In this document: one piece after another, positions 1 to 64,000 of the stretch
Layout: each line of letters opens with the position of its first letter
Position numbering within the stretch: the stretch's first letter is position 1
Assembly: GCA_039193195.1 (NCBI GenBank)
Contig: JBCCWS010000003.1
Span: 186,001 to 250,000, forward strand
Source of the DNA: Pseudomonadota bacterium
GTDB taxonomy: Bacteria; Pseudomonadota; Gammaproteobacteria; Steroidobacterales; JBCBZW01
Length of the DNA stretch: 64,000 nucleotides
Direction: 5' to 3'
Made by a program: the position numbers and the translations under genes
The notes under the pieces: generated by a model
Database searches by the model: none
What the model was told of the DNA's origin: nothing
Seen by the model: only the letters and a program-made list of their open reading frames with translations

Positions 1-572
1 CGAACCTTCGCCTCGACCTGCAAGCGTTTCTCTTCCGGGTAGGCGATCACGTCGTCGGCCAGGGCTTCCATCCGGTCGATGAAGGCCAAGCGATCCGGAT
101 CCTCTGGACGCTCGATGAACCCGACCACAAGCGCCGCGCTCATCTCCAGCAGCTTGTGCAACTGGCGACGAGGCGACTCGTCGATTGGCTGGTCGAGAAG
201 TCTGTGGATCGTCCGGCTCATCTTTAGTTGGCGAGACGTGACAGCAGAGAACAAATCCTCGTATCCCTGCTTGTCCGATGCGACCTCCGGGGCCTGCATG
301 CTGTGACGACGCAGCTCATTTACGTCTCGCTCCAAGTCGCGTGCGAAGGCGGCAATGTTGCTGGTGCCTTTCAACTCCTGCGTCGCAGCATCCGACAAGC
401 CGGTCACGCTGACCACGGCCACGATAATCGCGATCAGCAGCGGTGTTGCTACTAGCACGAAGCAGGCCCCGAGCAGGAACACGATGGGCCCCAGGCGACC
501 ACCGCGCTCGGGCTGCTCCTCCTGGATGGCAGGGATCTCAGATTGGCTGTCCGTGGAAGCGCTCACCAGCAT
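1..572 (-). CDS. Membrane-anchored protein of unknown function, possibly a sensor (partial, 3' end outside window)
   Basis: Reading the complement from the ATG at 572 gives an open frame of 190 residues that runs off the left edge without a stop. A charged, Glu-rich cytoplasmic N-terminus (about 27 residues) is followed by one strong hydrophobic segment at about residues 29-56 (LGPIVFLLGACFVLVA and on). After it comes a mostly alpha-helical, charged region with several Arg/Glu-rich stretches. One N-terminal membrane span followed by a helical bundle would fit the start of a histidine kinase, chemoreceptor or c-di-GMP enzyme, but no signalling domain is visible in the part present. Codon use is coding-like over the whole length. 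The frame is certain; the function is not. Confidence 0.7.
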   Translation of the reverse strand, partial: MLVSASTDSQSEIPAIQEEQPERGGRLGPIVFLLGACFVLVATPLLIAIIVAVVSVTGLSDAATQELKGTSNIAAFARDLERDVNELRRHSMQAPEVASDKQGYEDLFSAVTSRQLKMSRTIHRLLDQPIDESPRRQLHKLLEMSAALVVGFIERPEDPDRLAFIDRMEALADDVIAYPEEKRLQVEAKV

Positions 573-683
573 GGGTCTCGGCAGGGTAGGTCGACGGCTA
601 GCGACAGGTAAGCCACGCGCCCACTAGTCTACCGCGTTGTCGTCGAGAAGGGACGCCCGCAGGTGGTCAGTGCCTGCTCATGA

Positions 684-1436
684 TCAGCGCAGACGATGGC
701 GGTAAAGCTGCGCGAAGAGAGCCTCACAGGGGCCCACCAGCGGTGCTACCACGGACGGCACCTGCACCTCTCGCGCCTGCCAAGGACTGAAACCCGCGCT
801 GTTGGTCACGGAGCCGTACCAGTGCTGCGCCCAGACGCCATCGCTCGCGCGCGGCCCCGGCGCCCACGTCAGCATCGACTCAGTGAACGGGATGCGAAGG
901 TGTGCACACAAAGCACGCAGAACGGAGCTTGGATCCCGCAGCACATCCTCGCTGTCGATCACCGGCGGCACCTCACCGGTGCGCTGGGTGAGCCACTCGA
1001 AAAGCGCCATCTGTTGTGGTAACCCGGTGTCTTCGATGGTGGGCTTGTCCAGCACACGCGCCAGGGAGGCCAGCATCGCCCGTGGCGAACGGATCAGAAA
1101 GGCATTACGCAACTGTAAGATCCATTCGCGATCGATGCCGTCGAGCAGGTGATGACTCATGTGCTTCTGGTACCACAGCGCCCTGCAGTCGGGCACAGGG
1201 CCCAAGAGACTCCCGACCACCTCGCGCCAATCGGTCGACTGAGAGGCGATCACCTCCTGCGCAGCAGGGTGGGCGAGCTGGGTCTCCTGGAGGTAGTGGG
1301 CGTAGAGCGGCTCATCGCTTACGGCGCAATCCCCTCGCGCATCGAAGGCACGCATCATAGCCGTGGAGATGTTGCGCGGCCCAGACCACATGGCGATTCG
1401 CACGGGCGTAGGCGAGGCTGAACGCTCTGCCGACAA
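684..1436 (-). CDS. Sulfotransferase-family protein (PAPS-type P-loop fold)
   Basis: This 250-residue protein begins with a short leader and then VRIAMWSGPRNISTAMMRAF. That matches the 5'-phosphosulfate-binding loop of the bacterial sulfotransferase-like family with the conserved WSGPRN-S signature. Later landmarks are DEPLYAHYL and the RSPRAMLASL stretch, which corresponds to the 3'-phosphate-binding Arg/Ser region. The length is usual for the family. Members are cytoplasmic and are annotated as sulfotransferases, but substrates are mostly unknown, and some are found near amino-acid aminotransferases; none is next to this gene. No signal peptide is present. A 55-bp gap separates it from the lipoprotein gene upstream on the same strand, so co-transcription is possible. 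Confidence 0.8.
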   Translation of the reverse strand: MSAERSASPTPVRIAMWSGPRNISTAMMRAFDARGDCAVSDEPLYAHYLQETQLAHPAAQEVIASQSTDWREVVGSLLGPVPDCRALWYQKHMSHHLLDGIDREWILQLRNAFLIRSPRAMLASLARVLDKPTIEDTGLPQQMALFEWLTQRTGEVPPVIDSEDVLRDPSSVLRALCAHLRIPFTESMLTWAPGPRASDGVWAQHWYGSVTNSAGFSPWQAREVQVPSVVAPLVGPCEALFAQLYRHRLR

Positions 1437-1491
1437 GGCGACTCCTACACTACAAAACCGAGACGACGCCCACGAGTCGGGATCAGCTCTC

Positions 1492-2043
1492 TCAAGGCTG
1501 CTCGCGTGGATCGCGCAGCGCCGGCTCCGGAACTAGCACCATGATCTGATCGGTGTACAGGGGGTAGCGCTCGAGCAGCGGTGCATTCGCTGCACGGAAA
1601 CGCTCGCGCGCCGCTTCGGCGCCGTCCCGCACCCTCAGACTGATCAGCTTGCGCGTATCGCGGTCGTAGTCTGCTTCTAAATCCCCGAGGTAAGTGATGG
1701 CGCCCTCGCGGACGCGGAAGCCGCTGTCACTGGACAGGGGCACACCGTGCAAGCCTAGGCGCACCTCTCGCCACCGATAGTCACCCGCTGGAAGTTCCAC
1801 CAACTCCAACTCGCCGCTGCGGCGTACCCGCACCTTGCCGACGGTGCCCTCGCCCTTGGCAGCGTAGTACAGCTGCAGCCGTTCGAAGCCGATCTCGTAG
1901 GCTTCCCAGTTGGTGTGCACAACGATCAAGGCGTAGCCGTTGCCCGGCCGAATGCGATCGACCATGACCACCGACGTGGTACTGGAGCAAGCGGCTAGCA
2001 ACGCGAGGGCGCAGATGAGCGGGAACGGTGATCGCCAGGACAT
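1492..2043 (-). CDS. Small lipoprotein of unknown function
   Basis: I place the start at the ATG at 2043, because MSWRSPFPLICALALLAACS is a clear lipoprotein signal (n-region, hydrophobic core, LAAC lipobox with Cys19). Longer readings would put about 30 non-signal residues in front of it. The mature part, about 165 residues, looks beta-rich and contains ELPAGDYRWREVRLG, a pattern seen in DUF2846-like or carboxypeptidase-regulatory-like lipoproteins where a value is formatted or bound. I cannot assign a family firmly. It is probably anchored in the inner or outer membrane facing the periplasm. The coding end of ligD lies 55 bp upstream on the same strand. Confidence 0.7.
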   Translation of the reverse strand: MSWRSPFPLICALALLAACSSTTSVVMVDRIRPGNGYALIVVHTNWEAYEIGFERLQLYYAAKGEGTVGKVRVRRSGELELVELPAGDYRWREVRLGLHGVPLSSDSGFRVREGAITYLGDLEADYDRDTRKLISLRVRDGAEAARERFRAANAPLLERYPLYTDQIMVLVPEPALRDPREQP

Positions 2044-2098
2044 GGAGTGAATGTGCACGAGAACTAATCCGAGGGTATCACAGGCACAGCCCCGGCTC

Positions 2099-4654
2099 TC
2101 AAGCGCGTCCGTGGGCGTCCCAGCGCTCCCCAAGGCGGCGCAGCACGGCCGGCAAGTCGGGTGCCTCGTTCAGCAGATCGACCCACGGATCAGCACGCAG
2201 GGAACGCAGCCGTCGCAAGGCATTGGCGAGGGTGTAGCGCTGGGAATCGAGACCGCTTTTCACCTCGCGCCAGGCCAGGGGCATGGAGACGGGCGCGCCA
2301 GGGAGCGGACGCACGCTGTAGGGCGCGACCAGTAACCGACCGTGGCCGTTCTGCAGATAATCGATGTAAACCTTGTTCTGGCGCCGCTCCACTGCGCGCG
2401 TGATCGTAGCAATCCTCGGTAGGCAAGCGACGGTGATGCGCGCCAGCAGCTCCGCCAAAGTGCGCGACTGCTCGTAGGCGAGCTGCCCCCCGAGGGGCAA
2501 CAGGATGTGCAAGCCCGTGGAGCCCGTGGTCTTCACGAAGGCCGGGAGTTGGACTTGCGCGCACAGCTCGCGCAGAAACCCGGCAATGGTCAGCACGTGC
2601 GCGAACGGAGCACCCTTGGGATCTAGATCGATGATGCTCCAGTCCGGATGCGCCAAGCGGCTTAGTCGACTCGACCAAACATGCAGCGGTATGGTGCCCA
2701 GGTTGATGATCCAGCGCAGGGCGTGCTCGTCCTCGGCCACGAAGTAGCTAATCTCTCGCTCGGCGTGCTGACTCCACAGCGTCTCGCGACGCAGCCAGGT
2801 AGGCGCGTAGGCCGGCGCGTCCTTCTGAAAGAACGACTTCCCTTCAATCCCGTCGGGATAGCGCGTCAAAACCAAAGGCCTATCGATCAGGTAAGGTAGA
2901 AGATACGGCGCGACCTGCTCGTAGTAGTTCACGAGTTGCCCCTTCGTAATGCCCTGCTCAGGCCAGAACACCTTGTCTCGATTCGTCACCTGCACGTCTT
3001 GCGATGGCTGAGCGGCGATCGGGTCGGCGGCTGGCGGCCCCGATGCGGGCAACGCTGCTAGCGCCTCACTGCCGGTGAAATCACACTCCTCGGCAGTTTT
3101 GTCGTCCCGCAAACGGAGGAAAACTGGCTGGCGCAGGCGTCCCTCAGCGCTGAACTGCTTATGACGTACCTCGCACACCAAGTCGCTGGCTCGCCAATGC
3201 CAGTTGGCAGCACCCTCCGCAGGCACTGCCCGCGGCAGGCGATCAAGCGGTGCGCTAGCGTTAAGGGTGGCGGCCAGTCGATCACGCAGTGCCCCGTCGA
3301 AGCCCGTGCCCACTCGACCAACATAGCGCAGCTCACCGTCCTGGCACTGTCCTAGCAACAAGGCGCCGAATCCACTTTGGGCGCCTTCGCTGTCGGTGAA
3401 GCCGAGCACTACACAGTCCGCCCGATGTTCCACGGCCAACTTGCGCCAATCGGCCGAGCGCCCCTTCAGATACAGGGAGTCGACACGCTTGGCCATCAAG
3501 CCCTCAAGATCTAAGCGCTCAGCCTGCCCGTACAGCGCTTCGCCTGCCTCCTCTACATGGCCCGTGTAGCGCACCAGGCCACAGCGCGGCAGAAGGCGCG
3601 CCAGCCATTGCTTGCGTTCGCATAAGACGAGCGTGCGCAGGTCGAAGGGGCCCAGCACGGGCAGATCAAACGCGTGGAAGATCGCCGGCATACGCACGCT
3701 GGCCGCCAATACATCCGCTCGCCTAGAGCGCTTGGCCCGCTGTTGCATCAGCGCGAATGAGGGCAAGCCACGGGCGTCGTTCACCACCACCTCGCCATCG
3801 ATCAACCAGCGCGCCACCGGCAATCGTGACAGGGCGAAAGCCACCTCGGGAAAGGTATCCGTGAGATCGTTGCCTGCGCGCGAGCGCAGCACCACCGGGT
3901 GAGCTGCGTCCACGCGAGCCGCGAGCAGGCGGTAGCCATCGAACTTCGGTTCGAACAGCCAGTCGGGATCACTAAAGGGCCTAGCCGCCTCGGCCAGCAT
4001 CGGCCGCACGGCTGACAGCTTCACTCGCCGTCGCCTCACCCCCGGCACCTTCGCCAATTCCTCTAGGAGGGCGGCGTCCGCATCGTGACCGCTCGCCACC
4101 TGATCCACCGTGAGGCCGCTCAGCACCGAATCGTGGGCATAGGCCTGATCCGTATCCTGGTCGAGCGCGTGGCGATCGCGCTCCTTGATGAGCAGCCAAT
4201 CCCTCTCAGCGCGCTTGGTTTTGATCAAGGTCCAGCGACCGTGCAACTTGGCGCCGTGCAAGTTGAACAGCAGCTTACCCTTCTCAAACCCCGCCGCCAC
4301 GTCCTCCAGCGGCTCCCATTGGCCCTGATCCCACACGATGACCGTGCCCGCCCCGTAATTGCCCTCGGGAATCACCCCTTCGAAGTTGGCGTACTCGAGG
4401 GGGTGATCCTCCGTCTGTACCGCGAATCGCTTAGTCGCCGGGTTCGGTGAGGGCCCCTTTGGCACTGCCCAGGAGACCAGCACGCCCGCGATCTCCAAGC
4501 GCAGATCGTAGTGGCGGGCCCGGGCGTGATGCTGCTGCACAACAAACAGGTTGCCGCCGGCGACGGGCCAGCCGCCAGCGAAGGGCTCCGGTGTTGAATC
4601 GGCAGATCGCTTTGCTCTGTAAGTTGCGAGTTTTTCTGTTGTTTTACCGCGCAC
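2099..4654 (-). CDS. ligD: Multifunctional ATP-dependent DNA ligase D
   Basis: An 851-residue LigD with domains in the Pseudomonas order PE-LIG-POL. Residues 1-170 form the 3'-phosphoesterase domain (QHHARARHYDLRLE at 41-54, then DHPLEYANFEGVIPEGNYGAG). Residues about 215-520 form the ligase, with the adenylated lysine in EPKFDGYRL (Lys237). Residues about 545-851 form the archaeo-eukaryotic primase/polymerase domain, with IIDLDPKG carrying the catalytic acidic pair. The enzyme repairs double-strand breaks by non-homologous end joining with Ku: it trims 3' ends, fills in (preferring ribonucleotides) and seals. The start is a GTG at 4654. It is transcribed away from ku with 78 bp between starts, so the two partners share a divergent control region. 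No domain is truncated. Confidence 0.97.
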   Translation of the reverse strand: MRGKTTEKLATYRAKRSADSTPEPFAGGWPVAGGNLFVVQQHHARARHYDLRLEIAGVLVSWAVPKGPSPNPATKRFAVQTEDHPLEYANFEGVIPEGNYGAGTVIVWDQGQWEPLEDVAAGFEKGKLLFNLHGAKLHGRWTLIKTKRAERDWLLIKERDRHALDQDTDQAYAHDSVLSGLTVDQVASGHDADAALLEELAKVPGVRRRRVKLSAVRPMLAEAARPFSDPDWLFEPKFDGYRLLAARVDAAHPVVLRSRAGNDLTDTFPEVAFALSRLPVARWLIDGEVVVNDARGLPSFALMQQRAKRSRRADVLAASVRMPAIFHAFDLPVLGPFDLRTLVLCERKQWLARLLPRCGLVRYTGHVEEAGEALYGQAERLDLEGLMAKRVDSLYLKGRSADWRKLAVEHRADCVVLGFTDSEGAQSGFGALLLGQCQDGELRYVGRVGTGFDGALRDRLAATLNASAPLDRLPRAVPAEGAANWHWRASDLVCEVRHKQFSAEGRLRQPVFLRLRDDKTAEECDFTGSEALAALPASGPPAADPIAAQPSQDVQVTNRDKVFWPEQGITKGQLVNYYEQVAPYLLPYLIDRPLVLTRYPDGIEGKSFFQKDAPAYAPTWLRRETLWSQHAEREISYFVAEDEHALRWIINLGTIPLHVWSSRLSRLAHPDWSIIDLDPKGAPFAHVLTIAGFLRELCAQVQLPAFVKTTGSTGLHILLPLGGQLAYEQSRTLAELLARITVACLPRIATITRAVERRQNKVYIDYLQNGHGRLLVAPYSVRPLPGAPVSMPLAWREVKSGLDSQRYTLANALRRLRSLRADPWVDLLNEAPDLPAVLRRLGERWDAHGRA

Positions 4655-4732
4655 GCGAGTTGCCTGAGGAACCCCTGGGGGCTATGCTAGCGAACCGTCA
4701 TCATCGCTCAACACTAAAGGGAGCGGGTAGCC

Positions 4733-5647
4733 ATGGCAGCACGTGCGTTGGCCTCGGCCAGCATCGCCTTCGGTTTGGTCTCGATTCCGGTGAAGCTGTT
4801 CGCCGCCGTCGACTCTACTCACGCGGTGCGTTTCAACCAGATCCACAGCAAGGACGGCTCACGCATCAAGCACCAGACCGTCTCTGCCAAGACCGGCGAA
4901 CTGGTCCCGCGCAGCGAGATCGTCAAGGGCTACGAGTTCGCCAAGGACCAGTACGTGCTGTTCTCCCCGGAGGAGCTAAAGGCGCTCGAAGCCACCGCCG
5001 ACCAGACGATCGACGTAGTGGAATTCATCGAAGCATCGCAGGTCGATCACCTGATGGTGGATAAGGCCTACTTCCTCGGCCCGGACAAGGGCGGCGCGCG
5101 CGCGTACAGCTTGCTGGCTGCCGCCTTGCGCAAGACTGGGCGAGCGGCCATCGCACGCTACGCCGCGCGCGGGCGCCAGCACCTGGTGATGGTACGGGCC
5201 TTCGAAGATGGCTTAATGCTGGAGCAGCTGCACTACGCGCAGGAGCTACGTCGCTTCTCGGAGTTGGAGGTCGAGACGACGGAGGTTCGCGATGGCGAAC
5301 TCGAGCTGGCAATTCAGCTCATCGAGCAGTCGGCCAGCGAGCAGTTCGATCCCGAGAAGTATCGCGACGAGGTGCGCGAGCGCATGCTGGAGCTGATCCA
5401 ACGCAAGGTGGATGGCGAGGACATCAGCGTATCCCCGGCCGAGCACGCTGATGACAAGATCATCGACATCATGGAAGCGCTCAAGGCGAGCATCGCCTCG
5501 CGCGACGGCGAGGAGTCGGAGGCTCGCAAACCTGCGCGCAAGAGTGCCGCGGCAAAGAAAGCTCCTGGGAAAAAGAAGAAGAAATCCAGTACCAGCAGCA
5601 CTAGCAGCACGGCGCGCAAACGTAAGGCCGCCGGGAGCGGCGCCTAG
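4733..5647 (+). CDS. ku: Non-homologous end-joining protein Ku
   Basis: A 304-residue bacterial Ku homodimer subunit. MAARALASASIAFGLVSIPV is the canonical opening, followed by the Ku core with RFNQIH, YEFAKDQYV and the bridge region to about residue 255. The tail is Ala/Lys/Ser-rich with KKAPGKKKKK and a TSSTSS run. In bacteria such lysine tails modulate DNA binding and LigD stimulation. Ku rings thread onto broken ends and recruit LigD, which is encoded divergently next door. The start ATG is preceded by GGGAGCGGG about ten bases upstream, a good ribosome-binding site. The regulator gene at 5678 follows after 30 bp on the same strand. Confidence 0.97.
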   Translation: MAARALASASIAFGLVSIPVKLFAAVDSTHAVRFNQIHSKDGSRIKHQTVSAKTGELVPRSEIVKGYEFAKDQYVLFSPEELKALEATADQTIDVVEFIEASQVDHLMVDKAYFLGPDKGGARAYSLLAAALRKTGRAAIARYAARGRQHLVMVRAFEDGLMLEQLHYAQELRRFSELEVETTEVRDGELELAIQLIEQSASEQFDPEKYRDEVRERMLELIQRKVDGEDISVSPAEHADDKIIDIMEALKASIASRDGEESEARKPARKSAAAKKAPGKKKKKSSTSSTSSTARKRKAAGSGA

Positions 5648-5677
5648 GTAACTGCCAACATGTAGGTCACCGGCACG

Positions 5678-6568
5678 ATGACAGTCGCCAGCGGCGCCGA
5701 GCTAACGTCCTCGACCAGTAGCAACATCGCCATGCGCGGATACACCACCCGTGAAGCGGCACAGCTGGCCGCCATCTCTCCCGACCGCGTGCGCAGCTTC
5801 GCCCGCGCCGGACTGCTCGACGCCGAGCGCGAAGCGGCCAGCAGCCAGTACCGCTACAGCTTCCGCGATATCGTGCTGCTGCGCGCCGCGCGCGAACTCG
5901 AACAAGCCGAGGTCCCTGCGCGCCGGATCCACGCTGCCCTGCGCGCCCTTCGCCAACGGCTACCGTCACGTCAGCCGCTGACCGGCGTTCGTATCACTGC
6001 TGAAGGCGACCAGGTGCTGGTGCGTGAGCAGGGCAAGCTCTGGCAACCGGAGACCGGGCAAGTGACGTTCGACTTCACGGTCCATGACCTCGCGGCGGAC
6101 GCGGCTCCCCTTGTGATTGCCAGCGCCGACGCCGCTGAAGAGGACATTGCAACCACCGCCGAAGACTGGTTCATCCTCGGTCTCGATCTCGAGTCGGTGG
6201 ACGAAGCAGACCGTGCCATCGTGGCCTACGCCCAGGCGATCGCCTTGGATCCGCGACATGCTGACGCCAATATCAACCTGGGTCGACTGCTGCATGACAC
6301 GGGCGACGTGCGCGACGCCGAGCAGTGCTACCGCCGCGCGTTGGCATCACGCCCCGAGCACCCCACGGCGCGCTTCAACCTAGGGGTAGCCCTCGAAGAT
6401 CAAGGACGCCACGCCGAGGCCATTGCCGCCTACGAGCTCGCCCTGGCGCGCGACCCCAACCACGCAGATACGCACTTCAACCTGTCGCGCCTCTACGAGC
6501 TGGCCGGCGACCGCGTCACCGCCTTTCGCCATCTGCGCCGCTACCGCGACCTTACGGGCCACGGCTGA
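5678..6568 (+). CDS. MerR-type helix-turn-helix / TPR hybrid protein
   Basis: A 296-residue protein in two parts. Residues about 20-88 look like a MerR-family winged HTH: RGYTTREAAQLAAISPDRVR, then FARAGLL and YSFRDIVLLRAARELE. Residues about 160-290 hold at least three tetratricopeptide repeats (ADANINLGRLLHDTGDVRDA, PTARFNLGVALEDQGRHAEA and ADTHFNLSRLYELAGD). The middle (about 90-155) has no obvious ligand-binding Cys set. MerR domains bind DNA as dimers; TPRs bind proteins, so its activity may be controlled by a partner protein. It starts 30 bp after ku and may be co-transcribed with it. The ATG at 5732 (MRGYTTRE) is an alternative start that would remove an 18-residue low-complexity leader. 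Confidence 0.85.
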   Translation: MTVASGAELTSSTSSNIAMRGYTTREAAQLAAISPDRVRSFARAGLLDAEREAASSQYRYSFRDIVLLRAARELEQAEVPARRIHAALRALRQRLPSRQPLTGVRITAEGDQVLVREQGKLWQPETGQVTFDFTVHDLAADAAPLVIASADAAEEDIATTAEDWFILGLDLESVDEADRAIVAYAQAIALDPRHADANINLGRLLHDTGDVRDAEQCYRRALASRPEHPTARFNLGVALEDQGRHAEAIAAYELALARDPNHADTHFNLSRLYELAGDRVTAFRHLRRYRDLTGHG

Positions 6569-6675
6569 GACCACGCATTTCCCCGAGCGGATCGCCTGCG
6601 ATACGCTACGCTCCGTCGTCGTCACAGCCGGCCCGCAGCCCCGCGCCGGAGCACCCACGCCTCAGGAATCTCAGC

Positions 6676-7419
6676 ATGTTTAGGAAGCACGACCTCGTTC
6701 CCACCAAGCACATGGACCGACCGATGCACCTTTGGCGCTACGGCCATTTCGGCCCCCCGGTGCTGGTGCTTCCCTCCGCGGCGGGGATGGCCCACGAGTG
6801 GGAGGCCGGCGGCATGATCGAGACCTTGGGCGATTGGCTAGAAGCGGGCCGCCTGAAGCTGTACTGCACCGAGAGCAACGTGGCCGAGGCATGGACGCGC
6901 AAAGAAGGCCCACCGCAATGGCGGATCCGTCGCCACATGGCCTTCGAACGCTACCTCGTCGAGGAGCTGGTGCCGCTGATTCGTAGGGACTGTGAGAGCG
7001 AGGACATCCCCATCGCCGTCACCGGCACGAGCATGGGCGCCTTCTACGCGGCCAACCTAGCGCTAAAGTTCCCGCGCATCTTCCGCTACGCGCTGTGCAT
7101 GAGCGGACGCTACCACGCGACGCGCCTTACGGATGGCTTCACCAACGAAGATGTCTACTTCAACAACCCGATGGCCTACGTCGCCAACATGAGTGGCGGC
7201 TACCTCGACGCAGTACGCGAAAACACCCATCTGACGCTCGTGTGCGGCCAGGGCAAGTGGGAGGACGGCAACATCGAGGACACGGCTGCGCTAGGCGAGC
7301 TACTCACCTCAATGGGCATCAGCTGCGAGACCGACCTGTGGGGCCACGACGTGGACCATGACTGGGCCTGGTGGCGCCGCCAGGTGCGCCATCACTTCGC
7401 GCGCGCCCTGGTGAGTTAG
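6676..7419 (+). CDS. Alpha/beta-hydrolase, putative esterase family
   Basis: A 247-residue protein starting at the ATG at 6676 (MFRKHDLVPTKHM). The nucleophile elbow GTSMGAF puts the catalytic serine at residue 119. The sequence resembles the esterase-D/putative-esterase family (PF00756-like), with an early PPVLVLPSAAG strand and a late WGHDVDHDW segment that should supply the His. No signal peptide is present, so it is cytoplasmic. The open frame continues upstream to 6325, but that part overlaps the preceding gene in another frame and has no similarity, so it is excluded. The gene ends 22 bp from the converging stop at 7442. Substrate unknown. Confidence 0.85.
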   Translation: MFRKHDLVPTKHMDRPMHLWRYGHFGPPVLVLPSAAGMAHEWEAGGMIETLGDWLEAGRLKLYCTESNVAEAWTRKEGPPQWRIRRHMAFERYLVEELVPLIRRDCESEDIPIAVTGTSMGAFYAANLALKFPRIFRYALCMSGRYHATRLTDGFTNEDVYFNNPMAYVANMSGGYLDAVRENTHLTLVCGQGKWEDGNIEDTAALGELLTSMGISCETDLWGHDVDHDWAWWRRQVRHHFARALVS

Positions 7420-7441
7420 CTCGCGCCGCCTCGACGCCTGC

Positions 7442-10400
7442 CTAACTGGCGCGCACCTGTTCCGGCGAGTCCGGCAGAGCGTAGCGCTCGCCTAAGGGAT
7501 GACGTCGATTGAGGAGCCAGTACTCGAACTGCGTACAGGTGAGCGGGCGGGCGAACAGGAAGCCCTGGAACTCATCGCAGCCCGAGCGCTGAAGCGCGCG
7601 CACCTGCACCTCCGTCTCGATACCTTCGGCGATCACCCGCAGCCCTAGACTGTGCGCGACGCCGATAATGGCCTCGCAGATCGGACCGCTGACCGCATCC
7701 TCCCCGATATCGGACACGAACTGGCGATCGATCTTCAGAGCATCGAGCGGCAAGTCACGCAGGTAGCCGAGCGATGAGTAGCCCGTCCCGAAGTCGTCAA
7801 CGGACAGGGAGAAACCAAGCTCACGCAGGGTCGCCAGGGAACGCGCCACCTCGCCGAGGTCGTGGAACAGCATCGACTCGGTGATCTCCACCTCGATCAG
7901 TGTCGGCGAGATCTCCGCCACATCGGTGGCCAAGCGCAAGGTCTCCACAGGATCGCCGCGATGGAACTCTGCTGCTGAGAGATTGATGGCGATCGGTACG
8001 ACCTCAAAGCCGTTGCGCTTCCATATGCCCTGCTGCTGGCTCGCCGCGTAGCTGACGAAATGGCCAAGATCGCCGATCAGGCCAGACTCTTCTGCAATCG
8101 GAATAAACTCCGCTGGCGAGACAAATCCTCGCGTTGGGTGGCGCCAACGCAGCAGCGCCTCGGCACCCACTATCTCGAAGGTGCGCGCGGAAAACTTCGG
8201 CTGGAAGTAGATCTCCAGCTCGCCCTGCTTGATTGCCGTACGTAGATCGTTCTCGAGCTCGAAGCGCTGTACCTGGCGGGAATTCATGCGCCGCGTGTAG
8301 CGCACGTGGGCGTTGCCCCCTTCCTGCTTGACCTTGAAGGTGGCTGTGTCCGCCTGGGCGATGAGCTGCTCGGAGGAATCGCCGTGCTCGGGGTAAGAGG
8401 CGATACCGATACTCGCGGTGATTACAAACTCCTGACCGCCGTGTTGGACCGGCGCACAAATGCGCGTGCGTAAGGTGCTCGCCAGGCGCTCTGCTTCTGG
8501 CATTGCGGACATGTGACGCACGAAGATGAAGAACTCATCGCCGCCCGCGTGAGCGAGCTCGCGCCGACCGACGCCATCGCTCGACTGGGTCACCTCCTGC
8601 GCGAGGCGCGAGGAGATCTCCTTGATGACGTTGTCACCTACCGCCTGCCCAAGCGTATCGTTGATGCGCTTGAACTTATCCAGGTCGATGTGGATGACGG
8701 CCATGCCTTCATCGCGCTCGGAAGCCTCGTTGATGGCCTCCTGCAGGCGCTCCGTAAACAGCTTGCGATTGGGCAAGCCCGTTAACTTATCGAAGTTCTC
8801 GAGACGGCGCATCGCCGCCTCGCGCTCGTGGCGCTGGCGCTGCCAAAGGAGCAGACCCAACACCAACAGCAGGGCCGTGGCGACGTAAGCGATATACGCC
8901 CAGATCGTCTCCCATGGTGCTGGCAGTACGCGCACATCGATAGAGCGACTGCCGCTCCACACGCCGTCGCTGTTCGCCGCCCGCACCTGGAATACGTAGC
9001 TACCCGCATCGAGGTTGGTATAGGTAGCTTGATTGAGTGGCCCTACCGTATTCCAGTCGCGATCGAAGCCCACGAGGCGGTACTCGTAGCGGTTCTCACC
9101 CGGGGCGTTGAAGTCGAGCGCTGCAAAGGCGAAGGAGATCATGTCTTCCGTATGATCGAGGGTCAGGGCGCGCACTAACGAGGGCGGCTCCTCTGTTTGA
9201 GCCGGAAGGTTGAAGATGCGAATGTCGGTGATCACGACGGGCGGTGGCCGCGCGGGGTCCTCGACGTCATCCGGGAAGAAGGCGTTCAAGCCGTTGACGC
9301 CACCGAAGAACAGCATGCCGTTATCGCCCCGGTCGTGCGCGGCGAAGTTGAACTCATCGCCCTGCAGGCCATGGCTGCGACGGTAGAGCTTGCTCTCGCC
9401 ATTGAGCGGGTTGTACCGCATCAGGCCGTTATTGGTGGATAGCCAGAGGCGTCCAGCCTCATCGGACTGGATACCGTAGATAGCGTTGAGCTGAAGACCC
9501 ACCTCTTCGACGGAGCGGAACACCACGTCGCCCGGTGAAGCGCCGGAGTAATCTACCTCGATGAGATCGCCCTGCGCCGAGCCCAACCAAAGGGTGCCTT
9601 CCTCGGTGACGTGAAGGGCGAACACCGCATCACTCGGCAGCTTGTTCGGATCGCTGCGGTCACTGCGAAAGACGTGGAAGCCCTGGATCTGCGGATCGAA
9701 GCGATTCAGCCCCGCGTTGTCTGTGCCCACCCATATCGTGCCGTCTGGCGTTTGCGTGATCACGCTCGCGCGCGGACCGCTCAGGGAGTGGTCATCGAGC
9801 GGGTTGTGGGGCCATTGCTGCCATCGGCCCGTGGCCTTGTCCAGCATGCTCACGCCGCCACCATGCGTGCCCACCCAGACGCCGCCATCGGCCGCCTCAA
9901 ACAGGGACATGATGCCGTTTGCACCTATGGTGCTCGGATCCCCGGGTACGTTTCTGTAGACGACCGTCTCACCCGAGATGGGATCGTAGCGATGCACGCC
10001 GCCCGTCATCGTGCCAATCCAAAGGCTCTCCGTCTGATCGATCAACAGGGACATCGTGCGCGAGTCCTGCAGTACCGGACCGAGGGGGAGCTGTGGCGTA
10101 TCGACGCGCAGCTCGCGGCTAGCGGGGTCGAGCAGCGCCAGACCACTGCCTAGGGTGCCGATCCACAGCTTGTTGTCGCGATCAGCTACCAGCGCGGTGA
10201 CGATCGAGTTATCCAGCCAACCACCGGCGAAGTGACCCATTGACCACGAGCGCGGATTCCAACGCGAGACGCCACCGGAGCGCGTTCCCACCCAGAGTAG
10301 GCCGCCCGCGTCTTCGTACAGCCCCATGATGTAGTTTCCGTTGAGGCTGTGGGAATCGAGCTTGCTATTGCGATACGTGCTGAAGGTGCCTTCGGCCGCA

Positions 10401-11317
10401 TTGAATAGGTTGAGGCCATCAGCTGTGCCCACCCAAAGGCGCCCGAAGCTATCGGATTGGATCGCGCGAACGTAGTTGTGTGAGAGACTGCCTGGCGTTT
10501 CCGGATCCGCTCTGAAGTGTTCAAAGGAGACCGTGCCGAGGGCCGACTCGACCAGCCGGTTGAGCCCGCCTTCGAAGGTACCGACCCATAGGCTGCCGGC
10601 GCTATCCTCGGCGATGGCGACTACCGTGTTATCACTAAGAGACTCTTCGCGCTCAGGATCATGGGTGTAGCGGATGAAGTTACCGGAGCTAGCGTCGTAG
10701 CGGTGCAGCCCCTCTACGGTGCCGACCCACAGACGGTTGCGCGAGTCGATCAGCAGCGCGCGCACCTCATCGCTCGCCAAGGCCCCCGTGCCCGGGTCAC
10801 CGGCGCGAAAGATGTCCACTCTGCCGGTGGCCGGATCGAGACGGTTCAAGCCGCCGCCGCGCGTCCCAATCCACACCTTGCCGTCTGCGCCGAGGGCGAT
10901 CGACCGTACCGATCCACTGGAGAGTGCCCCGCCGGACTGGCGACCATCGCGATCGACTGCGAAGGATTGGAATTTGTCTGTGGCGCGCACCCAACGCACC
11001 ACGCCACCGCCGTCCGTCGCCAGCCAGAGATTGCCGTCACTGTCCTCTTCGATGTCCCAGACATAGTCGCTAGGTAGGCTGGAGGGATCGTCGCGGCGGC
11101 TCTGATAGCGTCGCACTTCGTAGCCGTCGTAGCGGTTTAGCCCGCTCTCGGTGCCGATCCAGATAAACCCTTGGGAGTCCTGCTGCACCACGTTGGCCGT
11201 GCTCTGGGAGAGCCCGTCCTGCACGGACAGATGCTCGAAGTACATCGGTGGCGAGGCACTCGCCAGGGCGAGATTGCCTAGCAGGCCTACCAGGACCACT
11301 ATCAGGGATCGACTCAC
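7442..11317 (-). CDS. Periplasmic beta-propeller sensor / GGDEF-EAL c-di-GMP enzyme
   Basis: A 1291-residue one-protein signalling chain. A signal peptide (MSRSLIVVLVGLLGNLALAS) leads into about fourteen two-component-regulator-propeller blades with the repeated motif W(I/V)GT. A Y_Y_Y domain (NRYEYRLVGFDRDWNTVG) and one transmembrane helix at about residues 810-835 follow. The cytoplasmic part has a diguanylate cyclase domain with an intact GGDEF near residues 925-929, and a phosphodiesterase domain with EALLRW near 1053, then ITESMLF, DDFGTGYSSL and AEGIETE. Both active sites look intact, so it could make or break c-di-GMP depending on an extracellular signal. I see no RxxD inhibitory site directly before GGDEF. 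It faces the degenerate homologue at 11623 across a 305-bp divergent region. Confidence 0.95.
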   Translation of the reverse strand: MSRSLIVVLVGLLGNLALASASPPMYFEHLSVQDGLSQSTANVVQQDSQGFIWIGTESGLNRYDGYEVRRYQSRRDDPSSLPSDYVWDIEEDSDGNLWLATDGGGVVRWVRATDKFQSFAVDRDGRQSGGALSSGSVRSIALGADGKVWIGTRGGGLNRLDPATGRVDIFRAGDPGTGALASDEVRALLIDSRNRLWVGTVEGLHRYDASSGNFIRYTHDPEREESLSDNTVVAIAEDSAGSLWVGTFEGGLNRLVESALGTVSFEHFRADPETPGSLSHNYVRAIQSDSFGRLWVGTADGLNLFNAAEGTFSTYRNSKLDSHSLNGNYIMGLYEDAGGLLWVGTRSGGVSRWNPRSWSMGHFAGGWLDNSIVTALVADRDNKLWIGTLGSGLALLDPASRELRVDTPQLPLGPVLQDSRTMSLLIDQTESLWIGTMTGGVHRYDPISGETVVYRNVPGDPSTIGANGIMSLFEAADGGVWVGTHGGGVSMLDKATGRWQQWPHNPLDDHSLSGPRASVITQTPDGTIWVGTDNAGLNRFDPQIQGFHVFRSDRSDPNKLPSDAVFALHVTEEGTLWLGSAQGDLIEVDYSGASPGDVVFRSVEEVGLQLNAIYGIQSDEAGRLWLSTNNGLMRYNPLNGESKLYRRSHGLQGDEFNFAAHDRGDNGMLFFGGVNGLNAFFPDDVEDPARPPPVVITDIRIFNLPAQTEEPPSLVRALTLDHTEDMISFAFAALDFNAPGENRYEYRLVGFDRDWNTVGPLNQATYTNLDAGSYVFQVRAANSDGVWSGSRSIDVRVLPAPWETIWAYIAYVATALLLVLGLLLWQRQRHEREAAMRRLENFDKLTGLPNRKLFTERLQEAINEASERDEGMAVIHIDLDKFKRINDTLGQAVGDNVIKEISSRLAQEVTQSSDGVGRRELAHAGGDEFFIFVRHMSAMPEAERLASTLRTRICAPVQHGGQEFVITASIGIASYPEHGDSSEQLIAQADTATFKVKQEGGNAHVRYTRRMNSRQVQRFELENDLRTAIKQGELEIYFQPKFSARTFEIVGAEALLRWRHPTRGFVSPAEFIPIAEESGLIGDLGHFVSYAASQQQGIWKRNGFEVVPIAINLSAAEFHRGDPVETLRLATDVAEISPTLIEVEITESMLFHDLGEVARSLATLRELGFSLSVDDFGTGYSSLGYLRDLPLDALKIDRQFVSDIGEDAVSGPICEAIIGVAHSLGLRVIAEGIETEVQVRALQRSGCDEFQGFLFARPLTCTQFEYWLLNRRHPLGERYALPDSPEQVRAS

Positions 11318-11622
11318 AACTGCGCCTCGGAAAAGGAAACGTGGGGCGCGCCCGGTCCGTGTTTCGGACCCCGCCTACCCCGCGGGCTACCGCTTCGACG
11401 CAGTGTGCGTGGGTGCTGAAGGCAACGGAATTCGCCCGTTCTCACTTTCGCGGACACAGGGCGTGAGATCTCCTAGGTGTGATCCAGGTCAACCTGAGCT
11501 GCCTCTCACACGATGGCCTTGCGGCGCCAAGACTGCGCTGTCGCAGCCTCAGCGCAGCCGAGGGAGCAGCCTGTGCGCCCGTTCATTGAGCGCTGGCGCG
11601 CAACAGCGCACCCTGCACGCCT
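11318..11622. other. Divergent intergenic region between two c-di-GMP-type genes
   Basis: A 305-bp stretch holding no convincing gene. It must contain the promoters for the propeller-GGDEF-EAL gene (leftward) and the degenerate GGDEF/EAL gene (rightward). The only site I can point to is a CRP/Vfr-like element at 11478-11493, listed separately. Short frames crossing the region have no coding features. Confidence 0.6.
11478..11493. promoter_or_regulatory. Possible CRP/Vfr-type binding site
   Basis: TGTGATCCAGGTCAAC matches the left half of the CRP consensus (TGTGA, six-base spacer) perfectly; the right half TCAAC differs from TCACA. It is flanked by AGGT and ACCT, which extends the dyad. It sits mid-way in the divergent control region of two c-di-GMP-type genes, which would fit Vfr/CRP control of signalling genes. 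A single near-match in 64 kb could be chance. Confidence 0.3.
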
Positions 11623-13311
11623 ATGAGTACGCTGCAGGAAATGCTGGGCACCAGCCTGCCGGACACGCTGTTGATCATCGATCGCCAAGGCGTGGTGTTG
11701 GATGCGTGCGCTGGCACGGACGGGTTTCTGTTCGACGCCAGCCCATGTGGTCGTCATCTATCGGACTTCTGGCCGACGGAGGCGGGCGAGGCGATCCAGC
11801 GCGAAGCTCGCAAGGTGCTTAAGTCACGTCGACCACAGTCGGCGCGCCTGACCCTGCCGGGCGCCGACGGGCAGGATCTGGAGTGCGAGGCACGCTTCAG
11901 AGCCCACGGTCGAACAACGGTCCTGGTGGTGCTCCGCGCGGCCGACAGCCTGCGCGAAGAGGCGACAGTGGTCGGCCTGGCCAGCACCAGCGTCGATCAT
12001 GACACGGAGACCGGCCTTCGCACTCGCCACTGGCTCACCGCGCGCGCGATCGACTGTTTCAACGACGCGCGCCTGCGCGAGGACTCGGTGGCGATGGTGG
12101 TCATTGAGTTTCCGCAGCTCGACACGATCAACGCCTCCTTCGGCCGCGACGTAAGTGTGAAAATTCTGCAGCTGGCCTCCGATCGCATCGGCGCCCGCAT
12201 TAGGCGCCGGCGCGACCAGAGCGAACGCGACGAGATCGCCCTGCTCGCGCGCGACGCAATCGGCCTGGTGGTGCCCGGGGTGACCGGCGCCTCTCAGGTC
12301 ACGCCACTAGCCGAGCGCATCAGCGAGACCCTGGCCGCCCCCTTTGCCGTGGAGGGTCGCGAGTTTGCGGTGAAGTGCGGTATCGGTATCTCCCTGTTCC
12401 CTCGCGACGGCAACGACGCGGAGGTGCTGCTGCAAAACGCCTACGCCGCCCTGCACGATCGCACGGGCCAATTCCGTGCGCGACCCGCCTTTTACAGCGA
12501 CACCATGCCGCAACGCAGCCTGTCCCGCCTCGACGTGCAGGATGAGCTGCGCATGGCCATCGAACAGGGGCAACTGAAGTTGCGCCATTCGCCGGTGGTC
12601 AATGCCGCCTCGGGGGAGATCCTCGCAGTGCAGGTGCGCCCCGTACTCGAGTCTCCCATGCGCGGGGAGATCGGCTCCTCGCGCCTGATCAGCTTCGCCG
12701 AGTCGACCGGTCTGTCGGCGCTGCTGTTGCAGCGGACGCTGGAGCTCGCCCTGTCGAGCGTGCCGGAAGTACTGGGTAATGAGCTGGTCGACAGTGCGGT
12801 GATCCGCTTTCAAGCCCAGATCGGTCAGCTCAGCGAGGAGCTACCGAATCTGCTCAAAGCGCAGTGTCGCGAGCGCGGCATCGCACCGGAGCAGATATGT
12901 GTCACGGCCCCTGAGCGGGCGGTAATGCGCGGCGACACGGCCGCCACGCTAGTGGGCCTCGCGCGCCTCGGAGTGCAGGTGATGCTGCGTGAGTTCGGCG
13001 CCGAACGGATTCGCTTGACCGATTTGGCCGCCCAGCCATTTCGCGGGGTGGAGCTGTCGAACGCCCTCGTGCAACAGCTGCGCAGTCAATCCGGGCAGCG
13101 CATGTGCAACGCCGTCGCGCGCTTCGTCCACGCCCTCGATATGAAGGTCGGCGCCACATCGGTGGACAACTCCGACGAAGTCACCCTGCTCACGCGCTAC
13201 GGGTGTGACGAGGTGGCAGGGCCACTGTTCGGAGAGGATCTCAGCGCAGATGATCTGGCAGAGCTCCTCGCCCTGCAGCGCCGCGGGATCGTCCGCTACT
13301 ACAACCAGTAG
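11623..13311 (+). CDS. Degenerate GGDEF-EAL protein with N-terminal PAS-like domain
   Basis: A 562-residue cytoplasmic protein. Residues about 1-110 look like a PAS fold (DTLLIIDRQGVVLDACAG). Residues about 125-300 align with a diguanylate cyclase domain (TGLRTRHWL, then SFGRDVSVKILQLASDRIG), but the GGDEF position reads ALLARDAIGLV. Residues about 310-555 align with an EAL domain (DELRMAIEQGQLKLRHSPVV), but the EAL position reads VQVRP and the DDFGTGYSS loop has become REFGAERIRL. It is therefore unlikely to make or cleave c-di-GMP. Such proteins usually act as effectors or protein scaffolds. Its opposite orientation to an intact GGDEF-EAL protein suggests a functional pair. Confidence 0.88.
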   Translation: MSTLQEMLGTSLPDTLLIIDRQGVVLDACAGTDGFLFDASPCGRHLSDFWPTEAGEAIQREARKVLKSRRPQSARLTLPGADGQDLECEARFRAHGRTTVLVVLRAADSLREEATVVGLASTSVDHDTETGLRTRHWLTARAIDCFNDARLREDSVAMVVIEFPQLDTINASFGRDVSVKILQLASDRIGARIRRRRDQSERDEIALLARDAIGLVVPGVTGASQVTPLAERISETLAAPFAVEGREFAVKCGIGISLFPRDGNDAEVLLQNAYAALHDRTGQFRARPAFYSDTMPQRSLSRLDVQDELRMAIEQGQLKLRHSPVVNAASGEILAVQVRPVLESPMRGEIGSSRLISFAESTGLSALLLQRTLELALSSVPEVLGNELVDSAVIRFQAQIGQLSEELPNLLKAQCRERGIAPEQICVTAPERAVMRGDTAATLVGLARLGVQVMLREFGAERIRLTDLAAQPFRGVELSNALVQQLRSQSGQRMCNAVARFVHALDMKVGATSVDNSDEVTLLTRYGCDEVAGPLFGEDLSADDLAELLALQRRGIVRYYNQ

Positions 13312-13388
13312 CCGCCTGCACGGGCCGTCCCCAGGCGGACTTGCGCCGAGCAGCGAACGGCGACGACACTTCGGACTCGGCAGCCACA

Positions 13389-13910
13389 ATGCGGGCAGTA
13401 ATGCGCACGATTGAGACGCTCATGGAGCAGCACGCACACCATGGCGAGGTACAGTGGATCGGCTTGCGCACGCGTCGACGGGGTCCGGTGGAGGTCGTAT
13501 CCGAAGCGGCGATCGGTGCGAGTGGCTTGGTCGGCGACCGACGCCAACGCCCAGGTAAGCGTGCGGTCACGCTCTTTCAATGGGAACACCTGCCGGTGAT
13601 CGCCGCACTCAGCGCGATGGCATCGATCGACCCCGCCCTACTGCGACGAAATATCGGTGTCAGTGGACTGCAGCTGCTCGCGCTGCGCAATCGCCCGTTT
13701 CGCTTAGGATCAGCGATTCTGGTCGGCACGGGCCTCTGCGCCCCCTGTTCCTACATGGAGGAGGCGCTAGGAAAGGGAGGCTACAACGCCGTGCGTGGGC
13801 ACGGCGGAATCTGCGCCCGCGTGATGCGGGAGGGCGAGTTTGCGCGCGGAGATGCGCTGGTACCACTATGCGCCAACGAGGCCCAAGCCCTGGGCCAGGA
13901 GCCCACGTGA
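13389..13910 (+). CDS. MOSC-domain protein
   Basis: About 173 residues if started at the ATG at 13389 (MRAVMRTIETLMEQ); an ATG at 13401 and an in-frame start at 13341 are alternatives, and none has a strong ribosome-binding site. It resembles the MOSC (molybdenum cofactor sulfurase C-terminal) superfamily: IGLRTRRRGPVEVV, GLVGDRR, then RRNIGVSGLQLLAL and the GTGLCAPCSYMEEAL segment. The family uses conserved Cys residues to handle sulfur or reduce N-hydroxylated compounds with molybdenum cofactor; stand-alone small members are poorly characterised. Its stop overlaps the GTG of the next gene (GTGA), so the two are probably translationally coupled. Confidence 0.85.
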   Translation: MRAVMRTIETLMEQHAHHGEVQWIGLRTRRRGPVEVVSEAAIGASGLVGDRRQRPGKRAVTLFQWEHLPVIAALSAMASIDPALLRRNIGVSGLQLLALRNRPFRLGSAILVGTGLCAPCSYMEEALGKGGYNAVRGHGGICARVMREGEFARGDALVPLCANEAQALGQEPT

Positions 13911-15748
13911 AGGTCACCGCCATCGTGACGGCGCGCTCGGTCAGGCGACGGTGCGGCGGCTCATCGCCGCTCAAAGGCCACGCACCGCTAGCCCTGGTGC
14001 TGTTCAGTGCCTTTGTGAGTGCCACACAGGCCACGGAGCCTTCCATGTCTGCTGCGGCGCAAGTCGTTGCGATAGGCAACGACTACGTGGCCGCTAGGCT
14101 CGACGCCCTACCCGAACTCGTCTACTTGGGACTGGGGGGCAGGGACGCCGAATCTCGAGTCGATCACGGCGCGCTCGCGGACAACTCCCCCGAGGGCTTG
14201 GCGCGTGGACGGCAGCTGGAGGACACCCTCCTCGCTCGCTTGGATACGATTGAAGCCGAGGCCCTGCGGAAGGAGTCTACTAGTGCGTGGGTGCTCTGGG
14301 TGAGTCTCCGCGAGCAGCTCGACGCAGCGCGCGCCCTACGGGTCTGCCGCGGTGAGCTGTGGAGCCTAAACCACATGAGCGGCTGGCAAACACTGTACCC
14401 GCGGGTCGCCCGTGGACAGCCCCTCGCCAGTGCTGCCGATCGCTCGGCTGCCTTGCGTCGGTGGTCGGGTTTTCCTGCCTACATCGCGGCACAGGAGAGC
14501 TGGCTGCGCCGCGGCCTAGACGCTGGCTACAGCGTGCCCGTGAGCGTGGTCGATCGCGTACTCGGGCAGCTCGACCGACTGCTTACCGCGAAACCGGAAG
14601 ACTCGGCACTCGCCGCCTTCGCAACCCGAAGCGAGAACGCACCGTACCGCACGCAAGCACTGGCCCTGCTCAGGGATCGCATCCTGCCCGCCGTAAGGCG
14701 CCACCGCGACTTTCTCTCGGCCCACTACCGCCCTCGCGCCCGCACCACGCTCGGCATCGACGCCCTGCCCGAAGGCGAGCGGTGCTACGGCGCGTGGCTG
14801 CGCCACTACACCACCCTACCCATCAGTGCGCAGGCGATGTTCGCGCGGGGCTCAGCTGCCGTAAGCGCCAATCGACAAGCTGTGATCGACGCCGGCGCGA
14901 TCGCCTACGACTCCAACGACGTGGGTGAGATCATCCACCGCAACAACGTAGCACCGAACAATAGATTTAGCTCACGGGAGGAGTTCATCGCCTACGCCGG
15001 GCAGACGGCGAGCGCTGCCCGCGATAAAATCAACCCCTACTTTACATCCCTGCCGAAGCAGCACGCGAGGGTAGCGCCCTACGCTGAATACCTGGCGGGC
15101 TCTGGACAGAGCTCGCGCTACGAACGAAGCGCAAAGGTGTCGATCCCAGCCACCTTCCGCATCGCCACAGACGGCTGGGAGCGGGCGACCCGAGGCTCCA
15201 CCCAGGTGCTGGCGGTGCACGAGGTGTGGCCGGGCCATCACCTGCAGATCGCCACCGCCAACGAACGTCTCCACCTGCACCCCGCCGTCTCCATGACCGC
15301 CAACGCCGCCTATCTCGAGGGTTGGGCACGCTACGCGGAGGCGCTCGCCGAGGAGGCGGGTGTCTACGATGTCTTCGCGAAGATCACGCGGCGCGCCTGG
15401 CCCGCGCGCGGCATGGTGGTCGATCCAGGCATTCACGTGTTCGGCTGGAGTCGAGCGCGTGCGGTCGCCTTTCTCCGTGAGTCTGGCCGCTTCGCCGGCG
15501 AGCAGGCCGACGTCATGATCGATCGCATCGCCGTACTGCCTGGACAACTGACCGCCTACGATACGGGCGCGCTGGAGATCACCGCCCTGCGTCAGGAAGC
15601 GGAGCAAGCCCTGGGTGAGCAGTTCGCCTTGCCCGCCTTCCACGACGCCGTCCTCAGCCACGGTGTTCTGCCGCTCGCCGCCCTGCGCGGCGAGGTGCAA
15701 CGGTGGGTCGGCGCCCAGGCGCACGAGCACGGCAACGTGCAACCATGA
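13907..15748 (+). CDS. DUF885 family, exported peptidase-like protein
   Basis: 613 residues from a GTG at 13907 that overlaps the preceding TGA and is preceded by CAGGAG six bases upstream. An N-terminal hydrophobic stretch (APLALVLFSAFVSATQA) looks like a signal peptide. The DUF885 signature HEVWPGHHLQ places a metal-binding-type HE at residues 438-439 with a further His at 444, and YLEGWARYAEALAEE follows as in the family. DUF885 proteins have a gluzincin-like helical fold and are thought to be zinc peptidases, though few have been assayed. A second member lies at 56331. The stop is close to the PNPOx gene, but that gene has its own ribosome-binding site. Confidence 0.88.
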   Translation: MKVTAIVTARSVRRRCGGSSPLKGHAPLALVLFSAFVSATQATEPSMSAAAQVVAIGNDYVAARLDALPELVYLGLGGRDAESRVDHGALADNSPEGLARGRQLEDTLLARLDTIEAEALRKESTSAWVLWVSLREQLDAARALRVCRGELWSLNHMSGWQTLYPRVARGQPLASAADRSAALRRWSGFPAYIAAQESWLRRGLDAGYSVPVSVVDRVLGQLDRLLTAKPEDSALAAFATRSENAPYRTQALALLRDRILPAVRRHRDFLSAHYRPRARTTLGIDALPEGERCYGAWLRHYTTLPISAQAMFARGSAAVSANRQAVIDAGAIAYDSNDVGEIIHRNNVAPNNRFSSREEFIAYAGQTASAARDKINPYFTSLPKQHARVAPYAEYLAGSGQSSRYERSAKVSIPATFRIATDGWERATRGSTQVLAVHEVWPGHHLQIATANERLHLHPAVSMTANAAYLEGWARYAEALAEEAGVYDVFAKITRRAWPARGMVVDPGIHVFGWSRARAVAFLRESGRFAGEQADVMIDRIAVLPGQLTAYDTGALEITALRQEAEQALGEQFALPAFHDAVLSHGVLPLAALRGEVQRWVGAQAHEHGNVQP

Positions 15749-15868
15749 CAGCACAAGTCGCCCCCGGTGATGCCATCGCAGTCTCAGCCCACCCTTCCCG
15801 TTGACGCCGACTCTGCCTTGAATCAGGCTGGTCCGGTGTTGCCCAACCAACCAGAGGAGACGGCGCTC

Positions 15869-16525
15869 GTGAGCAAGCTGTACGCAGATGAACATCGCGC
15901 CCTGCAAGATCGGTTCGACAGCCGGCGCATGGCAGACCTGATGGAAGGCGGTCTCGTGCATGACGCCTTAACCGACCAAGAGCAGGCCTACATCGCCACC
16001 CGAGATATGTTCTTCCTGTCCACGATCGATCCCCATGGCCGACCGACCGTATCCTACAAGGGAGGGAATCCAGGCTTCGTGCGTATCGTCGATCCTGCTA
16101 CCCTCGCCTTCCCCTGCTACGACGGCAACGGCATGTTCTACTCCATGGGCAATCTCGCCCGCACCGCCAAGGTGGGCTTGCTGTTCATCGATTTCGAGAC
16201 GCCACACCGCCTGCGCGTTCAAGGTGGTGCACATATCGTTGATGAGTCTCCCATCCTACGAGAGTTTCCGGAGGCGCAGTTCATGGTGCAGGTGAGTATC
16301 GAGGAGATCTGGGTGAACTGTCCGCGCTACATTCACCCGCACAAGCGCGTTGAGACGTCCCGCTACGTGCCGCAGGAAGGGCAACCCACCCCGATACCCG
16401 CTTGGAAGCGCATCGACTTCGTCCAGGAGGCCCTACCGACCCAGGATCAGGGCAAAGCCGAGGAGGCGGGAGGGTTGATCGAGCAGGAGGAGTACGAGGC
16501 ATTGGTCGGTAAGGGCGAAGCTTGA
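15869..16525 (+). CDS. Pyridoxamine 5'-phosphate oxidase-like flavin-binding protein
   Basis: 218 residues from the GTG at 15869. I prefer this start because GAGGAG lies eight bases upstream and the family usually opens near the LYADEHRALQDRFDSRRMAD motif seen here. An in-frame ATG at 15767 would add 34 low-complexity residues. The split-barrel core includes FFLSTIDPHGRPTVSYKGG, FYSMGNLART and GLLFIDFETPHRLRVQG, all typical of the PNPOx-like family that binds FMN (or F420/haem). The short C-terminal extension is acidic. No signal peptide is present. Likely a cytoplasmic redox protein of unknown substrate, not PdxH itself, since the PLP-specific C-terminal domain is missing. Confidence 0.85.
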   Translation: MSKLYADEHRALQDRFDSRRMADLMEGGLVHDALTDQEQAYIATRDMFFLSTIDPHGRPTVSYKGGNPGFVRIVDPATLAFPCYDGNGMFYSMGNLARTAKVGLLFIDFETPHRLRVQGGAHIVDESPILREFPEAQFMVQVSIEEIWVNCPRYIHPHKRVETSRYVPQEGQPTPIPAWKRIDFVQEALPTQDQGKAEEAGGLIEQEEYEALVGKGEA

Positions 16526-16730
16526 GCTAAGTGAAGCTCGCCAGCATGTGCCTCCGGCCGCCCTCCCCGCAGCCCTAGCCTGCGTCGCCGCCTCACGAGC
16601 GGAAGTGGCGCCGGCAGGCTCCAGGCCTTGGGCTAGGCACGCCTTTACGTTTCTTTCCGTTCGCTGGCGGTGATTTACGCCCGCTCCCGTATCGTGGCTC
16701 CCTCAGTTACATGCACCAGGGAGCTCCCTC

Positions 16731-17141
16731 ATGACACGCCTACTCTTCACACTAGCCCTTGCCTTAGCGGCCGCGATCAGCTCAGCGCAACCCACGCAGA
16801 CCCAGCAGGACGAACTTCAGCAGCGGCTGTCGAACGTTGCCGAGCGCCTCGAACTGACCGACGAACAGAAGGTGCAGATCGAGCCGATCATCACCGAGAG
16901 CTTCGCCCGGCAGCAGCAGGTCCTCGCCAAGTACGGCATCGATCCGGGCGCCTCTGGCAGCAGTCGCAGCCGACCGAGTCCTCGCACGATGCGCAAGCTT
17001 CGCAGCGACATGCAGGGCGTTCGTAGCAGCACCCGCGAACAACTCGACGGCATCCTGAGCGATGCCCAGATGCAGGAGTACGCCCGCCTGCAGGAGGAGA
17101 TGCAAGCGCAGATGCGCAGCAAGGTCCGAGGAAGTCGCTAG
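16731..17141 (+). CDS. CpxP/Spy-like small periplasmic protein
   Basis: 136 residues with a signal peptide (MTRLLFTLALALAAAISSA). The mature protein is almost entirely helical and charged. LTDEQKVQIEPIITESF resembles the LTxxQ-type helix of Spy/CpxP proteins, and a second helix pair follows (STREQLDGILSDAQMQEYARL). CpxP binds misfolded periplasmic protein and inhibits the CpxA kinase; Spy is a chaperone. It is the first gene of a run with 3-4-base gaps that ends in a CpxR/CpxA-like pair, which supports a CpxP-type role. A GGGAG motif precedes the ATG. Two TTTAC blocks at 16644 and 16674 lie upstream, but their spacing does not fit the classical CpxR box. Confidence 0.75.
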   Translation: MTRLLFTLALALAAAISSAQPTQTQQDELQQRLSNVAERLELTDEQKVQIEPIITESFARQQQVLAKYGIDPGASGSSRSRPSPRTMRKLRSDMQGVRSSTREQLDGILSDAQMQEYARLQEEMQAQMRSKVRGSR

Positions 17142-17144
17142 GTC

Positions 17145-17935
17145 ATGGACAGCACTGCTAGGCTCGTCTCCGGCAGTATTGTGCTGGCGCTTGTCCTAGC
17201 GGAGTGCCTGCGGGCGTTGGGCACTAAGCGCCGCGCCTATCGTACTCGTGAGGTTCTCTGCAGTGGATCCATCGCCCCAATCAATGCTGTGATGAAGCCG
17301 CTGACCCTCGCCCGGAGCTTCTTCCTGATGCAGTGGGCGCATCGCAGAGCCACCCACATGTGGCGCCGTGTTTTTGCTCACCTTCGTGGCAACGGGCTTC
17401 GCCTACTATTGGTTTCATCGCTGGAGTCAGAACTGGCTGGCGCTGCGGGCGACCCACCGCGTGCACCACTCGAGTGCCTGGATGAACCTCACCACGGCAG
17501 TGCGATTGTCCTGGCTCGGCAAAGCCTTGGCGCCGCTCTACTTCGTGCCGCTTGCCGTGCCAGGGCTGCCGGCGCAGTGCATCGCCCTCTCCCTCGGCAT
17601 CACTCTGCTGTACCAGTTCCCGCTGCACACCCAGGCGATCGCACCCCTGGGTGCCTTGGAGGGCAAGTTGCTCAACACACCTTCCGCGCACAGCGTTCAC
17701 CATGGCCGCAACGCCCGCGACCTCGATCGCCACTTACGCGGGCGTCTTCATCCTCTGGGACGTACTGTTCGGCACCTACGAAGCGGAGACGGAACCGGTG
17801 CACTACGGGGTCACCACGGGTTTCATCAGTCTCAACCCCCTGCGCGTGCACTGGGAACCGCTCAGGATTGCTGGCGGTGCCACCGCAGGACCATCGCCGA
17901 CGTTGACGATGACCTGCGGAAAGCCGACCGTGTAG
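17145..17935 (+). pseudogene. Sterol desaturase-family (fatty acid hydroxylase) gene broken by two frameshifts
   Basis: Three overlapping reading frames together give one fatty-acid-hydroxylase-superfamily protein. The frame from 17145 carries the N-terminal membrane part. The frame from about 17345 carries YYWFHRWSQNWLALRATHRV, then HHSS and LLNTPSAHSVHHGRNARDL. The frame from about 17733 carries YAGVFILWDVLFGTYEAE to the stop at 17935. The second break fits one extra base near 17731-17735; the first lies near 17340-17370. The family needs three His clusters for its di-iron site: the first reads HRWSQ instead of HRxSH, while HRVHH and HSVHH are kept. Either a decaying pseudogene or one with sequencing errors; the His-to-Gln change favours decay. 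It sits 3 bp after the CpxP-like gene and 3 bp before cpxR. Confidence 0.8.
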
Positions 17936-17938
17936 CGC

Positions 17939-18697
17939 ATGGCTGAACTCAGCGAAAGGACGCCCAACGTGTTGCCCGACCTACCCGTGACGCAAGAGAT
18001 CAAAGTCCTCCTCGTGGATGACGACGCCGAGTTCGCTCAGCTCGTCGACGAGTACCTCGCTGCCGAGGGCGGCTTTGCGGTCACCGCCCGCGGTGACGGC
18101 GAAGCCGGCGCACGCAGCGCCCTGACCGGCACCTTCGATGTGATACTCCTCGACGTCGGCCTGCCGAAGCAAAATGGCTTCTCGGTCTTAAAGCTGATCC
18201 GCGAGCAGATCGGCACGCCAGTCATCATGCTGACCGCACGAGGGGATGACCTGGATCGCATCTTGGGCCTGGAGATCGGCGCGGACGACTACCTGGCCAA
18301 GCCCTGCAATCTGCGCGAGCTGGCCGCCCGCATACGCGCGATCCTGCGCCGCACGCGAGGGGGCAGCTCGGGCGATGGCCAGACAGAGTCGGGGCGCGCG
18401 ATCATCGGTGATCTCACGGTGGAGACAGGCTCACGTTCGGTCTACCGCGACGGGAAGCTCATCACCCTTACCGGCGCCGAGTACCTGGTTCTAGATGCGC
18501 TCCTAGCGCAGGCCGGCGACGTGGTGGACAAGGGCGCTATCGCCAAGCACGCCCTCGGCCGGCGCCTGCAGCCCTACGATCGCAGCGTCGATGTACATGT
18601 GGGTCACCTACGCAAGAAGCTAGGCCCCTTGAGTGATGGCCGCCAACGGATCAAAACCGTGCGCGGCCGTGGCTACCTCTACGTCGTTCTCAGCTGA
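17939..18697 (+). CDS. cpxR: OmpR/CpxR-family response regulator
   Basis: 252 residues. The receiver domain (about 20-135) has the acidic pair in LLVDDDAEF, the phosphorylated Asp at residue 72 in VILLDVGLP, the Thr in MLTARGDD and the Lys in DYLAKPC. The C-terminal winged helix (about 155-250) ends with VDVHVGHLRKKLGP and IKTVRGRGYLYV, diagnostic of OmpR/PhoB regulators. The next gene is a CpxA-type kinase whose start overlaps this stop (TGATG), and a CpxP-like gene heads the run, so envelope-stress sensing is the likely role. The symbol is based on that context. The 15-residue leader before the receiver is longer than in E. coli CpxR. Confidence 0.85.
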   Translation: MAELSERTPNVLPDLPVTQEIKVLLVDDDAEFAQLVDEYLAAEGGFAVTARGDGEAGARSALTGTFDVILLDVGLPKQNGFSVLKLIREQIGTPVIMLTARGDDLDRILGLEIGADDYLAKPCNLRELAARIRAILRRTRGGSSGDGQTESGRAIIGDLTVETGSRSVYRDGKLITLTGAEYLVLDALLAQAGDVVDKGAIAKHALGRRLQPYDRSVDVHVGHLRKKLGPLSDGRQRIKTVRGRGYLYVVLS

Positions 18698-20040
18698 TGG
18701 CCTTCTACCAACGGATCATGATCGCCAGCTGGGGCATCTTCCTGCTCACCATGGCGATCGCCCTGAGCGCTGCGCACTTTGCGCCAAGGACCGATGAGAG
18801 CCCCTCCACGCAACGACTCGTCACACGTCTAGTGCAACAGGTGGCGCGAGATCTCAGCGCCGGTCTCGCTCAGGACCCCAGCAGCGCAGTTGAGCAGCTA
18901 CTCACGCGCCAGAGCCTCGGCCTCTCGCCAATACTAGACATCTACGTGATCGACCCGCAGGGGCAGGACGTGCTCGCGCGCCCCCTGCCCCGACGCGTGG
19001 CTGAGGTGTACAAGGGAGAGCGCGCGCACAGCTCACCGGGACTGCACGTGAACACAGAAGGTCTGGCCGGTTACACCGTGATTGGGGATGACCAGCTCTT
19101 CCCCCTGGCGCAAGTGCTCGTACGCCCTGGGGGCAGATACTTCATACTCGGCGTTGCCTTGGTCGTGAGCGCCCTCATATCCGTGCTCCTCGCCCGCTTC
19201 ATTGTCCTCCCCGTGCGCCGCATCCGTGAGGCGGGCCGCCGCGTCGCCGACGGTGATCTCTCGGTGCGCGTGGCGCATACGGTCGGAAATCGATCGGACG
19301 ACATCGCGAGCCTGGCGCGGGATTTCGATCGCATGACCGAGCAGGTCGAGGGCTCACTGCTAGATCAGCAGCGCCTAATGCGCGACGTGTCACACGAGCT
19401 TCGCTCGCCCCTAGCGCGCTTGCTTGCGCTGATCTCCATCGCTCGCCAGCGCGCCGCCGTTGACGACAGCGCAAGTGCCACGCAACTAGACCGCATGGAG
19501 CACGAGCTCAACCGAGTGGACGAGCTCATCTCGAGCATCCTCGTCTTTGCCAAGCTGGATAGCGCTCAGCAGCTGCACAAGCAGCCCGTGGATTTGGTCG
19601 ATCTACTGGAGAACGTAGTGGACGATGCAAGCCTCGAAGCCCACGCGCAGGGGAAGGAGGTGCAGCTCCTAACGAGCCCCGATCAGCTGGTAATGCCGCT
19701 GGACAGCGAAATCGCCAGCGCGTTCGAGAACGTCGTGCGCAACGCGGTACGCCACACACCGCCTGGATCACCGGTAGAGGTCGCGATCGCGCGCAGCGCC
19801 GACGGCGTCTGCGTAACGGTGGACGATCAGGGGACAGGCGTCCCTGCCGACGTGCTGCCGCAACTGTTCGCCCCTTTCTTCCGTGTGGAGGAAGGGCGTC
19901 GCACGCGATCGGGCAGTGGGGGTCTGGGCCTTGCGATCGCAGAGCGCAGCGTGCGTCTGCACGGGGGAGACATCGTCGCGGGCAATCGACCTGAGGGCGG
20001 GCTCAGGGTCACCATCACCCTACCCCTATCGGAATCCTAG
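18697..20040 (+). CDS. cpxA: CpxA-type membrane sensor histidine kinase
   Basis: 447 residues. A first transmembrane helix at about 7-28, a periplasmic loop of about 120 residues, and a second helix at about 147-168 (YFILGVALVVSALISVLLARF) lead to a HAMP domain (IREAGRRVADGDLSVRVAHT). The dimerisation domain carries the phospho-accepting His233 in MRDVSHELRSPLARL. The ATPase domain has N, G1 and G2 boxes (NVVRNAVRHTPPGSPV, VDDQGTGVP, GSGGLGLAIAERSV). The layout and the DVSHELRSPLARL box match CpxA. It is translationally coupled to the response regulator gene upstream. The CpxP-like product of the same run may be its periplasmic inhibitor. Confidence 0.87.
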   Translation: MAFYQRIMIASWGIFLLTMAIALSAAHFAPRTDESPSTQRLVTRLVQQVARDLSAGLAQDPSSAVEQLLTRQSLGLSPILDIYVIDPQGQDVLARPLPRRVAEVYKGERAHSSPGLHVNTEGLAGYTVIGDDQLFPLAQVLVRPGGRYFILGVALVVSALISVLLARFIVLPVRRIREAGRRVADGDLSVRVAHTVGNRSDDIASLARDFDRMTEQVEGSLLDQQRLMRDVSHELRSPLARLLALISIARQRAAVDDSASATQLDRMEHELNRVDELISSILVFAKLDSAQQLHKQPVDLVDLLENVVDDASLEAHAQGKEVQLLTSPDQLVMPLDSEIASAFENVVRNAVRHTPPGSPVEVAIARSADGVCVTVDDQGTGVPADVLPQLFAPFFRVEEGRRTRSGSGGLGLAIAERSVRLHGGDIVAGNRPEGGLRVTITLPLSES

Positions 20041-20086
20041 ATTACGGGAAGGTCAGGCGGCAGGATGCCGCCGCTCAAGGCAGCTG

Positions 20087-20106
20087 GGCGGCGATTCCTC
20101 GCCGCC
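20087..20106. terminator. Hairpin between converging genes
   Basis: GGCGGCGA and TCGCCGCC pair perfectly around the loop TTCC. The hairpin lies between the cpxA stop (20040) and the converging PEP-CTERM gene end (20119). No T-run follows on either strand, so terminator activity is a guess from position. Confidence 0.4.
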
Positions 20107-20118
20107 AGTGGGACTGGC

Positions 20119-20724
20119 TCACGCGTTGCGACGCCGGCCTACGCCGAGCAGGCTAAGCAGACCCGCACCAAACAGCCAGGCCGCAGCCGGTAGTGGCACG
20201 GCCGACACCTGGAAGTCAAAGCTCCACCCGGTGAAGTCCTCGCCCGTCTGCTGGATCACGATGGAGTAGTCGCCCGGGCCCAGGGGGATCTCGAAGGGCC
20301 CACCGGTGAGCGAGTCGTTTGCCATCAGATCGAGGAAATCGCCCCCTATATCGGGTACTAACAGGACACCGCCCAGGAAGAAATCCAGGTTGTCCGTACC
20401 CGGAACCTCGCTGGTGATGCCCTCGCTGATCGCGATGTAACCCGTGTTGCCCGGCTCACCCGTATCGAGGTCGACGTAGTCGAGCAGGATAATGCGATCC
20501 AGCTGCTCGCCCGCCTCAATCGTGAAGGTGAGGAAGTCGCGGGTGTCGTCGGGACTGACCACGCTTCCGGTGACGATGTTCGAGCCTACGTCGAAGTCGA
20601 TGAAAGTGGGCGTCTCGGGCTCCGTCGACAAATCGCCATCCACCGATTCGTCATAATTGGCGCCGAGCGCGTGCGTGGTAGCGAATATTCCGAGGGAAAG
20701 GGCGAGTGCTGATGGGAATCGCAT
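20119..20724 (-). CDS. PEP-CTERM-type exported protein
   Basis: 201 residues with a signal peptide (MRFPSALALSLGIFATTHALG). The C-terminal sorting signal VPLPAAAWLFGAGLLSLLGV is followed by the basic end GRRRNA. This is the VPLPAAAWLF variant of the PEP-CTERM tail that exosortase/XrtA-type systems recognise and cut. The body is acidic and beta-rich (DFLTFTIEAGEQLDRIILLDY) and resembles a DVUA0089/pre-peptidase-like jelly roll, probably with calcium. Such proteins are thought to reach the cell surface or biofilm matrix. No exosortase gene is in this window. A strong AAGGAAG ribosome-binding site precedes the ATG at 20724. Confidence 0.82.
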   Translation of the reverse strand: MRFPSALALSLGIFATTHALGANYDESVDGDLSTEPETPTFIDFDVGSNIVTGSVVSPDDTRDFLTFTIEAGEQLDRIILLDYVDLDTGEPGNTGYIAISEGITSEVPGTDNLDFFLGGVLLVPDIGGDFLDLMANDSLTGGPFEIPLGPGDYSIVIQQTGEDFTGWSFDFQVSAVPLPAAAWLFGAGLLSLLGVGRRRNA

Positions 20725-20875
20725 GTTTCTTCCTTGATGTGTGCGACGAGTCGGAGTGTGCGGCGATTCGGCAAGGAGCGCAATATCGCGCCTCGCCAGA
20801 CGCCGCTAGGCCTACGCTGGCCGAGGCCGCCCGTCGGCGAGACGGGCAACCCCCCAGACGGCTGCGTGCCGAGGT

Positions 20876-22276
20876 TTACTCGACGGCGCAGCCCGGACGC
20901 GTGCAGTTCTGAAATGCCTCGATGAGGTCGCGGCGGGTGATGAACCCGTTGCCGTCGACATCGCGCGGATCGTCCGGCCCGTCAGCGACGCTGTTGAGGG
21001 CGAGGAAGATCTCGCGCAGGTCTGCACGATCGACGTCCCCGTCCCCGTCAACATCACCCGGCAGGTCTCCCGGCGCAGCGGCGATTTGGAAAACGGTACC
21101 GGACAGGAAGTCAGCTCCGTAGAGCTCACCGCGCTCATCCTCACCGAAGGTCGTGAATAAGACGACATCGCGAGGCAGCACTTCGGTCTCCACCAGGTCA
21201 CCTACCGGGCCTGATAGGGTGCGAATTGCAGAGTTGCAGAAGTCGGAGAAGAAGTACTGACCCTGAAGCGAGGGGTAGTCCTGACCACGGTAGACGAAAC
21301 CGCCCGTGACCGAGCAGTTGCCGTTGGCGTGCGAGTAATCGAACACCGGCGCCACGTAGGTGCCATCGCAATCGTTGAGGTTGAACTCCGCGTTGCCTTC
21401 AAAGCAGCGCCAGCCGAAGTTCAGACCGCCGGCGCTGCCAGCCGCGATGAAGTCGATCTCCTCGAACGCATCCTGACCGACATCACCGATCCACAGATCA
21501 CCGGTATCGCGATCGAAGGAAGCCCGCCAGGGATTGCGCAAGCCGAACACGTAAATCTCGTCACAGCCGGTACCGCCAACGCCGTCGGTAAACGCGTTCG
21601 ACGGCGGGATCGAGTAGTTGGCGCCCGCGGCGAGGGTGCAGTCCGGGCCGTTGCCCGCGCCCGGCGGGGTGTCCACGTCGATGCGCAGTAGCTTGCCCAT
21701 CAGCGTGTCGACGGTTTGCGCCCGGTTGTTCGGATCGCCACCGCTGCCGCCATCGCCGGAGGTGATGTACAGGTAGCCGTCGGGGCCGAACTTCACATCG
21801 CCGCCGTTGTGGTTGGAGAAGTCCTGCTCGAACTCGATCAGCACGAGCTCGCTGTTCGCGTCGGCGAGGTTGGGGTCTGCGGCACTGACGCTAAAGCGCG
21901 AAACGCGCGTGCGATCCAGGCCCGGGCCCGGATCCCACGTGTAGTTGACGTAGAAGAAGCCGTTCTCGGCGAAGTTCGGGTGGAAGGCCAAACCCAACAA
22001 GCCCTCCTCACTGTTATTGAACTTCACGCGTGACTCGATATCGAGAAAGTCAGTGGCTGGCACGTCGCCGTTAGCGTCGATCAGGCGGATCTTGCCGCGC
22101 TGCTCGACCACGAAGAGGCGTTCGTCGCCGGCGCTCGCGAGCGCGACCGGCGAGTTAAAGCCGCTCGCGACGGGCAGCAGCTCTATCGAAGCGGTGGCGG
22201 TGGCATTCCATGCGAGCGCGCTACCGATGAGAAGCCCGGCGAGCAGGGACGACGGGCGAGCGTTGCGAGTGAACAT
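20876..22276 (-). CDS. Exported PQQ-type sugar dehydrogenase with dockerin-like tail
   Basis: 466 residues from the ATG at 22276, preceded by AAGGAG at good spacing; an in-frame start at 22321 would only add residues before the signal peptide. Residues about 30-385 form a glucose/sorbosone dehydrogenase six-bladed propeller (GFNSPVALASAGDERLFVVE, LLGLAFHPNF, HNGGDVKFGPDGYLYI, FGLRNPWRASFDRDTGDL). It also has family-typical segments such as EEIDF and NFGWRCFEG. After residue about 400 two EF-hand-type loops (DVDGDGDVDRAD and DVDGNGFITRRD) make a dockerin-like module, and the protein ends NCTRPGCAVE. These oxidise sugars or related alcohols outside the membrane; the tail may anchor the enzyme or bind calcium. 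Confidence 0.9.
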   Translation of the reverse strand: MFTRNARPSSLLAGLLIGSALAWNATATASIELLPVASGFNSPVALASAGDERLFVVEQRGKIRLIDANGDVPATDFLDIESRVKFNNSEEGLLGLAFHPNFAENGFFYVNYTWDPGPGLDRTRVSRFSVSAADPNLADANSELVLIEFEQDFSNHNGGDVKFGPDGYLYITSGDGGSGGDPNNRAQTVDTLMGKLLRIDVDTPPGAGNGPDCTLAAGANYSIPPSNAFTDGVGGTGCDEIYVFGLRNPWRASFDRDTGDLWIGDVGQDAFEEIDFIAAGSAGGLNFGWRCFEGNAEFNLNDCDGTYVAPVFDYSHANGNCSVTGGFVYRGQDYPSLQGQYFFSDFCNSAIRTLSGPVGDLVETEVLPRDVVLFTTFGEDERGELYGADFLSGTVFQIAAAPGDLPGDVDGDGDVDRADLREIFLALNSVADGPDDPRDVDGNGFITRRDLIEAFQNCTRPGCAVE

Positions 22277-22516
22277 TGCGAGTTGACTCCTTGTCTTATG
22301 GTTTGCCTGGGACCCTACCACGAGCTACCGCGTAGCGACATATCTTCCGTTCGGTCCGGTGTGACCTTCCGCAGACGGCGTAGCGCCTGACCAGGGAACA
22401 CTACCGCGATGCGGCAAGGCGAAGGCACGGCCGTCGACTGTAGAAGACCGTTCAGTAGGACATATGGCCTTATGATAGGAGCCGCTGTCCTCGCACCATC
22501 TCGGGCTCACCAAACG

Positions 22517-23365
22517 ATGACTACGCCCTTCCAAATCGTCGATGTCTTCTCCGAGCGCGCTTTCGCCGGCAACCCCGTGGCAGTGGTGTTCACCGATGCG
22601 TCGCTGAGCACCGACACGATGCAGCGCATCACCCGCTGGCTGAACCTGTCGGAAACCTGCTTCGTGCTGCCGACCACGGTGGCCGAAGCCGACTATCGCG
22701 TGCGCATCTTCACCCTGGAGCGGGAGCTGCCCTTCGCGGGTCATCCCACGCTGGGCACGGCCCATGCCTGGCTGCGCGCCGGCGGCGTCCCTCAGAGCGA
22801 ACGTGACATCGTGCAGGAGTGCGGGGCTGGCCTCGTCCGGCTGCGCCGCGAGGCCAAGGGTCACCTGAGTTTCGCAGCGCCACCCCTGGAGCGCTCAGGG
22901 CCTTTGGAGCCGGCCGAGGTCGCGCAGATCGTGCAGGTGCTAGGCATCTCGATGGACGCCGTGGTCGATGCCGCCTGGTGCGACAACGGCCCAGGTTGGG
23001 CAGGCGTGCTGTTGCCTACCGCCGAGGACGTGCTGGCCTTGAAACCGGCAAACGCCCACCCGACACGCATCGATATCGGCGTGGTCGGGCCCTGCGCGGA
23101 TGATCGACCGGAAGCCCTCGAGCTAAGGGCGTTCTTCAGTGATCATACGGGCGCCCTGCGCGAGGACCCGGTCACAGGCAGCCTCAACGCATCCATCGCC
23201 CAGTGGTTGGTGGGCAGCGGTCGCCTCGAGGCACCGTACACCGCGCGCCAGGGCACGGCGATCGGATATGAAGGCCGCATTCACATTACGGCCGACGACG
23301 GCGATCAGCTGTGGGTCGGCGGCGCTACGCACACCCGCTTCGAGGGTGAGACCCACCTCGCCTAG
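22517..23365 (+). CDS. PhzF-family isomerase/epimerase-like protein
   Basis: 282 residues from the ATG at 22517 (MTTPFQIVDVFSERAFAGNP). It has the two-lobed diaminopimelate-epimerase-like fold typical of PhzF, with the conserved Glu46 in NLSETCFV, the GHPTLGTAHAWL signature and the second-lobe DPVTGSLNASIAQWL loop. In Pseudomonas PhzF isomerises a phenazine precursor. Most stand-alone homologues, as here, have unknown substrates, and no phenazine genes are nearby. It is cytoplasmic. The open frame extends upstream to 22409 without features, so the family start is used. The stop lies 7 bp from the converging selO stop. Confidence 0.92.
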   Translation: MTTPFQIVDVFSERAFAGNPVAVVFTDASLSTDTMQRITRWLNLSETCFVLPTTVAEADYRVRIFTLERELPFAGHPTLGTAHAWLRAGGVPQSERDIVQECGAGLVRLRREAKGHLSFAAPPLERSGPLEPAEVAQIVQVLGISMDAVVDAAWCDNGPGWAGVLLPTAEDVLALKPANAHPTRIDIGVVGPCADDRPEALELRAFFSDHTGALREDPVTGSLNASIAQWLVGSGRLEAPYTARQGTAIGYEGRIHITADDGDQLWVGGATHTRFEGETHLA

Positions 23366-23372
23366 TGGGCCC

Positions 23373-24854
23373 TCAAGTGCCGCAGAAGGTCTGCCGCACT
23401 TCCTCGCTGGGGCTAGGCGCTAGCGCGAGGTGTGCGTGGGCATCTCGCCAAGTGAAGGGGTCGCGCGCCACCTGCAGCAACTCGTCGAGCCGCGAGTAGT
23501 CCTGGTCATCGTAGGCCGCGCGGATTGCGTACTCCACCTGGTGATTGCGGGGGATGAAGGCCGGGTTCACCCGCTTCATCGCCACCTGGCGCAAATCATC
23601 CCCCTGGGGCTCTGCACGCAGACGGACTCGCCAGTCCAGGAGCCAGCTGTCGATGGCCTTGGCACTCACGAATTCCGCACGAAGCGCATCATCCTTCCCA
23701 TCCACGGCGTCTCCAGGCAGCGCGCTTAGGGCGCGAAGCGTGCGCGTGAAGTCCGCACGCCCCTGCTCCATGGCCTCGAGCAGATCGCTGATCAACGCCT
23801 GATCCTCCGCCCGCTCTAGGACCAACCCTAGCTTGGCCCGCCATCCCGCCACCAGGCGGGCACCGAGCTCCCTGACGTAGCCGTCCAGCACTTCTTCTAC
23901 CGCCCCAATCGCCCGCTTCTCATCGTCATCGATCAGGGGCAACAGGGTGTCGGCTAGACGACCGAGATTCCAGGCGCCGATGACGGGCTGATTCGAATAG
24001 GCGTAGCGTCCGCGATGGTCGATGGAACTAAAGACCTTGTTCGCCGCGTAGGCATCGAGGAACGCACAGGGACCGAAGTCGATGGTCTCGCCCGCAATCG
24101 AGACGTTGTCCGTGTTCATGACGCCGTGAATGAAGCCCACGAGCTGCCAGTGGGCGATGAGTTCTGCCTGGCGCTGGCAGACGGCCTCGAACAGCCCTAG
24201 CGCTGGCCGCGGGTGATCTTCCAGCGTTGGGTAGTGACGCTTGATCACGTAGTCCATTAGCGTGCGCAGCGCCGCATGATCCTGACGGGCCGAGAAGTAC
24301 TGGAAGGTGCCGATACGCACGTGCGACTTCGCCACCCGCACAAGCACACCGCCGGGCTCGGGCCCCTGCTGGCGAAGCACCGTATCGCCCGTGCGCACGA
24401 TCGCCAGGGCGCCCGTGGTGGGAATTCCAAGGCCCGCCATGAACTCGCTCACCACGTACTCGCGAATGACGGGACCTAAGGCGGAGCGGCCATCGCCGCC
24501 GCGCGAGAAGACCGTGGCCCCGGAGCCCTTTAGATGCACGTCGTAGCGCGTGCCGTCGCTGGCCAGAAACTCGCCGAGGAGCACGGCGCGACCGTCGCCG
24601 AGCTGCGGATTGAAATGGCCGAACTGATGGCCCGCGTAGGCCATGGCAAGCGGTTCAGCGCCCGGCGCGAGCGCGGCGCCGGCAAGGGCAGCAGCGCCCT
24701 CGTGAGAACGCAGGTCGGCCCCGTCGAGCGTACCGAGCGCGCTGATCAGGCGCTCGTTTAGGCGCACGATGGACGGTGCAGGCACGCCACGTAAGGGCTG
24801 GCGCGCGTAGAAGTGCTCCGGCAGGCGGGCGTAGGTGTTGTCGAAGGGGATCAT
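23373..24854 (-). CDS. selO: Protein adenylyltransferase SelO (YdiU)
   Basis: 493 residues, the usual length. MIPFDNTYARLPEHFYA is the classical opening. AYAGHQFGHFNPQLGDGRAV and the catalytic-centre region GVMNTDNVSIAGETIDFGPC (metal-binding Asn and Asp) identify SelO. This pseudokinase-fold enzyme transfers AMP to Ser/Thr/Tyr of target proteins and helps in oxidative stress. The C-terminal selenocysteine or Cys of many members corresponds here to a Cys three residues from the end (TFCGT). The gene is monocistronic by appearance and converges with the PhzF gene. Confidence 0.96.
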   Translation of the reverse strand: MIPFDNTYARLPEHFYARQPLRGVPAPSIVRLNERLISALGTLDGADLRSHEGAAALAGAALAPGAEPLAMAYAGHQFGHFNPQLGDGRAVLLGEFLASDGTRYDVHLKGSGATVFSRGGDGRSALGPVIREYVVSEFMAGLGIPTTGALAIVRTGDTVLRQQGPEPGGVLVRVAKSHVRIGTFQYFSARQDHAALRTLMDYVIKRHYPTLEDHPRPALGLFEAVCQRQAELIAHWQLVGFIHGVMNTDNVSIAGETIDFGPCAFLDAYAANKVFSSIDHRGRYAYSNQPVIGAWNLGRLADTLLPLIDDDEKRAIGAVEEVLDGYVRELGARLVAGWRAKLGLVLERAEDQALISDLLEAMEQGRADFTRTLRALSALPGDAVDGKDDALRAEFVSAKAIDSWLLDWRVRLRAEPQGDDLRQVAMKRVNPAFIPRNHQVEYAIRAAYDDQDYSRLDELLQVARDPFTWRDAHAHLALAPSPSEEVRQTFCGT

Positions 24855-24901
24855 GGCAATGATGGTACGCGACCTTTTGGGACGCGCGCAGCTCGAACCC
24901 T

Positions 24902-24931
24902 AGCCTGCATCACTCGTGAGTCATCCAGGCT
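24902..24931 (-). terminator. Hairpin at the end of the HNH gene
   Basis: AGCCTGCATCACTC pairs with GAGTCATCCAGGCT across a two-base turn, 12 of 14 positions. The stem begins at the stop codon of the HNH gene on the minus strand. It lacks a clear T-run, so it may terminate weakly or stabilise the 3' end. Confidence 0.45.
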
Positions 24932-25281
24932 TACTGCCTTTGCTTCGCCACCCAAGCGACGTGGCGGACAATTGCCTCATCCGCCCGCAGGGCATCCAGG
25001 GAAGCGAAGTCCTTGGCCAAACGCTTTTCGTCGTACAGATCGTGGATACCGTCGTGGCAAAGACGGCAGATATCGATCCCGAGATTTAGGAACTCGCGCG
25101 AATAGTGCTTGCGGTAGTACGGCCGGCGGTGGAGCTTGCGCGGAATGAGGTGATGAAACGTGAGCGGGCGCTCGCGTTCACAGAGCAGGCAGCGTCCGAA
25201 CTTGCCGCGGCGGCGGCCCAGCTTGAGCAAGGTCGCGGGACCCTCAGCGCCTGGAGAGCTCGCGGCGGTGACGCGCGTCAC
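24931..25281 (-). CDS. Small HNH-nuclease-like protein
   Basis: 116 residues from a GTG at 25281 (a TTG further in, before LLKLGRRRGKF, is an alternative). The core reads CLLCERERPLTFHHLIPRKL, then NLGIDICRLCHDGIHDLYDE: two CxxC pairs with an HH and a terminal HDGIH. That is the zinc-ribbon betabetaalpha-metal layout of HNH endonucleases. Small stand-alone HNH proteins of this kind are common, often chromosomal, and mostly uncharacterised; no restriction, phage or toxin partner is nearby. If GTG 25281 is correct, the start codon lies inside a 28-bp perfect palindrome (25261-25288), which would hide it in a hairpin. Confidence 0.75.
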   Translation of the reverse strand: MTRVTAASSPGAEGPATLLKLGRRRGKFGRCLLCERERPLTFHHLIPRKLHRRPYYRKHYSREFLNLGIDICRLCHDGIHDLYDEKRLAKDFASLDALRADEAIVRHVAWVAKQRQ

Positions 25282-25288
25282 CGCCGCG
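25261..25288. repeat. Perfect 28-bp palindrome
   Basis: CGCGGCGGTGACGC followed immediately by its exact reverse complement GCGTCACCGCCGCG. It lies between the stop of the FG-GAP gene (25303) and the first codons of the HNH gene, both on the minus strand. It could be a terminator-like stem without loop, a dimeric-regulator operator, or an RNA switch over the HNH start. GC-rich coding sequence produces short palindromes often, but 14 perfect pairs is notable. Confidence 0.7.
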
Positions 25289-25302
25289 ATGTCCCTAAGG
25301 CC

Positions 25303-27222
25303 CTAGGGCAGAGAGTCCACGCTGGTACCACGGCAAGAGGCGAGCTCCACCGCCTGCACGAAGCTGCCGCAGTTCGGCGCCGGCACGTTGAGGTCGCCGC
25401 CGAAGTTGCCGCTCCCATCCGCGGTGAAAACGTTCAGCACGTTGATGCCCTCCAGCCCCAAGGGCAGCCCGGGACAGGGGCTAGCCGCCGGCAACACGCG
25501 GGGGCGCAGGCCATCGCTGCGCAGCAGGATCACGCGCGCGCCCGGCGTGGCACCGGTGCCGTCGAAGTTGACGATGCCCGGGCAGTTACCGGTCGGATTC
25601 AGGGACAGGCCGAGGGAGCGGTTCTCCCAGAACTGGTTGGCCACGGCGCCAAAGCCGAACACGCCAGTACCATCCGCGCCAGTGATGTAGATATCGAGGT
25701 CCCCATCGAGGTCCATGTCGATCACGTCGGCGGACATGCGCTGGTAGGCGCCGTTGTCCGGGAACACCACGCCCGTGCCCGGGTCCGTCGCGTTGGTGAA
25801 GTTACCCGTGCCGTCGTTCACCCAGACCCGGATGTTGTCGTTGGGGTTGGTCACCACAGAGGTGCCAATGGCGTCTATGTCGCCGTCTAAGTCGATGTCC
25901 GCCAGCTCCACGTCGTAGGTGAACTGCTCGGCGCCGGGCAGCACGCGACGGGTAAAGTTGCCTGGGGCGAGCGGGTTGTTGATGAACACGACCGAGCTGA
26001 AGGAGCCGACGATGATGATGTCGTCGAGACCGTCGGCATTGAAGTCACCGGCGGAGCCCGCGAAACCCGTGGCATCGAGGAAGCCGTTGAATACGAAGTT
26101 GGGCACGGGCAGCTGACCATTGTGGCGGAACAGGGCGGCATCACCGCTCTCGTTCACCAGCACCACGTCCGGGAAGCCGTCGTCATTGAAGTCCGTGAAG
26201 AACGCGTCGTGCATGGAGCCACTCGGCGCACTGGCGGTAATCGTATTGCTGAAAGTCGTGCCGCCGCCGTTGATGTAAACCTGGCCACGGGTGCTGAAGC
26301 GAAAGGCCGCGAGCACGTCGACGAAGCCGTCGAAGTTTACGTCCCAGTGACCGATATCATCGGGCGACCCGCTCGGGAAGTCGGGGTTGGGGAACCAGTT
26401 GTTCGAGTCCTCGACGAAACGGCCCGGCACGCCGTTGAAGTTGTTCATCACCACGCGCACAAAGGTGTTCGCTTGGCTTGCGGCCTGCACCCAGTCGGGC
26501 AGGTCGTCGTTGTTGAGGTCGATGAAGTCAGCGTCGTAGGAGACCGCGTCGCCAACGAAGTTACCGCCAGGCAGCACGGTGGTTACGAAAGGACCGTCCG
26601 TGTCGGCGGCATTCACCGGTTCGAAGTTGATCGGCGTGAAGAAAAGGCCCAGGCGGTTGATGCGCAGCACCTCGTGGGTGCCATTGCCCTGGTTGTTGGA
26701 GTTGTTGTCGATGATGTCGGGGTAGCCGTCGCCGTTGATGTCTGCGACGTCCGCATCCTTGGTGCGCGCGGTGTTGAAGTTGCCGTCGCCCAAGAAACCG
26801 GAGACGTCGAAGTCATCGTCCAGGCGGGTCTTTTCGAACAGGTCGAAGGTGGCGCCGCCCGCGCTGATAATCTCCGCCGCGACGGGCGCGGACGTGCCGT
26901 CTGCCATTGTCACGCTCACCTGCACGCCGCCGAGGCTGACCGGGCCGTTGGTGCCGCCGGCCGGCACGCGGATGGAGATGTAGTCGTCGCGCCAGACGTA
27001 GGGCACACCGCCTGCGGTCACCGCACCACCGCCGGCCGCGGTGAAGGTGACCTGGCTGACGCCGGGTTGGTAGGTGCCGAACCCACTGCCGCGCAGCACG
27101 ATGCGCTCATGCACGCGCTGGGCCGTGGGTGAAACGCTGTCGATAGCGGGCACGGCGAGAGCGCCCGCGCTAGCAAGTACGCTACCGAGCAGCGCAATGC
27201 TAGCAATCCTATTAGCAGTCAT
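25303..27222 (-). CDS. Exported IPT/TIG and FG-GAP (VCBS) repeat protein
   Basis: 639 residues with a signal peptide (MTANRIASIALLGSVLASAG). Residues about 25-120 form an IPT/TIG immunoglobulin-like domain (IDSVSPTAQRVHERIVLRG). From about 150 to 560 there are at least seven calcium-loop FG-GAP/VCBS repeats: DINGDGYPDI, DLNNDDLPDW, DVNFDGFVDV, DFNDDGFPDV, DFNADGLDDI, DIDLDGDIDA and DMDLDGDLDI. These make an integrin-type beta-propeller. A C-terminal region with three Cys ends without a known sorting signal. Likely a secreted or surface calcium-binding protein of unknown ligand. A terminator at 27315 isolates it from the gene upstream. Confidence 0.88.
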   Translation of the reverse strand: MTANRIASIALLGSVLASAGALAVPAIDSVSPTAQRVHERIVLRGSGFGTYQPGVSQVTFTAAGGGAVTAGGVPYVWRDDYISIRVPAGGTNGPVSLGGVQVSVTMADGTSAPVAAEIISAGGATFDLFEKTRLDDDFDVSGFLGDGNFNTARTKDADVADINGDGYPDIIDNNSNNQGNGTHEVLRINRLGLFFTPINFEPVNAADTDGPFVTTVLPGGNFVGDAVSYDADFIDLNNDDLPDWVQAASQANTFVRVVMNNFNGVPGRFVEDSNNWFPNPDFPSGSPDDIGHWDVNFDGFVDVLAAFRFSTRGQVYINGGGTTFSNTITASAPSGSMHDAFFTDFNDDGFPDVVLVNESGDAALFRHNGQLPVPNFVFNGFLDATGFAGSAGDFNADGLDDIIIVGSFSSVVFINNPLAPGNFTRRVLPGAEQFTYDVELADIDLDGDIDAIGTSVVTNPNDNIRVWVNDGTGNFTNATDPGTGVVFPDNGAYQRMSADVIDMDLDGDLDIYITGADGTGVFGFGAVANQFWENRSLGLSLNPTGNCPGIVNFDGTGATPGARVILLRSDGLRPRVLPAASPCPGLPLGLEGINVLNVFTADGSGNFGGDLNVPAPNCGSFVQAVELASCRGTSVDSLP

Positions 27223-27314
27223 GAGTTGTGACCCCGATTTTCGTTATGTATAAAGGCGTAGTCGAGTCTAGCAGGCTTGAGTGTTGGAGGTGGTAGGAGC
27301 GGAAGCTAGCGCTC

Positions 27315-27347
27315 AAACAAAAAAGGGCCTCCCGAAGGAGGCCCCTT
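27315..27347 (-). terminator. Rho-independent terminator of the small exoprotein gene
   Basis: On the minus strand GGGCCTCC loops through TTCG to GGAGGCCC and is followed by TTTTTTG, a textbook intrinsic terminator. It lies 28 bp beyond the stop of the minus-strand gene 27375-27788. The tetraloop and an eight-base GC stem make this the clearest terminator in the window. Confidence 0.9.
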
Positions 27348-27374
27348 TCGCAGGTCGTCAGTAAGAGACTCTTT

Positions 27375-27788
27375 CTACTGCCAGGACGCCCCAGCGTCGC
27401 TGCGAACCGGAGCGAAGCCGCAGCCGCCTGGGAATACCGTGTACGGCTGATCGCTCTGGTAGGTAATACCAGTGGACAGACCGAACAGGTTGAACAGGCC
27501 GCTCACGCCGCCGCGGAAGACAAAGCTGAAGTCATCGAACCCAGCACACGCAAAGTTGCCCGGCGTGCCACAGGTGACTGCGCGAGCATTTTGCGTCAGC
27601 GCGATCACGCCCACGCCTTCAGCGCTGGCGCCACCGTCACAGAACAGATCCCATGCGCCACCGGACTCGCCGGCCTCGATGGTGATGCTGTCGCAGAAGT
27701 TGTCGAACGTAATGCAGTACGGGCCGATTTGTGCGTGGGCACCAGCGGAAAGCATCAGTGCGGCTAGTCCCAGAAGGATTCTCTTCAT
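27375..27788 (-). CDS. Small Cys-containing exported protein of unknown function
   Basis: 137 residues with a signal peptide (MKRILLGLAALMLSAGAHA) and a mature part of about 118 residues. The mature part has six Cys, including ITFDNFCDSI, WDLFCDGG, CGTPGNFAC and GGCGF, which suggests disulfides. It is Gly/Phe-rich and neutral to acidic. I do not recognise a family. It has its own GGGGAT ribosome-binding site and a strong intrinsic terminator just downstream, so it is expressed as a single gene. The upstream region is comparatively AT-rich. Its position between two FG-GAP exoproteins suggests a surface or extracellular role. Confidence 0.72.
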   Translation of the reverse strand: MKRILLGLAALMLSAGAHAQIGPYCITFDNFCDSITIEAGESGGAWDLFCDGGASAEGVGVIALTQNARAVTCGTPGNFACAGFDDFSFVFRGGVSGLFNLFGLSTGITYQSDQPYTVFPGGCGFAPVRSDAGASWQ

Positions 27789-28221
27789 TGTGATCCCCGA
27801 TTAGTTTTCATTTGAGGTTTGGTCCGGTAGCTCCCATGCCGCCGGTGACCCGAATGTAATCTGTAAATTCACGGAATAGAAGACCCACGAAGCATCGAAT
27901 TCTGGTCAGTGGCAATGTGCGGTTGCGGCATTCGACCCGATGACACCGATGCCACCGGGGATTCGAGTGCGGGGACTTGAACAGAATCGAGACAGCATCT
28001 AGACATCTTGAATGGGCTCTCGACCCAATCCATTCCTTAGCCTGGCACTGCATCACACGCTCTTTCGCGGATACGGCACACCTGTGCGTTTGCGTTATGT
28101 ATTGACTGCATTGCAGGGTGGCAATAATTTGGATTCACGCTTGGCGGATCGCGTGGCACCGAGACGCCCGGCGCGGTAGACATAAAGTGCTTCAACCGCT
28201 AACTAGGGTCTTCAGTAAACG
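27789..28221. other. 433-bp divergent intergenic region
   Basis: No gene supported. Its base composition is lower in GC than the neighbours, as expected for a double promoter region. It contains the good sigma-70-type promoter at 28102-28130 for the rightward CRTAC1 gene. A leftward frame at 27808-28056 has no signal, motif or coding bias and is not accepted. Confidence 0.6.
28102..28130 (+). promoter_or_regulatory. Sigma-70-type promoter for the CRTAC1 gene
   Basis: TTGACT (28102-28107) and TAATTT (28125-28130) are separated by exactly 17 bases. The start of transcription would fall near 28137, leaving an untranslated leader of about 85 bases before the ATG at 28222. It is the best match to the vegetative consensus that I found. 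Confidence 0.6.
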
Positions 28222-30003
28222 ATGAATACAACGACACGGTGGTGCGTTGCCGCGGCAGCGACACTCGCCTTTGGAGGGCCCCACGCGAGCGAGCGCGTGC
28301 AGTTCTCCGACGCCTCGGCGAGCTCCGGGCTCACCAGTTTTCAACACTTCTCCTACGGCTTCGGCGGCGACGGCCTCGCCGGTGCCGCATGGTTCGACTA
28401 CAACAACGACGGTCTGCTCGACCTCTATCTCACCAACGGCAAGGACGCGACGGGCGAGGTCGCGGGCCGGGTCGGCTTCGACAACGCGCTGTTCGAAAAC
28501 CAGGGCGACGGCACGTTTCTCAATGTGGCCGCCGTCAAGGGCGTGACCTCCGGTGCTGGCGACTCCGGCGCCATCGCGGCGGACATCGACAACGATGGCG
28601 ATCAGGATCTGTTCCTTACGGGCGATGGCGGCATGCTCGGCGAAGATCCGCTCACGGGTATCCAGACCGTCGACACGGGCGTGCGCCTATACATCAACCA
28701 AGGCGCGCCGGACTACGCCTTCGTCGAAGCGGACAACGAGGCAGTGGGCCTCACGGGCTTTGAAACCACGATGAGCGCAGCCTTCGGCGACATCGACAGC
28801 GACGGCCGGCTCGACCTCTTCGTCACCGCCAGCGGCACCCGCGGCATCGGCTGCTCCCCGCCGAACGGCTGCTTCGATGACGACCCCACGATCCAGCTGC
28901 ACAAGAGTCGTCTGTACCTCAACCGCTCGGCCGACGGCGAGATCCGCTTCCGCGACATCACCGACGCCTCCATCATCGGCGACACCCAATACGGTGCCCT
29001 GGCCACCGCCTTCTCCGACTACGATCGCGACGGCCGCATGGACCTGTTCGTGGTCAACGGCGTGCTCACGACCTTCGGACCAACGCCGGTGCAGCTGTAC
29101 CACAATCGCGGCATCGACGCGGTGGGCCGCACGGTGCTGTTCGACGACATCACCAACGAGGTGGGCCTGGAAGCGCAAAGCGCGTGGATGTGCATCGCGG
29201 GCGCCGACTTCGATGGCGATCTCGGCATCGACTGGTTCATCACCAACACGGGCAACAGCCAGCGCCCCCACGCCCTCTACCACTGGTCCCAGCGCCAGGG
29301 ACGCTACAACGACGTGGCGGAGCTCACGCAGCTGAACGGCCCCAGCCCTAGCCCGGCGGACTACTTCGGCTGGGGCGCCGTAGGCGAGGACTTCGACCTC
29401 GACGGGCGCGCGGACCTGTTCTTTGGCGGCAGCCCGCCGCCGCTCGAGGGAACGGGGCCAAACAACCCTGGCGTGCTGCTGATGAACGATCCGCCGACGC
29501 CGCTCTTCGTCGACTACACCGCGGACACCACCGTCGACATGTCCGACTGGTACACCTCGGGGGTCGCCGCGGCCGACTACGACAACGACGGCCGCGTGGA
29601 CATCCTGGTCGCCACCGATAGCTGGGACGGCGACGGACGCTCTGCGCAGCTCACGGGCACGCCCGTGCTGCTACGCAACGAGACCGTCAACGACAACGCG
29701 TGGATCACCCTACGCCTGCAGGGCAACGGCATCGACACCAACCGCGATGCGGTCGGCGCGCGCGTGCTGCTGATCGTGGGTGAACCGCCGAACCGCACGA
29801 TCCAGGTGCGGGAGATCTACGCAGGCTCGAGCTTCCTGTCGATGGACAGTCCCTGGATGACCTTCGGCCTCGGTGACATCGAGCCGGGCACGCGCATACT
29901 CGCCGCCATCGACTGGCCCAACGGGCCGCAGACCGCGGGCAACATCTGGGACGTGCGCGGGCCGCTCACACCGAATCAGATCGTGGATATCGTCCAGGAC
30001 TGA
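28222..30003 (+). CDS. CRTAC1-family exported protein (FG-GAP plus ASPIC/UnbV)
   Basis: 593 residues with a short signal peptide ending near residue 22. The N-terminal 450 residues are an FG-GAP propeller with seven calcium loops (YNNDGLLDLYLTNG, DIDNDGDQDLFLTG, DIDSDGRLDLFVT, DYDRDGRMDLFVVNG, DFDGDLGIDWFITN, DFDLDGRADLFF, DYDNDGRVDILVAT). The last 110 residues are an ASPIC/UnbV domain: WITLRLQGNGIDTNRDAVGA, VREIYAGSSFLS, FGLGD, then a truncated end. CRTAC1 homologues are secreted calcium-binding proteins often found in TonB/Sus-like or surface-protein loci; the function is unknown. It has its own promoter and a 3' hairpin. Confidence 0.9.
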   Translation: MNTTTRWCVAAAATLAFGGPHASERVQFSDASASSGLTSFQHFSYGFGGDGLAGAAWFDYNNDGLLDLYLTNGKDATGEVAGRVGFDNALFENQGDGTFLNVAAVKGVTSGAGDSGAIAADIDNDGDQDLFLTGDGGMLGEDPLTGIQTVDTGVRLYINQGAPDYAFVEADNEAVGLTGFETTMSAAFGDIDSDGRLDLFVTASGTRGIGCSPPNGCFDDDPTIQLHKSRLYLNRSADGEIRFRDITDASIIGDTQYGALATAFSDYDRDGRMDLFVVNGVLTTFGPTPVQLYHNRGIDAVGRTVLFDDITNEVGLEAQSAWMCIAGADFDGDLGIDWFITNTGNSQRPHALYHWSQRQGRYNDVAELTQLNGPSPSPADYFGWGAVGEDFDLDGRADLFFGGSPPPLEGTGPNNPGVLLMNDPPTPLFVDYTADTTVDMSDWYTSGVAAADYDNDGRVDILVATDSWDGDGRSAQLTGTPVLLRNETVNDNAWITLRLQGNGIDTNRDAVGARVLLIVGEPPNRTIQVREIYAGSSFLSMDSPWMTFGLGDIEPGTRILAAIDWPNGPQTAGNIWDVRGPLTPNQIVDIVQD

Positions 30004-30018
30004 CGAGCACCAACGAAA

Positions 30019-30052
30019 GAGCCCCTCCCCGCCTGGTAGCGAGGAGGGGCTC
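30019..30052. terminator. Hairpin between converging exoprotein genes
   Basis: GAGCCCCTCC and GGAGGGGCTC are perfect ten-base arms around a 14-base loop. They lie between the CRTAC1 stop (30003) and the end of the converging gene (30077). There is no T-run after the stem on either strand, but position and stability suit a two-way terminator. Confidence 0.6.
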
Positions 30053-30076
30053 GAAAGCGAGCGAGGCCCGCTTAGC

Positions 30077-31438
30077 TCAGCGGATGATGCGCAGCGGCTG
30101 GGACGCGAGAGCGATTTCCTGCTGCATACCGTTGATGCCCACCACCACGCGGTACTGACCCGGCACCACGATCGCCGGCAGCTCCAAGAAGCCGCGCTGC
30201 TGCACGCGATCGCCGAAGCGATACACCTGTGCGCGACTACGCTTGGACGCCAGCACGCGGCCGTCAGCCGTTTGCAGGCTTACCTCGAAAGGCACGCGCA
30301 CCGTGTCCTTGCGGTTGTGCATGATGTCGAGGTCGAAGGCCACCACGGAGCCCGCCCGGGCGACGTTGCGGTCCAAGGCGATGTTGAGGGCGCAACCAGC
30401 CGGCTCATTGCCGCCGTAGGTGTGGATCACGGTGATCGTGTCCGACGCGCCGCCTGCCAGCGACACCGTGTACTCCGTACCGACGAAGCCGTCCGCGGGA
30501 TCGGTGAAGCCGGGCGGGAAGGCACCCGAGTTGCCGTTGGTCTCGTAGCCGACGCCAGCGATATAGGTGCGCCAGCTGTCAGGAACGCCGAAGGCATCCC
30601 ACACCTGCACGTCAGTACCAAAGCCGAAGGCAGGCGGTCCATCCGGCGGCTCGATGCCGTTCTTGCCACCGTAGTAGACATCGCCCGACGTGCCGCTCAG
30701 CGTCACGGCCGTGTCGCCGGGGGCATCCACTTCCTGCTGGTACACGTAGGTGCCTAGGTTGCCGCCGATGCCCATGGTGCCCACTTCGTCGTCGCCGAAA
30801 TCGCCAGCCAGCCAGATCAGGTCACCATCGAAGGTGCGCACCATCTCGAAGGAGACCGCGTCGTCTGTGAGGTTGGTGATCGTGTAGTCCTGGCGCACGA
30901 GCGCCCGGTTGCCTTCAGACGCGGAGACCGTCTGCGTTAGATCGAAGCGCAGAAGGGTGCCCCCGCCGCGCACCTCGAACTGGCTTACGGCGGTGTCATC
31001 CACGCCGTCGCCGTTCGAGTCGCTCGACACGTTGGCGGAGGTGATCACGCTCGTCAGCGAGTCGTCGGGACCGAACACGTCCTGCCACGACTGAATGGTG
31101 GAGAGCAGTTCGCGCTTGCCCGCGTCGCGCTCGAAGTAAAAGAAGCCAGAGGTAAAGGCGACCGGCTGTAGATCGAAGCCCACCGGATTGAAGAAGTCCA
31201 AGAAGTCGAACTCGAAGGAGCCCCAGGAGCCGTATTCATCCGCTGAAATGCTGAGGTAGCCGTCCGCGTTCAAATCTGGCCCCGTTGCCAGCACTGCTGG
31301 AGCGGCAAGTGGGTTAGTCGTGCCAGGGCCAGCGCTGTTGCCGCCGCCTTCGTTGTAGTCCGCCAGTGCTGCTCCGGCGCCCAGCATCAATGTGGTGCCC
31401 AGTGCGACAGCACACGCGCGCGCGAGTGTCCTATTCAT
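30077..31438 (-). CDS. Large exported protein of unknown function
   Basis: 453 residues with a signal peptide (MNRTLARACAVALGTTLMLG, cut near residue 26). The acidic beta-rich body contains a calcium-loop-like DLNADGYLSISADE and a second one, DSNGDGVDDT. Stretches such as RTFDGDLIWLAGDFGDDEVG look like a large jelly-roll. The C-terminal 110 residues (CALNIALDRNVARAGSVVAF) may be an Ig-like fold. I recognise no family. It is divergent from the sigma-factor locus across 538 bp and converges with the CRTAC1 gene. GGGGACAC precedes the ATG. Probably secreted or surface-bound. Confidence 0.72.
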   Translation of the reverse strand: MNRTLARACAVALGTTLMLGAGAALADYNEGGGNSAGPGTTNPLAAPAVLATGPDLNADGYLSISADEYGSWGSFEFDFLDFFNPVGFDLQPVAFTSGFFYFERDAGKRELLSTIQSWQDVFGPDDSLTSVITSANVSSDSNGDGVDDTAVSQFEVRGGGTLLRFDLTQTVSASEGNRALVRQDYTITNLTDDAVSFEMVRTFDGDLIWLAGDFGDDEVGTMGIGGNLGTYVYQQEVDAPGDTAVTLSGTSGDVYYGGKNGIEPPDGPPAFGFGTDVQVWDAFGVPDSWRTYIAGVGYETNGNSGAFPPGFTDPADGFVGTEYTVSLAGGASDTITVIHTYGGNEPAGCALNIALDRNVARAGSVVAFDLDIMHNRKDTVRVPFEVSLQTADGRVLASKRSRAQVYRFGDRVQQRGFLELPAIVVPGQYRVVVGINGMQQEIALASQPLRIIR

Positions 31439-31976
31439 CTAGTGTCCCCTTGAAACAGGCAGGTGCGACCGTCTCCCTACGTTCGACCCCGCCTCATCGA
31501 TATTAGTGGCACGGACCCATCCATCCTGGAATCGCGCGCCCTGACCTCCCTGTCAATCGGCACAGGCGAACGCCTGCGCTGATTGGACAGTGTCACACCG
31601 ATGATTCGGCAAGGTAAAGCGTCGTTCGCGTGCTGCGCCCGCAGCACAGGCGAGATATGCGGCAGTGCGTGAGGTCAGAAATCGGTGCCACGGGGCGAAC
31701 ACCATCACCGGGCGAGTCGCCATCGCGTCGGAGGCGCTCGAGGCGAAATCGATGACAACATCCACAGGCACCTACCCCACATCATTGCTCTCCAATCCGA
31801 AGTTCACGGATTTTTTGAGTGATCCACGACAGTCGGAGGCGGGTCGCCGCCGCTCCCACCGGCGCTTGGGGGCTACAATGGCGACGCGGCGGGACGCGGC
31901 GGCACTGACGGGCGTGTCGAGCGCCGCTGCGTCGTGGGTGCGACGATTGGCGTACCACTGTCGCTACGGATCAAGG
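31439..31976. other. 538-bp divergent region upstream of the sigma-CHAT-subtilase locus
   Basis: I find no supported gene here. The open frame that continues upstream of the sigma factor to 31665 has a Ser/Arg-rich, non-conserved translation and is not accepted as coding. TACAAT at 31874-31879 could be a -10 element, but no convincing -35 lies 16-18 bases before it, so the promoter may be of an alternative-sigma type. The length leaves room for autoregulation by the encoded sigma factor. Confidence 0.5.
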
Positions 31977-32630
31977 ATGAACGACGCCTCGCAAGCCAAC
32001 GGTTCGCCAGCGGACGCGCGCTTACTCAACGACGCCCTTGCCGGCGATCGTGCCCAGCTTAAGGCGCTGCTCGACCGACTCACGCCCATCGTGCAAGCGC
32101 GCGTAGCGCGCTGCCTGCTGCGCACCGGCCAGGCTCGTGACGTGCGCCGCGACGTCGAAGACCTCACGCAAGACGCACTGGTTGAGCTGTTCACCAATGA
32201 CGCTCACGTGCTGAGGGCGTGGCGCGACGACGCCGGCCTCTCCCTGAACAACTACGTGGGCTTGGTCACGGAGCGTCGCACCATTTCCGCTATGCGCAGT
32301 GCCCGACGCAATCCCTGGCGCGAGCAGCAAGCCGACGAGGACGCGCCAGAGGCGGTCGACTCGACCCCAGCGGTGGAGCGGCGCGTACTCGCCGGTGATC
32401 TTCTCGAACGAATGCTCGGGCGCCTGCGCGAGAGCCTTACGCCCCTGGGCTTCCATCTGTTCGAGCTACTCTACGTGCAGGAGCTGGATACGCCCCAGGT
32501 GTGCGCTGCCACGGAGCTGTCACCAGAGGCGGTTTACGCCTGGCGAAGCCGCCTGCGCCGGGCCGCCCGACAGGTCCACGCGGAACTCATGTCAGATTCG
32601 TCCGACAGCGGGCGAAGTCCACCTCACTAG
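31977..32630 (+). CDS. Sigma-70-family (ECF-like) RNA polymerase sigma factor
   Basis: 217 residues from the ATG at 31977, which has TCAAGG just upstream. Region 2 spans about 20-100: LLDRLTPIVQARVARCLL, then DVEDLTQDALVELFTND (the core-binding helix with the DLTQD motif) and NNYVGLVTERRTISAMR (the -10-recognition helix). Region 4 spans about 145-205: LTPLGFHLFELLYVQELDTP and a helix-turn-helix, VCAATELSPEAVYAWRSRLR. The 45-residue linker is acidic. No regions 1 or 3 are present, as in ECF factors. The next gene, 16 bp downstream, encodes an anti-sigma-like protein, then a CHAT lipoprotein and a subtilase. The factor probably drives this operon and perhaps neighbours. Confidence 0.9.
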   Translation: MNDASQANGSPADARLLNDALAGDRAQLKALLDRLTPIVQARVARCLLRTGQARDVRRDVEDLTQDALVELFTNDAHVLRAWRDDAGLSLNNYVGLVTERRTISAMRSARRNPWREQQADEDAPEAVDSTPAVERRVLAGDLLERMLGRLRESLTPLGFHLFELLYVQELDTPQVCAATELSPEAVYAWRSRLRRAARQVHAELMSDSSDSGRSPPH

Positions 32631-32646
32631 TACCAACCGCTCAGCC

Positions 32647-33552
32647 ATGAACGAAGAAGACGATCTGTTGATCTCCCTGGCGACCCAACGACGCGAAGCC
32701 GATGCCGACTGGCAGTCGAACCTGGCGCGCCTGGGCCTCGAGGACGTGCTCCTCGAGAAGCACGCGGCGGGCCGGCTGACTGTTGAGGAGCGGTCACGGC
32801 TCGAGACGATCGCGCAGAGCAGCGAGGAGGCGAGTCGCATCGTCGAGGCTTACGCACCGTTCAGCGGTGAGCGCCAAAGCACCCTGCTCGAGCGGGTGAC
32901 GGCGACGCTCGAAGACGGCTCGGCGGCGCCCGCCGCCGCGCGCGAGGAGACAACCAGCGCCAAGGTCACGCTGCTCACGCCGAGGGTGCAGCGCCGCGGT
33001 TGGCGCCCTGCCGTAGCGATTCCCTCCGCTTTGGCGGCAGGCCTGTTGCTCGCTGTGCTGTTGCCCACGCTACTCACCGGGCCCACGCCCAGCCAAGCGC
33101 TGCCTAGCTACGTGCTGCAGGTCGACGGTATGACAGCTGAGCTGCGCGCAGATCCAACCCAGGAGGTACGGATCACGCCGACCAGCCCTGCGCCCGTCGC
33201 CGTGGCGGTGGCGCCCGGCAACCAGCTACGCCTGCTGATGACACCGGGCACGCAAACCGAGGCGGCGGTGAGCACACGCCTGTACCTGCAGTCACCGTCC
33301 CAAGCCACCCCCACAGCCCTGAACCTCGATCCCGCCCTCGTGCGTACCGCGCCCAGCGGCGCCGTGCGCATCGAGGCCCGGGTGGGCGAGCAGCTGCCCC
33401 TGCCCGCGGGCGCATCCCGACTCTTCGTCGTCATTGGGCTTGAAGATGCGCTACCCACCGCCGCTAAGCTAACCGGGTTGATTGGTGAGTACGGAGGCAT
33501 CGACGGCGAGTCCTGGCAGGCCTTCGCGCTGGACCTCACCCTGAGCGAGTAG
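32647..33552 (+). CDS. Single-pass membrane protein, anti-sigma-like
   Basis: 301 residues. The first 117 residues are charged and helical (EDDLLISLATQRREADADW and a Glu-rich stretch to about 75) and face the cytoplasm. One transmembrane helix lies at about 121-142 (VAIPSALAAGLLLAVLLPTL). The remaining 160 residues are outside and beta-rich. I see no zinc-finger HxxxCxxC, so this is not a classical ZAS anti-sigma factor. Order and spacing (16 bp after the sigma gene, 15 bp before the CHAT gene) plus topology fit an anti-sigma or a transducer between the periplasmic CHAT protein and the sigma factor. That role is inferred. Confidence 0.8.
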   Translation: MNEEDDLLISLATQRREADADWQSNLARLGLEDVLLEKHAAGRLTVEERSRLETIAQSSEEASRIVEAYAPFSGERQSTLLERVTATLEDGSAAPAAAREETTSAKVTLLTPRVQRRGWRPAVAIPSALAAGLLLAVLLPTLLTGPTPSQALPSYVLQVDGMTAELRADPTQEVRITPTSPAPVAVAVAPGNQLRLLMTPGTQTEAAVSTRLYLQSPSQATPTALNLDPALVRTAPSGAVRIEARVGEQLPLPAGASRLFVVIGLEDALPTAAKLTGLIGEYGGIDGESWQAFALDLTLSE

Positions 33553-33567
33553 CGAGCGACGTCGCCC

Positions 33568-36384
33568 ATGCAAGGTTCAGCGCCCATCGCCCTGCTCCTG
33601 AGCACCGTCACCGCCCTAACCCTAGGGGCGTGCTCTCGCCAAGACACCCCGCCCGCCGCATCCTCCGATGCGTTGACCAACCTCCAGTGGCAGACGCCAC
33701 TGTTCACCGGATGCGACAGCGTACTGGCGGGCCCTATCTGCCTGCTGAGCGAGGACACTCCCTTGCATCTGTGGCTCCCGCACGCGAGTGGGGAGCTGAA
33801 GATCGTCGGCGGTGAGGTCTTGGCCCAAAACACCGTCGACGGCGGCCAGTACCTGGAGATAATGCCCCAGCGACTGCCTGGCACCGTGACGCTCACGCCG
33901 ACGCGGTCCAGCGCGCCGGGGCGAGCACGCTGGCGCTTCGATATCGCTAGCGGCAGCGCGATCGAACCCGTGCTGAGCAAAGGCAGAGCACTGCGGATGC
34001 AGCGTGATCACGAGCAGGCTATCGATGCGATTACCCCCCTGCTCGACGACGAGAGTCATCCGCGAAACGTCCTCGCCAAGGCCTACGCATCCCATTGGGC
34101 CGGTCAAGCACACTTGGCCGCAGGCGATGCCGACGGCGCCTTGACCCTGCTCCATCGGGCCATCGAGCACTACGCCCGAGTGGACCGTCCGGAGGCGCTC
34201 ATCGACGGCGCGACGGTAGCCCTCTACCTGCATCTACAGCGCAGCGAGTTTGCCCAAGCGGGCGCCCTGCTCGAGCGCATTCGTCCGCGCGGCGCAGCGC
34301 TCGACAAGCTAGGCGGACGGGGTCGCTACCTCCTCGACTACTACACCGGCGCCCTCGCCAGCCACGTGGGCGACTACCGCAACGCCCTGACCCACTTGCA
34401 GCGTGCCGCGACGACGGCGAAGCGCCTCGAACTCCACGGCCATCAGCAGCTCGCCGAGCAGTGGTTGGCGCTGCAGCTGCAGGCAGTCGGTCGGCGCGAG
34501 GAAGCGGATCGGCTACTGGTCGCCCTTTCCTCCCGCTCGAGCTCACAAGCGGGCTCGTGCTCACGGGCGCAGCTCGCCAACAACATCGGCTGGAACCGAC
34601 TCCTCGCCCTGGAATCTCGCCAAGCAGCACCCGACCCGGTACCTCCTCTGCGCGAAGCGCTCGCCGCCTACCAGGACCCGGCCTGTCAGCGGACGCGTGA
34701 GCAGCTTGCCAACGCTCGAATCAACCTGAGCCTCGCCTACCTGCACGCCGGCGACCTCGACGCTTCGGCTCGACTTCTCAACGCCCTGGGCGACGAGCCG
34801 GATCTGGCACCAGGGCTAGCCCTTTGGCTACACGATGCGCAGGGACGGGTTGCCCTGAGGCGCGATAACCCCAAGGCTGCCCTGCGCGCCTACGATGCCC
34901 TCGCTGCGCTCGCCCGTCGACGCTACGACGACCAGGCGCAATGGCGCGCGCAAGCGGGACGGGCGCAAGCGTTGGAGACGCTCGGTGAACTCCAAGGAGC
35001 GCTCGATGCCTACGCTCGGGCGGAAGCCTTGCTCGCCCTGCAGACCGTGCAGGTGCCGGTCAATGCGGGGCGAGAGACCTTCTTGACCCGCCACCGCTGG
35101 GTCACCCTCGCCTACCTGCGTTTGCTTATCGACCAGGGACAGCTCAGGCAGGCGTATGCCGTTGCCCGCGCGGCGCGCAGCCGTACCTTACGCAGCTTGC
35201 GCCGATCGGATCGCCTTGCGGCGCTCGATGAGGACGAGCGCGCGCAGTGGCAAGCGGCCATGTCCGCATACGTCCGCGCCCGCGACCAGTTGGCTGGCGA
35301 GGTGGCTGAGGACTGGATGCTGCCGGCCGACGCGCTAGCCCCGACGCGCGCCGCGCGCGAGACGCTCGCGATCGACCTACGCCGTACCCTCGATGGCGCA
35401 TTCGCCGTGCTCGACCGCCTCCCCGGGCCCGAGGCAGGCGAAAAGCGCCTGCGCCCGCCGGGAGCAACTCAGCTGTTGTTCTTCTCGACCCACGAGGATG
35501 GCACTGACTACGCGCGGTGGCTCGCGTTCGCCGAGAGTGACGAGGGGCTAGAGGCGACGGAGATCGCGTGCCCACTCAAGGCCCTCGAGGATCCGCAAGG
35601 GCACGCTGACCTCTTGAGTGCCTGCTTGCTGGAACCGTTCGCATCCGCCATCGACGGGGCGCGGCAGCTCCGCCTACTCACCTCGGGCGTGCTCAACAAT
35701 CTGGACGTCCACGCCTTGCCTTGGACCGACGCACCACTGCTCGCCCACGTGCCCGTGAGCTACGCGCTCGATACGGCCGCCTCGCCGACGCGGCCTGCAG
35801 CGCTATCCTTGCCCGCAGCGCTCGTAGTCGGCGACCCGCGCGGCGACCTACCGGCCGCGCGCCAGGAAGCGCACCGGGTGGCCACCCTGCTCACTCAGCA
35901 GCGGCCGCAGCCTCCCCACGTGCTCCTGGGCGGCGACGCCAACCTCCCTAGCCTGCGCGCGGCGCTGGAGCAGGCGGACCTATTCCACTACGCCGGCCAC
36001 GCCATGTTCGGCGGCCGCGGAGGATGGGACAGCTCCCTACCACTCGCAGGCGATACCGCCTTTACGGTGGGGGACATCCTCGCCCTGCGCCGGGCCCCAA
36101 CGCAGGTGGTGCTGTCTGGCTGTGAGACCGGGCGAGCGCAGGCAGACGCCGACGTGAGCCAAGGCATCGGCATCGCCCATGCGTTTCTTGCCGCGGGAAG
36201 TCACTCGGTCATTGCCGCCACTCGCCCGGTAGAAGATGACATCGCCAACGCCCTGGTCACTGCCCTTTACGAACGCTGGCGCCCTGGCGCCGACGTAGGC
36301 GAGTCCCTGCGCGAGGCGCAGCTCGCCCTGGCGCGCCAGGCGCCGGCAGCGGACTGGTTTAGCTTCCGACACATCACCCTATGA
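33568..36384 (+). CDS. TPR-CHAT lipoprotein (caspase-like protease)
   Basis: 938 residues. A lipoprotein signal (PIALLLSTVTALTLGAC, Cys22) is followed by an Ig-like N-terminal part (about 40-135), then TPR-like helical repeats from about 150 to 550. Examples are AKAYASHWAGQAHLAAGDAD, RYLLDYYTGALASHVGDYR and LANARINLSLAYLHAGDLD. The CHAT domain covers about 620-938. YAGHAMFGGRGG gives the catalytic His811 and VVLSGCETG gives Cys852, with GIAHAFLAAGS and DWFSFRHIT closing the fold. The family includes separase-like and caspase-like proteases activated by a partner. A lipid-anchored, exported CHAT protein is unusual. It is 15 bp after the anti-sigma-like gene and 64 bp before the subtilase gene. 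Confidence 0.92.
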   Translation: MQGSAPIALLLSTVTALTLGACSRQDTPPAASSDALTNLQWQTPLFTGCDSVLAGPICLLSEDTPLHLWLPHASGELKIVGGEVLAQNTVDGGQYLEIMPQRLPGTVTLTPTRSSAPGRARWRFDIASGSAIEPVLSKGRALRMQRDHEQAIDAITPLLDDESHPRNVLAKAYASHWAGQAHLAAGDADGALTLLHRAIEHYARVDRPEALIDGATVALYLHLQRSEFAQAGALLERIRPRGAALDKLGGRGRYLLDYYTGALASHVGDYRNALTHLQRAATTAKRLELHGHQQLAEQWLALQLQAVGRREEADRLLVALSSRSSSQAGSCSRAQLANNIGWNRLLALESRQAAPDPVPPLREALAAYQDPACQRTREQLANARINLSLAYLHAGDLDASARLLNALGDEPDLAPGLALWLHDAQGRVALRRDNPKAALRAYDALAALARRRYDDQAQWRAQAGRAQALETLGELQGALDAYARAEALLALQTVQVPVNAGRETFLTRHRWVTLAYLRLLIDQGQLRQAYAVARAARSRTLRSLRRSDRLAALDEDERAQWQAAMSAYVRARDQLAGEVAEDWMLPADALAPTRAARETLAIDLRRTLDGAFAVLDRLPGPEAGEKRLRPPGATQLLFFSTHEDGTDYARWLAFAESDEGLEATEIACPLKALEDPQGHADLLSACLLEPFASAIDGARQLRLLTSGVLNNLDVHALPWTDAPLLAHVPVSYALDTAASPTRPAALSLPAALVVGDPRGDLPAARQEAHRVATLLTQQRPQPPHVLLGGDANLPSLRAALEQADLFHYAGHAMFGGRGGWDSSLPLAGDTAFTVGDILALRRAPTQVVLSGCETGRAQADADVSQGIGIAHAFLAAGSHSVIAATRPVEDDIANALVTALYERWRPGADVGESLREAQLALARQAPAADWFSFRHITL

Positions 36385-36448
36385 ACACCGTCAACGCTCA
36401 CACAGCGAATAACACCGGCCAGCAACGCACTGGCAAAGGAGACTCGAC

Positions 36449-38479
36449 ATGCGCTTCCAAATGACAGCTAGACGGGCTGCCCCTGGCCTAGCCATATTAT
36501 TCGCATGTTTGACCACAGCAGCCGCCCTGGCGGCGCCAGAAGACCCGCCGATCGATCCGAACGATGCGCGCATCCTCTGGCGCTGGGTCGGCATCAGCAC
36601 GAACCCTGAACAACCGTGTCCCGCGGCGTTCGGATGGGAAGAAGAACGTCTATTCGAGGATCCGGAACTGCCCGTGCCACCCCCAGGACTCGCCCGCTAC
36701 TGCGTGTACGAGCTACCTGACGACACGCCCTTCAGCAACACGCTGCGCAACAACTTACAGGCGCTGCTTGGCAACGGCTCGCTCAGCGCCGTCGAACCCG
36801 ACCAGATGGCGCTATCGGCGGAAGCTGAGGGCCAACTCCCGCCACGCCTATTCCGCCAGCTGAGTGAGCACTTCTTGCGCGAAGTCGGTCAACCGATCGA
36901 TCCCCTGAGCTTCCCAGCCGACGGCGACTCGGTACGCCTGACCCTGCTCGACACCCAGCCCTCGGGCGCCAACCCCGAGCTGTTCACCCAATACACCTCA
37001 GCCCACGGCTATACGCTCGCCACGCTGATCGAGCGCATGATCTGCAACGGCGCGGCAGGCGACTGCGCAGCGGACGTGCGTACGCGCCTGACCTTGGGCA
37101 ACGTGTGCTTCGATCAGCGCAGCAAGGATAGCGCCTGCCGCAACGGGCTCAACGGCGGCTGGTTCGGCGCCCAGACCGACCTCGCGCGCGCCATTCGTAA
37201 CGAAGTGGCGGAGTGGACGAACGATACGACCCCGCGGGGGATGGGCGAACAGCAACACCTCATCCTCAATCTCTCCCTTGGCTGGAACCGGCGCTTTGGC
37301 GGCAACCAGGGCTTCAACGCGATGCCCCTTGCCGTGGCCGCCGTCTACTCCGCCCTGCAGGATGCGAGCTGCCGCGGAGCGCTCGTCTTGGCCGCGGCCG
37401 GCAATCAGCACGGCGGCCCTAACGAGCCCGGTGGCCCCATGTACCCAGCAGCGTGGGAGCAAAGGGCCGCACCGAACTTCCTCCAATGCCGTTTACAGCT
37501 GATCGAGCAGGGCGGCTACACACCGCCTTGGGCCTTCCCTTCACAACTCACCTCGCAGAACGACCGCCCCCTAGTGGTGGCCATCGGCGGCGTACGGGTC
37601 GACAACTCGATCATCTTCAATGGGCGACCGAACGGCGGAGAGCCGACCTTAGTGGCTTTCGCCGATCACGCCGCGACGGAGTCGCTGGCGATCCCCAACA
37701 CGCCGACCATCACCCTCACGGGCACCTCCGTGGCGAGTGCCGTCGTGTCCGCCGCCGCCGCCGTCGCCTGGCGCTTCAAGAACGCGCTACCGACCAGGCA
37801 GCTGCTGGACCGCATCGCCCTCTCGGGCACGGACGTCGGGCGGGAAGCGGATTTCTGTCTCAACGGTCGGGGCGGCGGTGCCAACGCCTGCCCCAACCCT
37901 GTCCCCAACGTTCGGCGCGTCACCCTGTGCGCCACCATCGAGTGCGTGCGCGATGACAACTGCGCGGGGTCATACCCAAGCTGCCCCACGCCGATCCGTT
38001 TGGAACTCACGGGCGTGGACGACATCGCGCCCACCTCGGACTTTGCCACCATCACCGACACGCTCGTGGATCCGGGCTGCGACGGCATTGTTACCCACTA
38101 CGACCCGTTGCAAGGGATCCCCGCAAACCCGTGCCTTGCAAAGCAGTACCACGGGATCAACTCGGTGCCTTGGGTGGACCCGCAGCCGGGCGACCTGCCC
38201 TGCCCCAACTGCTTCGTGCAGTTCATGAGCCCCGGCACCTTCTACTACGAGATCGACCCCCAGCTCGCCGAGAGCTTCACGGACATCACCCTCCAGTGCG
38301 GTAACGATGCATTCGTGCTGCCCTTCCCAACGCTCGATTCCTTGGACTTCGGTGCCATGGCCAACGTGAAGTGCCCGGTGGCCGAGCCGGTGCAGCTGCT
38401 GATGCGCGACAGTGGCGGGCGCACGCACATCTCACCCGTGCTGTACATCGACCCTATTACGCCGCCGAACCCGCAGTAG
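36449..38479 (+). CDS. Exported subtilisin-like (S8) serine protease, atypical
   Basis: 676 residues with a signal peptide ending near residue 29. The subtilase core carries Asp168 in RLTLLDTQPSG, His186 in SAHGYTLATLI, Asn319 in LAAAGNQHGG and Ser427 in LTGTSVASAVVSAA. The Asp-His interval of 18 residues is far shorter than the 30-60 usual in the family. The His-to-Asn interval holds a Cys-rich insertion (ICNGAAGDCAADVRTRLTLG). The last 200 residues are Cys-containing (LCATIECVRDDNCAGSYPSC) and could be a C-terminal binding domain. It ends PPNPQ without a sorting motif. As the last gene of the sigma/anti-sigma/CHAT run it is the likely partner or target of the CHAT protein. Confidence 0.88.
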   Translation: MRFQMTARRAAPGLAILFACLTTAAALAAPEDPPIDPNDARILWRWVGISTNPEQPCPAAFGWEEERLFEDPELPVPPPGLARYCVYELPDDTPFSNTLRNNLQALLGNGSLSAVEPDQMALSAEAEGQLPPRLFRQLSEHFLREVGQPIDPLSFPADGDSVRLTLLDTQPSGANPELFTQYTSAHGYTLATLIERMICNGAAGDCAADVRTRLTLGNVCFDQRSKDSACRNGLNGGWFGAQTDLARAIRNEVAEWTNDTTPRGMGEQQHLILNLSLGWNRRFGGNQGFNAMPLAVAAVYSALQDASCRGALVLAAAGNQHGGPNEPGGPMYPAAWEQRAAPNFLQCRLQLIEQGGYTPPWAFPSQLTSQNDRPLVVAIGGVRVDNSIIFNGRPNGGEPTLVAFADHAATESLAIPNTPTITLTGTSVASAVVSAAAAVAWRFKNALPTRQLLDRIALSGTDVGREADFCLNGRGGGANACPNPVPNVRRVTLCATIECVRDDNCAGSYPSCPTPIRLELTGVDDIAPTSDFATITDTLVDPGCDGIVTHYDPLQGIPANPCLAKQYHGINSVPWVDPQPGDLPCPNCFVQFMSPGTFYYEIDPQLAESFTDITLQCGNDAFVLPFPTLDSLDFGAMANVKCPVAEPVQLLMRDSGGRTHISPVLYIDPITPPNPQ

Positions 38480-38799
38480 GCGGGGAAAAAAGGTCCGGCG
38501 CGGGGGGGAGCGCCAGACCGGAGAAAAAAACGCCTGGATGATCCGGGGTCCGCGCGCCCGCGAAGGTTGGCTGACCGGGGTGCCAATGAGAGCGCGCGGG
38601 GGACCATCCAGACGAACTGCGCAGGCGAAGTCCCGGTCACGCCTGCTTGATCCTTGAGGGAGGACGGACATCAAGCGCGATTCCGACTCCTTGTCCCTCT
38701 TGCCTAGTGGCCTTTCTATCGGGTTCTTCACACCCATCCTGATGAACGGTCGACTGGGAGAGACCCTACGGAGGCGTCGCAGGCGAAGGGGCATCCGCG
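38480..38799. other. 320-bp intergenic region between the S8 and M14 peptidase genes
   Basis: No gene supported. It holds the hairpin with an adjoining A-tract at 38486-38519 and, at about 38535-38613, an imperfect long inverted repeat (TGGATGATCC and GGACCATCCA with CGCGCGC blocks). The two neighbouring genes converge here, so the structures are probably 3'-end signals. Confidence 0.55.
38486..38519 (-). terminator. Terminator-like hairpin for the M14 gene
   Basis: GGTCCGGCGC and GCGCCAGACC pair at 9 of 10 positions around a G-rich loop. The six A bases to the left become TTTTTT after the stem on the minus strand, so this would stop leftward transcription from the M14 peptidase gene, though nearly 300 bp past its stop. 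Confidence 0.6.
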
Positions 38800-41379
38800 T
38801 TATGACATATCCGTGGCCTGCTCGCGTCGGCAGCGCTGCTCGGCCTGGTCGACGATCGCCCGGTCGAACTCGATGGCCGAGTTAAAAAACAACCCGTTGC
38901 TGTACATGCGCTGCGAGCCGCGGAAGTAAGCGCGAAAGTTGGGAACATCCGCAAACAGGATAAGGCGACCACGTCCCACAGGCTCGGCGATCACCGCCAC
39001 ACTCCCGCCCAAACGCTTGGCGTTCTCGGGGGAGACGAACCCCGAGAGCACTGGTGCCTCCTCGTCGTACACGGCTACGTTCGCGAAACGATCCGCGACG
39101 CGACGAAAGCGCAGCTCTCCCTTGTGGAACATCGGTAACCGCTCGTCCGGCAGGCCAAAGGCCAGGGGGTGGGTCAGGTCGACTCGACTGGCCAAGATCG
39201 CCCCGGCGATACGCTCGCGCTGAAGCACTTCGGCGCGGTCCCCGTAGCTTGCTGGCAACCCTGACGGCGGCAACTCGCTCACTCTGAGGCGGGTGACGGG
39301 CTGCTCCGCCCACCACTTCGCCGCTCGACGCTGAGCGATCACCGTGCCGCCTCCGCACGCGTAGTCGCGCAAGCGCTCGCCAACCTGTGCATCAAGATCT
39401 TCGTAGTCGCCGTCTGCCATCAGCACGTGCGAGTACGCACGTAGCGATAAGCGCTCGAGTTGGTCGAGCTCGACGAGCGTGGTCGGCAGCCCTAGGCGCT
39501 TATCGGTGAGGTGCCAAATCTCCCCTACCTCGTAGGCGGACGTGCCTGGCCCCGCTAGCAGCAGCAACTTGGCCTTGCCGATGGCGGCGGTGCTGCGCCC
39601 CCCGAGGTCCGGGCCCACAGGGGTCAGGCCCGTGCTCAGGGCGTACACGTGGGCGCGCTCTTCATCGATGACCTGGGCGACGAGTTCATCGAGTGTCTTC
39701 CTCGACTTGCTTTGCGTCCCGATTAGCGCCACTACGGCGCCGCGCTCGAAGGCGATCATCTGACCGTCGACCTCAGCGCCAAATGGCTCGGTCATCACCC
39801 GCAGACGCAAGCCCTCGCGCAACCAGGTGGCGGCCGCTGGCGGGCTCTCGCTGCGCTGCCAATCGAGCACGTAGGCGACGGCCGTTGCCGAATCGCCGTG
39901 CAACGCCCCAGGAGCGAGGGGGCTCGTGCGAAGCACTCGCTCACCGCGGGCCGGTAGCGCGCTCACCCGCGTGACGTCGATATCGTAGGCGAGGTCCGCG
40001 TTCCACGCAGAGACGTCGTAGAAGGTGGGGTCCGCGAACTCGGTGACCGGTTCGAACAAGGTCTGGACGAGGCGAAATCGAATCTGCTCCGCAGGTACCA
40101 AGAAGGCGTGCTGCGGTGCCTGCGCCTGACGGAACACCTCGATGTCATGACCAGCGAGCAAGCGTGCGAGGGAGTAGCCTCGGTGCGGGTCACCCGGCGT
40201 CGAGAACACCCAACCACCGCCCGTCGCTTTGCCAGCGGCGAGCGCATCGCGCCGCGTGCTGCGTTGATGGATGGCCAAGGCTTGGCGGTTGGCTTGGGCA
40301 CCTGCCAGCAGGGAGCGTGACGTGGCGAACTGGTTTCGAATCGCCTGCTTCAGGGTAACCGTCCCGTTCGGCGAGCGCTGCGCTAGGCCTCGGGCGCTCG
40401 CTTGCTCAAACAGGACGCCGACACTTCCCTGCAGGTCTGGGTAGGTCGATCCCTTGCCGTAGTAGAAGTCGTCGAAAGCCTCCCGCGTGAAATAGGGTTG
40501 GGCGAAGGCATCGAGCGCCCTGGCGTGAAACCGTGCGATCTGCGCCGTGAGTTCAACGGTGCGAGCAGAGGTGAGCGGGTTGTTCCGCGAGGGCACACCC
40601 GGCTGAAAGAAGTAGGTGGCCGATGTCCCCATCTCGTGGTAGTCGCCAACCACGTGCGGCAACCAGCGCTGGTACCACTCGACGCGCGACCGGGACTCCG
40701 GGTGCTGAAGCAGGAGCCAATCACGATTCAGGTCGAACCAGTAGTGGTTAGTTCTTCCATTAGGCCACGCTTCGCGATGCTCGCGATGATTCGGATCGCT
40801 AGCCTCGATTCGGTTGCGATGAGCATTAACCCAGCTGGTGAACCGCTGCATGCCATCAGGGTTGGCCGACGGCTCGATGATCACCACCGTATTTCCAAGA
40901 TTTACTTCTAGCGCGTCGAGCGGCGCGGCGGCCAGATGGTATACCGTGTAGGTGGACGCGTGCGCACCGCTGGTCTCATTGCCGTGCACGGAGTAGACGA
41001 ACCAGGCCACGAGGGGGCCTGGCGTCTCGGCCAGGCCGTCAGCGTAGGCCACGTGGGCACTGCGTAAGTCCTCCAGGCGAGCTAAGTTCTCGGGCGTGGA
41101 AATGATCGCCAACACGTGACGGCGCATCTCGTGCGTGCTGCCGATCTCGACCAATTGCACGCGCTCGCTAGCGCCCGCGACGGCCTCGAAGTAACGAAGC
41201 AATTCGTCGTGGCTGAGGTGTCGCTCACCCACCTCGAAACCAAAGACCTGTTCACCGGTGGGCACAGTCGTATCGTAGGTTACCGCTTCCGGCAGGGGGT
41301 TGGCGCAGGCGAAGGACGCCGCGCACGCCAGCGCAACAAAGGCCGAGCACGTGCTCGAGGGGGAAGTTCGGGGTGTCAC
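38800..41379 (-). CDS. Exported M14-family zinc carboxypeptidase
   Basis: 859 residues from a GTG at 41379, with GAGGAG six bases upstream; the frame continues to 41421 without features. A signal peptide (SAFVALACAASFACA) is followed by the M14 catalytic domain at about 30-390. HGNETSG gives the zinc ligands His132 and Glu135. EPSANPDGM and NHYWFDLNRDW form the substrate pocket. GDYHEMGTSATYFF holds a further His, and GVLFEQAS the catalytic Glu. The C-terminal 450 residues are not catalytic, and one part resembles a glutamine-amidotransferase-like or Rossmann domain (IGKAKLLLLAGPGTSAYEVG). Such long M14 proteins are secreted peptidases. It converges with the S8 protease gene; the pair makes a peptidase-rich corner. 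Confidence 0.9.
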   Translation of the reverse strand: MTPRTSPSSTCSAFVALACAASFACANPLPEAVTYDTTVPTGEQVFGFEVGERHLSHDELLRYFEAVAGASERVQLVEIGSTHEMRRHVLAIISTPENLARLEDLRSAHVAYADGLAETPGPLVAWFVYSVHGNETSGAHASTYTVYHLAAAPLDALEVNLGNTVVIIEPSANPDGMQRFTSWVNAHRNRIEASDPNHREHREAWPNGRTNHYWFDLNRDWLLLQHPESRSRVEWYQRWLPHVVGDYHEMGTSATYFFQPGVPSRNNPLTSARTVELTAQIARFHARALDAFAQPYFTREAFDDFYYGKGSTYPDLQGSVGVLFEQASARGLAQRSPNGTVTLKQAIRNQFATSRSLLAGAQANRQALAIHQRSTRRDALAAGKATGGGWVFSTPGDPHRGYSLARLLAGHDIEVFRQAQAPQHAFLVPAEQIRFRLVQTLFEPVTEFADPTFYDVSAWNADLAYDIDVTRVSALPARGERVLRTSPLAPGALHGDSATAVAYVLDWQRSESPPAAATWLREGLRLRVMTEPFGAEVDGQMIAFERGAVVALIGTQSKSRKTLDELVAQVIDEERAHVYALSTGLTPVGPDLGGRSTAAIGKAKLLLLAGPGTSAYEVGEIWHLTDKRLGLPTTLVELDQLERLSLRAYSHVLMADGDYEDLDAQVGERLRDYACGGGTVIAQRRAAKWWAEQPVTRLRVSELPPSGLPASYGDRAEVLQRERIAGAILASRVDLTHPLAFGLPDERLPMFHKGELRFRRVADRFANVAVYDEEAPVLSGFVSPENAKRLGGSVAVIAEPVGRGRLILFADVPNFRAYFRGSQRMYSNGLFFNSAIEFDRAIVDQAEQRCRREQATDMS

Positions 41380-41751
41380 TGCGGGCTCCTCGCAATCGAG
41401 GCCCGTGCGCGGGCCCCGCAACCGCAGAGCCTAACGCGATCAGCGCAAGGTGGGTCGCCGAGGCGACCGATCAATGGGTACCGTCAGGGCGCGGATGCGC
41501 GGTGCGAGCAGGCGAAGGCCTCGAGAGCCTTGCTGCGCGTTTTGAGCAGCTTCAACACGTCGCGCCAGCTGACCATGGGATCCACGCTACCGCCCGGGCG
41601 GTCATGATGGCAGCTACCTGCATCGCCCCCGCTCCAAGAGTGTTGGCCAGCTTTGGCGCCGGATTAGGACGCTCCTTCGACAGGCTGGATGCGCCGCGTC
41701 GCAGGGCTCCTGAGCTCCACGCCGGGTGGCGACTGCGTCACGCCCTCGCGC
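41380..41751. other. 372-bp intergenic region upstream of the M14 gene
   Basis: No clear gene. One minus-strand micro-frame at 41484-41576 (30 residues, MVSWRDVLKLLKTRSKALEA and ten more) has an amphipathic, coding-like look but no detectable ribosome-binding site, so I do not call it. The stretch must hold the promoter of the M14 peptidase gene and the 3' end of the MFS gene. Confidence 0.5.
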
Positions 41752-43188
41752 CTAGCCCGTCATCGCCTCCAGCTCCCTGCCCCGCGTCTCGCGCACCAAC
41801 ACCACGACGAAGACGGCGGAAATCGTGGCGCACAGGCAGTAGAACCCGTAAGCGCCGACCAGGCCGATGGTCGCCAACATGATCGGAAAGGTCATCGTGA
41901 TCGCAAAGTTGGTGCCCCACTGCACGAATCCGCTCACGGCCAAGGCTGAGCCGCGTATCTGATTCGGGAACATCTCGCCAAGCATCACCCACATGACCGG
42001 CCCCCAGCTCATATTGAAGACGAACACGTAAGCGTTCGCCGAGACGAGCGCCAGCAGCCCCATGCGCTCGCTCAAGGCGAGCTGACCATCGCCGTCCACG
42101 GAAGCGGAGGCAAACGCGATGGCGACTCCAGCGAGGGTAACGGCCATGCCTATCGATCCTCCCAGCAGCAAGGGCTTGCGTCCGATGCGATCGATCGAGG
42201 CGATAGTCAGCAAGCACGCGATGATGCTGACCGCGCCGGAGACGATGTTGATGAGCAGGGCGTCACTCTCAGCGAACCCCACGGACTGCCACAGGACGGC
42301 ACCGTAGTAGAACACCACGTTGATACCGACCAGCTGCTGGAAGGCCGCCAAACCAATCCCGGCCCAAACCAGTGTACGCACGCGACGGGTCGCCGGATCG
42401 ATGAGATCCATTAAGGTGGGTGCGTGATGATCCTGGGCGAGGGAAGCTTCGATCTCCGTCACTTTCCGCGCAGCTTCCCCGGTACCGAATAAGCGTGCTA
42501 GCACACCGCGGGCGCGCTCCCGCTCGCCCCGGAGCATGAGATAACGCGGGCTCTCCGGAATGAGCAACAGGGCTAGCAGAAAGACTGCAGCTGGCAGGAT
42601 TTCAACCCAGTACATCCACTGCCACGCGCGAAAGCCCAGCCAGAACTCCGCGGTCGAGGAACCCGCGACCAGCGCCAGCGCGTAGTTACTTACGAAGGCC
42701 ACCGTGAGGCCGATGATGATCATGATCTGCTGCAAGCTGATCAAGCCGCCGCGGATGCGCGCTGGGGCTACCTCGGAAATATAGGCTGGGGCCAGCACGC
42801 TGGCAGCCCCGACCGCCAAGCCGCCGACGATGCGATAGAGCACGAACGCGAGGGACGACCCCGCCGCTCCAGACCCCCACGCACTGACCATGAAGCATGC
42901 GGCCGCCACCAGCAGGATGGCGCGACGCCCGAAACGATCGGCCAATCGACCCGCGCCAAAGGCGCCCGCGGCGCAGCCGAGCAGCATGGACGCCACGTTG
43001 AAACCGGTGCCGATACTGTTCGAGGCAAAGGCCTCGCGCAGGCCATCGACCGTGCCGTTGATGACGCCGCTATCGAACCCAAACAGAAAGCCGCCTATGG
43101 TGGCCACCAGGCAGATCAGGCCGACGTACCCAGGCTGGGCCTCCTCGCGCGCATCAGCGGCAGGGTTCGATGGATCGGTGACGGCCAT
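41752..43188 (-). CDS. MFS sugar porter (sugar/H+ symporter)
   Basis: 478 residues with twelve predicted transmembrane helices. Family marks: GGFLFGFDSGVINGTVDGL in helix 1, GRLADRFGRRAIL in loop 2-3, RIVGGLAVGAASVLAPAYIS in helix 4-5, ESPRYLMLRG after helix 6, FQQLVGINVVFYYG in helix 7 and DRIGRKPLLLGG in loop 8-9. These are the signatures of XylE/GalP/GLUT-type sugar porters that take up hexoses or pentoses with protons. The gene is divergent from the second MFS gene across 172 bp rich in TGCAA motifs, and is probably controlled by the same LacI regulator. The likely substrate is glucose released by the GH13/GH97 enzymes, which is an inference. Confidence 0.93.
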   Translation of the reverse strand: MAVTDPSNPAADAREEAQPGYVGLICLVATIGGFLFGFDSGVINGTVDGLREAFASNSIGTGFNVASMLLGCAAGAFGAGRLADRFGRRAILLVAAACFMVSAWGSGAAGSSLAFVLYRIVGGLAVGAASVLAPAYISEVAPARIRGGLISLQQIMIIIGLTVAFVSNYALALVAGSSTAEFWLGFRAWQWMYWVEILPAAVFLLALLLIPESPRYLMLRGERERARGVLARLFGTGEAARKVTEIEASLAQDHHAPTLMDLIDPATRRVRTLVWAGIGLAAFQQLVGINVVFYYGAVLWQSVGFAESDALLINIVSGAVSIIACLLTIASIDRIGRKPLLLGGSIGMAVTLAGVAIAFASASVDGDGQLALSERMGLLALVSANAYVFVFNMSWGPVMWVMLGEMFPNQIRGSALAVSGFVQWGTNFAITMTFPIMLATIGLVGAYGFYCLCATISAVFVVVLVRETRGRELEAMTG

Positions 43189-43360
43189 AGTGCTCCCCTC
43201 TCGGCGCGGTAGTCAGAGCCCTCTATGTCGCATGGTTTACATCTCAATGCAAACTGAGAATCCACTTACCGCGCTGCAAAATAAGGGAAACTCGACAAGA
43301 AGGAACTTCTGCGCCACCATTCATTGAAAATTCTTGCAAGACGCCGACGAGCATTCCACC
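43189..43360. promoter_or_regulatory. Divergent control region of the two sugar transporters with TGCAA motifs
   Basis: 172 bp between two MFS starts. It contains TCTCAATGCAAACTGAGA (43242-43259, arms TCTCA/TGAGA around TGCAAA), TGCAAA at 43275-43280, and GAAAATTCTTGCAAGAC at 43326-43342. The last has the palindromic core CTTGCAAG and its reverse complement resembles the site at 49604-49618. Five-base TGCAA is rare in such GC-rich DNA, so three copies here is suggestive. The regulator is probably the LacI protein at 44887. Confidence 0.5.
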
Positions 43361-44890
43361 ATGCGAAAACCCGCCCTCAGCTTTTGGCAGATTTGGAACA
43401 TCTCCTTCGGCTTCTTTGGCATTCAGATCGGGTTCGCGCTGCAAAACGCCAACGTCAGCAGGATCTTCCAGACCCTTGGCGCCTCGATCGAAACCTTGCC
43501 AATCCTGTGGCTGGCCGGGCCCCTCACGGGCCTACTGGTGCAACCGATCATCGGCCATTTCAGCGACCGCACGTGGACGCGCCTCGGACGCCGCCGACCC
43601 TACTTCCTCGCTGGCGCCATTCTCACCACGCTCGCCCTGCTCATCATGCCGCTCTCGCCGTACTTGTGGGTGGCCGCTGCGACCCTGTGGATCCTCGATG
43701 CTTCGCTCAACGTGGCCACGGAGCCCTTTCGCGCCTTCGTCGGTGACATGCTGCCGAGCGAGCAGCGCACGCGTGGCTTTGCGATGCAGGCGTGGTTCAT
43801 CGGCGTGGGAGCCACGCTGGCCTCGGCGGCACCCTGGCTCCTGACGAATCTCCTCGGCGTGAGCAGTGAAGCCCCGGAGGGGGTGGTTCCTGCCTCCGTT
43901 CGCCTGTCCTTCTTCATTGGTGCAGCGTTTCTATTTGCTTCGATCATGTGGACCGTGGTGAGTACCCGCGAGTACTCCCCCGAGGAATTGGCCAAGTTCC
44001 GCGAGCCGCCAAGTCAGTTTCGATCCGATGAGGATGTGTTCGATAAGCCGCCTCCCTGGACCTGGTTCATCAAGGCGGGCATCGCCTTTGCCGTGGCGGG
44101 CTCAGGGATCACGGCAGCTGTAGCAGCCCTCGAGGCCGATCGGCAGCTGCTGCTGATCGGTATTGCCATCGCCGCCACAGGCGTTGGTTTTCTGATCAAC
44201 GCTTGGCTGCGCCGCGAAGGTCGCGACGACAATTTCTTTAGCCACATTCTCAACGATCTCACCACGATGCCACGAGTCATGCGGCAACTCGCTCTGGTAC
44301 AGACCTTCACCTGGGGCGCCCTGATCACCATGTGGGTGTACACGACGCCGGCGATCACTGCTCACCACTTTGGCGCTGCCGAGGCCACCGCGCCGGGCTA
44401 CAACGAGGGCGCAGACCTGGTGGGGCTGCTATTCGCCACCTACAACGCCGTAGCAGCCCTGTACGCTTTGATGCTACCCGCGCTAGCTAACCGTATCGGT
44501 CAACGCGCTGCCCACGCGGTGAGCCTGTGCGCAGGCGGCGCGGGACTCATTTCCTACCTCCTGATCAGCGACCCCGCTTGGCTGTTTCTCTCCATGGTAG
44601 GAATCGGCATCGCCTGGTCATCGATCCTCACGATGCCCTACGCCATCCTCTCCGACGCTCTTCCCGCGCGTAAGATGGGAGTGTACATGGGCATCTTCAA
44701 CTTCTTTATCGTACTGCCGCAGATCGCCGTGGCGGGCCTGATGGGGCCGATCGTGCGCGATCTCCTCGACGGGCGTGCCGTGCTTGCGATCGTGACAGGT
44801 GGGGCTTCCCTGCTGATCGCCGCCGTCGCCACCCTGTTCGTGCGCGCAGCACCCTCGACCTCGGCACAAACCAACGTACAGACAGCATGA
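43361..44890 (+). CDS. MFS transporter, SLC45-like maltose/oligosaccharide type
   Basis: 509 residues from the ATG at 43361, about twelve transmembrane helices. [54 protein letters not shown] and [13 protein letters not shown] are the signatures of the SLC45/GPH-like transporters found in bacterial maltodextrin loci of marine Gammaproteobacteria and Bacteroidetes. It probably takes up maltose or maltodextrins made outside the cell by the amylase and GH97 enzyme encoded nearby. Its stop overlaps the start of the lacI-type gene (ATGA), so transporter and regulator are translationally coupled. A second MFS gene of another subfamily lies divergently upstream. Confidence 0.9.
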
Positions 44891-45966
44891 GCGGCAAGGC
44901 CTCCGACAAGAAATCGACCAGCCCCAACAAGGGCGGCAGCAATCCCTCGACACCTTCCGGCACTGTGACGCGACTGGAAGACCTCGCGCAGCTCGCCGGA
45001 GTCTCCATCGCCACCGTGTCGCGCGCACTAAATGACAGCCCCGCAGTTAACGAGAACACTAAGCGGCGAATTTGGACCCTCGCACGCAATCACAACTACC
45101 ACTTCCGCCCGCACATGCCGGCGGTGCCGAGCGGCGCCGTGGCCACCATCGCCGTGGTCATCCCCCCGCCGCAGGGCCGAGAAGTGGGTTTGTACGATCC
45201 CTTCTACCTAGAGCTTATCGGCGGCATTGGCGAGGCGGCGCGCGAATCGGGCTGCGACCTACTGCTCTCACAAGCCTCGCCACGCAACTACGATGAACTC
45301 GCCGCCCTGATGGCGAGCAACCGCGCGGATGGCATCATCTTCCTGGGCCAAAGCTCGATGCACGAGCATCTGAATCGCCTCGCCACCCACGAACACCGCT
45401 TCGTGGTCTGGGGCGCCGAGCTGGCCGGTCAGCGCTACGGCTCCGTCGGTAGCGACAACCTGCGCGGCGGCCGACGCGCAGCCGCGCACCTGCTGCGCCT
45501 CGGCCGCAGGCGCCTGGCCTTCTGCGGCGATGTGGAAGCCCCCGAGATCTCCCAGCGCTACCGGGGCTACCGGCAAGCCCTGGAGGAGGCAGACCTGCCC
45601 CTCGATCCAGCCTTGGTCTCGCCGACTCACTTCGAGATCGAATCGGCGCAAAGCGCCGTCGATCGCATGTTGGCGCGTGAGGTCGACTTCGACGCGATCG
45701 TCGCGGCTAGCGACCAGATCGCCGTGGGCGCGGCGCGGGCCATCCAGCGCGCGGGCCTGCGCGTGCCCGATGACGTCTCCGTGGTGGGCTACGACGATCT
45801 CTATCTAGCGCGCTTCGCCAGCCCCGCCCTCACCACCGTGCGCCAGGACACGCGCAAGGCCGGGCGCCTGCTCGTGTCCAAGCTGCGCGATGCCCCGGAC
45901 GCCGTCACCGTGCGCTCAGAGCGCCTGCCGACGGACTTGATCGTGCGCGAGAGCTGCGGCGCCTGA
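44887..45966 (+). CDS. LacI/GalR-family transcription regulator (MalR-like)
   Basis: 359 residues. After a 27-residue low-complexity Ser/Pro/Lys-rich leader, the LacI HTH reads RLEDLAQLAGVSIATVSRAL, with the hinge following NDSPAVNENTKRRIW. The periplasmic-binding-protein-like effector domain (about 95-355) includes ADGIIFLGQSS, VGSDNLRGGRRAAAHLLRL and VSVVGYDDLYLARFASPALT. The effector is presumably a maltose- or glucose-type sugar given its place between the maltodextrin transporter (4-bp overlap) and the GH13/GH97 genes. The likely targets are the TGCAA-rich regions at 43189-43360 and 49577-49893. The unusual leader before the HTH could be a longer start than real; a downstream GTG (VTRLEDL) is possible. 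Confidence 0.92.
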   Translation: MSGKASDKKSTSPNKGGSNPSTPSGTVTRLEDLAQLAGVSIATVSRALNDSPAVNENTKRRIWTLARNHNYHFRPHMPAVPSGAVATIAVVIPPPQGREVGLYDPFYLELIGGIGEAARESGCDLLLSQASPRNYDELAALMASNRADGIIFLGQSSMHEHLNRLATHEHRFVVWGAELAGQRYGSVGSDNLRGGRRAAAHLLRLGRRRLAFCGDVEAPEISQRYRGYRQALEEADLPLDPALVSPTHFEIESAQSAVDRMLAREVDFDAIVAASDQIAVGAARAIQRAGLRVPDDVSVVGYDDLYLARFASPALTTVRQDTRKAGRLLVSKLRDAPDAVTVRSERLPTDLIVRESCGA

Positions 45967-45989
45967 AGACCATGCGCCGCGCTCGCCGC

Positions 45990-47651
45990 TCAGCCCATGC
46001 GCTTGGCGATGAGGCCGCTCACCGGCGGAAGAAACGCCGGTAGCGCATCGTTGAAGGTCATTTCTTCGGCGTCGCCACCCATAGCGCCATGGCCCAGCAC
46101 ACACGCCCAACCCTCAGGCGCGACCGGCAACTCGTAGGCCGCGCTCGGGTCAAGGTTGAACAGGCACAGCACCCGTTCGCCCTGGTACTCACGGATGAAC
46201 GCCAGCAGCGAGTCGTCCGCCACCGTGTCGATGAAGTGCGTCTCCCCCCAGCGCAAAGGGGCCGAGTCGCATCGCAGCTGCAGTAGGCGACGGGTGAAGT
46301 TAAGGGTGCTGTTCGCACCCGGCTGATCCTGCTGATCGATCGCCAAGGCCACGTGGCGCGGATCGACCGGCAACCACGGCGCGCCGTCAGTGAACCCCGC
46401 ATTGGGCGCCTCCGCCCGCCAGGGCATGGGCGTGCGCGCGCTGTCCCGACCGAGCGTAGCCGGCCAGTTGGCGATGGCCTCAGGGTCCTGCAGGTACTCG
46501 AAGGGTACATTCGCCGTCGGCAATCCAAGCTCCTCGCCTTGGTACAGGAAGACGTTGCCGCGCATAGAGCACAGCAGAAGGAGCATCAGCTGCGCGTAGC
46601 GACCGGCGTCGACAGCGGGATCCAGGGGACACCAGCGGCTGATCGCCCGAGGCGCATCGTGGTTGGAGAAGGCCCACGACGGCCAGCCCTCGCCCGGCAA
46701 GCCGGGCCACGCCGCCGCCGTCTCGCGCACGAGCACAGGGGAAATCGCATCGGCGTAGAGGAAGTCAAAGCCGTAGGCCGAGTGCAGGCGCCGACCCTCG
46801 GCGGTGAACGCCTTCATCTCGCCCAAGGGCTCAGGTCCGCCTACCTCGGCGACGCTGAAGGCCCCATCGTAGTCTTCGAGCACCCCGCGAATGCGCTCCA
46901 GAAATTGCACGATGTCCGGGTGCGACTGGTTGCGTAGATGTTGCTGGAAGTCGTGGGGACGGCGGGCGAGCGCCCGACGCGTGGCATCCACCGGCGGATT
47001 GTCGCGCAGCTCCGGATCGTGCATAGAGAAGTTGAGAGCATCGAGGCGGAAGCCGTCGACACCTCGCCCAAGCCAGAAGCGCGCCACCTCCAGCACCGCA
47101 TCCTGCACCTCGGGGTTGTGCAAGTTGAGGTCTGGCTGACTGGAGAGGAAGTTGTGCAGGAAGTACTGACCGCGGCGGCTGTCCCACGTCCACGCGCTGC
47201 CGCCGAACACGGACTGCCAGTTAGTCGGCGGTGTGCCATCCTCCTTCGGATCCGCCCAGACGTACCAATCGGCGCGGAGATTGTCGCGGCTGCACCGGCT
47301 CTGCGTGAACCAGGCGTGCACGTCGGAGGTGTGAGAGTACACCTGGTCGATGATGACCTTCAGTCCGCACCGGTGAGACTTCGCCACGAGCTCATCGAAG
47401 TCGTCCAGGGTTCCGAATACAGGATCTACCCCGCGATAGTCCGCCACGTCGTAACCGAAGTCGCGCATCGGTGAGGTGAAGAATGGTGATAGCCAGATGC
47501 CATCCACGCCAAGCGAGGCGATGTAATCGAGGCCGTCGATACACCCGCGAAGATCACCGACACCATCGCCGTTGGCGTCGCGAAAGCTGCGGGGGTACAC
47601 CTGGTAGATGACGGCGCCACGCCACCACGGCTCGCGCTGCCTCTCAGTCAT
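45990..47651 (-). CDS. GH13 alpha-glucosidase / oligo-1,6-glucosidase-type enzyme
   Basis: 553 residues from the ATG at 47651 (MTERQREPWWRGAVIYQVYP), which overlaps the TGA of the upstream amylase gene (ATGA). GH13 landmarks: nucleophile Asp204 in GVDGFRLDALNF, general acid Glu269 in FSVAEVGG and Asp332 in FSNHDAPR. The opening WWRGAVIYQVYPRSF is typical of the oligo-1,6-glucosidase/alpha-glucosidase subfamilies (GH13_23/31-like). No signal peptide is present, so it is cytoplasmic and would hydrolyse imported maltose or isomaltose-type oligosaccharides to glucose. The start upstream at 47750 would put the N-terminus inside the amylase in another frame and is rejected. Confidence 0.93.
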   Translation of the reverse strand: MTERQREPWWRGAVIYQVYPRSFRDANGDGVGDLRGCIDGLDYIASLGVDGIWLSPFFTSPMRDFGYDVADYRGVDPVFGTLDDFDELVAKSHRCGLKVIIDQVYSHTSDVHAWFTQSRCSRDNLRADWYVWADPKEDGTPPTNWQSVFGGSAWTWDSRRGQYFLHNFLSSQPDLNLHNPEVQDAVLEVARFWLGRGVDGFRLDALNFSMHDPELRDNPPVDATRRALARRPHDFQQHLRNQSHPDIVQFLERIRGVLEDYDGAFSVAEVGGPEPLGEMKAFTAEGRRLHSAYGFDFLYADAISPVLVRETAAAWPGLPGEGWPSWAFSNHDAPRAISRWCPLDPAVDAGRYAQLMLLLLCSMRGNVFLYQGEELGLPTANVPFEYLQDPEAIANWPATLGRDSARTPMPWRAEAPNAGFTDGAPWLPVDPRHVALAIDQQDQPGANSTLNFTRRLLQLRCDSAPLRWGETHFIDTVADDSLLAFIREYQGERVLCLFNLDPSAAYELPVAPEGWACVLGHGAMGGDAEEMTFNDALPAFLPPVSGLIAKRMG

Positions 47652-49576
47652 CGGCGGCTGCTCGCGGCGACCGTCGATGCGCAGATCGTGTAGGCGAATG
47701 GCGCGAGCCTCAGGGGGAGGCTCGCCGTCGCCTGCACCGCCTGCGGACACTCACCGTGGACCGCTCGCCATTCGCGAGACTCAGGCGCCACGGCCACACT
47801 CACCTCACGCGACTCGTTGCGCGTGTTTATCGCCACCAAATACTCCTCGTCGCCGTGGTGCCGGGACAGGGCCACCACACCGCCATCGAGCTCAGTGAGC
47901 CGCAGTACCTGCTGCCCGCGACGCAGGGTCGGGTGGCCATGGTACAGGCGCGCCATATGGGAGAGCGCTCGGTACAGAGGATGCTGTGAATCGAAGTTGT
48001 CATCGGCCGTCGTGCGTTCGGTGCCGAGCAGTTCGTTGTCGTTGTAGATGTCGACTCGACTCGGAAACATGTCTTCGCGGGCGTCCTGATCGTTGCCGTC
48101 GCTCACGAAGCCCTGTTCGTCGCCATAGTAGATCACGGGTACGCCCCGAGCGAAGAACAGGAGCGCATTCGCCGCCACCAGGCGACCGAGGAGCTCGCCC
48201 TCGCCGGCCTTGGGCAGCTGCTGGCGCAGAAAGCCGGCGAAGCGCCCCATGTCGTGATTGCCGAGGAAAGTCGGTAACTGCGCCGCCGTCTCAGCGCCGT
48301 TTCTGTACAGGGCATCGGCAGCGAACAAGCGAGAGAGTCGGTGGGTTGGCTGACCGTCCACCAGCACGTCTCGCACCGCGCGCTGAAAGGCGAAGTCCAG
48401 CACCGTGGGAAAGCCGCCGCTTCGAGTAAAGCGCGCCAGCGTGGCCGGATCCGGGTCGTAGACTTCACCAAAGATGTAGAAGTCATCGATCCCTAGGGTG
48501 GCTGCGTGCGCACGCATAGCGGGGTTGAACGCCCGCCAGAATGCGTCACCCACATGGCGTGCCGTGTCGATGCGAAACCCGTCCAAACGCAACTCGGTGA
48601 TCCACTGCTGGTAGATCTCGATGAAGCCGCGAACAACGCGCGGATGCTCGGTCATCAAATCGTCGAGACCCGCGAAGTCACCGTAGCGAGAGTTCTCGCC
48701 CTCGAAGGTGGTCTCGCCGCGGTTGTGGTAGTAGCGCACGTCATTCAGCCATTCAGGCCGCTTCACGCCACGTTGCTGCGGCGGCACGTACGGGGTGTAG
48801 GCGTAATCGGGGCGATTGAGGCGGGCCCAATGCTCATCGGTCGCCCAGGCGGGGCCGTCCGCCATGAACCCATCGTTGATCGGCGCGCCGTCGGCCGCCC
48901 CGCGCGTGGTGTAAGGGTAATCGGCGAGGGAGCGGTAGGCACAGCGCCCCGTGGCGACCCGGTCGGCGCCGCGGTACTCGGGGTCGTGGCATTCACGGTA
49001 CGCGATGACGTCGGCCGTGTGGTTGGTGATGATATCGGCGTAGACCTTCATCTCCCGAGCGTGGGCGGCGTCGACGAGCTCGCGCAGGGCCTCACGGGTG
49101 CCGAAGTGCGGATCGACATCGGTGAAGTCTGTAATCCAGTAGCCGTGATAGCCAGCGGACTCTTCCCCCGGCGCACCCTGCACAGGCCGGTTGCGATAGA
49201 CGGGCGCCAGCCAGATGGCGGTGACGCCCAGGCCGGCGAGGTAGTCGAGGCGGCGCGTAACCCCCGCCAAGTCCCCACCGTGATAGAAGCCCTTGTGGGC
49301 GGGGTCGTAGCCGTGGCGCAGGGCATCGCCGGTTAGCCCCCCTCGGTTGTTCCGCGGGTCTGCGTCATCGAAGCGATCGGGCAGGAGAAAGTAAATCACC
49401 TCATCTTGGGGCAATCGCTCCGCCAGGGGACGCACGCCGTGCGCTCCGAGGTGACCGTCTGCTGCGACGTTCACATTCCAGGACAAGAGCAGCAAGCCCG
49501 AGAAGAGCGGCGCCGAGCCAAGCCAGCGCCTGGGTAATCTCGGCCCTGCAACCCTGTGCCATACGGCCAACTTCAT
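47648..49576 (-). CDS. Exported GH13 alpha-amylase
   Basis: 642 residues. A basic n-region and hydrophobic core (APLFSGLLLLSWNVNVAAD) form a signal peptide. The catalytic GH13 domain has EVIYFLLPDRFDDADPRNNR, GYHGYWITDFTDVDPHFGT, the catalytic Asp337 in LDGFRIDTARHV, Glu371 in YIFGEVYD and Asp442 in LGNHDMGRF. A C-terminal beta domain ends with FAYTICAS. The FLLPDRF..DADPRNN opening matches the GH13_19-type amylases of Gammaproteobacteria. It attacks starch or maltodextrins in the periplasm or outside. It is translationally coupled to the cytoplasmic glucosidase gene (ATGA overlap). It is divergent from the GH97 gene, with shared TGCAA motifs between them. Confidence 0.93.
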   Translation of the reverse strand: MKLAVWHRVAGPRLPRRWLGSAPLFSGLLLLSWNVNVAADGHLGAHGVRPLAERLPQDEVIYFLLPDRFDDADPRNNRGGLTGDALRHGYDPAHKGFYHGGDLAGVTRRLDYLAGLGVTAIWLAPVYRNRPVQGAPGEESAGYHGYWITDFTDVDPHFGTREALRELVDAAHAREMKVYADIITNHTADVIAYRECHDPEYRGADRVATGRCAYRSLADYPYTTRGAADGAPINDGFMADGPAWATDEHWARLNRPDYAYTPYVPPQQRGVKRPEWLNDVRYYHNRGETTFEGENSRYGDFAGLDDLMTEHPRVVRGFIEIYQQWITELRLDGFRIDTARHVGDAFWRAFNPAMRAHAATLGIDDFYIFGEVYDPDPATLARFTRSGGFPTVLDFAFQRAVRDVLVDGQPTHRLSRLFAADALYRNGAETAAQLPTFLGNHDMGRFAGFLRQQLPKAGEGELLGRLVAANALLFFARGVPVIYYGDEQGFVSDGNDQDAREDMFPSRVDIYNDNELLGTERTTADDNFDSQHPLYRALSHMARLYHGHPTLRRGQQVLRLTELDGGVVALSRHHGDEEYLVAINTRNESREVSVAVAPESREWRAVHGECPQAVQATASLPLRLAPFAYTICASTVAASSRR

Positions 49577-49893
49577 TCGCCTATGCCTCGCTATTTTTCA
49601 TCTGTTTGCAAGATTTTCTCGGCATGCCTGACACGAGCGCAGATCCACCCTCTTCCAGGCAAAAAACCCTTTCATTGTAGAACCATCACCGCTCCTGATG
49701 CGACAGTTCTTGTTGCACTGCAAGGTCTAGAGCGGCGGCTATCTAGGGCATTCAAAGCTCGAAGTTTGCAATCTGTCTGTAAACACTGCAATGATTTTCG
49801 GGAGCACGATGACTGGGTACGGGAGGTGCTGGTCGCCGCCCTAGGTCTTCGGTCAGCCGCACACCCCAACCCACCTGCTACGGGAGCCCCCCG
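49577..49893. promoter_or_regulatory. Divergent amylase/GH97 control region with TGCAA motifs
   Basis: 317 bp without a gene, lower in GC than the flanks. It contains GTTTGCAAGATTTTC (49604-49618), the perfect 11-base dyad TTGCACTGCAA (49713-49723), and two TGCAAT copies at 49767 and 49787, exactly 20 bp apart, that is on the same helix face. Related motifs occur between the two MFS genes (43189-43360). They are candidates for the LacI-type regulator of this locus. Confidence 0.5.
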
Positions 49894-52002
49894 ATGCCGC
49901 CTCGCCTCGCTAGTTCGTCCTTGGCACTGCTGTTGGTGTTGACCGCGCTTGCGGCCCATTCACAGCAGGCGGGTTCCGCTCCGCTAGCGCCGGCGGAGCG
50001 CGCTGTCGTGCGCTCGCCGGATGGGCAGATCGTCGTCATGCTGGAGGCGGCGGACGGCAGGCCCGCCTACACGGTGTACTACCGAGGGGCCGAGCTGCTG
50101 GGCCGCTCTCGCCTCGGCTTGCGCTTTGCGCAACGCGCCGGGCTCGACGAGGGTTTTGTCTTAGGCGAGGTCACGCACCGTACGGAGCGCGGCGAATGGG
50201 AGCAGCCGTGGGGCGAGCGGCGCCTCGTGAGCTTCGCCTTCGCCGAGATCACGGCGCGCTTCGTCAGCGAGCGCAACGATGATCGGCACTTCGCCGTTCG
50301 CGTGCGGGCGTACGACGATGGCATCGGCCTGCGCTACCTCGTGGGTCCACAGGCAGTAGGCCCCTCAGCGCGAGTCACCGACGAGTTGACCGAATTCCGC
50401 GTACCGGGCGATGCGACCGCCTGGTGGATCGAGGCAGGTCTACCGAACCGACAGGAATACCTCTACCGCACGACGCCCGTGAGCGAGGTAACGCGAGCCC
50501 ACACGCCCATCACTATGCGCACCAGCGACGGCGTGCATTTGTCTATCCATGAGGCCGCCCTCGTCGACTACGCGGGTATGTACCTGAAGCAGGTACGCGA
50601 CGGCCAGTTCGAGGCAGAACTCTTCCCCTGGCACGACGGCACCAAGGTGCACGTGGAGGGTCCGTTCAAAAGCCCCTGGCGCACGATCCAGATCGCTCCC
50701 GACGCGCCCAGCCTCATTGACTCCGACCTGATCCTGAACCTGAACGAGCCTAATAAGCTCGGTGATGTCGGCGCTTGGGTAAAGCCCGGTAAGTACATCG
50801 GTATCTGGTGGGCGATGCACATCCGCGACCGCACCTGGGGCCGCGACGGCATCCACGGGGCGACCACGCAAGAGGCCATGCGCTACATCGACTTCGCCGC
50901 CAAACACGGCTTCGACGGAGTGCTTATCGAGGGCTGGAACCTAGGCTGGGATGGGGACTGGTACCACAACGGGGACGTGTTCAGCTTTACCGAGCCCTAC
51001 CCGGACTTCGACATCGAGGCGATCACCCGCTATGGCCACGAGCGCGGTGTAAGGCTTATCGGCCATCACGAGACCTCCGGCAACGTGAGCAACTATGAGG
51101 CACAGCTGGAAGCGGCCTTCGCCCTGTACGCGAAGCTGGGCGTGCGCCAAGTAAAGACCGGCTACGTGGCAGACGCGGGAGACATCAAGCGTCTCGACAT
51201 GCAGGGTATCGCCCGCTACGAGTGGCACAACGGTCAATTCATGGCGCGCCACCACCTGCGCGTTTTAGAGAGTGCCGCGCGCCACAGAATCTCGATCAAC
51301 TCTCACGAGCCCATCCGCGATACGGGCCTTCGCCGTACCTACCCGAATTGGTTGGCTCGGGAAGGGGCGCGCGGCCAAGAGTACAACGCATGGGGCATCC
51401 CACCGAACCCACCTGAACACACGGCGATCCTGCCGTGGACACGCATGCTATCGGGTCCGATGGACTTCACCCCGGGCATTTTTGAGCTGCGACCCAACGA
51501 GCAGCCACCGGTCGATCCATCCATGCCGCGGCCGGACACGCGCAGCCGCATCGAGACGACGCTCGCCAAGCAGCTCGCCCTGTACGTGGTGCTGTACAGC
51601 CCCATTCAGATGGCCGCTGATCTCCCCGAGCACTACGAGGCACGTCCGGATGCGTTTCAATTCATCGAGGACGTGCCAACTGATTGGGAGCAGAGCATTA
51701 CGCTTGCAGGCGCCGTGGGCGACTACATCGCGACGGCCCGCCGCCAGCGCGGCGGCGAGGACTGGTTCATCGGCGCGCTCACCGATGAGCACGCCCGGTC
51801 ACTCAGCCTAAGCCTGGACTTCCTGAAGGACGGTGCGCGCTACACGGCGCAAATCTACCGCGACGGCGCCGACGCGCACTGGGAGCACAACCCGACATCT
51901 CTCGCGGTGGAATCCCGCGAGATCCGTCGGGGAGACGTGCTGCGCTTGCCCCTCGCCGCCGGCGGCGGCGCAGCCGTGCGCCTTCGCTACGACGGTCGCT
52001 GA
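49894..52002 (+). CDS. Exported GH97 alpha-glucosidase (SusB-like)
   Basis: 702 residues with a signal peptide (MPPRLASSSLALLLVLTALA). An N-terminal beta-sandwich (about 35-300), a (beta/alpha)8 barrel (about 310-600) and a C-terminal beta domain follow the GH97 layout. Marks: DDGIGLRYLVG, VLIEGWNLGWDGDWY, KTGYVADAGDIKR and the SusB-type signature INSHEPIRDTGLRRTYPNW with EGARGQEYNAWG. SusB of Bacteroides is a calcium-dependent inverting alpha-glucosidase that trims maltooligosaccharides outside the inner membrane. Here it is opposite the amylase gene, which supports extracytoplasmic starch breakdown. GGGAG precedes the ATG. Family membership is clear; the inverting versus retaining subtype is inferred from the motif. 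Confidence 0.93.
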   Translation: MPPRLASSSLALLLVLTALAAHSQQAGSAPLAPAERAVVRSPDGQIVVMLEAADGRPAYTVYYRGAELLGRSRLGLRFAQRAGLDEGFVLGEVTHRTERGEWEQPWGERRLVSFAFAEITARFVSERNDDRHFAVRVRAYDDGIGLRYLVGPQAVGPSARVTDELTEFRVPGDATAWWIEAGLPNRQEYLYRTTPVSEVTRAHTPITMRTSDGVHLSIHEAALVDYAGMYLKQVRDGQFEAELFPWHDGTKVHVEGPFKSPWRTIQIAPDAPSLIDSDLILNLNEPNKLGDVGAWVKPGKYIGIWWAMHIRDRTWGRDGIHGATTQEAMRYIDFAAKHGFDGVLIEGWNLGWDGDWYHNGDVFSFTEPYPDFDIEAITRYGHERGVRLIGHHETSGNVSNYEAQLEAAFALYAKLGVRQVKTGYVADAGDIKRLDMQGIARYEWHNGQFMARHHLRVLESAARHRISINSHEPIRDTGLRRTYPNWLAREGARGQEYNAWGIPPNPPEHTAILPWTRMLSGPMDFTPGIFELRPNEQPPVDPSMPRPDTRSRIETTLAKQLALYVVLYSPIQMAADLPEHYEARPDAFQFIEDVPTDWEQSITLAGAVGDYIATARRQRGGEDWFIGALTDEHARSLSLSLDFLKDGARYTAQIYRDGADAHWEHNPTSLAVESREIRRGDVLRLPLAAGGGAAVRLRYDGR

Positions 52003-52178
52003 GCGCAATCGGTCGGGACCGACGGACGCCGTAGCACTTCAGGTTGCCCTGGGCGGCTCGGTGGTGTCTGCGGGGCGGGCCAGCTCACCGCAGTCCGTTT
52101 CGGGCCACCCGCTTGCCCCTTTTCTCCACCGCGATCGCTAAGTACAGTGCGTCGGGTTCACATCGAGGCTGGAGACAG

Positions 52179-52715
52179 ATGTCAGGGTGGATGAACGCCG
52201 TCGGGCGCCTGGCCCAGCGCTGGCAGAGCTGGGCGCTGGTGATCGCAATTTGCGTGGCCCTGGAAGCAGGCGCCGTCTACTACCAGGAAGCGCTCATGTA
52301 CTTCCCGTGCGAGCTGTGCGTTTACACGCGGGTCTGGATCGCCGCCATCGCCCTGCTCGCCCTGCTCGGCCTGCTAGTGCGCAAGCGACGCTGGCCCACG
52401 CGCGCCGTACTGATCGGCGAGATCGCCTTGTGCCTTGGTCTCGCGGGTGTGGTGTGGAAGTTGCTCGCCCTAGACTACGGCTTCGCCGAGGCCGGCGCCT
52501 GCAACCTCTACGCGCAGTTTCCGAGCTGGGCGCCTCTCGATGAGTGGCTACCCGTGCTGTTTCGCGTGCAGGCCACCTGCGCAGAGACGCCCGAGGTACT
52601 CTTCGGCCTGTCGATGGGGGATGGCCTCGCCGCGATCACCATGGCCTTTTTGGCCGCCTTCGGCGCAGGCCTGATCGGTAGCTTCGGCGGGGGGCGCGCG
52701 AACACCGCTACCTAG
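52179..52715 (+). CDS. dsbB: Disulfide bond formation protein B family
   Basis: 178 residues from the ATG at 52179 with GGAG upstream; the frame extends to 52044 without features. Four transmembrane helices. The quinone-reducing redox pair is Cys44 and Cys47 in YFPCELCVYTR. The second periplasmic pair is Cys108 (GACNLYAQF) and Cys134 (QATCAET), at positions matching E. coli DsbB (104 and 130). DsbB re-oxidises DsbA and passes electrons to quinones, so disulfides form in the periplasm. Relevant here because several neighbouring exoproteins have multiple Cys. No dsbA is adjacent. Confidence 0.9.
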   Translation: MSGWMNAVGRLAQRWQSWALVIAICVALEAGAVYYQEALMYFPCELCVYTRVWIAAIALLALLGLLVRKRRWPTRAVLIGEIALCLGLAGVVWKLLALDYGFAEAGACNLYAQFPSWAPLDEWLPVLFRVQATCAETPEVLFGLSMGDGLAAITMAFLAAFGAGLIGSFGGGRANTAT

Positions 52716-52733
52716 ACGTCGGCGCCTGGCGCC

Positions 52734-53579
52734 TCAGGGCTCCGCCTCCCCACTGACGGCAGCCGTCGCAACCTCACTGCGCCTATCGAAGGTCTCTACC
52801 ACTGCTGCCAGCGGCCGCCCGTCGCGGCGATCCACCAACAGCGCTATGTCACGCCCTCGCGCCTTGCAGGCGAGGTAGGCCACATGCGATGCGCTACCGA
52901 GCCGCCGCGTCACCCGTTCCACCTGGCGCGCCGGGCCCGGGCCGATCTCCACCAGCGCCTGCACCGGACGCATCTCACTAGCGATCAGATCCATTCGATC
53001 TTCGTAGGGTTGCCAAAAGGCAGGATCGAGGTGGAGCGAGCGTCGCTCACCCATGAGAATGGCGGCGACGATGGCCGTGCGCTCCCGCGGATCCTCAGGC
53101 AGCGGTGCCACCAGCAGGCGGGGCCCACGCCAGGGCTTGCGCGCCAGGGCGGGATCAGGCAACGCGCTGACATCGACGTCGCGATACGCCAACACCTCGA
53201 AGTGATCACCTGAGTACACCATGAAGTACGGCCGCTCCTGGTGGAGGGTGAAACTACCGTAGGACAGGGCGGCGACCTGGACCAAGGCGACCACCGTCAT
53301 GTCTAGCGTGAGGCTGCGCTTGGCGGGGTCGAAGACGATCAGCGTGAGCATGGGCCCGAGCACCAGGTCGACCAGGACCAGCATCTTGACCACCTGCCAA
53401 ACCTCCATCGCTTGGAAGTACGGCGCGGGATACCAAGCGACTAGCGCCAGCGTGAGCACGGCCCCTACGATGAGGCTGCTCAGGGACAGGTGCACGATAA
53501 ACGCGCGGAGCTTTGCTTTCCAGAGCATGAGAAACCCCCAGCGGACAGTATCGTAGATCGGGAAAATGGCGTCCTTCAC
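52734..53579 (-). CDS. TfpX/TfpZ-family type IV pilin accessory protein
   Basis: 281 residues, N-terminal four-helix membrane part then a soluble C-terminal domain. The characteristic segments are MLWKAKLRAFIVHLSLSSLI, LALVAWYPAPYFQAME and VDLVLGPMLTLIVFDPAKRS, which match TfpX/TfpZ and related proteins that sit next to pilA in Pseudomonas and Moraxella and assist pilin assembly. No pilin gene lies beside it, so this copy is an orphan. The start could alternatively be the Met at residue 17 (MLWKAK). It converges with dsbB, 18 bp between stops. Confidence 0.88.
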   Translation of the reverse strand: MKDAIFPIYDTVRWGFLMLWKAKLRAFIVHLSLSSLIVGAVLTLALVAWYPAPYFQAMEVWQVVKMLVLVDLVLGPMLTLIVFDPAKRSLTLDMTVVALVQVAALSYGSFTLHQERPYFMVYSGDHFEVLAYRDVDVSALPDPALARKPWRGPRLLVAPLPEDPRERTAIVAAILMGERRSLHLDPAFWQPYEDRMDLIASEMRPVQALVEIGPGPARQVERVTRRLGSASHVAYLACKARGRDIALLVDRRDGRPLAAVVETFDRRSEVATAAVSGEAEP

Positions 53580-53629
53580 AGGTGCCGCGACCGGCGCGGC
53601 TTACACTCCTGAGTGCTTGGGCCGGCGCT

Positions 53630-55243
53630 CTAGGCCACTAAGCTATCGGCGTTGCTCACCGAGTAGCCTAAGCGCTCGGCGTGGTGCCTCAGGGCAGGTA
53701 ACCACGGCGCGAGCGACGTTGCGTAGCGGCGCCAGCGCCCAACGGCACTCGTGTAAATCGGCTTTACCGCCTGGTCGAAGCTAGCCGTCTGGATACCGCG
53801 CTCGGCGGCGTGGCGATGATAGTCAAGCACGGACGGATCCCAAGGCAGACCGAGGAACGCCATCACCTTGCGCGCCTCTCTTTCCGGATCGCTGACCAGA
53901 TCTTCATAGCGCACCGCTTGGCGGCGCTGGAACGGCAGCATGCGCGCGAAGCGCTCATCGCAGTCCATCACGGTGTTGTACAGAGCTACCGTGCTGTCCA
54001 TGGAGAGGAAGCAGCACATGGCCTCGTTCAGCCCAAAGTGCTGTGCGAAGGCGCTGAGACACACGTCAGCTGGGTGGCGGCGTGAGTCGAGCACAGGAGC
54101 GTTGGGCATCAGACGGGCGAGCAGCGGCAGGTGGAGGGTCCACAAGGGATTCTTGTCCACGTAGAGGTGTCCGTCGCGAGGAGGACCGCTGTAGGTGGCG
54201 AGGGTCGAGAGGTAGATAGGCCGCAGCTTCACGGCCAGATCATCGTCCAACTGATCCAGACACGCCGGGTATCCGCCGGGCAACTGGTCCAAGATCGCGA
54301 TGATGTTGGACAGCGTATCGGCCTCGGACACAACCGTGACGTTCGGATGGCTGTCCAGCACCTGGTCCAACAAGGTGGTGCCGGACCTGGGGAACCCAAC
54401 CTGCCAGACCACCTGCGGCTCCCCGGGTGCCTCTTCACGTGCCCAGTGCGAGTAGTCCTCGCCCGCGAGCCCCGTCAGCAGTCGCTTGGCCTTCGCCAGA
54501 TAACCATCCACCTTGCGCTGCACGCCTACGCTCGTGCGCAGGTGGTAGCTGTTGGCCGACGCGTGGGCCTCGAAGGCTGCCGCGCAGTGGCCCGCCTCGT
54601 CCAGCAATCGGCCGAACAGATGTGCCCACCTAGGAAAGAAGATCTCTTGCTCGGAAGGTCGCGGTGCCTCTTCCATGACCCGAAGCGCTTGCGCTAGCGC
54701 TCCACGCCGCTCGAGGAGCAGCGCCTGAAGAAAGTGACGGATGGGATGGCTCGGGTGATGAGTGATTAATTTTGATAGCCAATTATCCATATCCTCGTGG
54801 CGCTGACGCTTCTCATCGGCATAAAACAAGCAGATGAGCGCATCGGCATGGGTGGGATCGGCTTCGACGGCGCGGCAAAAGGCCGCCCGGGCCTGCTCGC
54901 GGCGACCGAGCACCTGCAGACAGGTGCCAAGGCCATACCAGGCTTGCGCATCATGCGGACTCGCATCACACGCACGCTGCCACCACTGGTGCGCATCGAC
55001 CAAGCGGTTCAGCGCTGTGTTGCATTGAGCGATCTTCTTCAGGGTGATCGCACTGTCAGGGCGCTTCGCGCAAAGCTGCTCGAGAATCCGCAAGGCGCGC
55101 TCGTACTGGCCAGCCTCCATCTGCCGCAAGGCGGCGGCCATCGAGACGCCGCGCGCCTGCACGCTGGCGTCGGCGCCCGCGTGGCGGGCGGCGCGGGGTG
55201 ACATGCTGGATTTTCGTCGATCGCCCTTGCCCATCGTGGCCAC
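53630..55243 (-). CDS. TPR-sulfotransferase fusion protein
   Basis: 537 residues. Residues about 30-225 contain TPR units (ALRQMEAGQYERALRILEQL, AWYGLGTCLQVLGRREQARA, ADALICLFYADEKRQ). Residues about 285-535 form a sulfotransferase domain with the PAPS-binding loop VGFPRSGTTLLDQVLDSHP, the SRRHPADVCLSAF 3'-phosphate site and AVRYEDLVSDPE. This TPR-sulfotransferase layout is common in Proteobacteria and resembles protein-tyrosine sulfotransferases, but substrates are unknown. No signal peptide is present. The start could lie further in at MSPRAARHAG. It follows a TfpX/Z gene on the same strand after 50 bp. Confidence 0.88.
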   Translation of the reverse strand: MATMGKGDRRKSSMSPRAARHAGADASVQARGVSMAAALRQMEAGQYERALRILEQLCAKRPDSAITLKKIAQCNTALNRLVDAHQWWQRACDASPHDAQAWYGLGTCLQVLGRREQARAAFCRAVEADPTHADALICLFYADEKRQRHEDMDNWLSKLITHHPSHPIRHFLQALLLERRGALAQALRVMEEAPRPSEQEIFFPRWAHLFGRLLDEAGHCAAAFEAHASANSYHLRTSVGVQRKVDGYLAKAKRLLTGLAGEDYSHWAREEAPGEPQVVWQVGFPRSGTTLLDQVLDSHPNVTVVSEADTLSNIIAILDQLPGGYPACLDQLDDDLAVKLRPIYLSTLATYSGPPRDGHLYVDKNPLWTLHLPLLARLMPNAPVLDSRRHPADVCLSAFAQHFGLNEAMCCFLSMDSTVALYNTVMDCDERFARMLPFQRRQAVRYEDLVSDPEREARKVMAFLGLPWDPSVLDYHRHAAERGIQTASFDQAVKPIYTSAVGRWRRYATSLAPWLPALRHHAERLGYSVSNADSLVA

Positions 55244-55567
55244 TTATGTCGAACGGCCGTAGAGAATAGTGGGTGGCGGCGAGTGCGGTCGCGGGCCTGG
55301 TTCTCCTTTCCCGGTAGGCATTGGTATGCCGCGAGGAAACGCCTCACCCCGACCGCAGCGCGTAATCGATGGGATCGCTCGCCCTAGTGGACCACTGGAA
55401 AGGGATCCTATTGGCCCTTCAGCGACCGCTCTTCGACCTCCTAAGGTCGGGCACGAGCGCAATCGCGAGTTGCAACCAACTCGCTCGTTTGTCGGGGCTC
55501 GCCCAGCCATGCCCCGATCTGAGTGCGGGCCGCGACGAGCCAGTACTCCCAGGATCGAGGTGATCTC
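55244..55567. other. 324-bp divergent intergenic region
   Basis: No gene, repeat or convincing promoter found. It lies between the leftward TPR-sulfotransferase gene and the rightward exoprotein gene at 55568, and must hold promoters for both. Frames crossing it have a non-coding look. Confidence 0.5.
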
Positions 55568-56242
55568 ATGACCCTACGCCACCTATGGATTCTCCAAGCC
55601 CTTTGCGCCGTGCTGCTGCCAAGCACAGCGCTCGCCAGCCCCATCCCCCTGCTTAGCCCCGCTTGCGAGGCTGCCTTGGCCCTGAGCGCCGCACCCGAGC
55701 ACCTGCGAGCGCAGGCGGGAGTTTGGGTGCTCACAGATAAGGGATTTCACGAGGCCCGAAAGACTCGAAACCACTTCACCTGTGTGGTGAACCGCGACGA
55801 TCCACGCGTCCTGAAGCCCACCTGCTACGACGCGGAGGGCACCCGCACCATCCTGCCGAAGGTGCGCTGGATCGGCGAGGCACTCCTGGCCGGTCGATCA
55901 ATGCAGGACATTCGGGAAGAAGTGCGCGCGGGCTTCGCCAGTGGGCGCTTCGAGCGCGTCGAACGCCCGGGCGTGGCCTATATGCTGAGTCGCTACAACC
56001 GTCCGGTGAATCGGCAAACGGGCTCGCTCGGGTTCTTCCCGCCCCACGTGATGTTCTACGCCCCGGACCTTACCAACGCGGACATCGGCCACGACATGCG
56101 CTTTCACAACCCGGCGCAACCGCTGCCGATGATCGCCTACGGCGGTCCCCACGGTTACATGCTCATGATCAGCAGCGACGGTCAGCCCCGCGCGCGCAGC
56201 GACCTCGACGCCTCCTGCCCGGACTGGGTGTTCGACGAATGA
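55568..56242 (+). CDS. Exported protein of unknown function
   Basis: 224 residues from the ATG at 55568, with GAGGTGA eight bases upstream. A signal peptide (MTLRHLWILQALCAVLLPST, cut near LAS) leads to a mature protein of about 200 residues with four Cys. Notable segments are KTRNHFTCVVNRDDPRVLKP, GPHGYMLMISSD and a C-terminal CPDWVFDE. FFPPHVMFYAPDLTNADIG and GHDMRFHNPA suggest a conserved His-containing pocket, possibly metal-binding. I do not recognise a family. The following DUF885 gene starts 88 bp later on the same strand. Probably periplasmic. Confidence 0.72.
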   Translation: MTLRHLWILQALCAVLLPSTALASPIPLLSPACEAALALSAAPEHLRAQAGVWVLTDKGFHEARKTRNHFTCVVNRDDPRVLKPTCYDAEGTRTILPKVRWIGEALLAGRSMQDIREEVRAGFASGRFERVERPGVAYMLSRYNRPVNRQTGSLGFFPPHVMFYAPDLTNADIGHDMRFHNPAQPLPMIAYGGPHGYMLMISSDGQPRARSDLDASCPDWVFDE

Positions 56243-56330
56243 GCGGCTGACCACCTATCGCCTTGCCAGGGGGAGCAGTGGCTGGTAGAGCTGCCAGCAC
56301 CACCTCACTGCCGTCGCTGGAGATCACCCC

Positions 56331-58139
56331 TTGTCTCAACCGCTAGCCCGCTGGTCCCCAATCGCGCTGTTTTCGCTGCTGAGCGCTGCCCTGTGCGACG
56401 CCTCCCTAGCGCAGGACGCGCGAGGCCAATCGCCCGAACCTAGGCCGAGCCCCGTAGAGGTCATCGTCGAGCGCTACCTCGAGAGCTGGTTCGAGACCTT
56501 CCCGATCCGCTCTACGAGCGCCGGTCGCCACGACCGCGACGGCGAACTGGACCGCCTCGACCGCGAGAGCCGCGCGGCGTGGGTCGCCGTCAATCGCCGC
56601 ACGGGAGCGGCGCTGGACGCTCTGCTCGCTGACCCGGAGCGACTCTCCTTCGACGACCGCGAGGACGCGAAGCTGCTGCGCCGGCGCATCGAGCGGGTGC
56701 TATTCGATTGGGTGGATCAGCGCGAACCCGAGCGCAACCCGCTGTTCTGGTCGGGCCGAATGGCCAACGCGGTGGTGTTCCTGACCGTACGCGAGGATCG
56801 TCCCGCCAACGAACGGCTCGCGGCAGCAAGCGCGCGGGCGCGCCAGATGCCGCGCCTGGTTGCCGCTGCGCGCTCGGCACTCGGCACCCGCCCCGAGGAG
56901 ATCCCGCCAGAGTGGCTAGCGGCGGCAACCGCTCAGACCCGACGAGCCGCTGATTTCTACGCCGATGGACTCGCCCGCGTCGCTGCCGCCCAGGCCCCTG
57001 CACTGGAGGACGAGGCACGCCGCGCCGGCATCACGGCCACGGGCGCCCTTACCTACTTCGCCAACTACTTGGACTCCCTGAGCGACGTCGCGAACGGCAG
57101 CGTGCGCCTCGGCACGCAGGCCTACGCCCACAAGCTCGCCCTGTTTTCCGACCGCAGCACCCCGCCCGCACAGGTGCTGGCACGAGCCGAAGCGGCCTTG
57201 GTGGCCAAGCGCGAGGAGACGGCCGCCTACGGCCGCAGCGTGTGGCCGCAGCTGATGGAAGGCGTGCCACCGGCCGATGACATCGAGGTGGTACGCGCCT
57301 TGTTCCGCCGCGTGGGTGATGATCATGCCAGTACTGTCGAGGAGTTCGTCGACGACTTCATTGGACTTCTGGAAGAGAGTGAGCAATGGGTGCGCGAGCG
57401 CGAGCTAATCACCCTCCCTGACCCTCTGACCGTGGCGACGCGCCGCTCGCCTGACTACTTCGCCGGTCAGGGCGTGGGCGGCGTGTACGCGGCAGGACCC
57501 TACGCACCGGACGCGGATACTCTGTTCTACCTACCCACGCCGCCGCCACAGCTCAGCGATGCCCAGCGCGAGGCCTTCTTCCGCGACTTCAACGATCACT
57601 TCAACCGCATGATTACGCCCCACGAGATGATTCCCGGTCACTACCTCCAGCTGAAGATTGCCGCCCAACAGGAGCGTAAGGTAAGAGCACTATTTGGCGA
57701 TGGCGTGTACGTGGAGGGGTGGGGCACCTTCAGCGAACGCCTGATGCTCGATGAAGGCTGGGGCGACCCCCTGGACCGCCTGGCCCATCTGAAGAAGCAG
57801 ATTGAGAACATCGCGCGCACGATCATCGATATCCGAGTCCACACCAGCGACGTCACCCGCGACGAGGCGGTTAAGTTCGTGCAGGAGCAAGCGCTGCAGG
57901 AGGCGCACTTTGCCGGCAACATGTGGAACCGCGCGATCACCACGAGCCCGCAGCTCACCAGCTATTGGCTAGGCTACGAGCAGCATCAGGCACTGTTCCG
58001 CGAGGTACGCGAGGCCTTCGGCGAACGCTTCGTACTGCGCGAGTACCTCGATGCGGTGGTAGCCCACGGCGGCCTGCCCGTCAGCGCTTACCGCGAGCTG
58101 TTGCTCGGCCCACTCGTGCCGCCGAGCGGTACTCAGTAG
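56331..58139 (+). CDS. DUF885 family, exported peptidase-like protein (second copy)
   Basis: 602 residues from a TTG at 56331; TGGAGA lies nine bases upstream, and no ATG fits better. A signal peptide (SPIALFSLLSAALCDASLA) precedes the helical DUF885 domain. PHEMIPGHYLQLKIA puts the metal-binding-type pair at His431-Glu432 with His437, and YVEGWGTFSERLMLDEGW follows. The C-terminal part, SYWLGYEQHQALFREVREAF, is typical. The domain is conserved throughout. DUF885 proteins look like gluzincin-type zinc peptidases but are poorly tested. Its stop overlaps by 7 bp the stop of the convergent gene at 58133. Confidence 0.9.
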   Translation: MSQPLARWSPIALFSLLSAALCDASLAQDARGQSPEPRPSPVEVIVERYLESWFETFPIRSTSAGRHDRDGELDRLDRESRAAWVAVNRRTGAALDALLADPERLSFDDREDAKLLRRRIERVLFDWVDQREPERNPLFWSGRMANAVVFLTVREDRPANERLAAASARARQMPRLVAAARSALGTRPEEIPPEWLAAATAQTRRAADFYADGLARVAAAQAPALEDEARRAGITATGALTYFANYLDSLSDVANGSVRLGTQAYAHKLALFSDRSTPPAQVLARAEAALVAKREETAAYGRSVWPQLMEGVPPADDIEVVRALFRRVGDDHASTVEEFVDDFIGLLEESEQWVRERELITLPDPLTVATRRSPDYFAGQGVGGVYAAGPYAPDADTLFYLPTPPPQLSDAQREAFFRDFNDHFNRMITPHEMIPGHYLQLKIAAQQERKVRALFGDGVYVEGWGTFSERLMLDEGWGDPLDRLAHLKKQIENIARTIIDIRVHTSDVTRDEAVKFVQEQALQEAHFAGNMWNRAITTSPQLTSYWLGYEQHQALFREVREAFGERFVLREYLDAVVAHGGLPVSAYRELLLGPLVPPSGTQ

Positions 58140-58600
58140 AACTGTAGATCCGATGCGTAGCGGAGCTCGTAGCCGAGCTCGATAAGCTCCTGCTCCAGCT
58201 GATCAAGGGCCGCTGGCGGGATGAACAGGTAGGTACCGTTTGCCGGTGTCGACTCTAGAATGGCCACGCGCTCGACGACGTCGAGCACCAGCATGTCGAG
58301 GTAGTTCGACATCTCCTGCTGTAGCCACATGGGGTAATCCCCCTCCACGTAACCTGGCAGCAGCTCAGGGTTGAATGGAGCATTCGGAGCCGGCAGTCCC
58401 TTCATGCTGGCGCCGTGTTGCACCATGTAGCCCATGATGGCGACGTATTCTCCCGGCGGCAGTGCGACCCGAAACTCGGCCCAAGTTCGCGAGCTGTTGA
58501 TCGCGTCGTGGATGCGCGCCACGTAGCGCGCCAGACGCGGAGGCGCTAAGACGATGCCGCCGTTGGCGGGGGATTCGCGATAGAGCAATAGTTGGGTCAT
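58133..58600 (-). CDS. Small cytoplasmic protein of unknown function
   Basis: 155 residues from the ATG at 58600 (MTQLLLYRESPANGG); an earlier start at 58666 adds 22 low-complexity residues. It has no signal peptide or membrane helix. Conserved-looking segments are LPPGEYVAIMGYMVQHGASM, GDYPMWLQQEMSNYLDMLVL and a Leu-rich C-terminal helix before ELRYASDLQFY. I do not recognise the family. The gene overlaps the end of the convergent DUF885 gene by 7 bp and is divergent from the DUF485-actP pair. Confidence 0.68.
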   Translation of the reverse strand: MTQLLLYRESPANGGIVLAPPRLARYVARIHDAINSSRTWAEFRVALPPGEYVAIMGYMVQHGASMKGLPAPNAPFNPELLPGYVEGDYPMWLQQEMSNYLDMLVLDVVERVAILESTPANGTYLFIPPAALDQLEQELIELGYELRYASDLQFY

Positions 58601-58766
58601 CGACTGAGACTGAGCGTTGGAGCTATCGCTTGATGGTGCATCGAATAGGCGCGACGGGCAACGCACGCGGTGTATTCCCCGGCGACCTGCACACCGGTGG
58701 TTGGATCAGCCCGCGCGAATTGGTCAGAATGCCGGCCCCAGGTTACTCGATGGAGCGCGACCCGCG

Positions 58767-59084
58767 ATGCCCCCAACGCAGCCAACGCCCGACTTGCATG
58801 CGGTGCGCAAAGATCCGCGCTTCCGTGAATTGGTACAAAAGCGACGGGCCCTCAGCGCGCGCTTGACACTGATCATGTTCGCGATCTACTTCGGCTTCGT
58901 GCTGGTGGTGGCGTTCGCCCCCAGCGTCTTCGCCATCCGTCTCGGCAGCGGGGTCATGACCCTAGGTATTCCCGTGGGCCTCGCGGTCATATCGGCAGCC
59001 TTCGTTCTAACTGGCGTGTACGTGGCACGGGCCAACGCCGAGTTCGATCAACTCACGCGCGCCATACACAAGGTGCGCCCGTGA
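58767..59084 (+). CDS. DUF485 inner-membrane protein (YjcH-like)
   Basis: 105 residues from the ATG at 58767. The N-terminal [20 protein letters not shown] motif and two transmembrane helices ([20 protein letters not shown] and [20 protein letters not shown]), then [12 protein letters not shown], match DUF485/YjcH. These small proteins are nearly always encoded directly upstream of actP and are thought to help the acetate symporter. Here the stop overlaps the GTG of actP (GTGA). GGAG lies upstream of the start. Confidence 0.92.
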
Positions 59085-60763
59085 TACCTAACCTGCAAAG
59101 GCCGCTTACGCGGTTCGGCCTTCTGCTTGCACTGATCGCCTTGGGCACGAGCCCGATCGCGGCCTACGCTGCGGAGCTTGCGGTGGATGGCGAGCGCCAG
59201 CCGGTTAACGTGGCCGCCATTGCGATGTTTCTCGCCTTCGTGCTCTTTACCCTTGGCATCACATACTGGGCCGCTCGCCAAACCAAATCGGCGGCGGCCT
59301 TCTACTCGGCCGGCGGCGGCATCACAGGGTTCCAGAACGGGCTCGCGATCGCTGGGGATTACATGTCCGCCGCCTCGTTCCTCGGTATCTCCGGCTTGGT
59401 GTACGCCTCCGGCTTCGACGGGCTGATCTACTCCATCGGCTTTCTCGTCGGCTGGCCGGTGATCCTGTTTCTCATCGCCGAGCCCTTGCGCAACCTCGGC
59501 AAGTACACCTTCGCCGACGTCGCCTCCTTTCGCCTGCGCCAGGCGGAGATCCGCGTGTTCGCGGCCGCAGGCTCGCTAGCCACCGTCGCCCTCTACCTGA
59601 TCGCGCAGATGGTGGGTGCGGGCAAGCTCATCGAACTGCTCTTCGGCTTGCCGTACGCATACGCGGTAGTCGTGGTCGGGGTGTTGATGGTGATCTACGT
59701 GACCTTTGGCGGCATGATCGCTACCACCTGGGTGCAGGTTGTGAAGGCGTGCTTGCTGCTCTCAGGGGCCACGTTCATGGCCGTGGCCGTGCTCTGGCAG
59801 TTTGGCTTCTCACCGGAAGCGCTGTTCGCGGAGGCGGTCAACATTCATGAGAAAGGCCAGGCCATCATGGAGCCGGGCGGCCTGGTCTCAGATCCCATCT
59901 CGGCGATCTCCCTTGGCATCGCCCTCATGTTCGGCACCGCGGGCCTTCCGCACATTCTGATGCGCTTCTTCACCGTAGGCGATGCCAAGCAGGCGCGGCG
60001 CTCAGTGTTCTACGCCACGGGCTTCATCGGGTATTTCTACATCCTCACCTTCGTCATTGGATTCGGTGCCATCGTGCTGGTGATGGGCAACCCACAGTAC
60101 TTCGACGCGAACGGCCTGATCGGCGGCACCAACATGGCCGCCATCCACCTGAGCGATGCGGTGGGCGGCTCCCTGTTCCTGGGCTTCATCTCCGCCGTGG
60201 CCTTCGCCACCATCCTCGCCGTGGTCTCAGGCCTAACCCTCGCTGGCGCCTCCGCGATTAGCCACGATCTCTATGCCTCCGTGATCAAGCGCGGCCAGGC
60301 GGATGAAAGAGAAGAAGTGCGCGTGTCACGCATCGCCACGGTGGTCCTCGGCTTCGTGGCCATCGGCCTGGGCATACTCTTTGAGCAGCAGAACATCGCC
60401 TTCATGGTCGGACTCGCCTTCGCCATCGCAGCCTCCGCGAACTTCCCGATCCTCTTTCTCTCAATGTTCTGGTCAAGGCTCACCACCCGCGGCGCCCTCA
60501 TCGGCGGGGTCACCGGCTTGGCGACCGCCCTCGCCCTAGTGATCCTCGGGCCAACGGTGTGGGTGTCCGTGCTCGGCTTCGATGAGCCTGTCTTCCCCTA
60601 TCGCTACCCGGGGCTGTTCTCCGTGTCGGCAGCCTTCCTGGTCACCTGGCTGGGGTCGATTACGGACCACTCCGAACGGGCGGCAACGGATCGGGCCGGA
60701 TTCGAGGATCAGTTCGTGCGGGCACAGACCGGCATCGGCGCCTCGGGGGCATCGGAGCACTGA
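59081..60763 (+). CDS. actP: Cation/acetate symporter
   Basis: 560 residues from a GTG at 59081 overlapping the DUF485 stop. A leader peptide-like first helix and about thirteen transmembrane segments fit the solute:sodium symporter family. Marks: [57 protein letters not shown] and the [20 protein letters not shown] loop are those of ActP/YjcG. It takes up acetate and other short carboxylates with Na+ or H+. No acs gene lies in the window. The C-terminal tail is soluble. Confidence 0.95.
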
Positions 60764-60868
60764 GATATCCGCGGAGCCTGAGCAACCATTCCCCCACGGC
60801 CCGCATCGCCGTGCATGGCGCCTGGCAGGTCGCTACGATGCTGACGAATTCTGGCTGCAACGGGACCC

Positions 60869-61588
60869 ATGAGCGACATCGGAACGACGAACAGGAACAT
60901 CTCTGAGCGCCACGCTGCCCCGACGGGGCTTGGCGCGGAAGCGGCCCGCTACAGCGTAGCCGAGGAGGTGGCCAACAGCCTTACCCACGGCCTGGGGCTG
61001 CTGCTTGGGATCGCGGCACTGGTGTTACTCGTGGTGTTCGCCGCGCGCTTCGCCACGGCCACCGCCGTGGTCGCCGCAAGCATCTACGGCGCCACCATCA
61101 TCGTCTTGTACGGCACCTCCACCCTCTACCACGCCTTACCCAAGGGGTCGGCAAAGCGTGTATTCGAGGTGCTCGACCATTCGGCCATCTTCCTGCTCAT
61201 CGCGGGCACCTACACGCCCTATGCTTTGGTGAAGGTGCCGGGCGCCTGGGGCTGGTCGATCTTCGGGATAATCTGGGGCCTCGCGGTGCTCGGCATCACC
61301 CTAGAAGCGGTACTGCGCAGCCGTGGACGTACGGTGCAGCTCGGCCTGTACCTGGTGATGGGCTGGTTAGTCCTCATCGTGATCAAGCCGTTGATCGCTG
61401 CCATGCCCACCGCCGGCATGGTGCTACTCGCGGCGGGCGGAGTGTTCTACACGCTAGGCGTCGTGTTCTACCTGTGGCACTCCCTGCGCTTTCATCACGC
61501 CATCTGGCACGTGCTGGTGCTGGCAGGCAGCCTTTGCCACGTCTTCTCCGTGCTGCTCTACGTGGTGGGGCCCTACGCAGCACCTTAG
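60869..61588 (+). CDS. Hemolysin III / PAQR-family membrane protein
   Basis: 239 residues from the ATG at 60869, seven predicted transmembrane helices. EEVANSLTHGLGLLLGIAAL, STLYHALPKGSAKRVFEVLD, HSAIFLLIAGTYTPYAL and the terminal FHHAIWHVLVLAGSLCHVFS hold the conserved His/Asp/Ser set that binds zinc in adiponectin-receptor-like PAQR proteins. Bacterial HlyIII members are called hemolysins by tradition, but most probably act in membrane lipid homeostasis. The N-terminal tail of 30 residues is hydrophilic. It is followed by a converging gene across 146 bp with inverted repeats. Confidence 0.93.
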   Translation: MSDIGTTNRNISERHAAPTGLGAEAARYSVAEEVANSLTHGLGLLLGIAALVLLVVFAARFATATAVVAASIYGATIIVLYGTSTLYHALPKGSAKRVFEVLDHSAIFLLIAGTYTPYALVKVPGAWGWSIFGIIWGLAVLGITLEAVLRSRGRTVQLGLYLVMGWLVLIVIKPLIAAMPTAGMVLLAAGGVFYTLGVVFYLWHSLRFHHAIWHVLVLAGSLCHVFSVLLYVVGPYAAP

Positions 61589-61673
61589 GAGCGTCGCTGC
61601 CAGCCGAGCCCTCACGCGCGGCTGAGCGCCTGCCCGGACCTACTGAGCCTGGCGATGCGCTGCGCCTAAGGTT

Positions 61674-61735
61674 AGCTGGCGCGATTCAGCGCGGCGTCGG
61701 CCGACGCCCTCCGCGAACCTTCAGGTGCGCCAGCT
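61674..61735. terminator. Nested inverted repeats between converging genes
   Basis: Outer arms AGCTGGCGC (61674-61682) and GCGCCAGCT (61727-61735) enclose a perfect 16-base palindrome GGCGTCGG/CCGACGCC (61693-61708). They lie between the HlyIII stop (61588) and the stop of the repeat-protein gene (61735), with no T-run. A two-way 3'-end structure is likely by position. Confidence 0.5.
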
Positions 61736-63525
61736 CAGGGGCGAGCGTCGTCCGGCGCTTGGGCGGCGCCGGGTTCACGCATCAGCTTGGCCGCTTGGGC
61801 GACCCATTCATCACGCTCGATTCGGCCCTGGAAGACCTCCAGCAGTGAGTCCACAAAGGCCACATCGCGTGGACTCCAGGCTGCGATCTGCCAGAAGTAG
61901 AAGACCCCCTGCCCGTGCAAGAGCTTCTCCAGCACCGGGCCCACGCCAGAGATGCGTTGAAGCTCATCCGGTGCCCCAAAGTCGGCCGCGGTCAGCAGGC
62001 GGGCCTCGGCGCGGGCTGCCTCTTCTTCCCGCGGAGCTTGCGCTGCGGGCTGGCAACGCTCAACGATCAGTTCTCGTAGCTGTCCAAGAGCGTCGCTGAG
62101 ATCCGGCACCTCGGGGAAGGTCGTCGGCAGCGCATCCACCCGCGCCTGAAGCGCCGCCAGCGGTGCTTCCCAGCGACTGGGCAAGGCGTCGGTCACCTCT
62201 TTATGGGCAGCTAGTGAGGCGAGGACAGGCGATAGATCAATGGACTCCGCGGGTGGCGGCAAGGCATCGACCGCCTGCGACAGGGCCTCGATCTGCCGCT
62301 GCAGCCCCAGCACATCCACCGCAGGGGGAATCGGTAGGCTTCGAAGCGCCGTATCGAGGCGAGAGAATTCTTCGAAGACAGCGCTCAGATCCACCTCCAG
62401 AGGCGCGGGGAGCGCTTCGATTAGAGCGATGGAACGTTGCACTTCCCCATGCAAGGGCTGCAGATCGACGCGCTGCGGGGCGGGCAGGGCCTCGACCAGC
62501 TGAGTGACGCGCTCGATGGCCGCGCGGATCGGGCCGAGATCGACCTCCGTGGGGGCGGGCAGGTCCTGAACCAGGGCAGCGACTCGGTCGATGGCACCCT
62601 TCATTGGCGCGAGATCGACCCGGTCCGGGGTGGGCAGAGCGGCCACTAAGCTCGCCACCCGCTCGACGTCAGCATGCACTGGCGACAGGTCGAGCCTCTC
62701 TGGCGCCGGCAGGGCCGCTACCAGGGCCGCGACTCGATCGATGCCACTGCGCACCGGAGCGAGATCGACGTGTTCGGGCGCAGGCAGCGCGGCGATCAAC
62801 TCGCCCACATGCTCGATGGCGCTATGTAGCGGAGCCAACTCCACAGCTGGCGGCACGGGGATTGCCTCAACTTGCGCGGAGACGGCGTCGAGCGCCGCGC
62901 CAAGGGGCCGCAGGTCCACCTCCTTCGGTGCCGGCAACGCACGGATCTGCGCCGACAGCGATGCGATCGCCTCGTGCACCGACGACAGATCCACCGGCTC
63001 GGGCGCCGGCAGCGACGCCACCTGCTCGCACAAGGCATCCAGCGCACCTTGCAGCGGTGTCAGGTTGGTGGCCGGCGGCGGCACGGGCAAGGCGGCGACC
63101 CGCGCATCCAAGGCGAGCAGAGACTTCTCAAGCGGCGCCACCGTGGGCGCCAGGCGCTGCTCCACTTCGTCGACGCGGGTGCGCAAGGCACTGACATGTG
63201 TCTCGATCGGTGCGAGGGCTGGCCGCAGCTGATCGACTTGCTGGCGCAGCTCGCCAACGCCATCCTCGAGCGGAGCGAGATCGACGCTAGGCAACAGCGG
63301 CGTCAAGCGATTGACCAACGTGCTTGCTACGCTCTGCTCCAAGGCCTTCAGCTGACTCTGCAACTCACCGACCAGGCGCCCCCTGTCGGCCAAGGCCTCG
63401 GTGAGCTGCGCGTGATGCTCCGTGTAATCCACGAAGCGACGGCGGCACCACCAGTAGCCGAGCACGAACGCGATAATGGCGATCAGCAGGTATATCAGGG
63501 TGAACTTGGCAAGTAGGTAGATCAT
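61735..63525 (-). CDS. Single-pass membrane protein with ~12 tandem 25-residue repeats and HhH domain
   Basis: 596 residues. Residues 7-25 form one transmembrane helix (FTLIYLLIAIIAFVLGYWW) followed by a basic CRRR. Residues 35-145 are coiled-coil-like. From about 146 to 448 the sequence repeats with a 25-residue period and consensus LPAPxxVDLxPhxxAIxRVxxLVxA, about twelve units, the first and last 26 residues long. The C-terminus (about 505-585) is a helix-hairpin-helix-type domain (LQRISGVGPVLEKLLHGQG, YFWQIAAWSPRDVAFVDSLL, GRIERDEWVAQAAKL). That domain also occurs fused to some NADH dehydrogenase and ribosomal L21 proteins. Function unknown; it may span or measure the cytoplasm beneath the membrane. 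The next gene upstream on the same strand encodes an OmpA domain. Confidence 0.88.
   Translation of the reverse strand: MIYLLAKFTLIYLLIAIIAFVLGYWWCRRRFVDYTEHHAQLTEALADRGRLVGELQSQLKALEQSVASTLVNRLTPLLPSVDLAPLEDGVGELRQQVDQLRPALAPIETHVSALRTRVDEVEQRLAPTVAPLEKSLLALDARVAALPVPPPATNLTPLQGALDALCEQVASLPAPEPVDLSSVHEAIASLSAQIRALPAPKEVDLRPLGAALDAVSAQVEAIPVPPAVELAPLHSAIEHVGELIAALPAPEHVDLAPVRSGIDRVAALVAALPAPERLDLSPVHADVERVASLVAALPTPDRVDLAPMKGAIDRVAALVQDLPAPTEVDLGPIRAAIERVTQLVEALPAPQRVDLQPLHGEVQRSIALIEALPAPLEVDLSAVFEEFSRLDTALRSLPIPPAVDVLGLQRQIEALSQAVDALPPPAESIDLSPVLASLAAHKEVTDALPSRWEAPLAALQARVDALPTTFPEVPDLSDALGQLRELIVERCQPAAQAPREEEAARAEARLLTAADFGAPDELQRISGVGPVLEKLLHGQGVFYFWQIAAWSPRDVAFVDSLLEVFQGRIERDEWVAQAAKLMREPGAAQAPDDARP
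62185..63090 (-). repeat. Tandem 75-bp coding repeats (25-residue units)
   Basis: About twelve in-frame units inside the membrane repeat gene. The units differ at many third positions but keep the same residues (LPAP, VDL, AI, LV), so the array is old and kept by selection on protein. The 75-bp period contains no palindromic repeat plus variable spacer pattern, so it is not a CRISPR array. Confidence 0.85.
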
Positions 63526-63797
63526 CTCGTTCGCATCCTCTTAGGGCGTGCTAGTGGGCCGCGTGGTAAATAATGTTGCGCGCAGTGGTCGTAGGGGCAG
63601 CGGCAGCAAGGCGCGTCGCGCAGCCAATGGCGTCGCATTGGCAAGCGATGCAACGCCGCGGACGCTGCCCCCGGGGCAGACCCCGAGGGCGAGTAGCACG
63701 GGCGCCATCGCGGCGTTGGTCCAATGCAGCCATAGCTCGGCTATGGCTGCAGTCGACCACCTTGCCCTGGCGCCCGTGCTACTCGCTGAGCGTCACC
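63526..63797. other. 272-bp intergenic region filled with inverted repeats
   Basis: The region runs from the start of the membrane repeat gene to the stop of the OmpA-domain gene; both read leftward. No gene is supported. It contains the nested inverted repeat at 63689-63786 and several smaller hairpins to its left: CTGCCCC/GGGGCAG at 63665-63679, and CCAATG/CATTGG plus GCGTCGCAT/ATGCAACGC (one mismatch) at about 63622-63660. Confidence 0.6.
63689..63786. repeat. Nested inverted-repeat (cruciform) element
   Basis: Arms GCGAGTAGCACGGGCGCCA (63689-63707) and its exact reverse complement (63768-63786) enclose a second stem TGGTC/GACCA (63717-63721 and 63755-63759). Within that lies a third perfect stem TGCAGCCATAG/CTATGGCTGCA (63725-63735 and 63741-63751) with loop CTCGG. 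Such a three-level hairpin of 98 bp looks like a palindromic repeat element or a very stable 3' structure of the OmpA gene, whose stop lies 12 bp away. No transposase is present. Confidence 0.75.
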
Positions 63798-64000
63798 TTA
63801 TTCACCAAGCGGCCCACTACCGCTGACATCGCGCAGGCGCACCACGATGCGCCGGTTCTGCGCCCGTCCAGACGCGGATTCGTTGCTAGCGATCGGTGAG
63901 GTCTCACCGAAGCCCTCGCTATCGAGGCGCGCCGCATCCACGCCGAGGCCCACCAGGGCAGTGACGACGGCACCAGCACGCGCCGCACTAAGGGCTTGGT
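63798..64000 (-). CDS. OmpA-family protein (partial, 5' end outside window)
   Basis: The complement from the right edge to the stop TAA at 63800-63798 gives the last 67 residues of an OmpA C-terminal (peptidoglycan-binding) domain. LSAARAGAVVTALVGLGVDA is followed by ARLDSEGFGETSPIASN and GRAQNRRIVVRLR, with the Arg pair that contacts diaminopimelate in this family. It ends DVSGSGPLGE. The protein probably anchors the outer membrane or a motor/secretion complex to the cell wall. A coiled-coil membrane protein follows downstream on the same strand after the inverted-repeat element. Confidence 0.85.
   Translation of the reverse strand, partial: QALSAARAGAVVTALVGLGVDAARLDSEGFGETSPIASNESASGRAQNRRIVVRLRDVSGSGPLGE

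Follow-up and report, generated by a model that had tools for sequence, protein, structure and literature searches.

A putative envelope signalling operon linking an ECF-type sigma factor to an exported CHAT protease and an S8 protease

What connects a transcription factor to two exported proteases that are encoded directly behind it? The question is raised by four consecutive genes in a 64,000-nucleotide stretch of bacterial DNA (hereafter the window), which encode an ECF-type sigma factor, a single-pass membrane protein, a TPR-CHAT caspase-like protease with a lipoprotein signal and an exported S8 protease. All four genes lie on the + strand and are separated by intergenic gaps of 16, 15 and 64 bp, as calculated from ORF coordinates whose starts were picked mechanically; the coordinates, strands and gaps given in the first-pass annotation are all exact. 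The same annotation proposed a proteolytic cascade in which the proteases act upstream of the sigma factor. In the analysis described here, the operon looks like a putative envelope signalling module and not a chance neighbourhood, and related sets recur in many relatives, apparently passed on as blocks.

G001, a sister species and the sole other genome of the family that was compared, contains homologues of all four genes in identical order. Protein identities between the two operons are 90% for the sigma factor, 74% for the membrane protein, 78% for the CHAT protein and 81% for the S8 protease, with corresponding dN/dS values of 0.09, 0.26, 0.17 and 0.15. Because the gene order is kept and dN/dS ranges from 0.09 to 0.26, all four are real genes under purifying selection. 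Alignment with G001 also revealed a strongly conserved stretch immediately 5′ of the sigma gene (positions 31906..31976, + strand). This stretch is probably non-coding, since the differences from G001 change amino acids in the sigma frame, and we regard it as a candidate autoregulated promoter. On the 3′ side of the S8 gene, inverted repeats at positions 38492..38620 are likewise conserved with G001 and probably mark the end of the operon. Their stability is no greater than that of shuffled sequences (z = -1.3), and a T run resembling a terminator lies on the - strand. No known RNA family was found in the 64-kb window.

The first gene of the operon (positions 31977..32630, + strand) encodes a protein of 217 residues that comprises sigma2 and sigma4 only. 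Residues 53-198 match TIGR02937 with E = 2e-9 and a score of 37.3 bits, slightly under the curated cut-off of 42.9 bits, which is a weak match but one consistent with the earlier description of the protein as an ECF-like sigma factor. A profile of CHAT-linked ECF sigma factors matches the protein at E = 8e-31, the window sigma factor being itself a member of the seed set. TIGR02937 also matches 40 of the 40 members of the alignment that represents the wider CHAT-linked sigma family (A1).

Directly 3′ of the sigma gene lies the gene of the membrane protein (positions 32647..33552, + strand), which had been described as single-pass and indeed has one transmembrane segment at residues ~119-143. 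This segment would separate a cytoplasmic helical head (residues 1-117) from a periplasmic Ig-like β domain (residues ~184-299). An AlphaFold2 model of low confidence (mean pLDDT 55) contains helices at residues 3-89 and β strands at residues 184-299. When models of the protein were compared using Foldseek and VIA-align, the outer domain matched generic Ig-like folds only and the helical head yielded no match. Family-model searches placed the protein in no known family, the lone match below the cut-off being meaningless; a search for a paralogue in its own genome gave nothing significant, and an iterated HMM of the anti-sigma domain failed to recover it. Using hhalign, a 37-residue segment of the head (residues 32-68) was aligned to the anti-sigma family A2 with E = 4e-4 and a probability of only 35%. 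Proteins of this family combine an N-terminal anti-sigma-type helical domain with a transmembrane segment and an Ig-like outer domain; the zinc-binding Cys pair persists in one member and has been lost from most of the rest. The window protein has the corresponding layout, with a sigma-adjacent gene, a helical N-terminus, a single transmembrane segment and, in the low-confidence model, an outer domain. We consider it likely that this protein is an anti-sigma factor, and probably a diverged, zinc-less one with a weak sequence link to the A2 proteins.

A similar topology is found in the RseA/DegS/RseP-sigmaE system. RseA is a single-pass, N-in anti-sigma factor with a periplasmic domain, and DegS is an S1C protease whose gene is located elsewhere. 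The membrane protein of the window resembles RseA in being single-pass and N-in and in having a periplasmic domain; the window differs in that the CHAT and S8 proteases are encoded in the operon itself, and in that the head of the putative anti-sigma factor is of another, zinc-less type.

The third gene (positions 33568..36384, + strand) encodes the TPR-CHAT protease, for which the PF12770 match exceeds the cut-off (E = 6e-35). Conservation of the CHAT dyad, His811 and Cys852, had been named beforehand as a point on which the proposed cascade depends; both residues, like L761 and W930, are invariant in an alignment of 36 sequences. The lipobox (LGAC) is retained in G001. The n-region of the signal has no Lys or Arg in either genome (MQGSA in the window, MHGSG in G001), and lipidation is therefore likely, not certain. 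No significant hit was obtained when the CHAT protein was searched against PDB sequences. The fourth gene (positions 36449..38479, + strand) encodes the S8 (subtilase) protease, which has a Sec signal peptide and a PF00082 match over the cut-off (E = 1e-8). An alignment that also included other CHAT-linked S8 proteins showed a complete triad, Asp168/His186/Ser427, and the oxyanion residue Asn319, all identical in G001. Domain matches and export signals thus agree with the earlier reading of two exported proteases of different classes.

A BLAST-like protein search beyond the genus retrieved general CHAT domains only. For the S8 protease, none of 369 genomes of the class outside its own genus yielded a relative at E<=1e-8. 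For this reason, linkage between the gene families was tested by domain. Genome contigs searched with the S8 protease and with a related CHAT protein likewise contained no relatives. CHAT family members were searched for in 296 genomes of the order, and iterated profiles for ECF sigma factors, CHAT and S8 proteins, seeded within the same loci, were run over most of their neighbourhoods; some low-scoring CHAT loci were left out, and those close to contig ends are incomplete. An ECF sigma gene lies <=5 kb from 46 of the 112 CHAT ORFs, compared with ~4.7 expected from the density of 5.3 ECF sigma genes per Mb in 20 of the order's genomes (Poisson P ~1e-29, shared ancestry being ignored). Within 1 kb the numbers are 29 observed and 1.1 expected. 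The sigma-linked loci are spread over 33 genomes, 16 genera and six families, as counted by hand for genera and families. Homologues of the parts therefore do occur together elsewhere, which the first-pass annotation had put forward as a check on its proposal.

The linked genes also vary together. Distance matrices of the sigma factors and CHAT proteins correlate with r = 0.78, or r = 0.56 once close relatives are removed, and pairwise correlations between sigma, anti-sigma and CHAT distances amount to 0.79-0.85 over 25 loci. Joint inheritance of the blocks would produce such correlations, and a species-tree effect contributes to them as well. Elsewhere in the class, sigma and CHAT genes are only weakly linked: of 40 CHAT loci sampled, 7 are sigma-linked, against ~3-4 expected at the ECF density measured within the order, and three of the seven belong to one family, in which a sigma factor and an anti-sigma domain accompany the CHAT protein. 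The exact four-gene operon was found in two genomes only, as might be the case for a chance neighbourhood of unrelated genes. The order-wide linkage, the co-variation, the short gaps and the conservation argue against such a coincidence, which we regard as most improbable; with high confidence, we conclude that the operon is a real functional module.

Sigma-linked CHAT loci differ from the remaining ones in their partners. In most of them the sigma gene has a neighbour that encodes a single-pass protein, and the anti-sigma domain was detected by an iterated profile in 25 of the 46 loci, compared with 1 of 60 other CHAT loci. An S8 gene was found at 13 of the 46 loci, whereas none of the 60 unlinked ones has it (P = 6e-6); the majority of sigma-linked loci thus lack S8, and many sigma-linked CHAT genes are transcribed divergently. 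Cassettes of sigma factor, anti-sigma factor and S8 protease that lack a CHAT gene occur too, showing that CHAT is not obligatory. According to a simple rule that included an internal control, 30 of 45 sigma-linked CHAT proteins carry an export signal, compared with 10 of 43 unlinked ones (P = 5e-5). Linked CHAT proteins are more commonly exported and therefore tend toward the membrane side on which the Ig-like domain of the anti-sigma factor lies. The catalytic His and Cys are kept in 47/47 sigma-linked and 62/64 unlinked CHAT proteins, a near-equal retention that deprives catalytic conservation alone of any weight for a sigma-specific role.

How might these components work together? We tentatively favour, at somewhat below an even chance, a self-contained envelope-signalling cassette in which proteolysis precedes sigma release. 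The cytoplasmic helical head of the membrane protein would keep the ECF sigma factor inactive, while the exported TPR-CHAT lipoprotein would reside in the periplasm and share this compartment with the Ig-like domain. Binding of a cue by the TPRs would unleash the Cys/His protease, whose target may be the membrane protein or a partner; the membrane protein could be cut by CHAT directly or by the S8 protease acting after CHAT. Housekeeping intramembrane proteolysis might then free the sigma factor, which would transcribe the operon and so provide more CHAT and more of the secreted S8 executor. The step that distinguishes this cassette, namely that the proteases act upstream of the sigma factor as in the cascade first proposed, is about as tentative.

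The nearest rival, almost as likely and itself a possibility to which we give rather less than even weight, reverses this order and treats the proteases as outputs. The Ig-like domain would sense an envelope or surface cue, the sigma factor would be released by DegS/RseP-type proteolysis, and the exported CHAT and S8 proteases would be raised against outside or damaged proteins or against competitors. Co-transcription 3′ of a sigma gene is the usual layout of an autoregulated ECF target, and the layout of the operon suits this reading equally well. Moreover, the sigma-linked S8 protease is exported, and S8 and CHAT are each found with sigma and anti-sigma genes in the absence of the other, like interchangeable cargo. 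Against it stand the strong co-variation of sigma factor, anti-sigma factor and CHAT, which is tighter than loose cargo would show, and the precedent of Csx29, the best-studied sigma-linked TPR-CHAT protein, which is a regulatory protease (PMC10028731).

Precedents for a sigma-linked CHAT protein bear on both readings. According to a review (PMC8999054), the gene context of ECF54 sigma factors includes carboxypeptidase, subtilase and CHAT proteins, and proteolytic control without an anti-sigma factor has been proposed for these sigma factors. The window operon resembles them in that an ECF sigma factor has subtilase and CHAT neighbours. As compared by gene context, it differs in having a putative, single-pass anti-sigma-like protein and export signals on both proteases; the model member of ECF54 is actinobacterial (Geodermatophilus amargosae), and the group is listed without an anti-sigma factor. 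By analogy with this proposal, proteolysis might keep the sigma factor off, with the membrane protein serving as scaffold or substrate and no anti-sigma factor being involved. The export signals of the CHAT and S8 proteases, which set them apart from a cytoplasmic sigma factor, and the frequency of anti-sigma-like proteins in sister loci make this improbable.

In type III-E CRISPR systems, the TPR-CHAT protease Csx29 has been shown experimentally to cleave Csx30, an inhibitor of the ECF sigma factor CASP-sigma (PMC10028731). The window shares with this circuit a TPR-CHAT protease, an ECF sigma factor and an inhibitor, the last being putative. Csx29, an RNA-guided component of a CRISPR effector, is located in the cytoplasm, whereas the CHAT protein of the window is exported and its putative inhibitor spans the membrane. 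A CRISPR array and Cas7-11 beside the TPR-CHAT gene characterize the CRISPR system; positions 22000-46000 of the window contain no direct repeats, and nine neighbouring genes that were scanned gave no defence-model match. The same findings bear on a possible role in defence or self-killing, with CHAT activating a lethal effector in the manner of CHAT-gasdermin systems. CHAT proteases are used in such systems, and PADLOC reported a weak match to BovA (E = 1.5e-4) that is confined to the CHAT domain. With no defence gene among the neighbours scanned, an exported protease and a set that is present in both genomes of the genus and not patchy, this reading was dropped as quite improbable.

The cascade reading in its most specific form is that an envelope-anchored caspase-like protease cleaves a membrane-spanning anti-sigma factor and thereby turns on an ECF sigma factor. 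Such a system would be an extracytoplasmic, CRISPR-free counterpart of Csx29-Csx30-CASP-sigma, duplicated and diversified in one order, with the S8 protease as an added stage. We put this forward as a doubtful possibility. A further precedent is provided by the EACC2-caspase systems, in which a caspase-like protease is linked with an ECF sigma factor and a TPR protein, as in the window (Kaur et al. 2021, PMC8195603). Their domains are EACC2, TRADD-N and DUF1822, and the portions of that paper considered here describe no set of exported CHAT, S8 and anti-sigma proteins. In view of ECF54, Csx29 and EACC2, the general principle is not new. The first-pass annotation had been unable to name a lipid-anchored, sigma-linked CHAT protein; sigma-linked precedents do exist in ECF54 and Csx29, and neither is lipid-anchored. 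What appears to be new is the combination of an exported CHAT protein with a membrane-bound anti-sigma-like partner, its recurrence and duplication within one order, and the link to S8. This variant was not found in the open-access literature searched; ECF classification papers lay outside that scope and could describe it.

If CHAT proteolysis does control the sigma factor, a caspase-like protease would act as a bacterial envelope receptor, and sigma-linked CHAT proteins would form a wider family with the CRISPR-associated Csx29 circuit as one of its branches. The cascade reading also offers a testable function for many exported TPR-CHAT proteins that are so far unexplained. Diversification is apparent in the window genome itself, where a sigma gene lies near six of the eight CHAT genes. 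A sigma-anti-sigma-CHAT block is duplicated there (C32 and C41), with paralogue identities of 39% for the sigma factors and 38% for the CHAT proteins. A second set (L023) comprises a sigma factor, a CHAT lipoprotein, a transmembrane protein and an S8-like protein in a different gene order and has a counterpart in G001 (L124). Since this one genome carries at least five cassettes that have diverged, the question arises of how their signal specificities are kept separate.

Two CHAT-free cassettes consisting of an ECF sigma factor gene, a gene for an anti-sigma-like TM protein and a gene for an exported S8 protease were found, one at positions 5423-7927 of locus L146 (contig C5 of the window's own genome, G000) and the other at positions 3976-7494 of locus L145. 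The S8 protease of these cassettes is exported and comprises ∼430 aa. In many of the compared genomes, a distance of 1-2 kb separates the sigma factor gene from the S8 gene. The CHAT-free set thus looks like a conserved cassette in its own right. Similar loci were also seen in other families of the order.

G000 further contains two sigma factor/anti-sigma/CHAT blocks (L104 at C32 and L105 at C41). Their sigma factors (39%) and CHAT proteins (38%) are both paralogous, from which we infer an old duplication of the whole block.

Convergent with the operon lies an M14 zinc carboxypeptidase gene (window 38800-41421, minus strand), which also adjoins the operon in the sister-species genome G001. Because carboxypeptidases are reported among the gene contexts of the sigma-factor group ECF54 (PMC8999054), it might belong to the same theme; it is, however, encoded on the opposite strand. 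Nested inverted repeats 3′ of the S8 gene (window 38476-38625) are well conserved in G001; their stability is no greater than that of shuffled sequence. Upstream of the operon are genes for an FG-GAP repeat protein (window 25303-27222, minus strand) and an FG-GAP repeat protein with an ASPIC/UnbV domain (window 28222-30003, plus strand). A PEP-CTERM protein gene (L023 5399-6001) directly precedes the second sigma-CHAT-S8 set of the window's genome.
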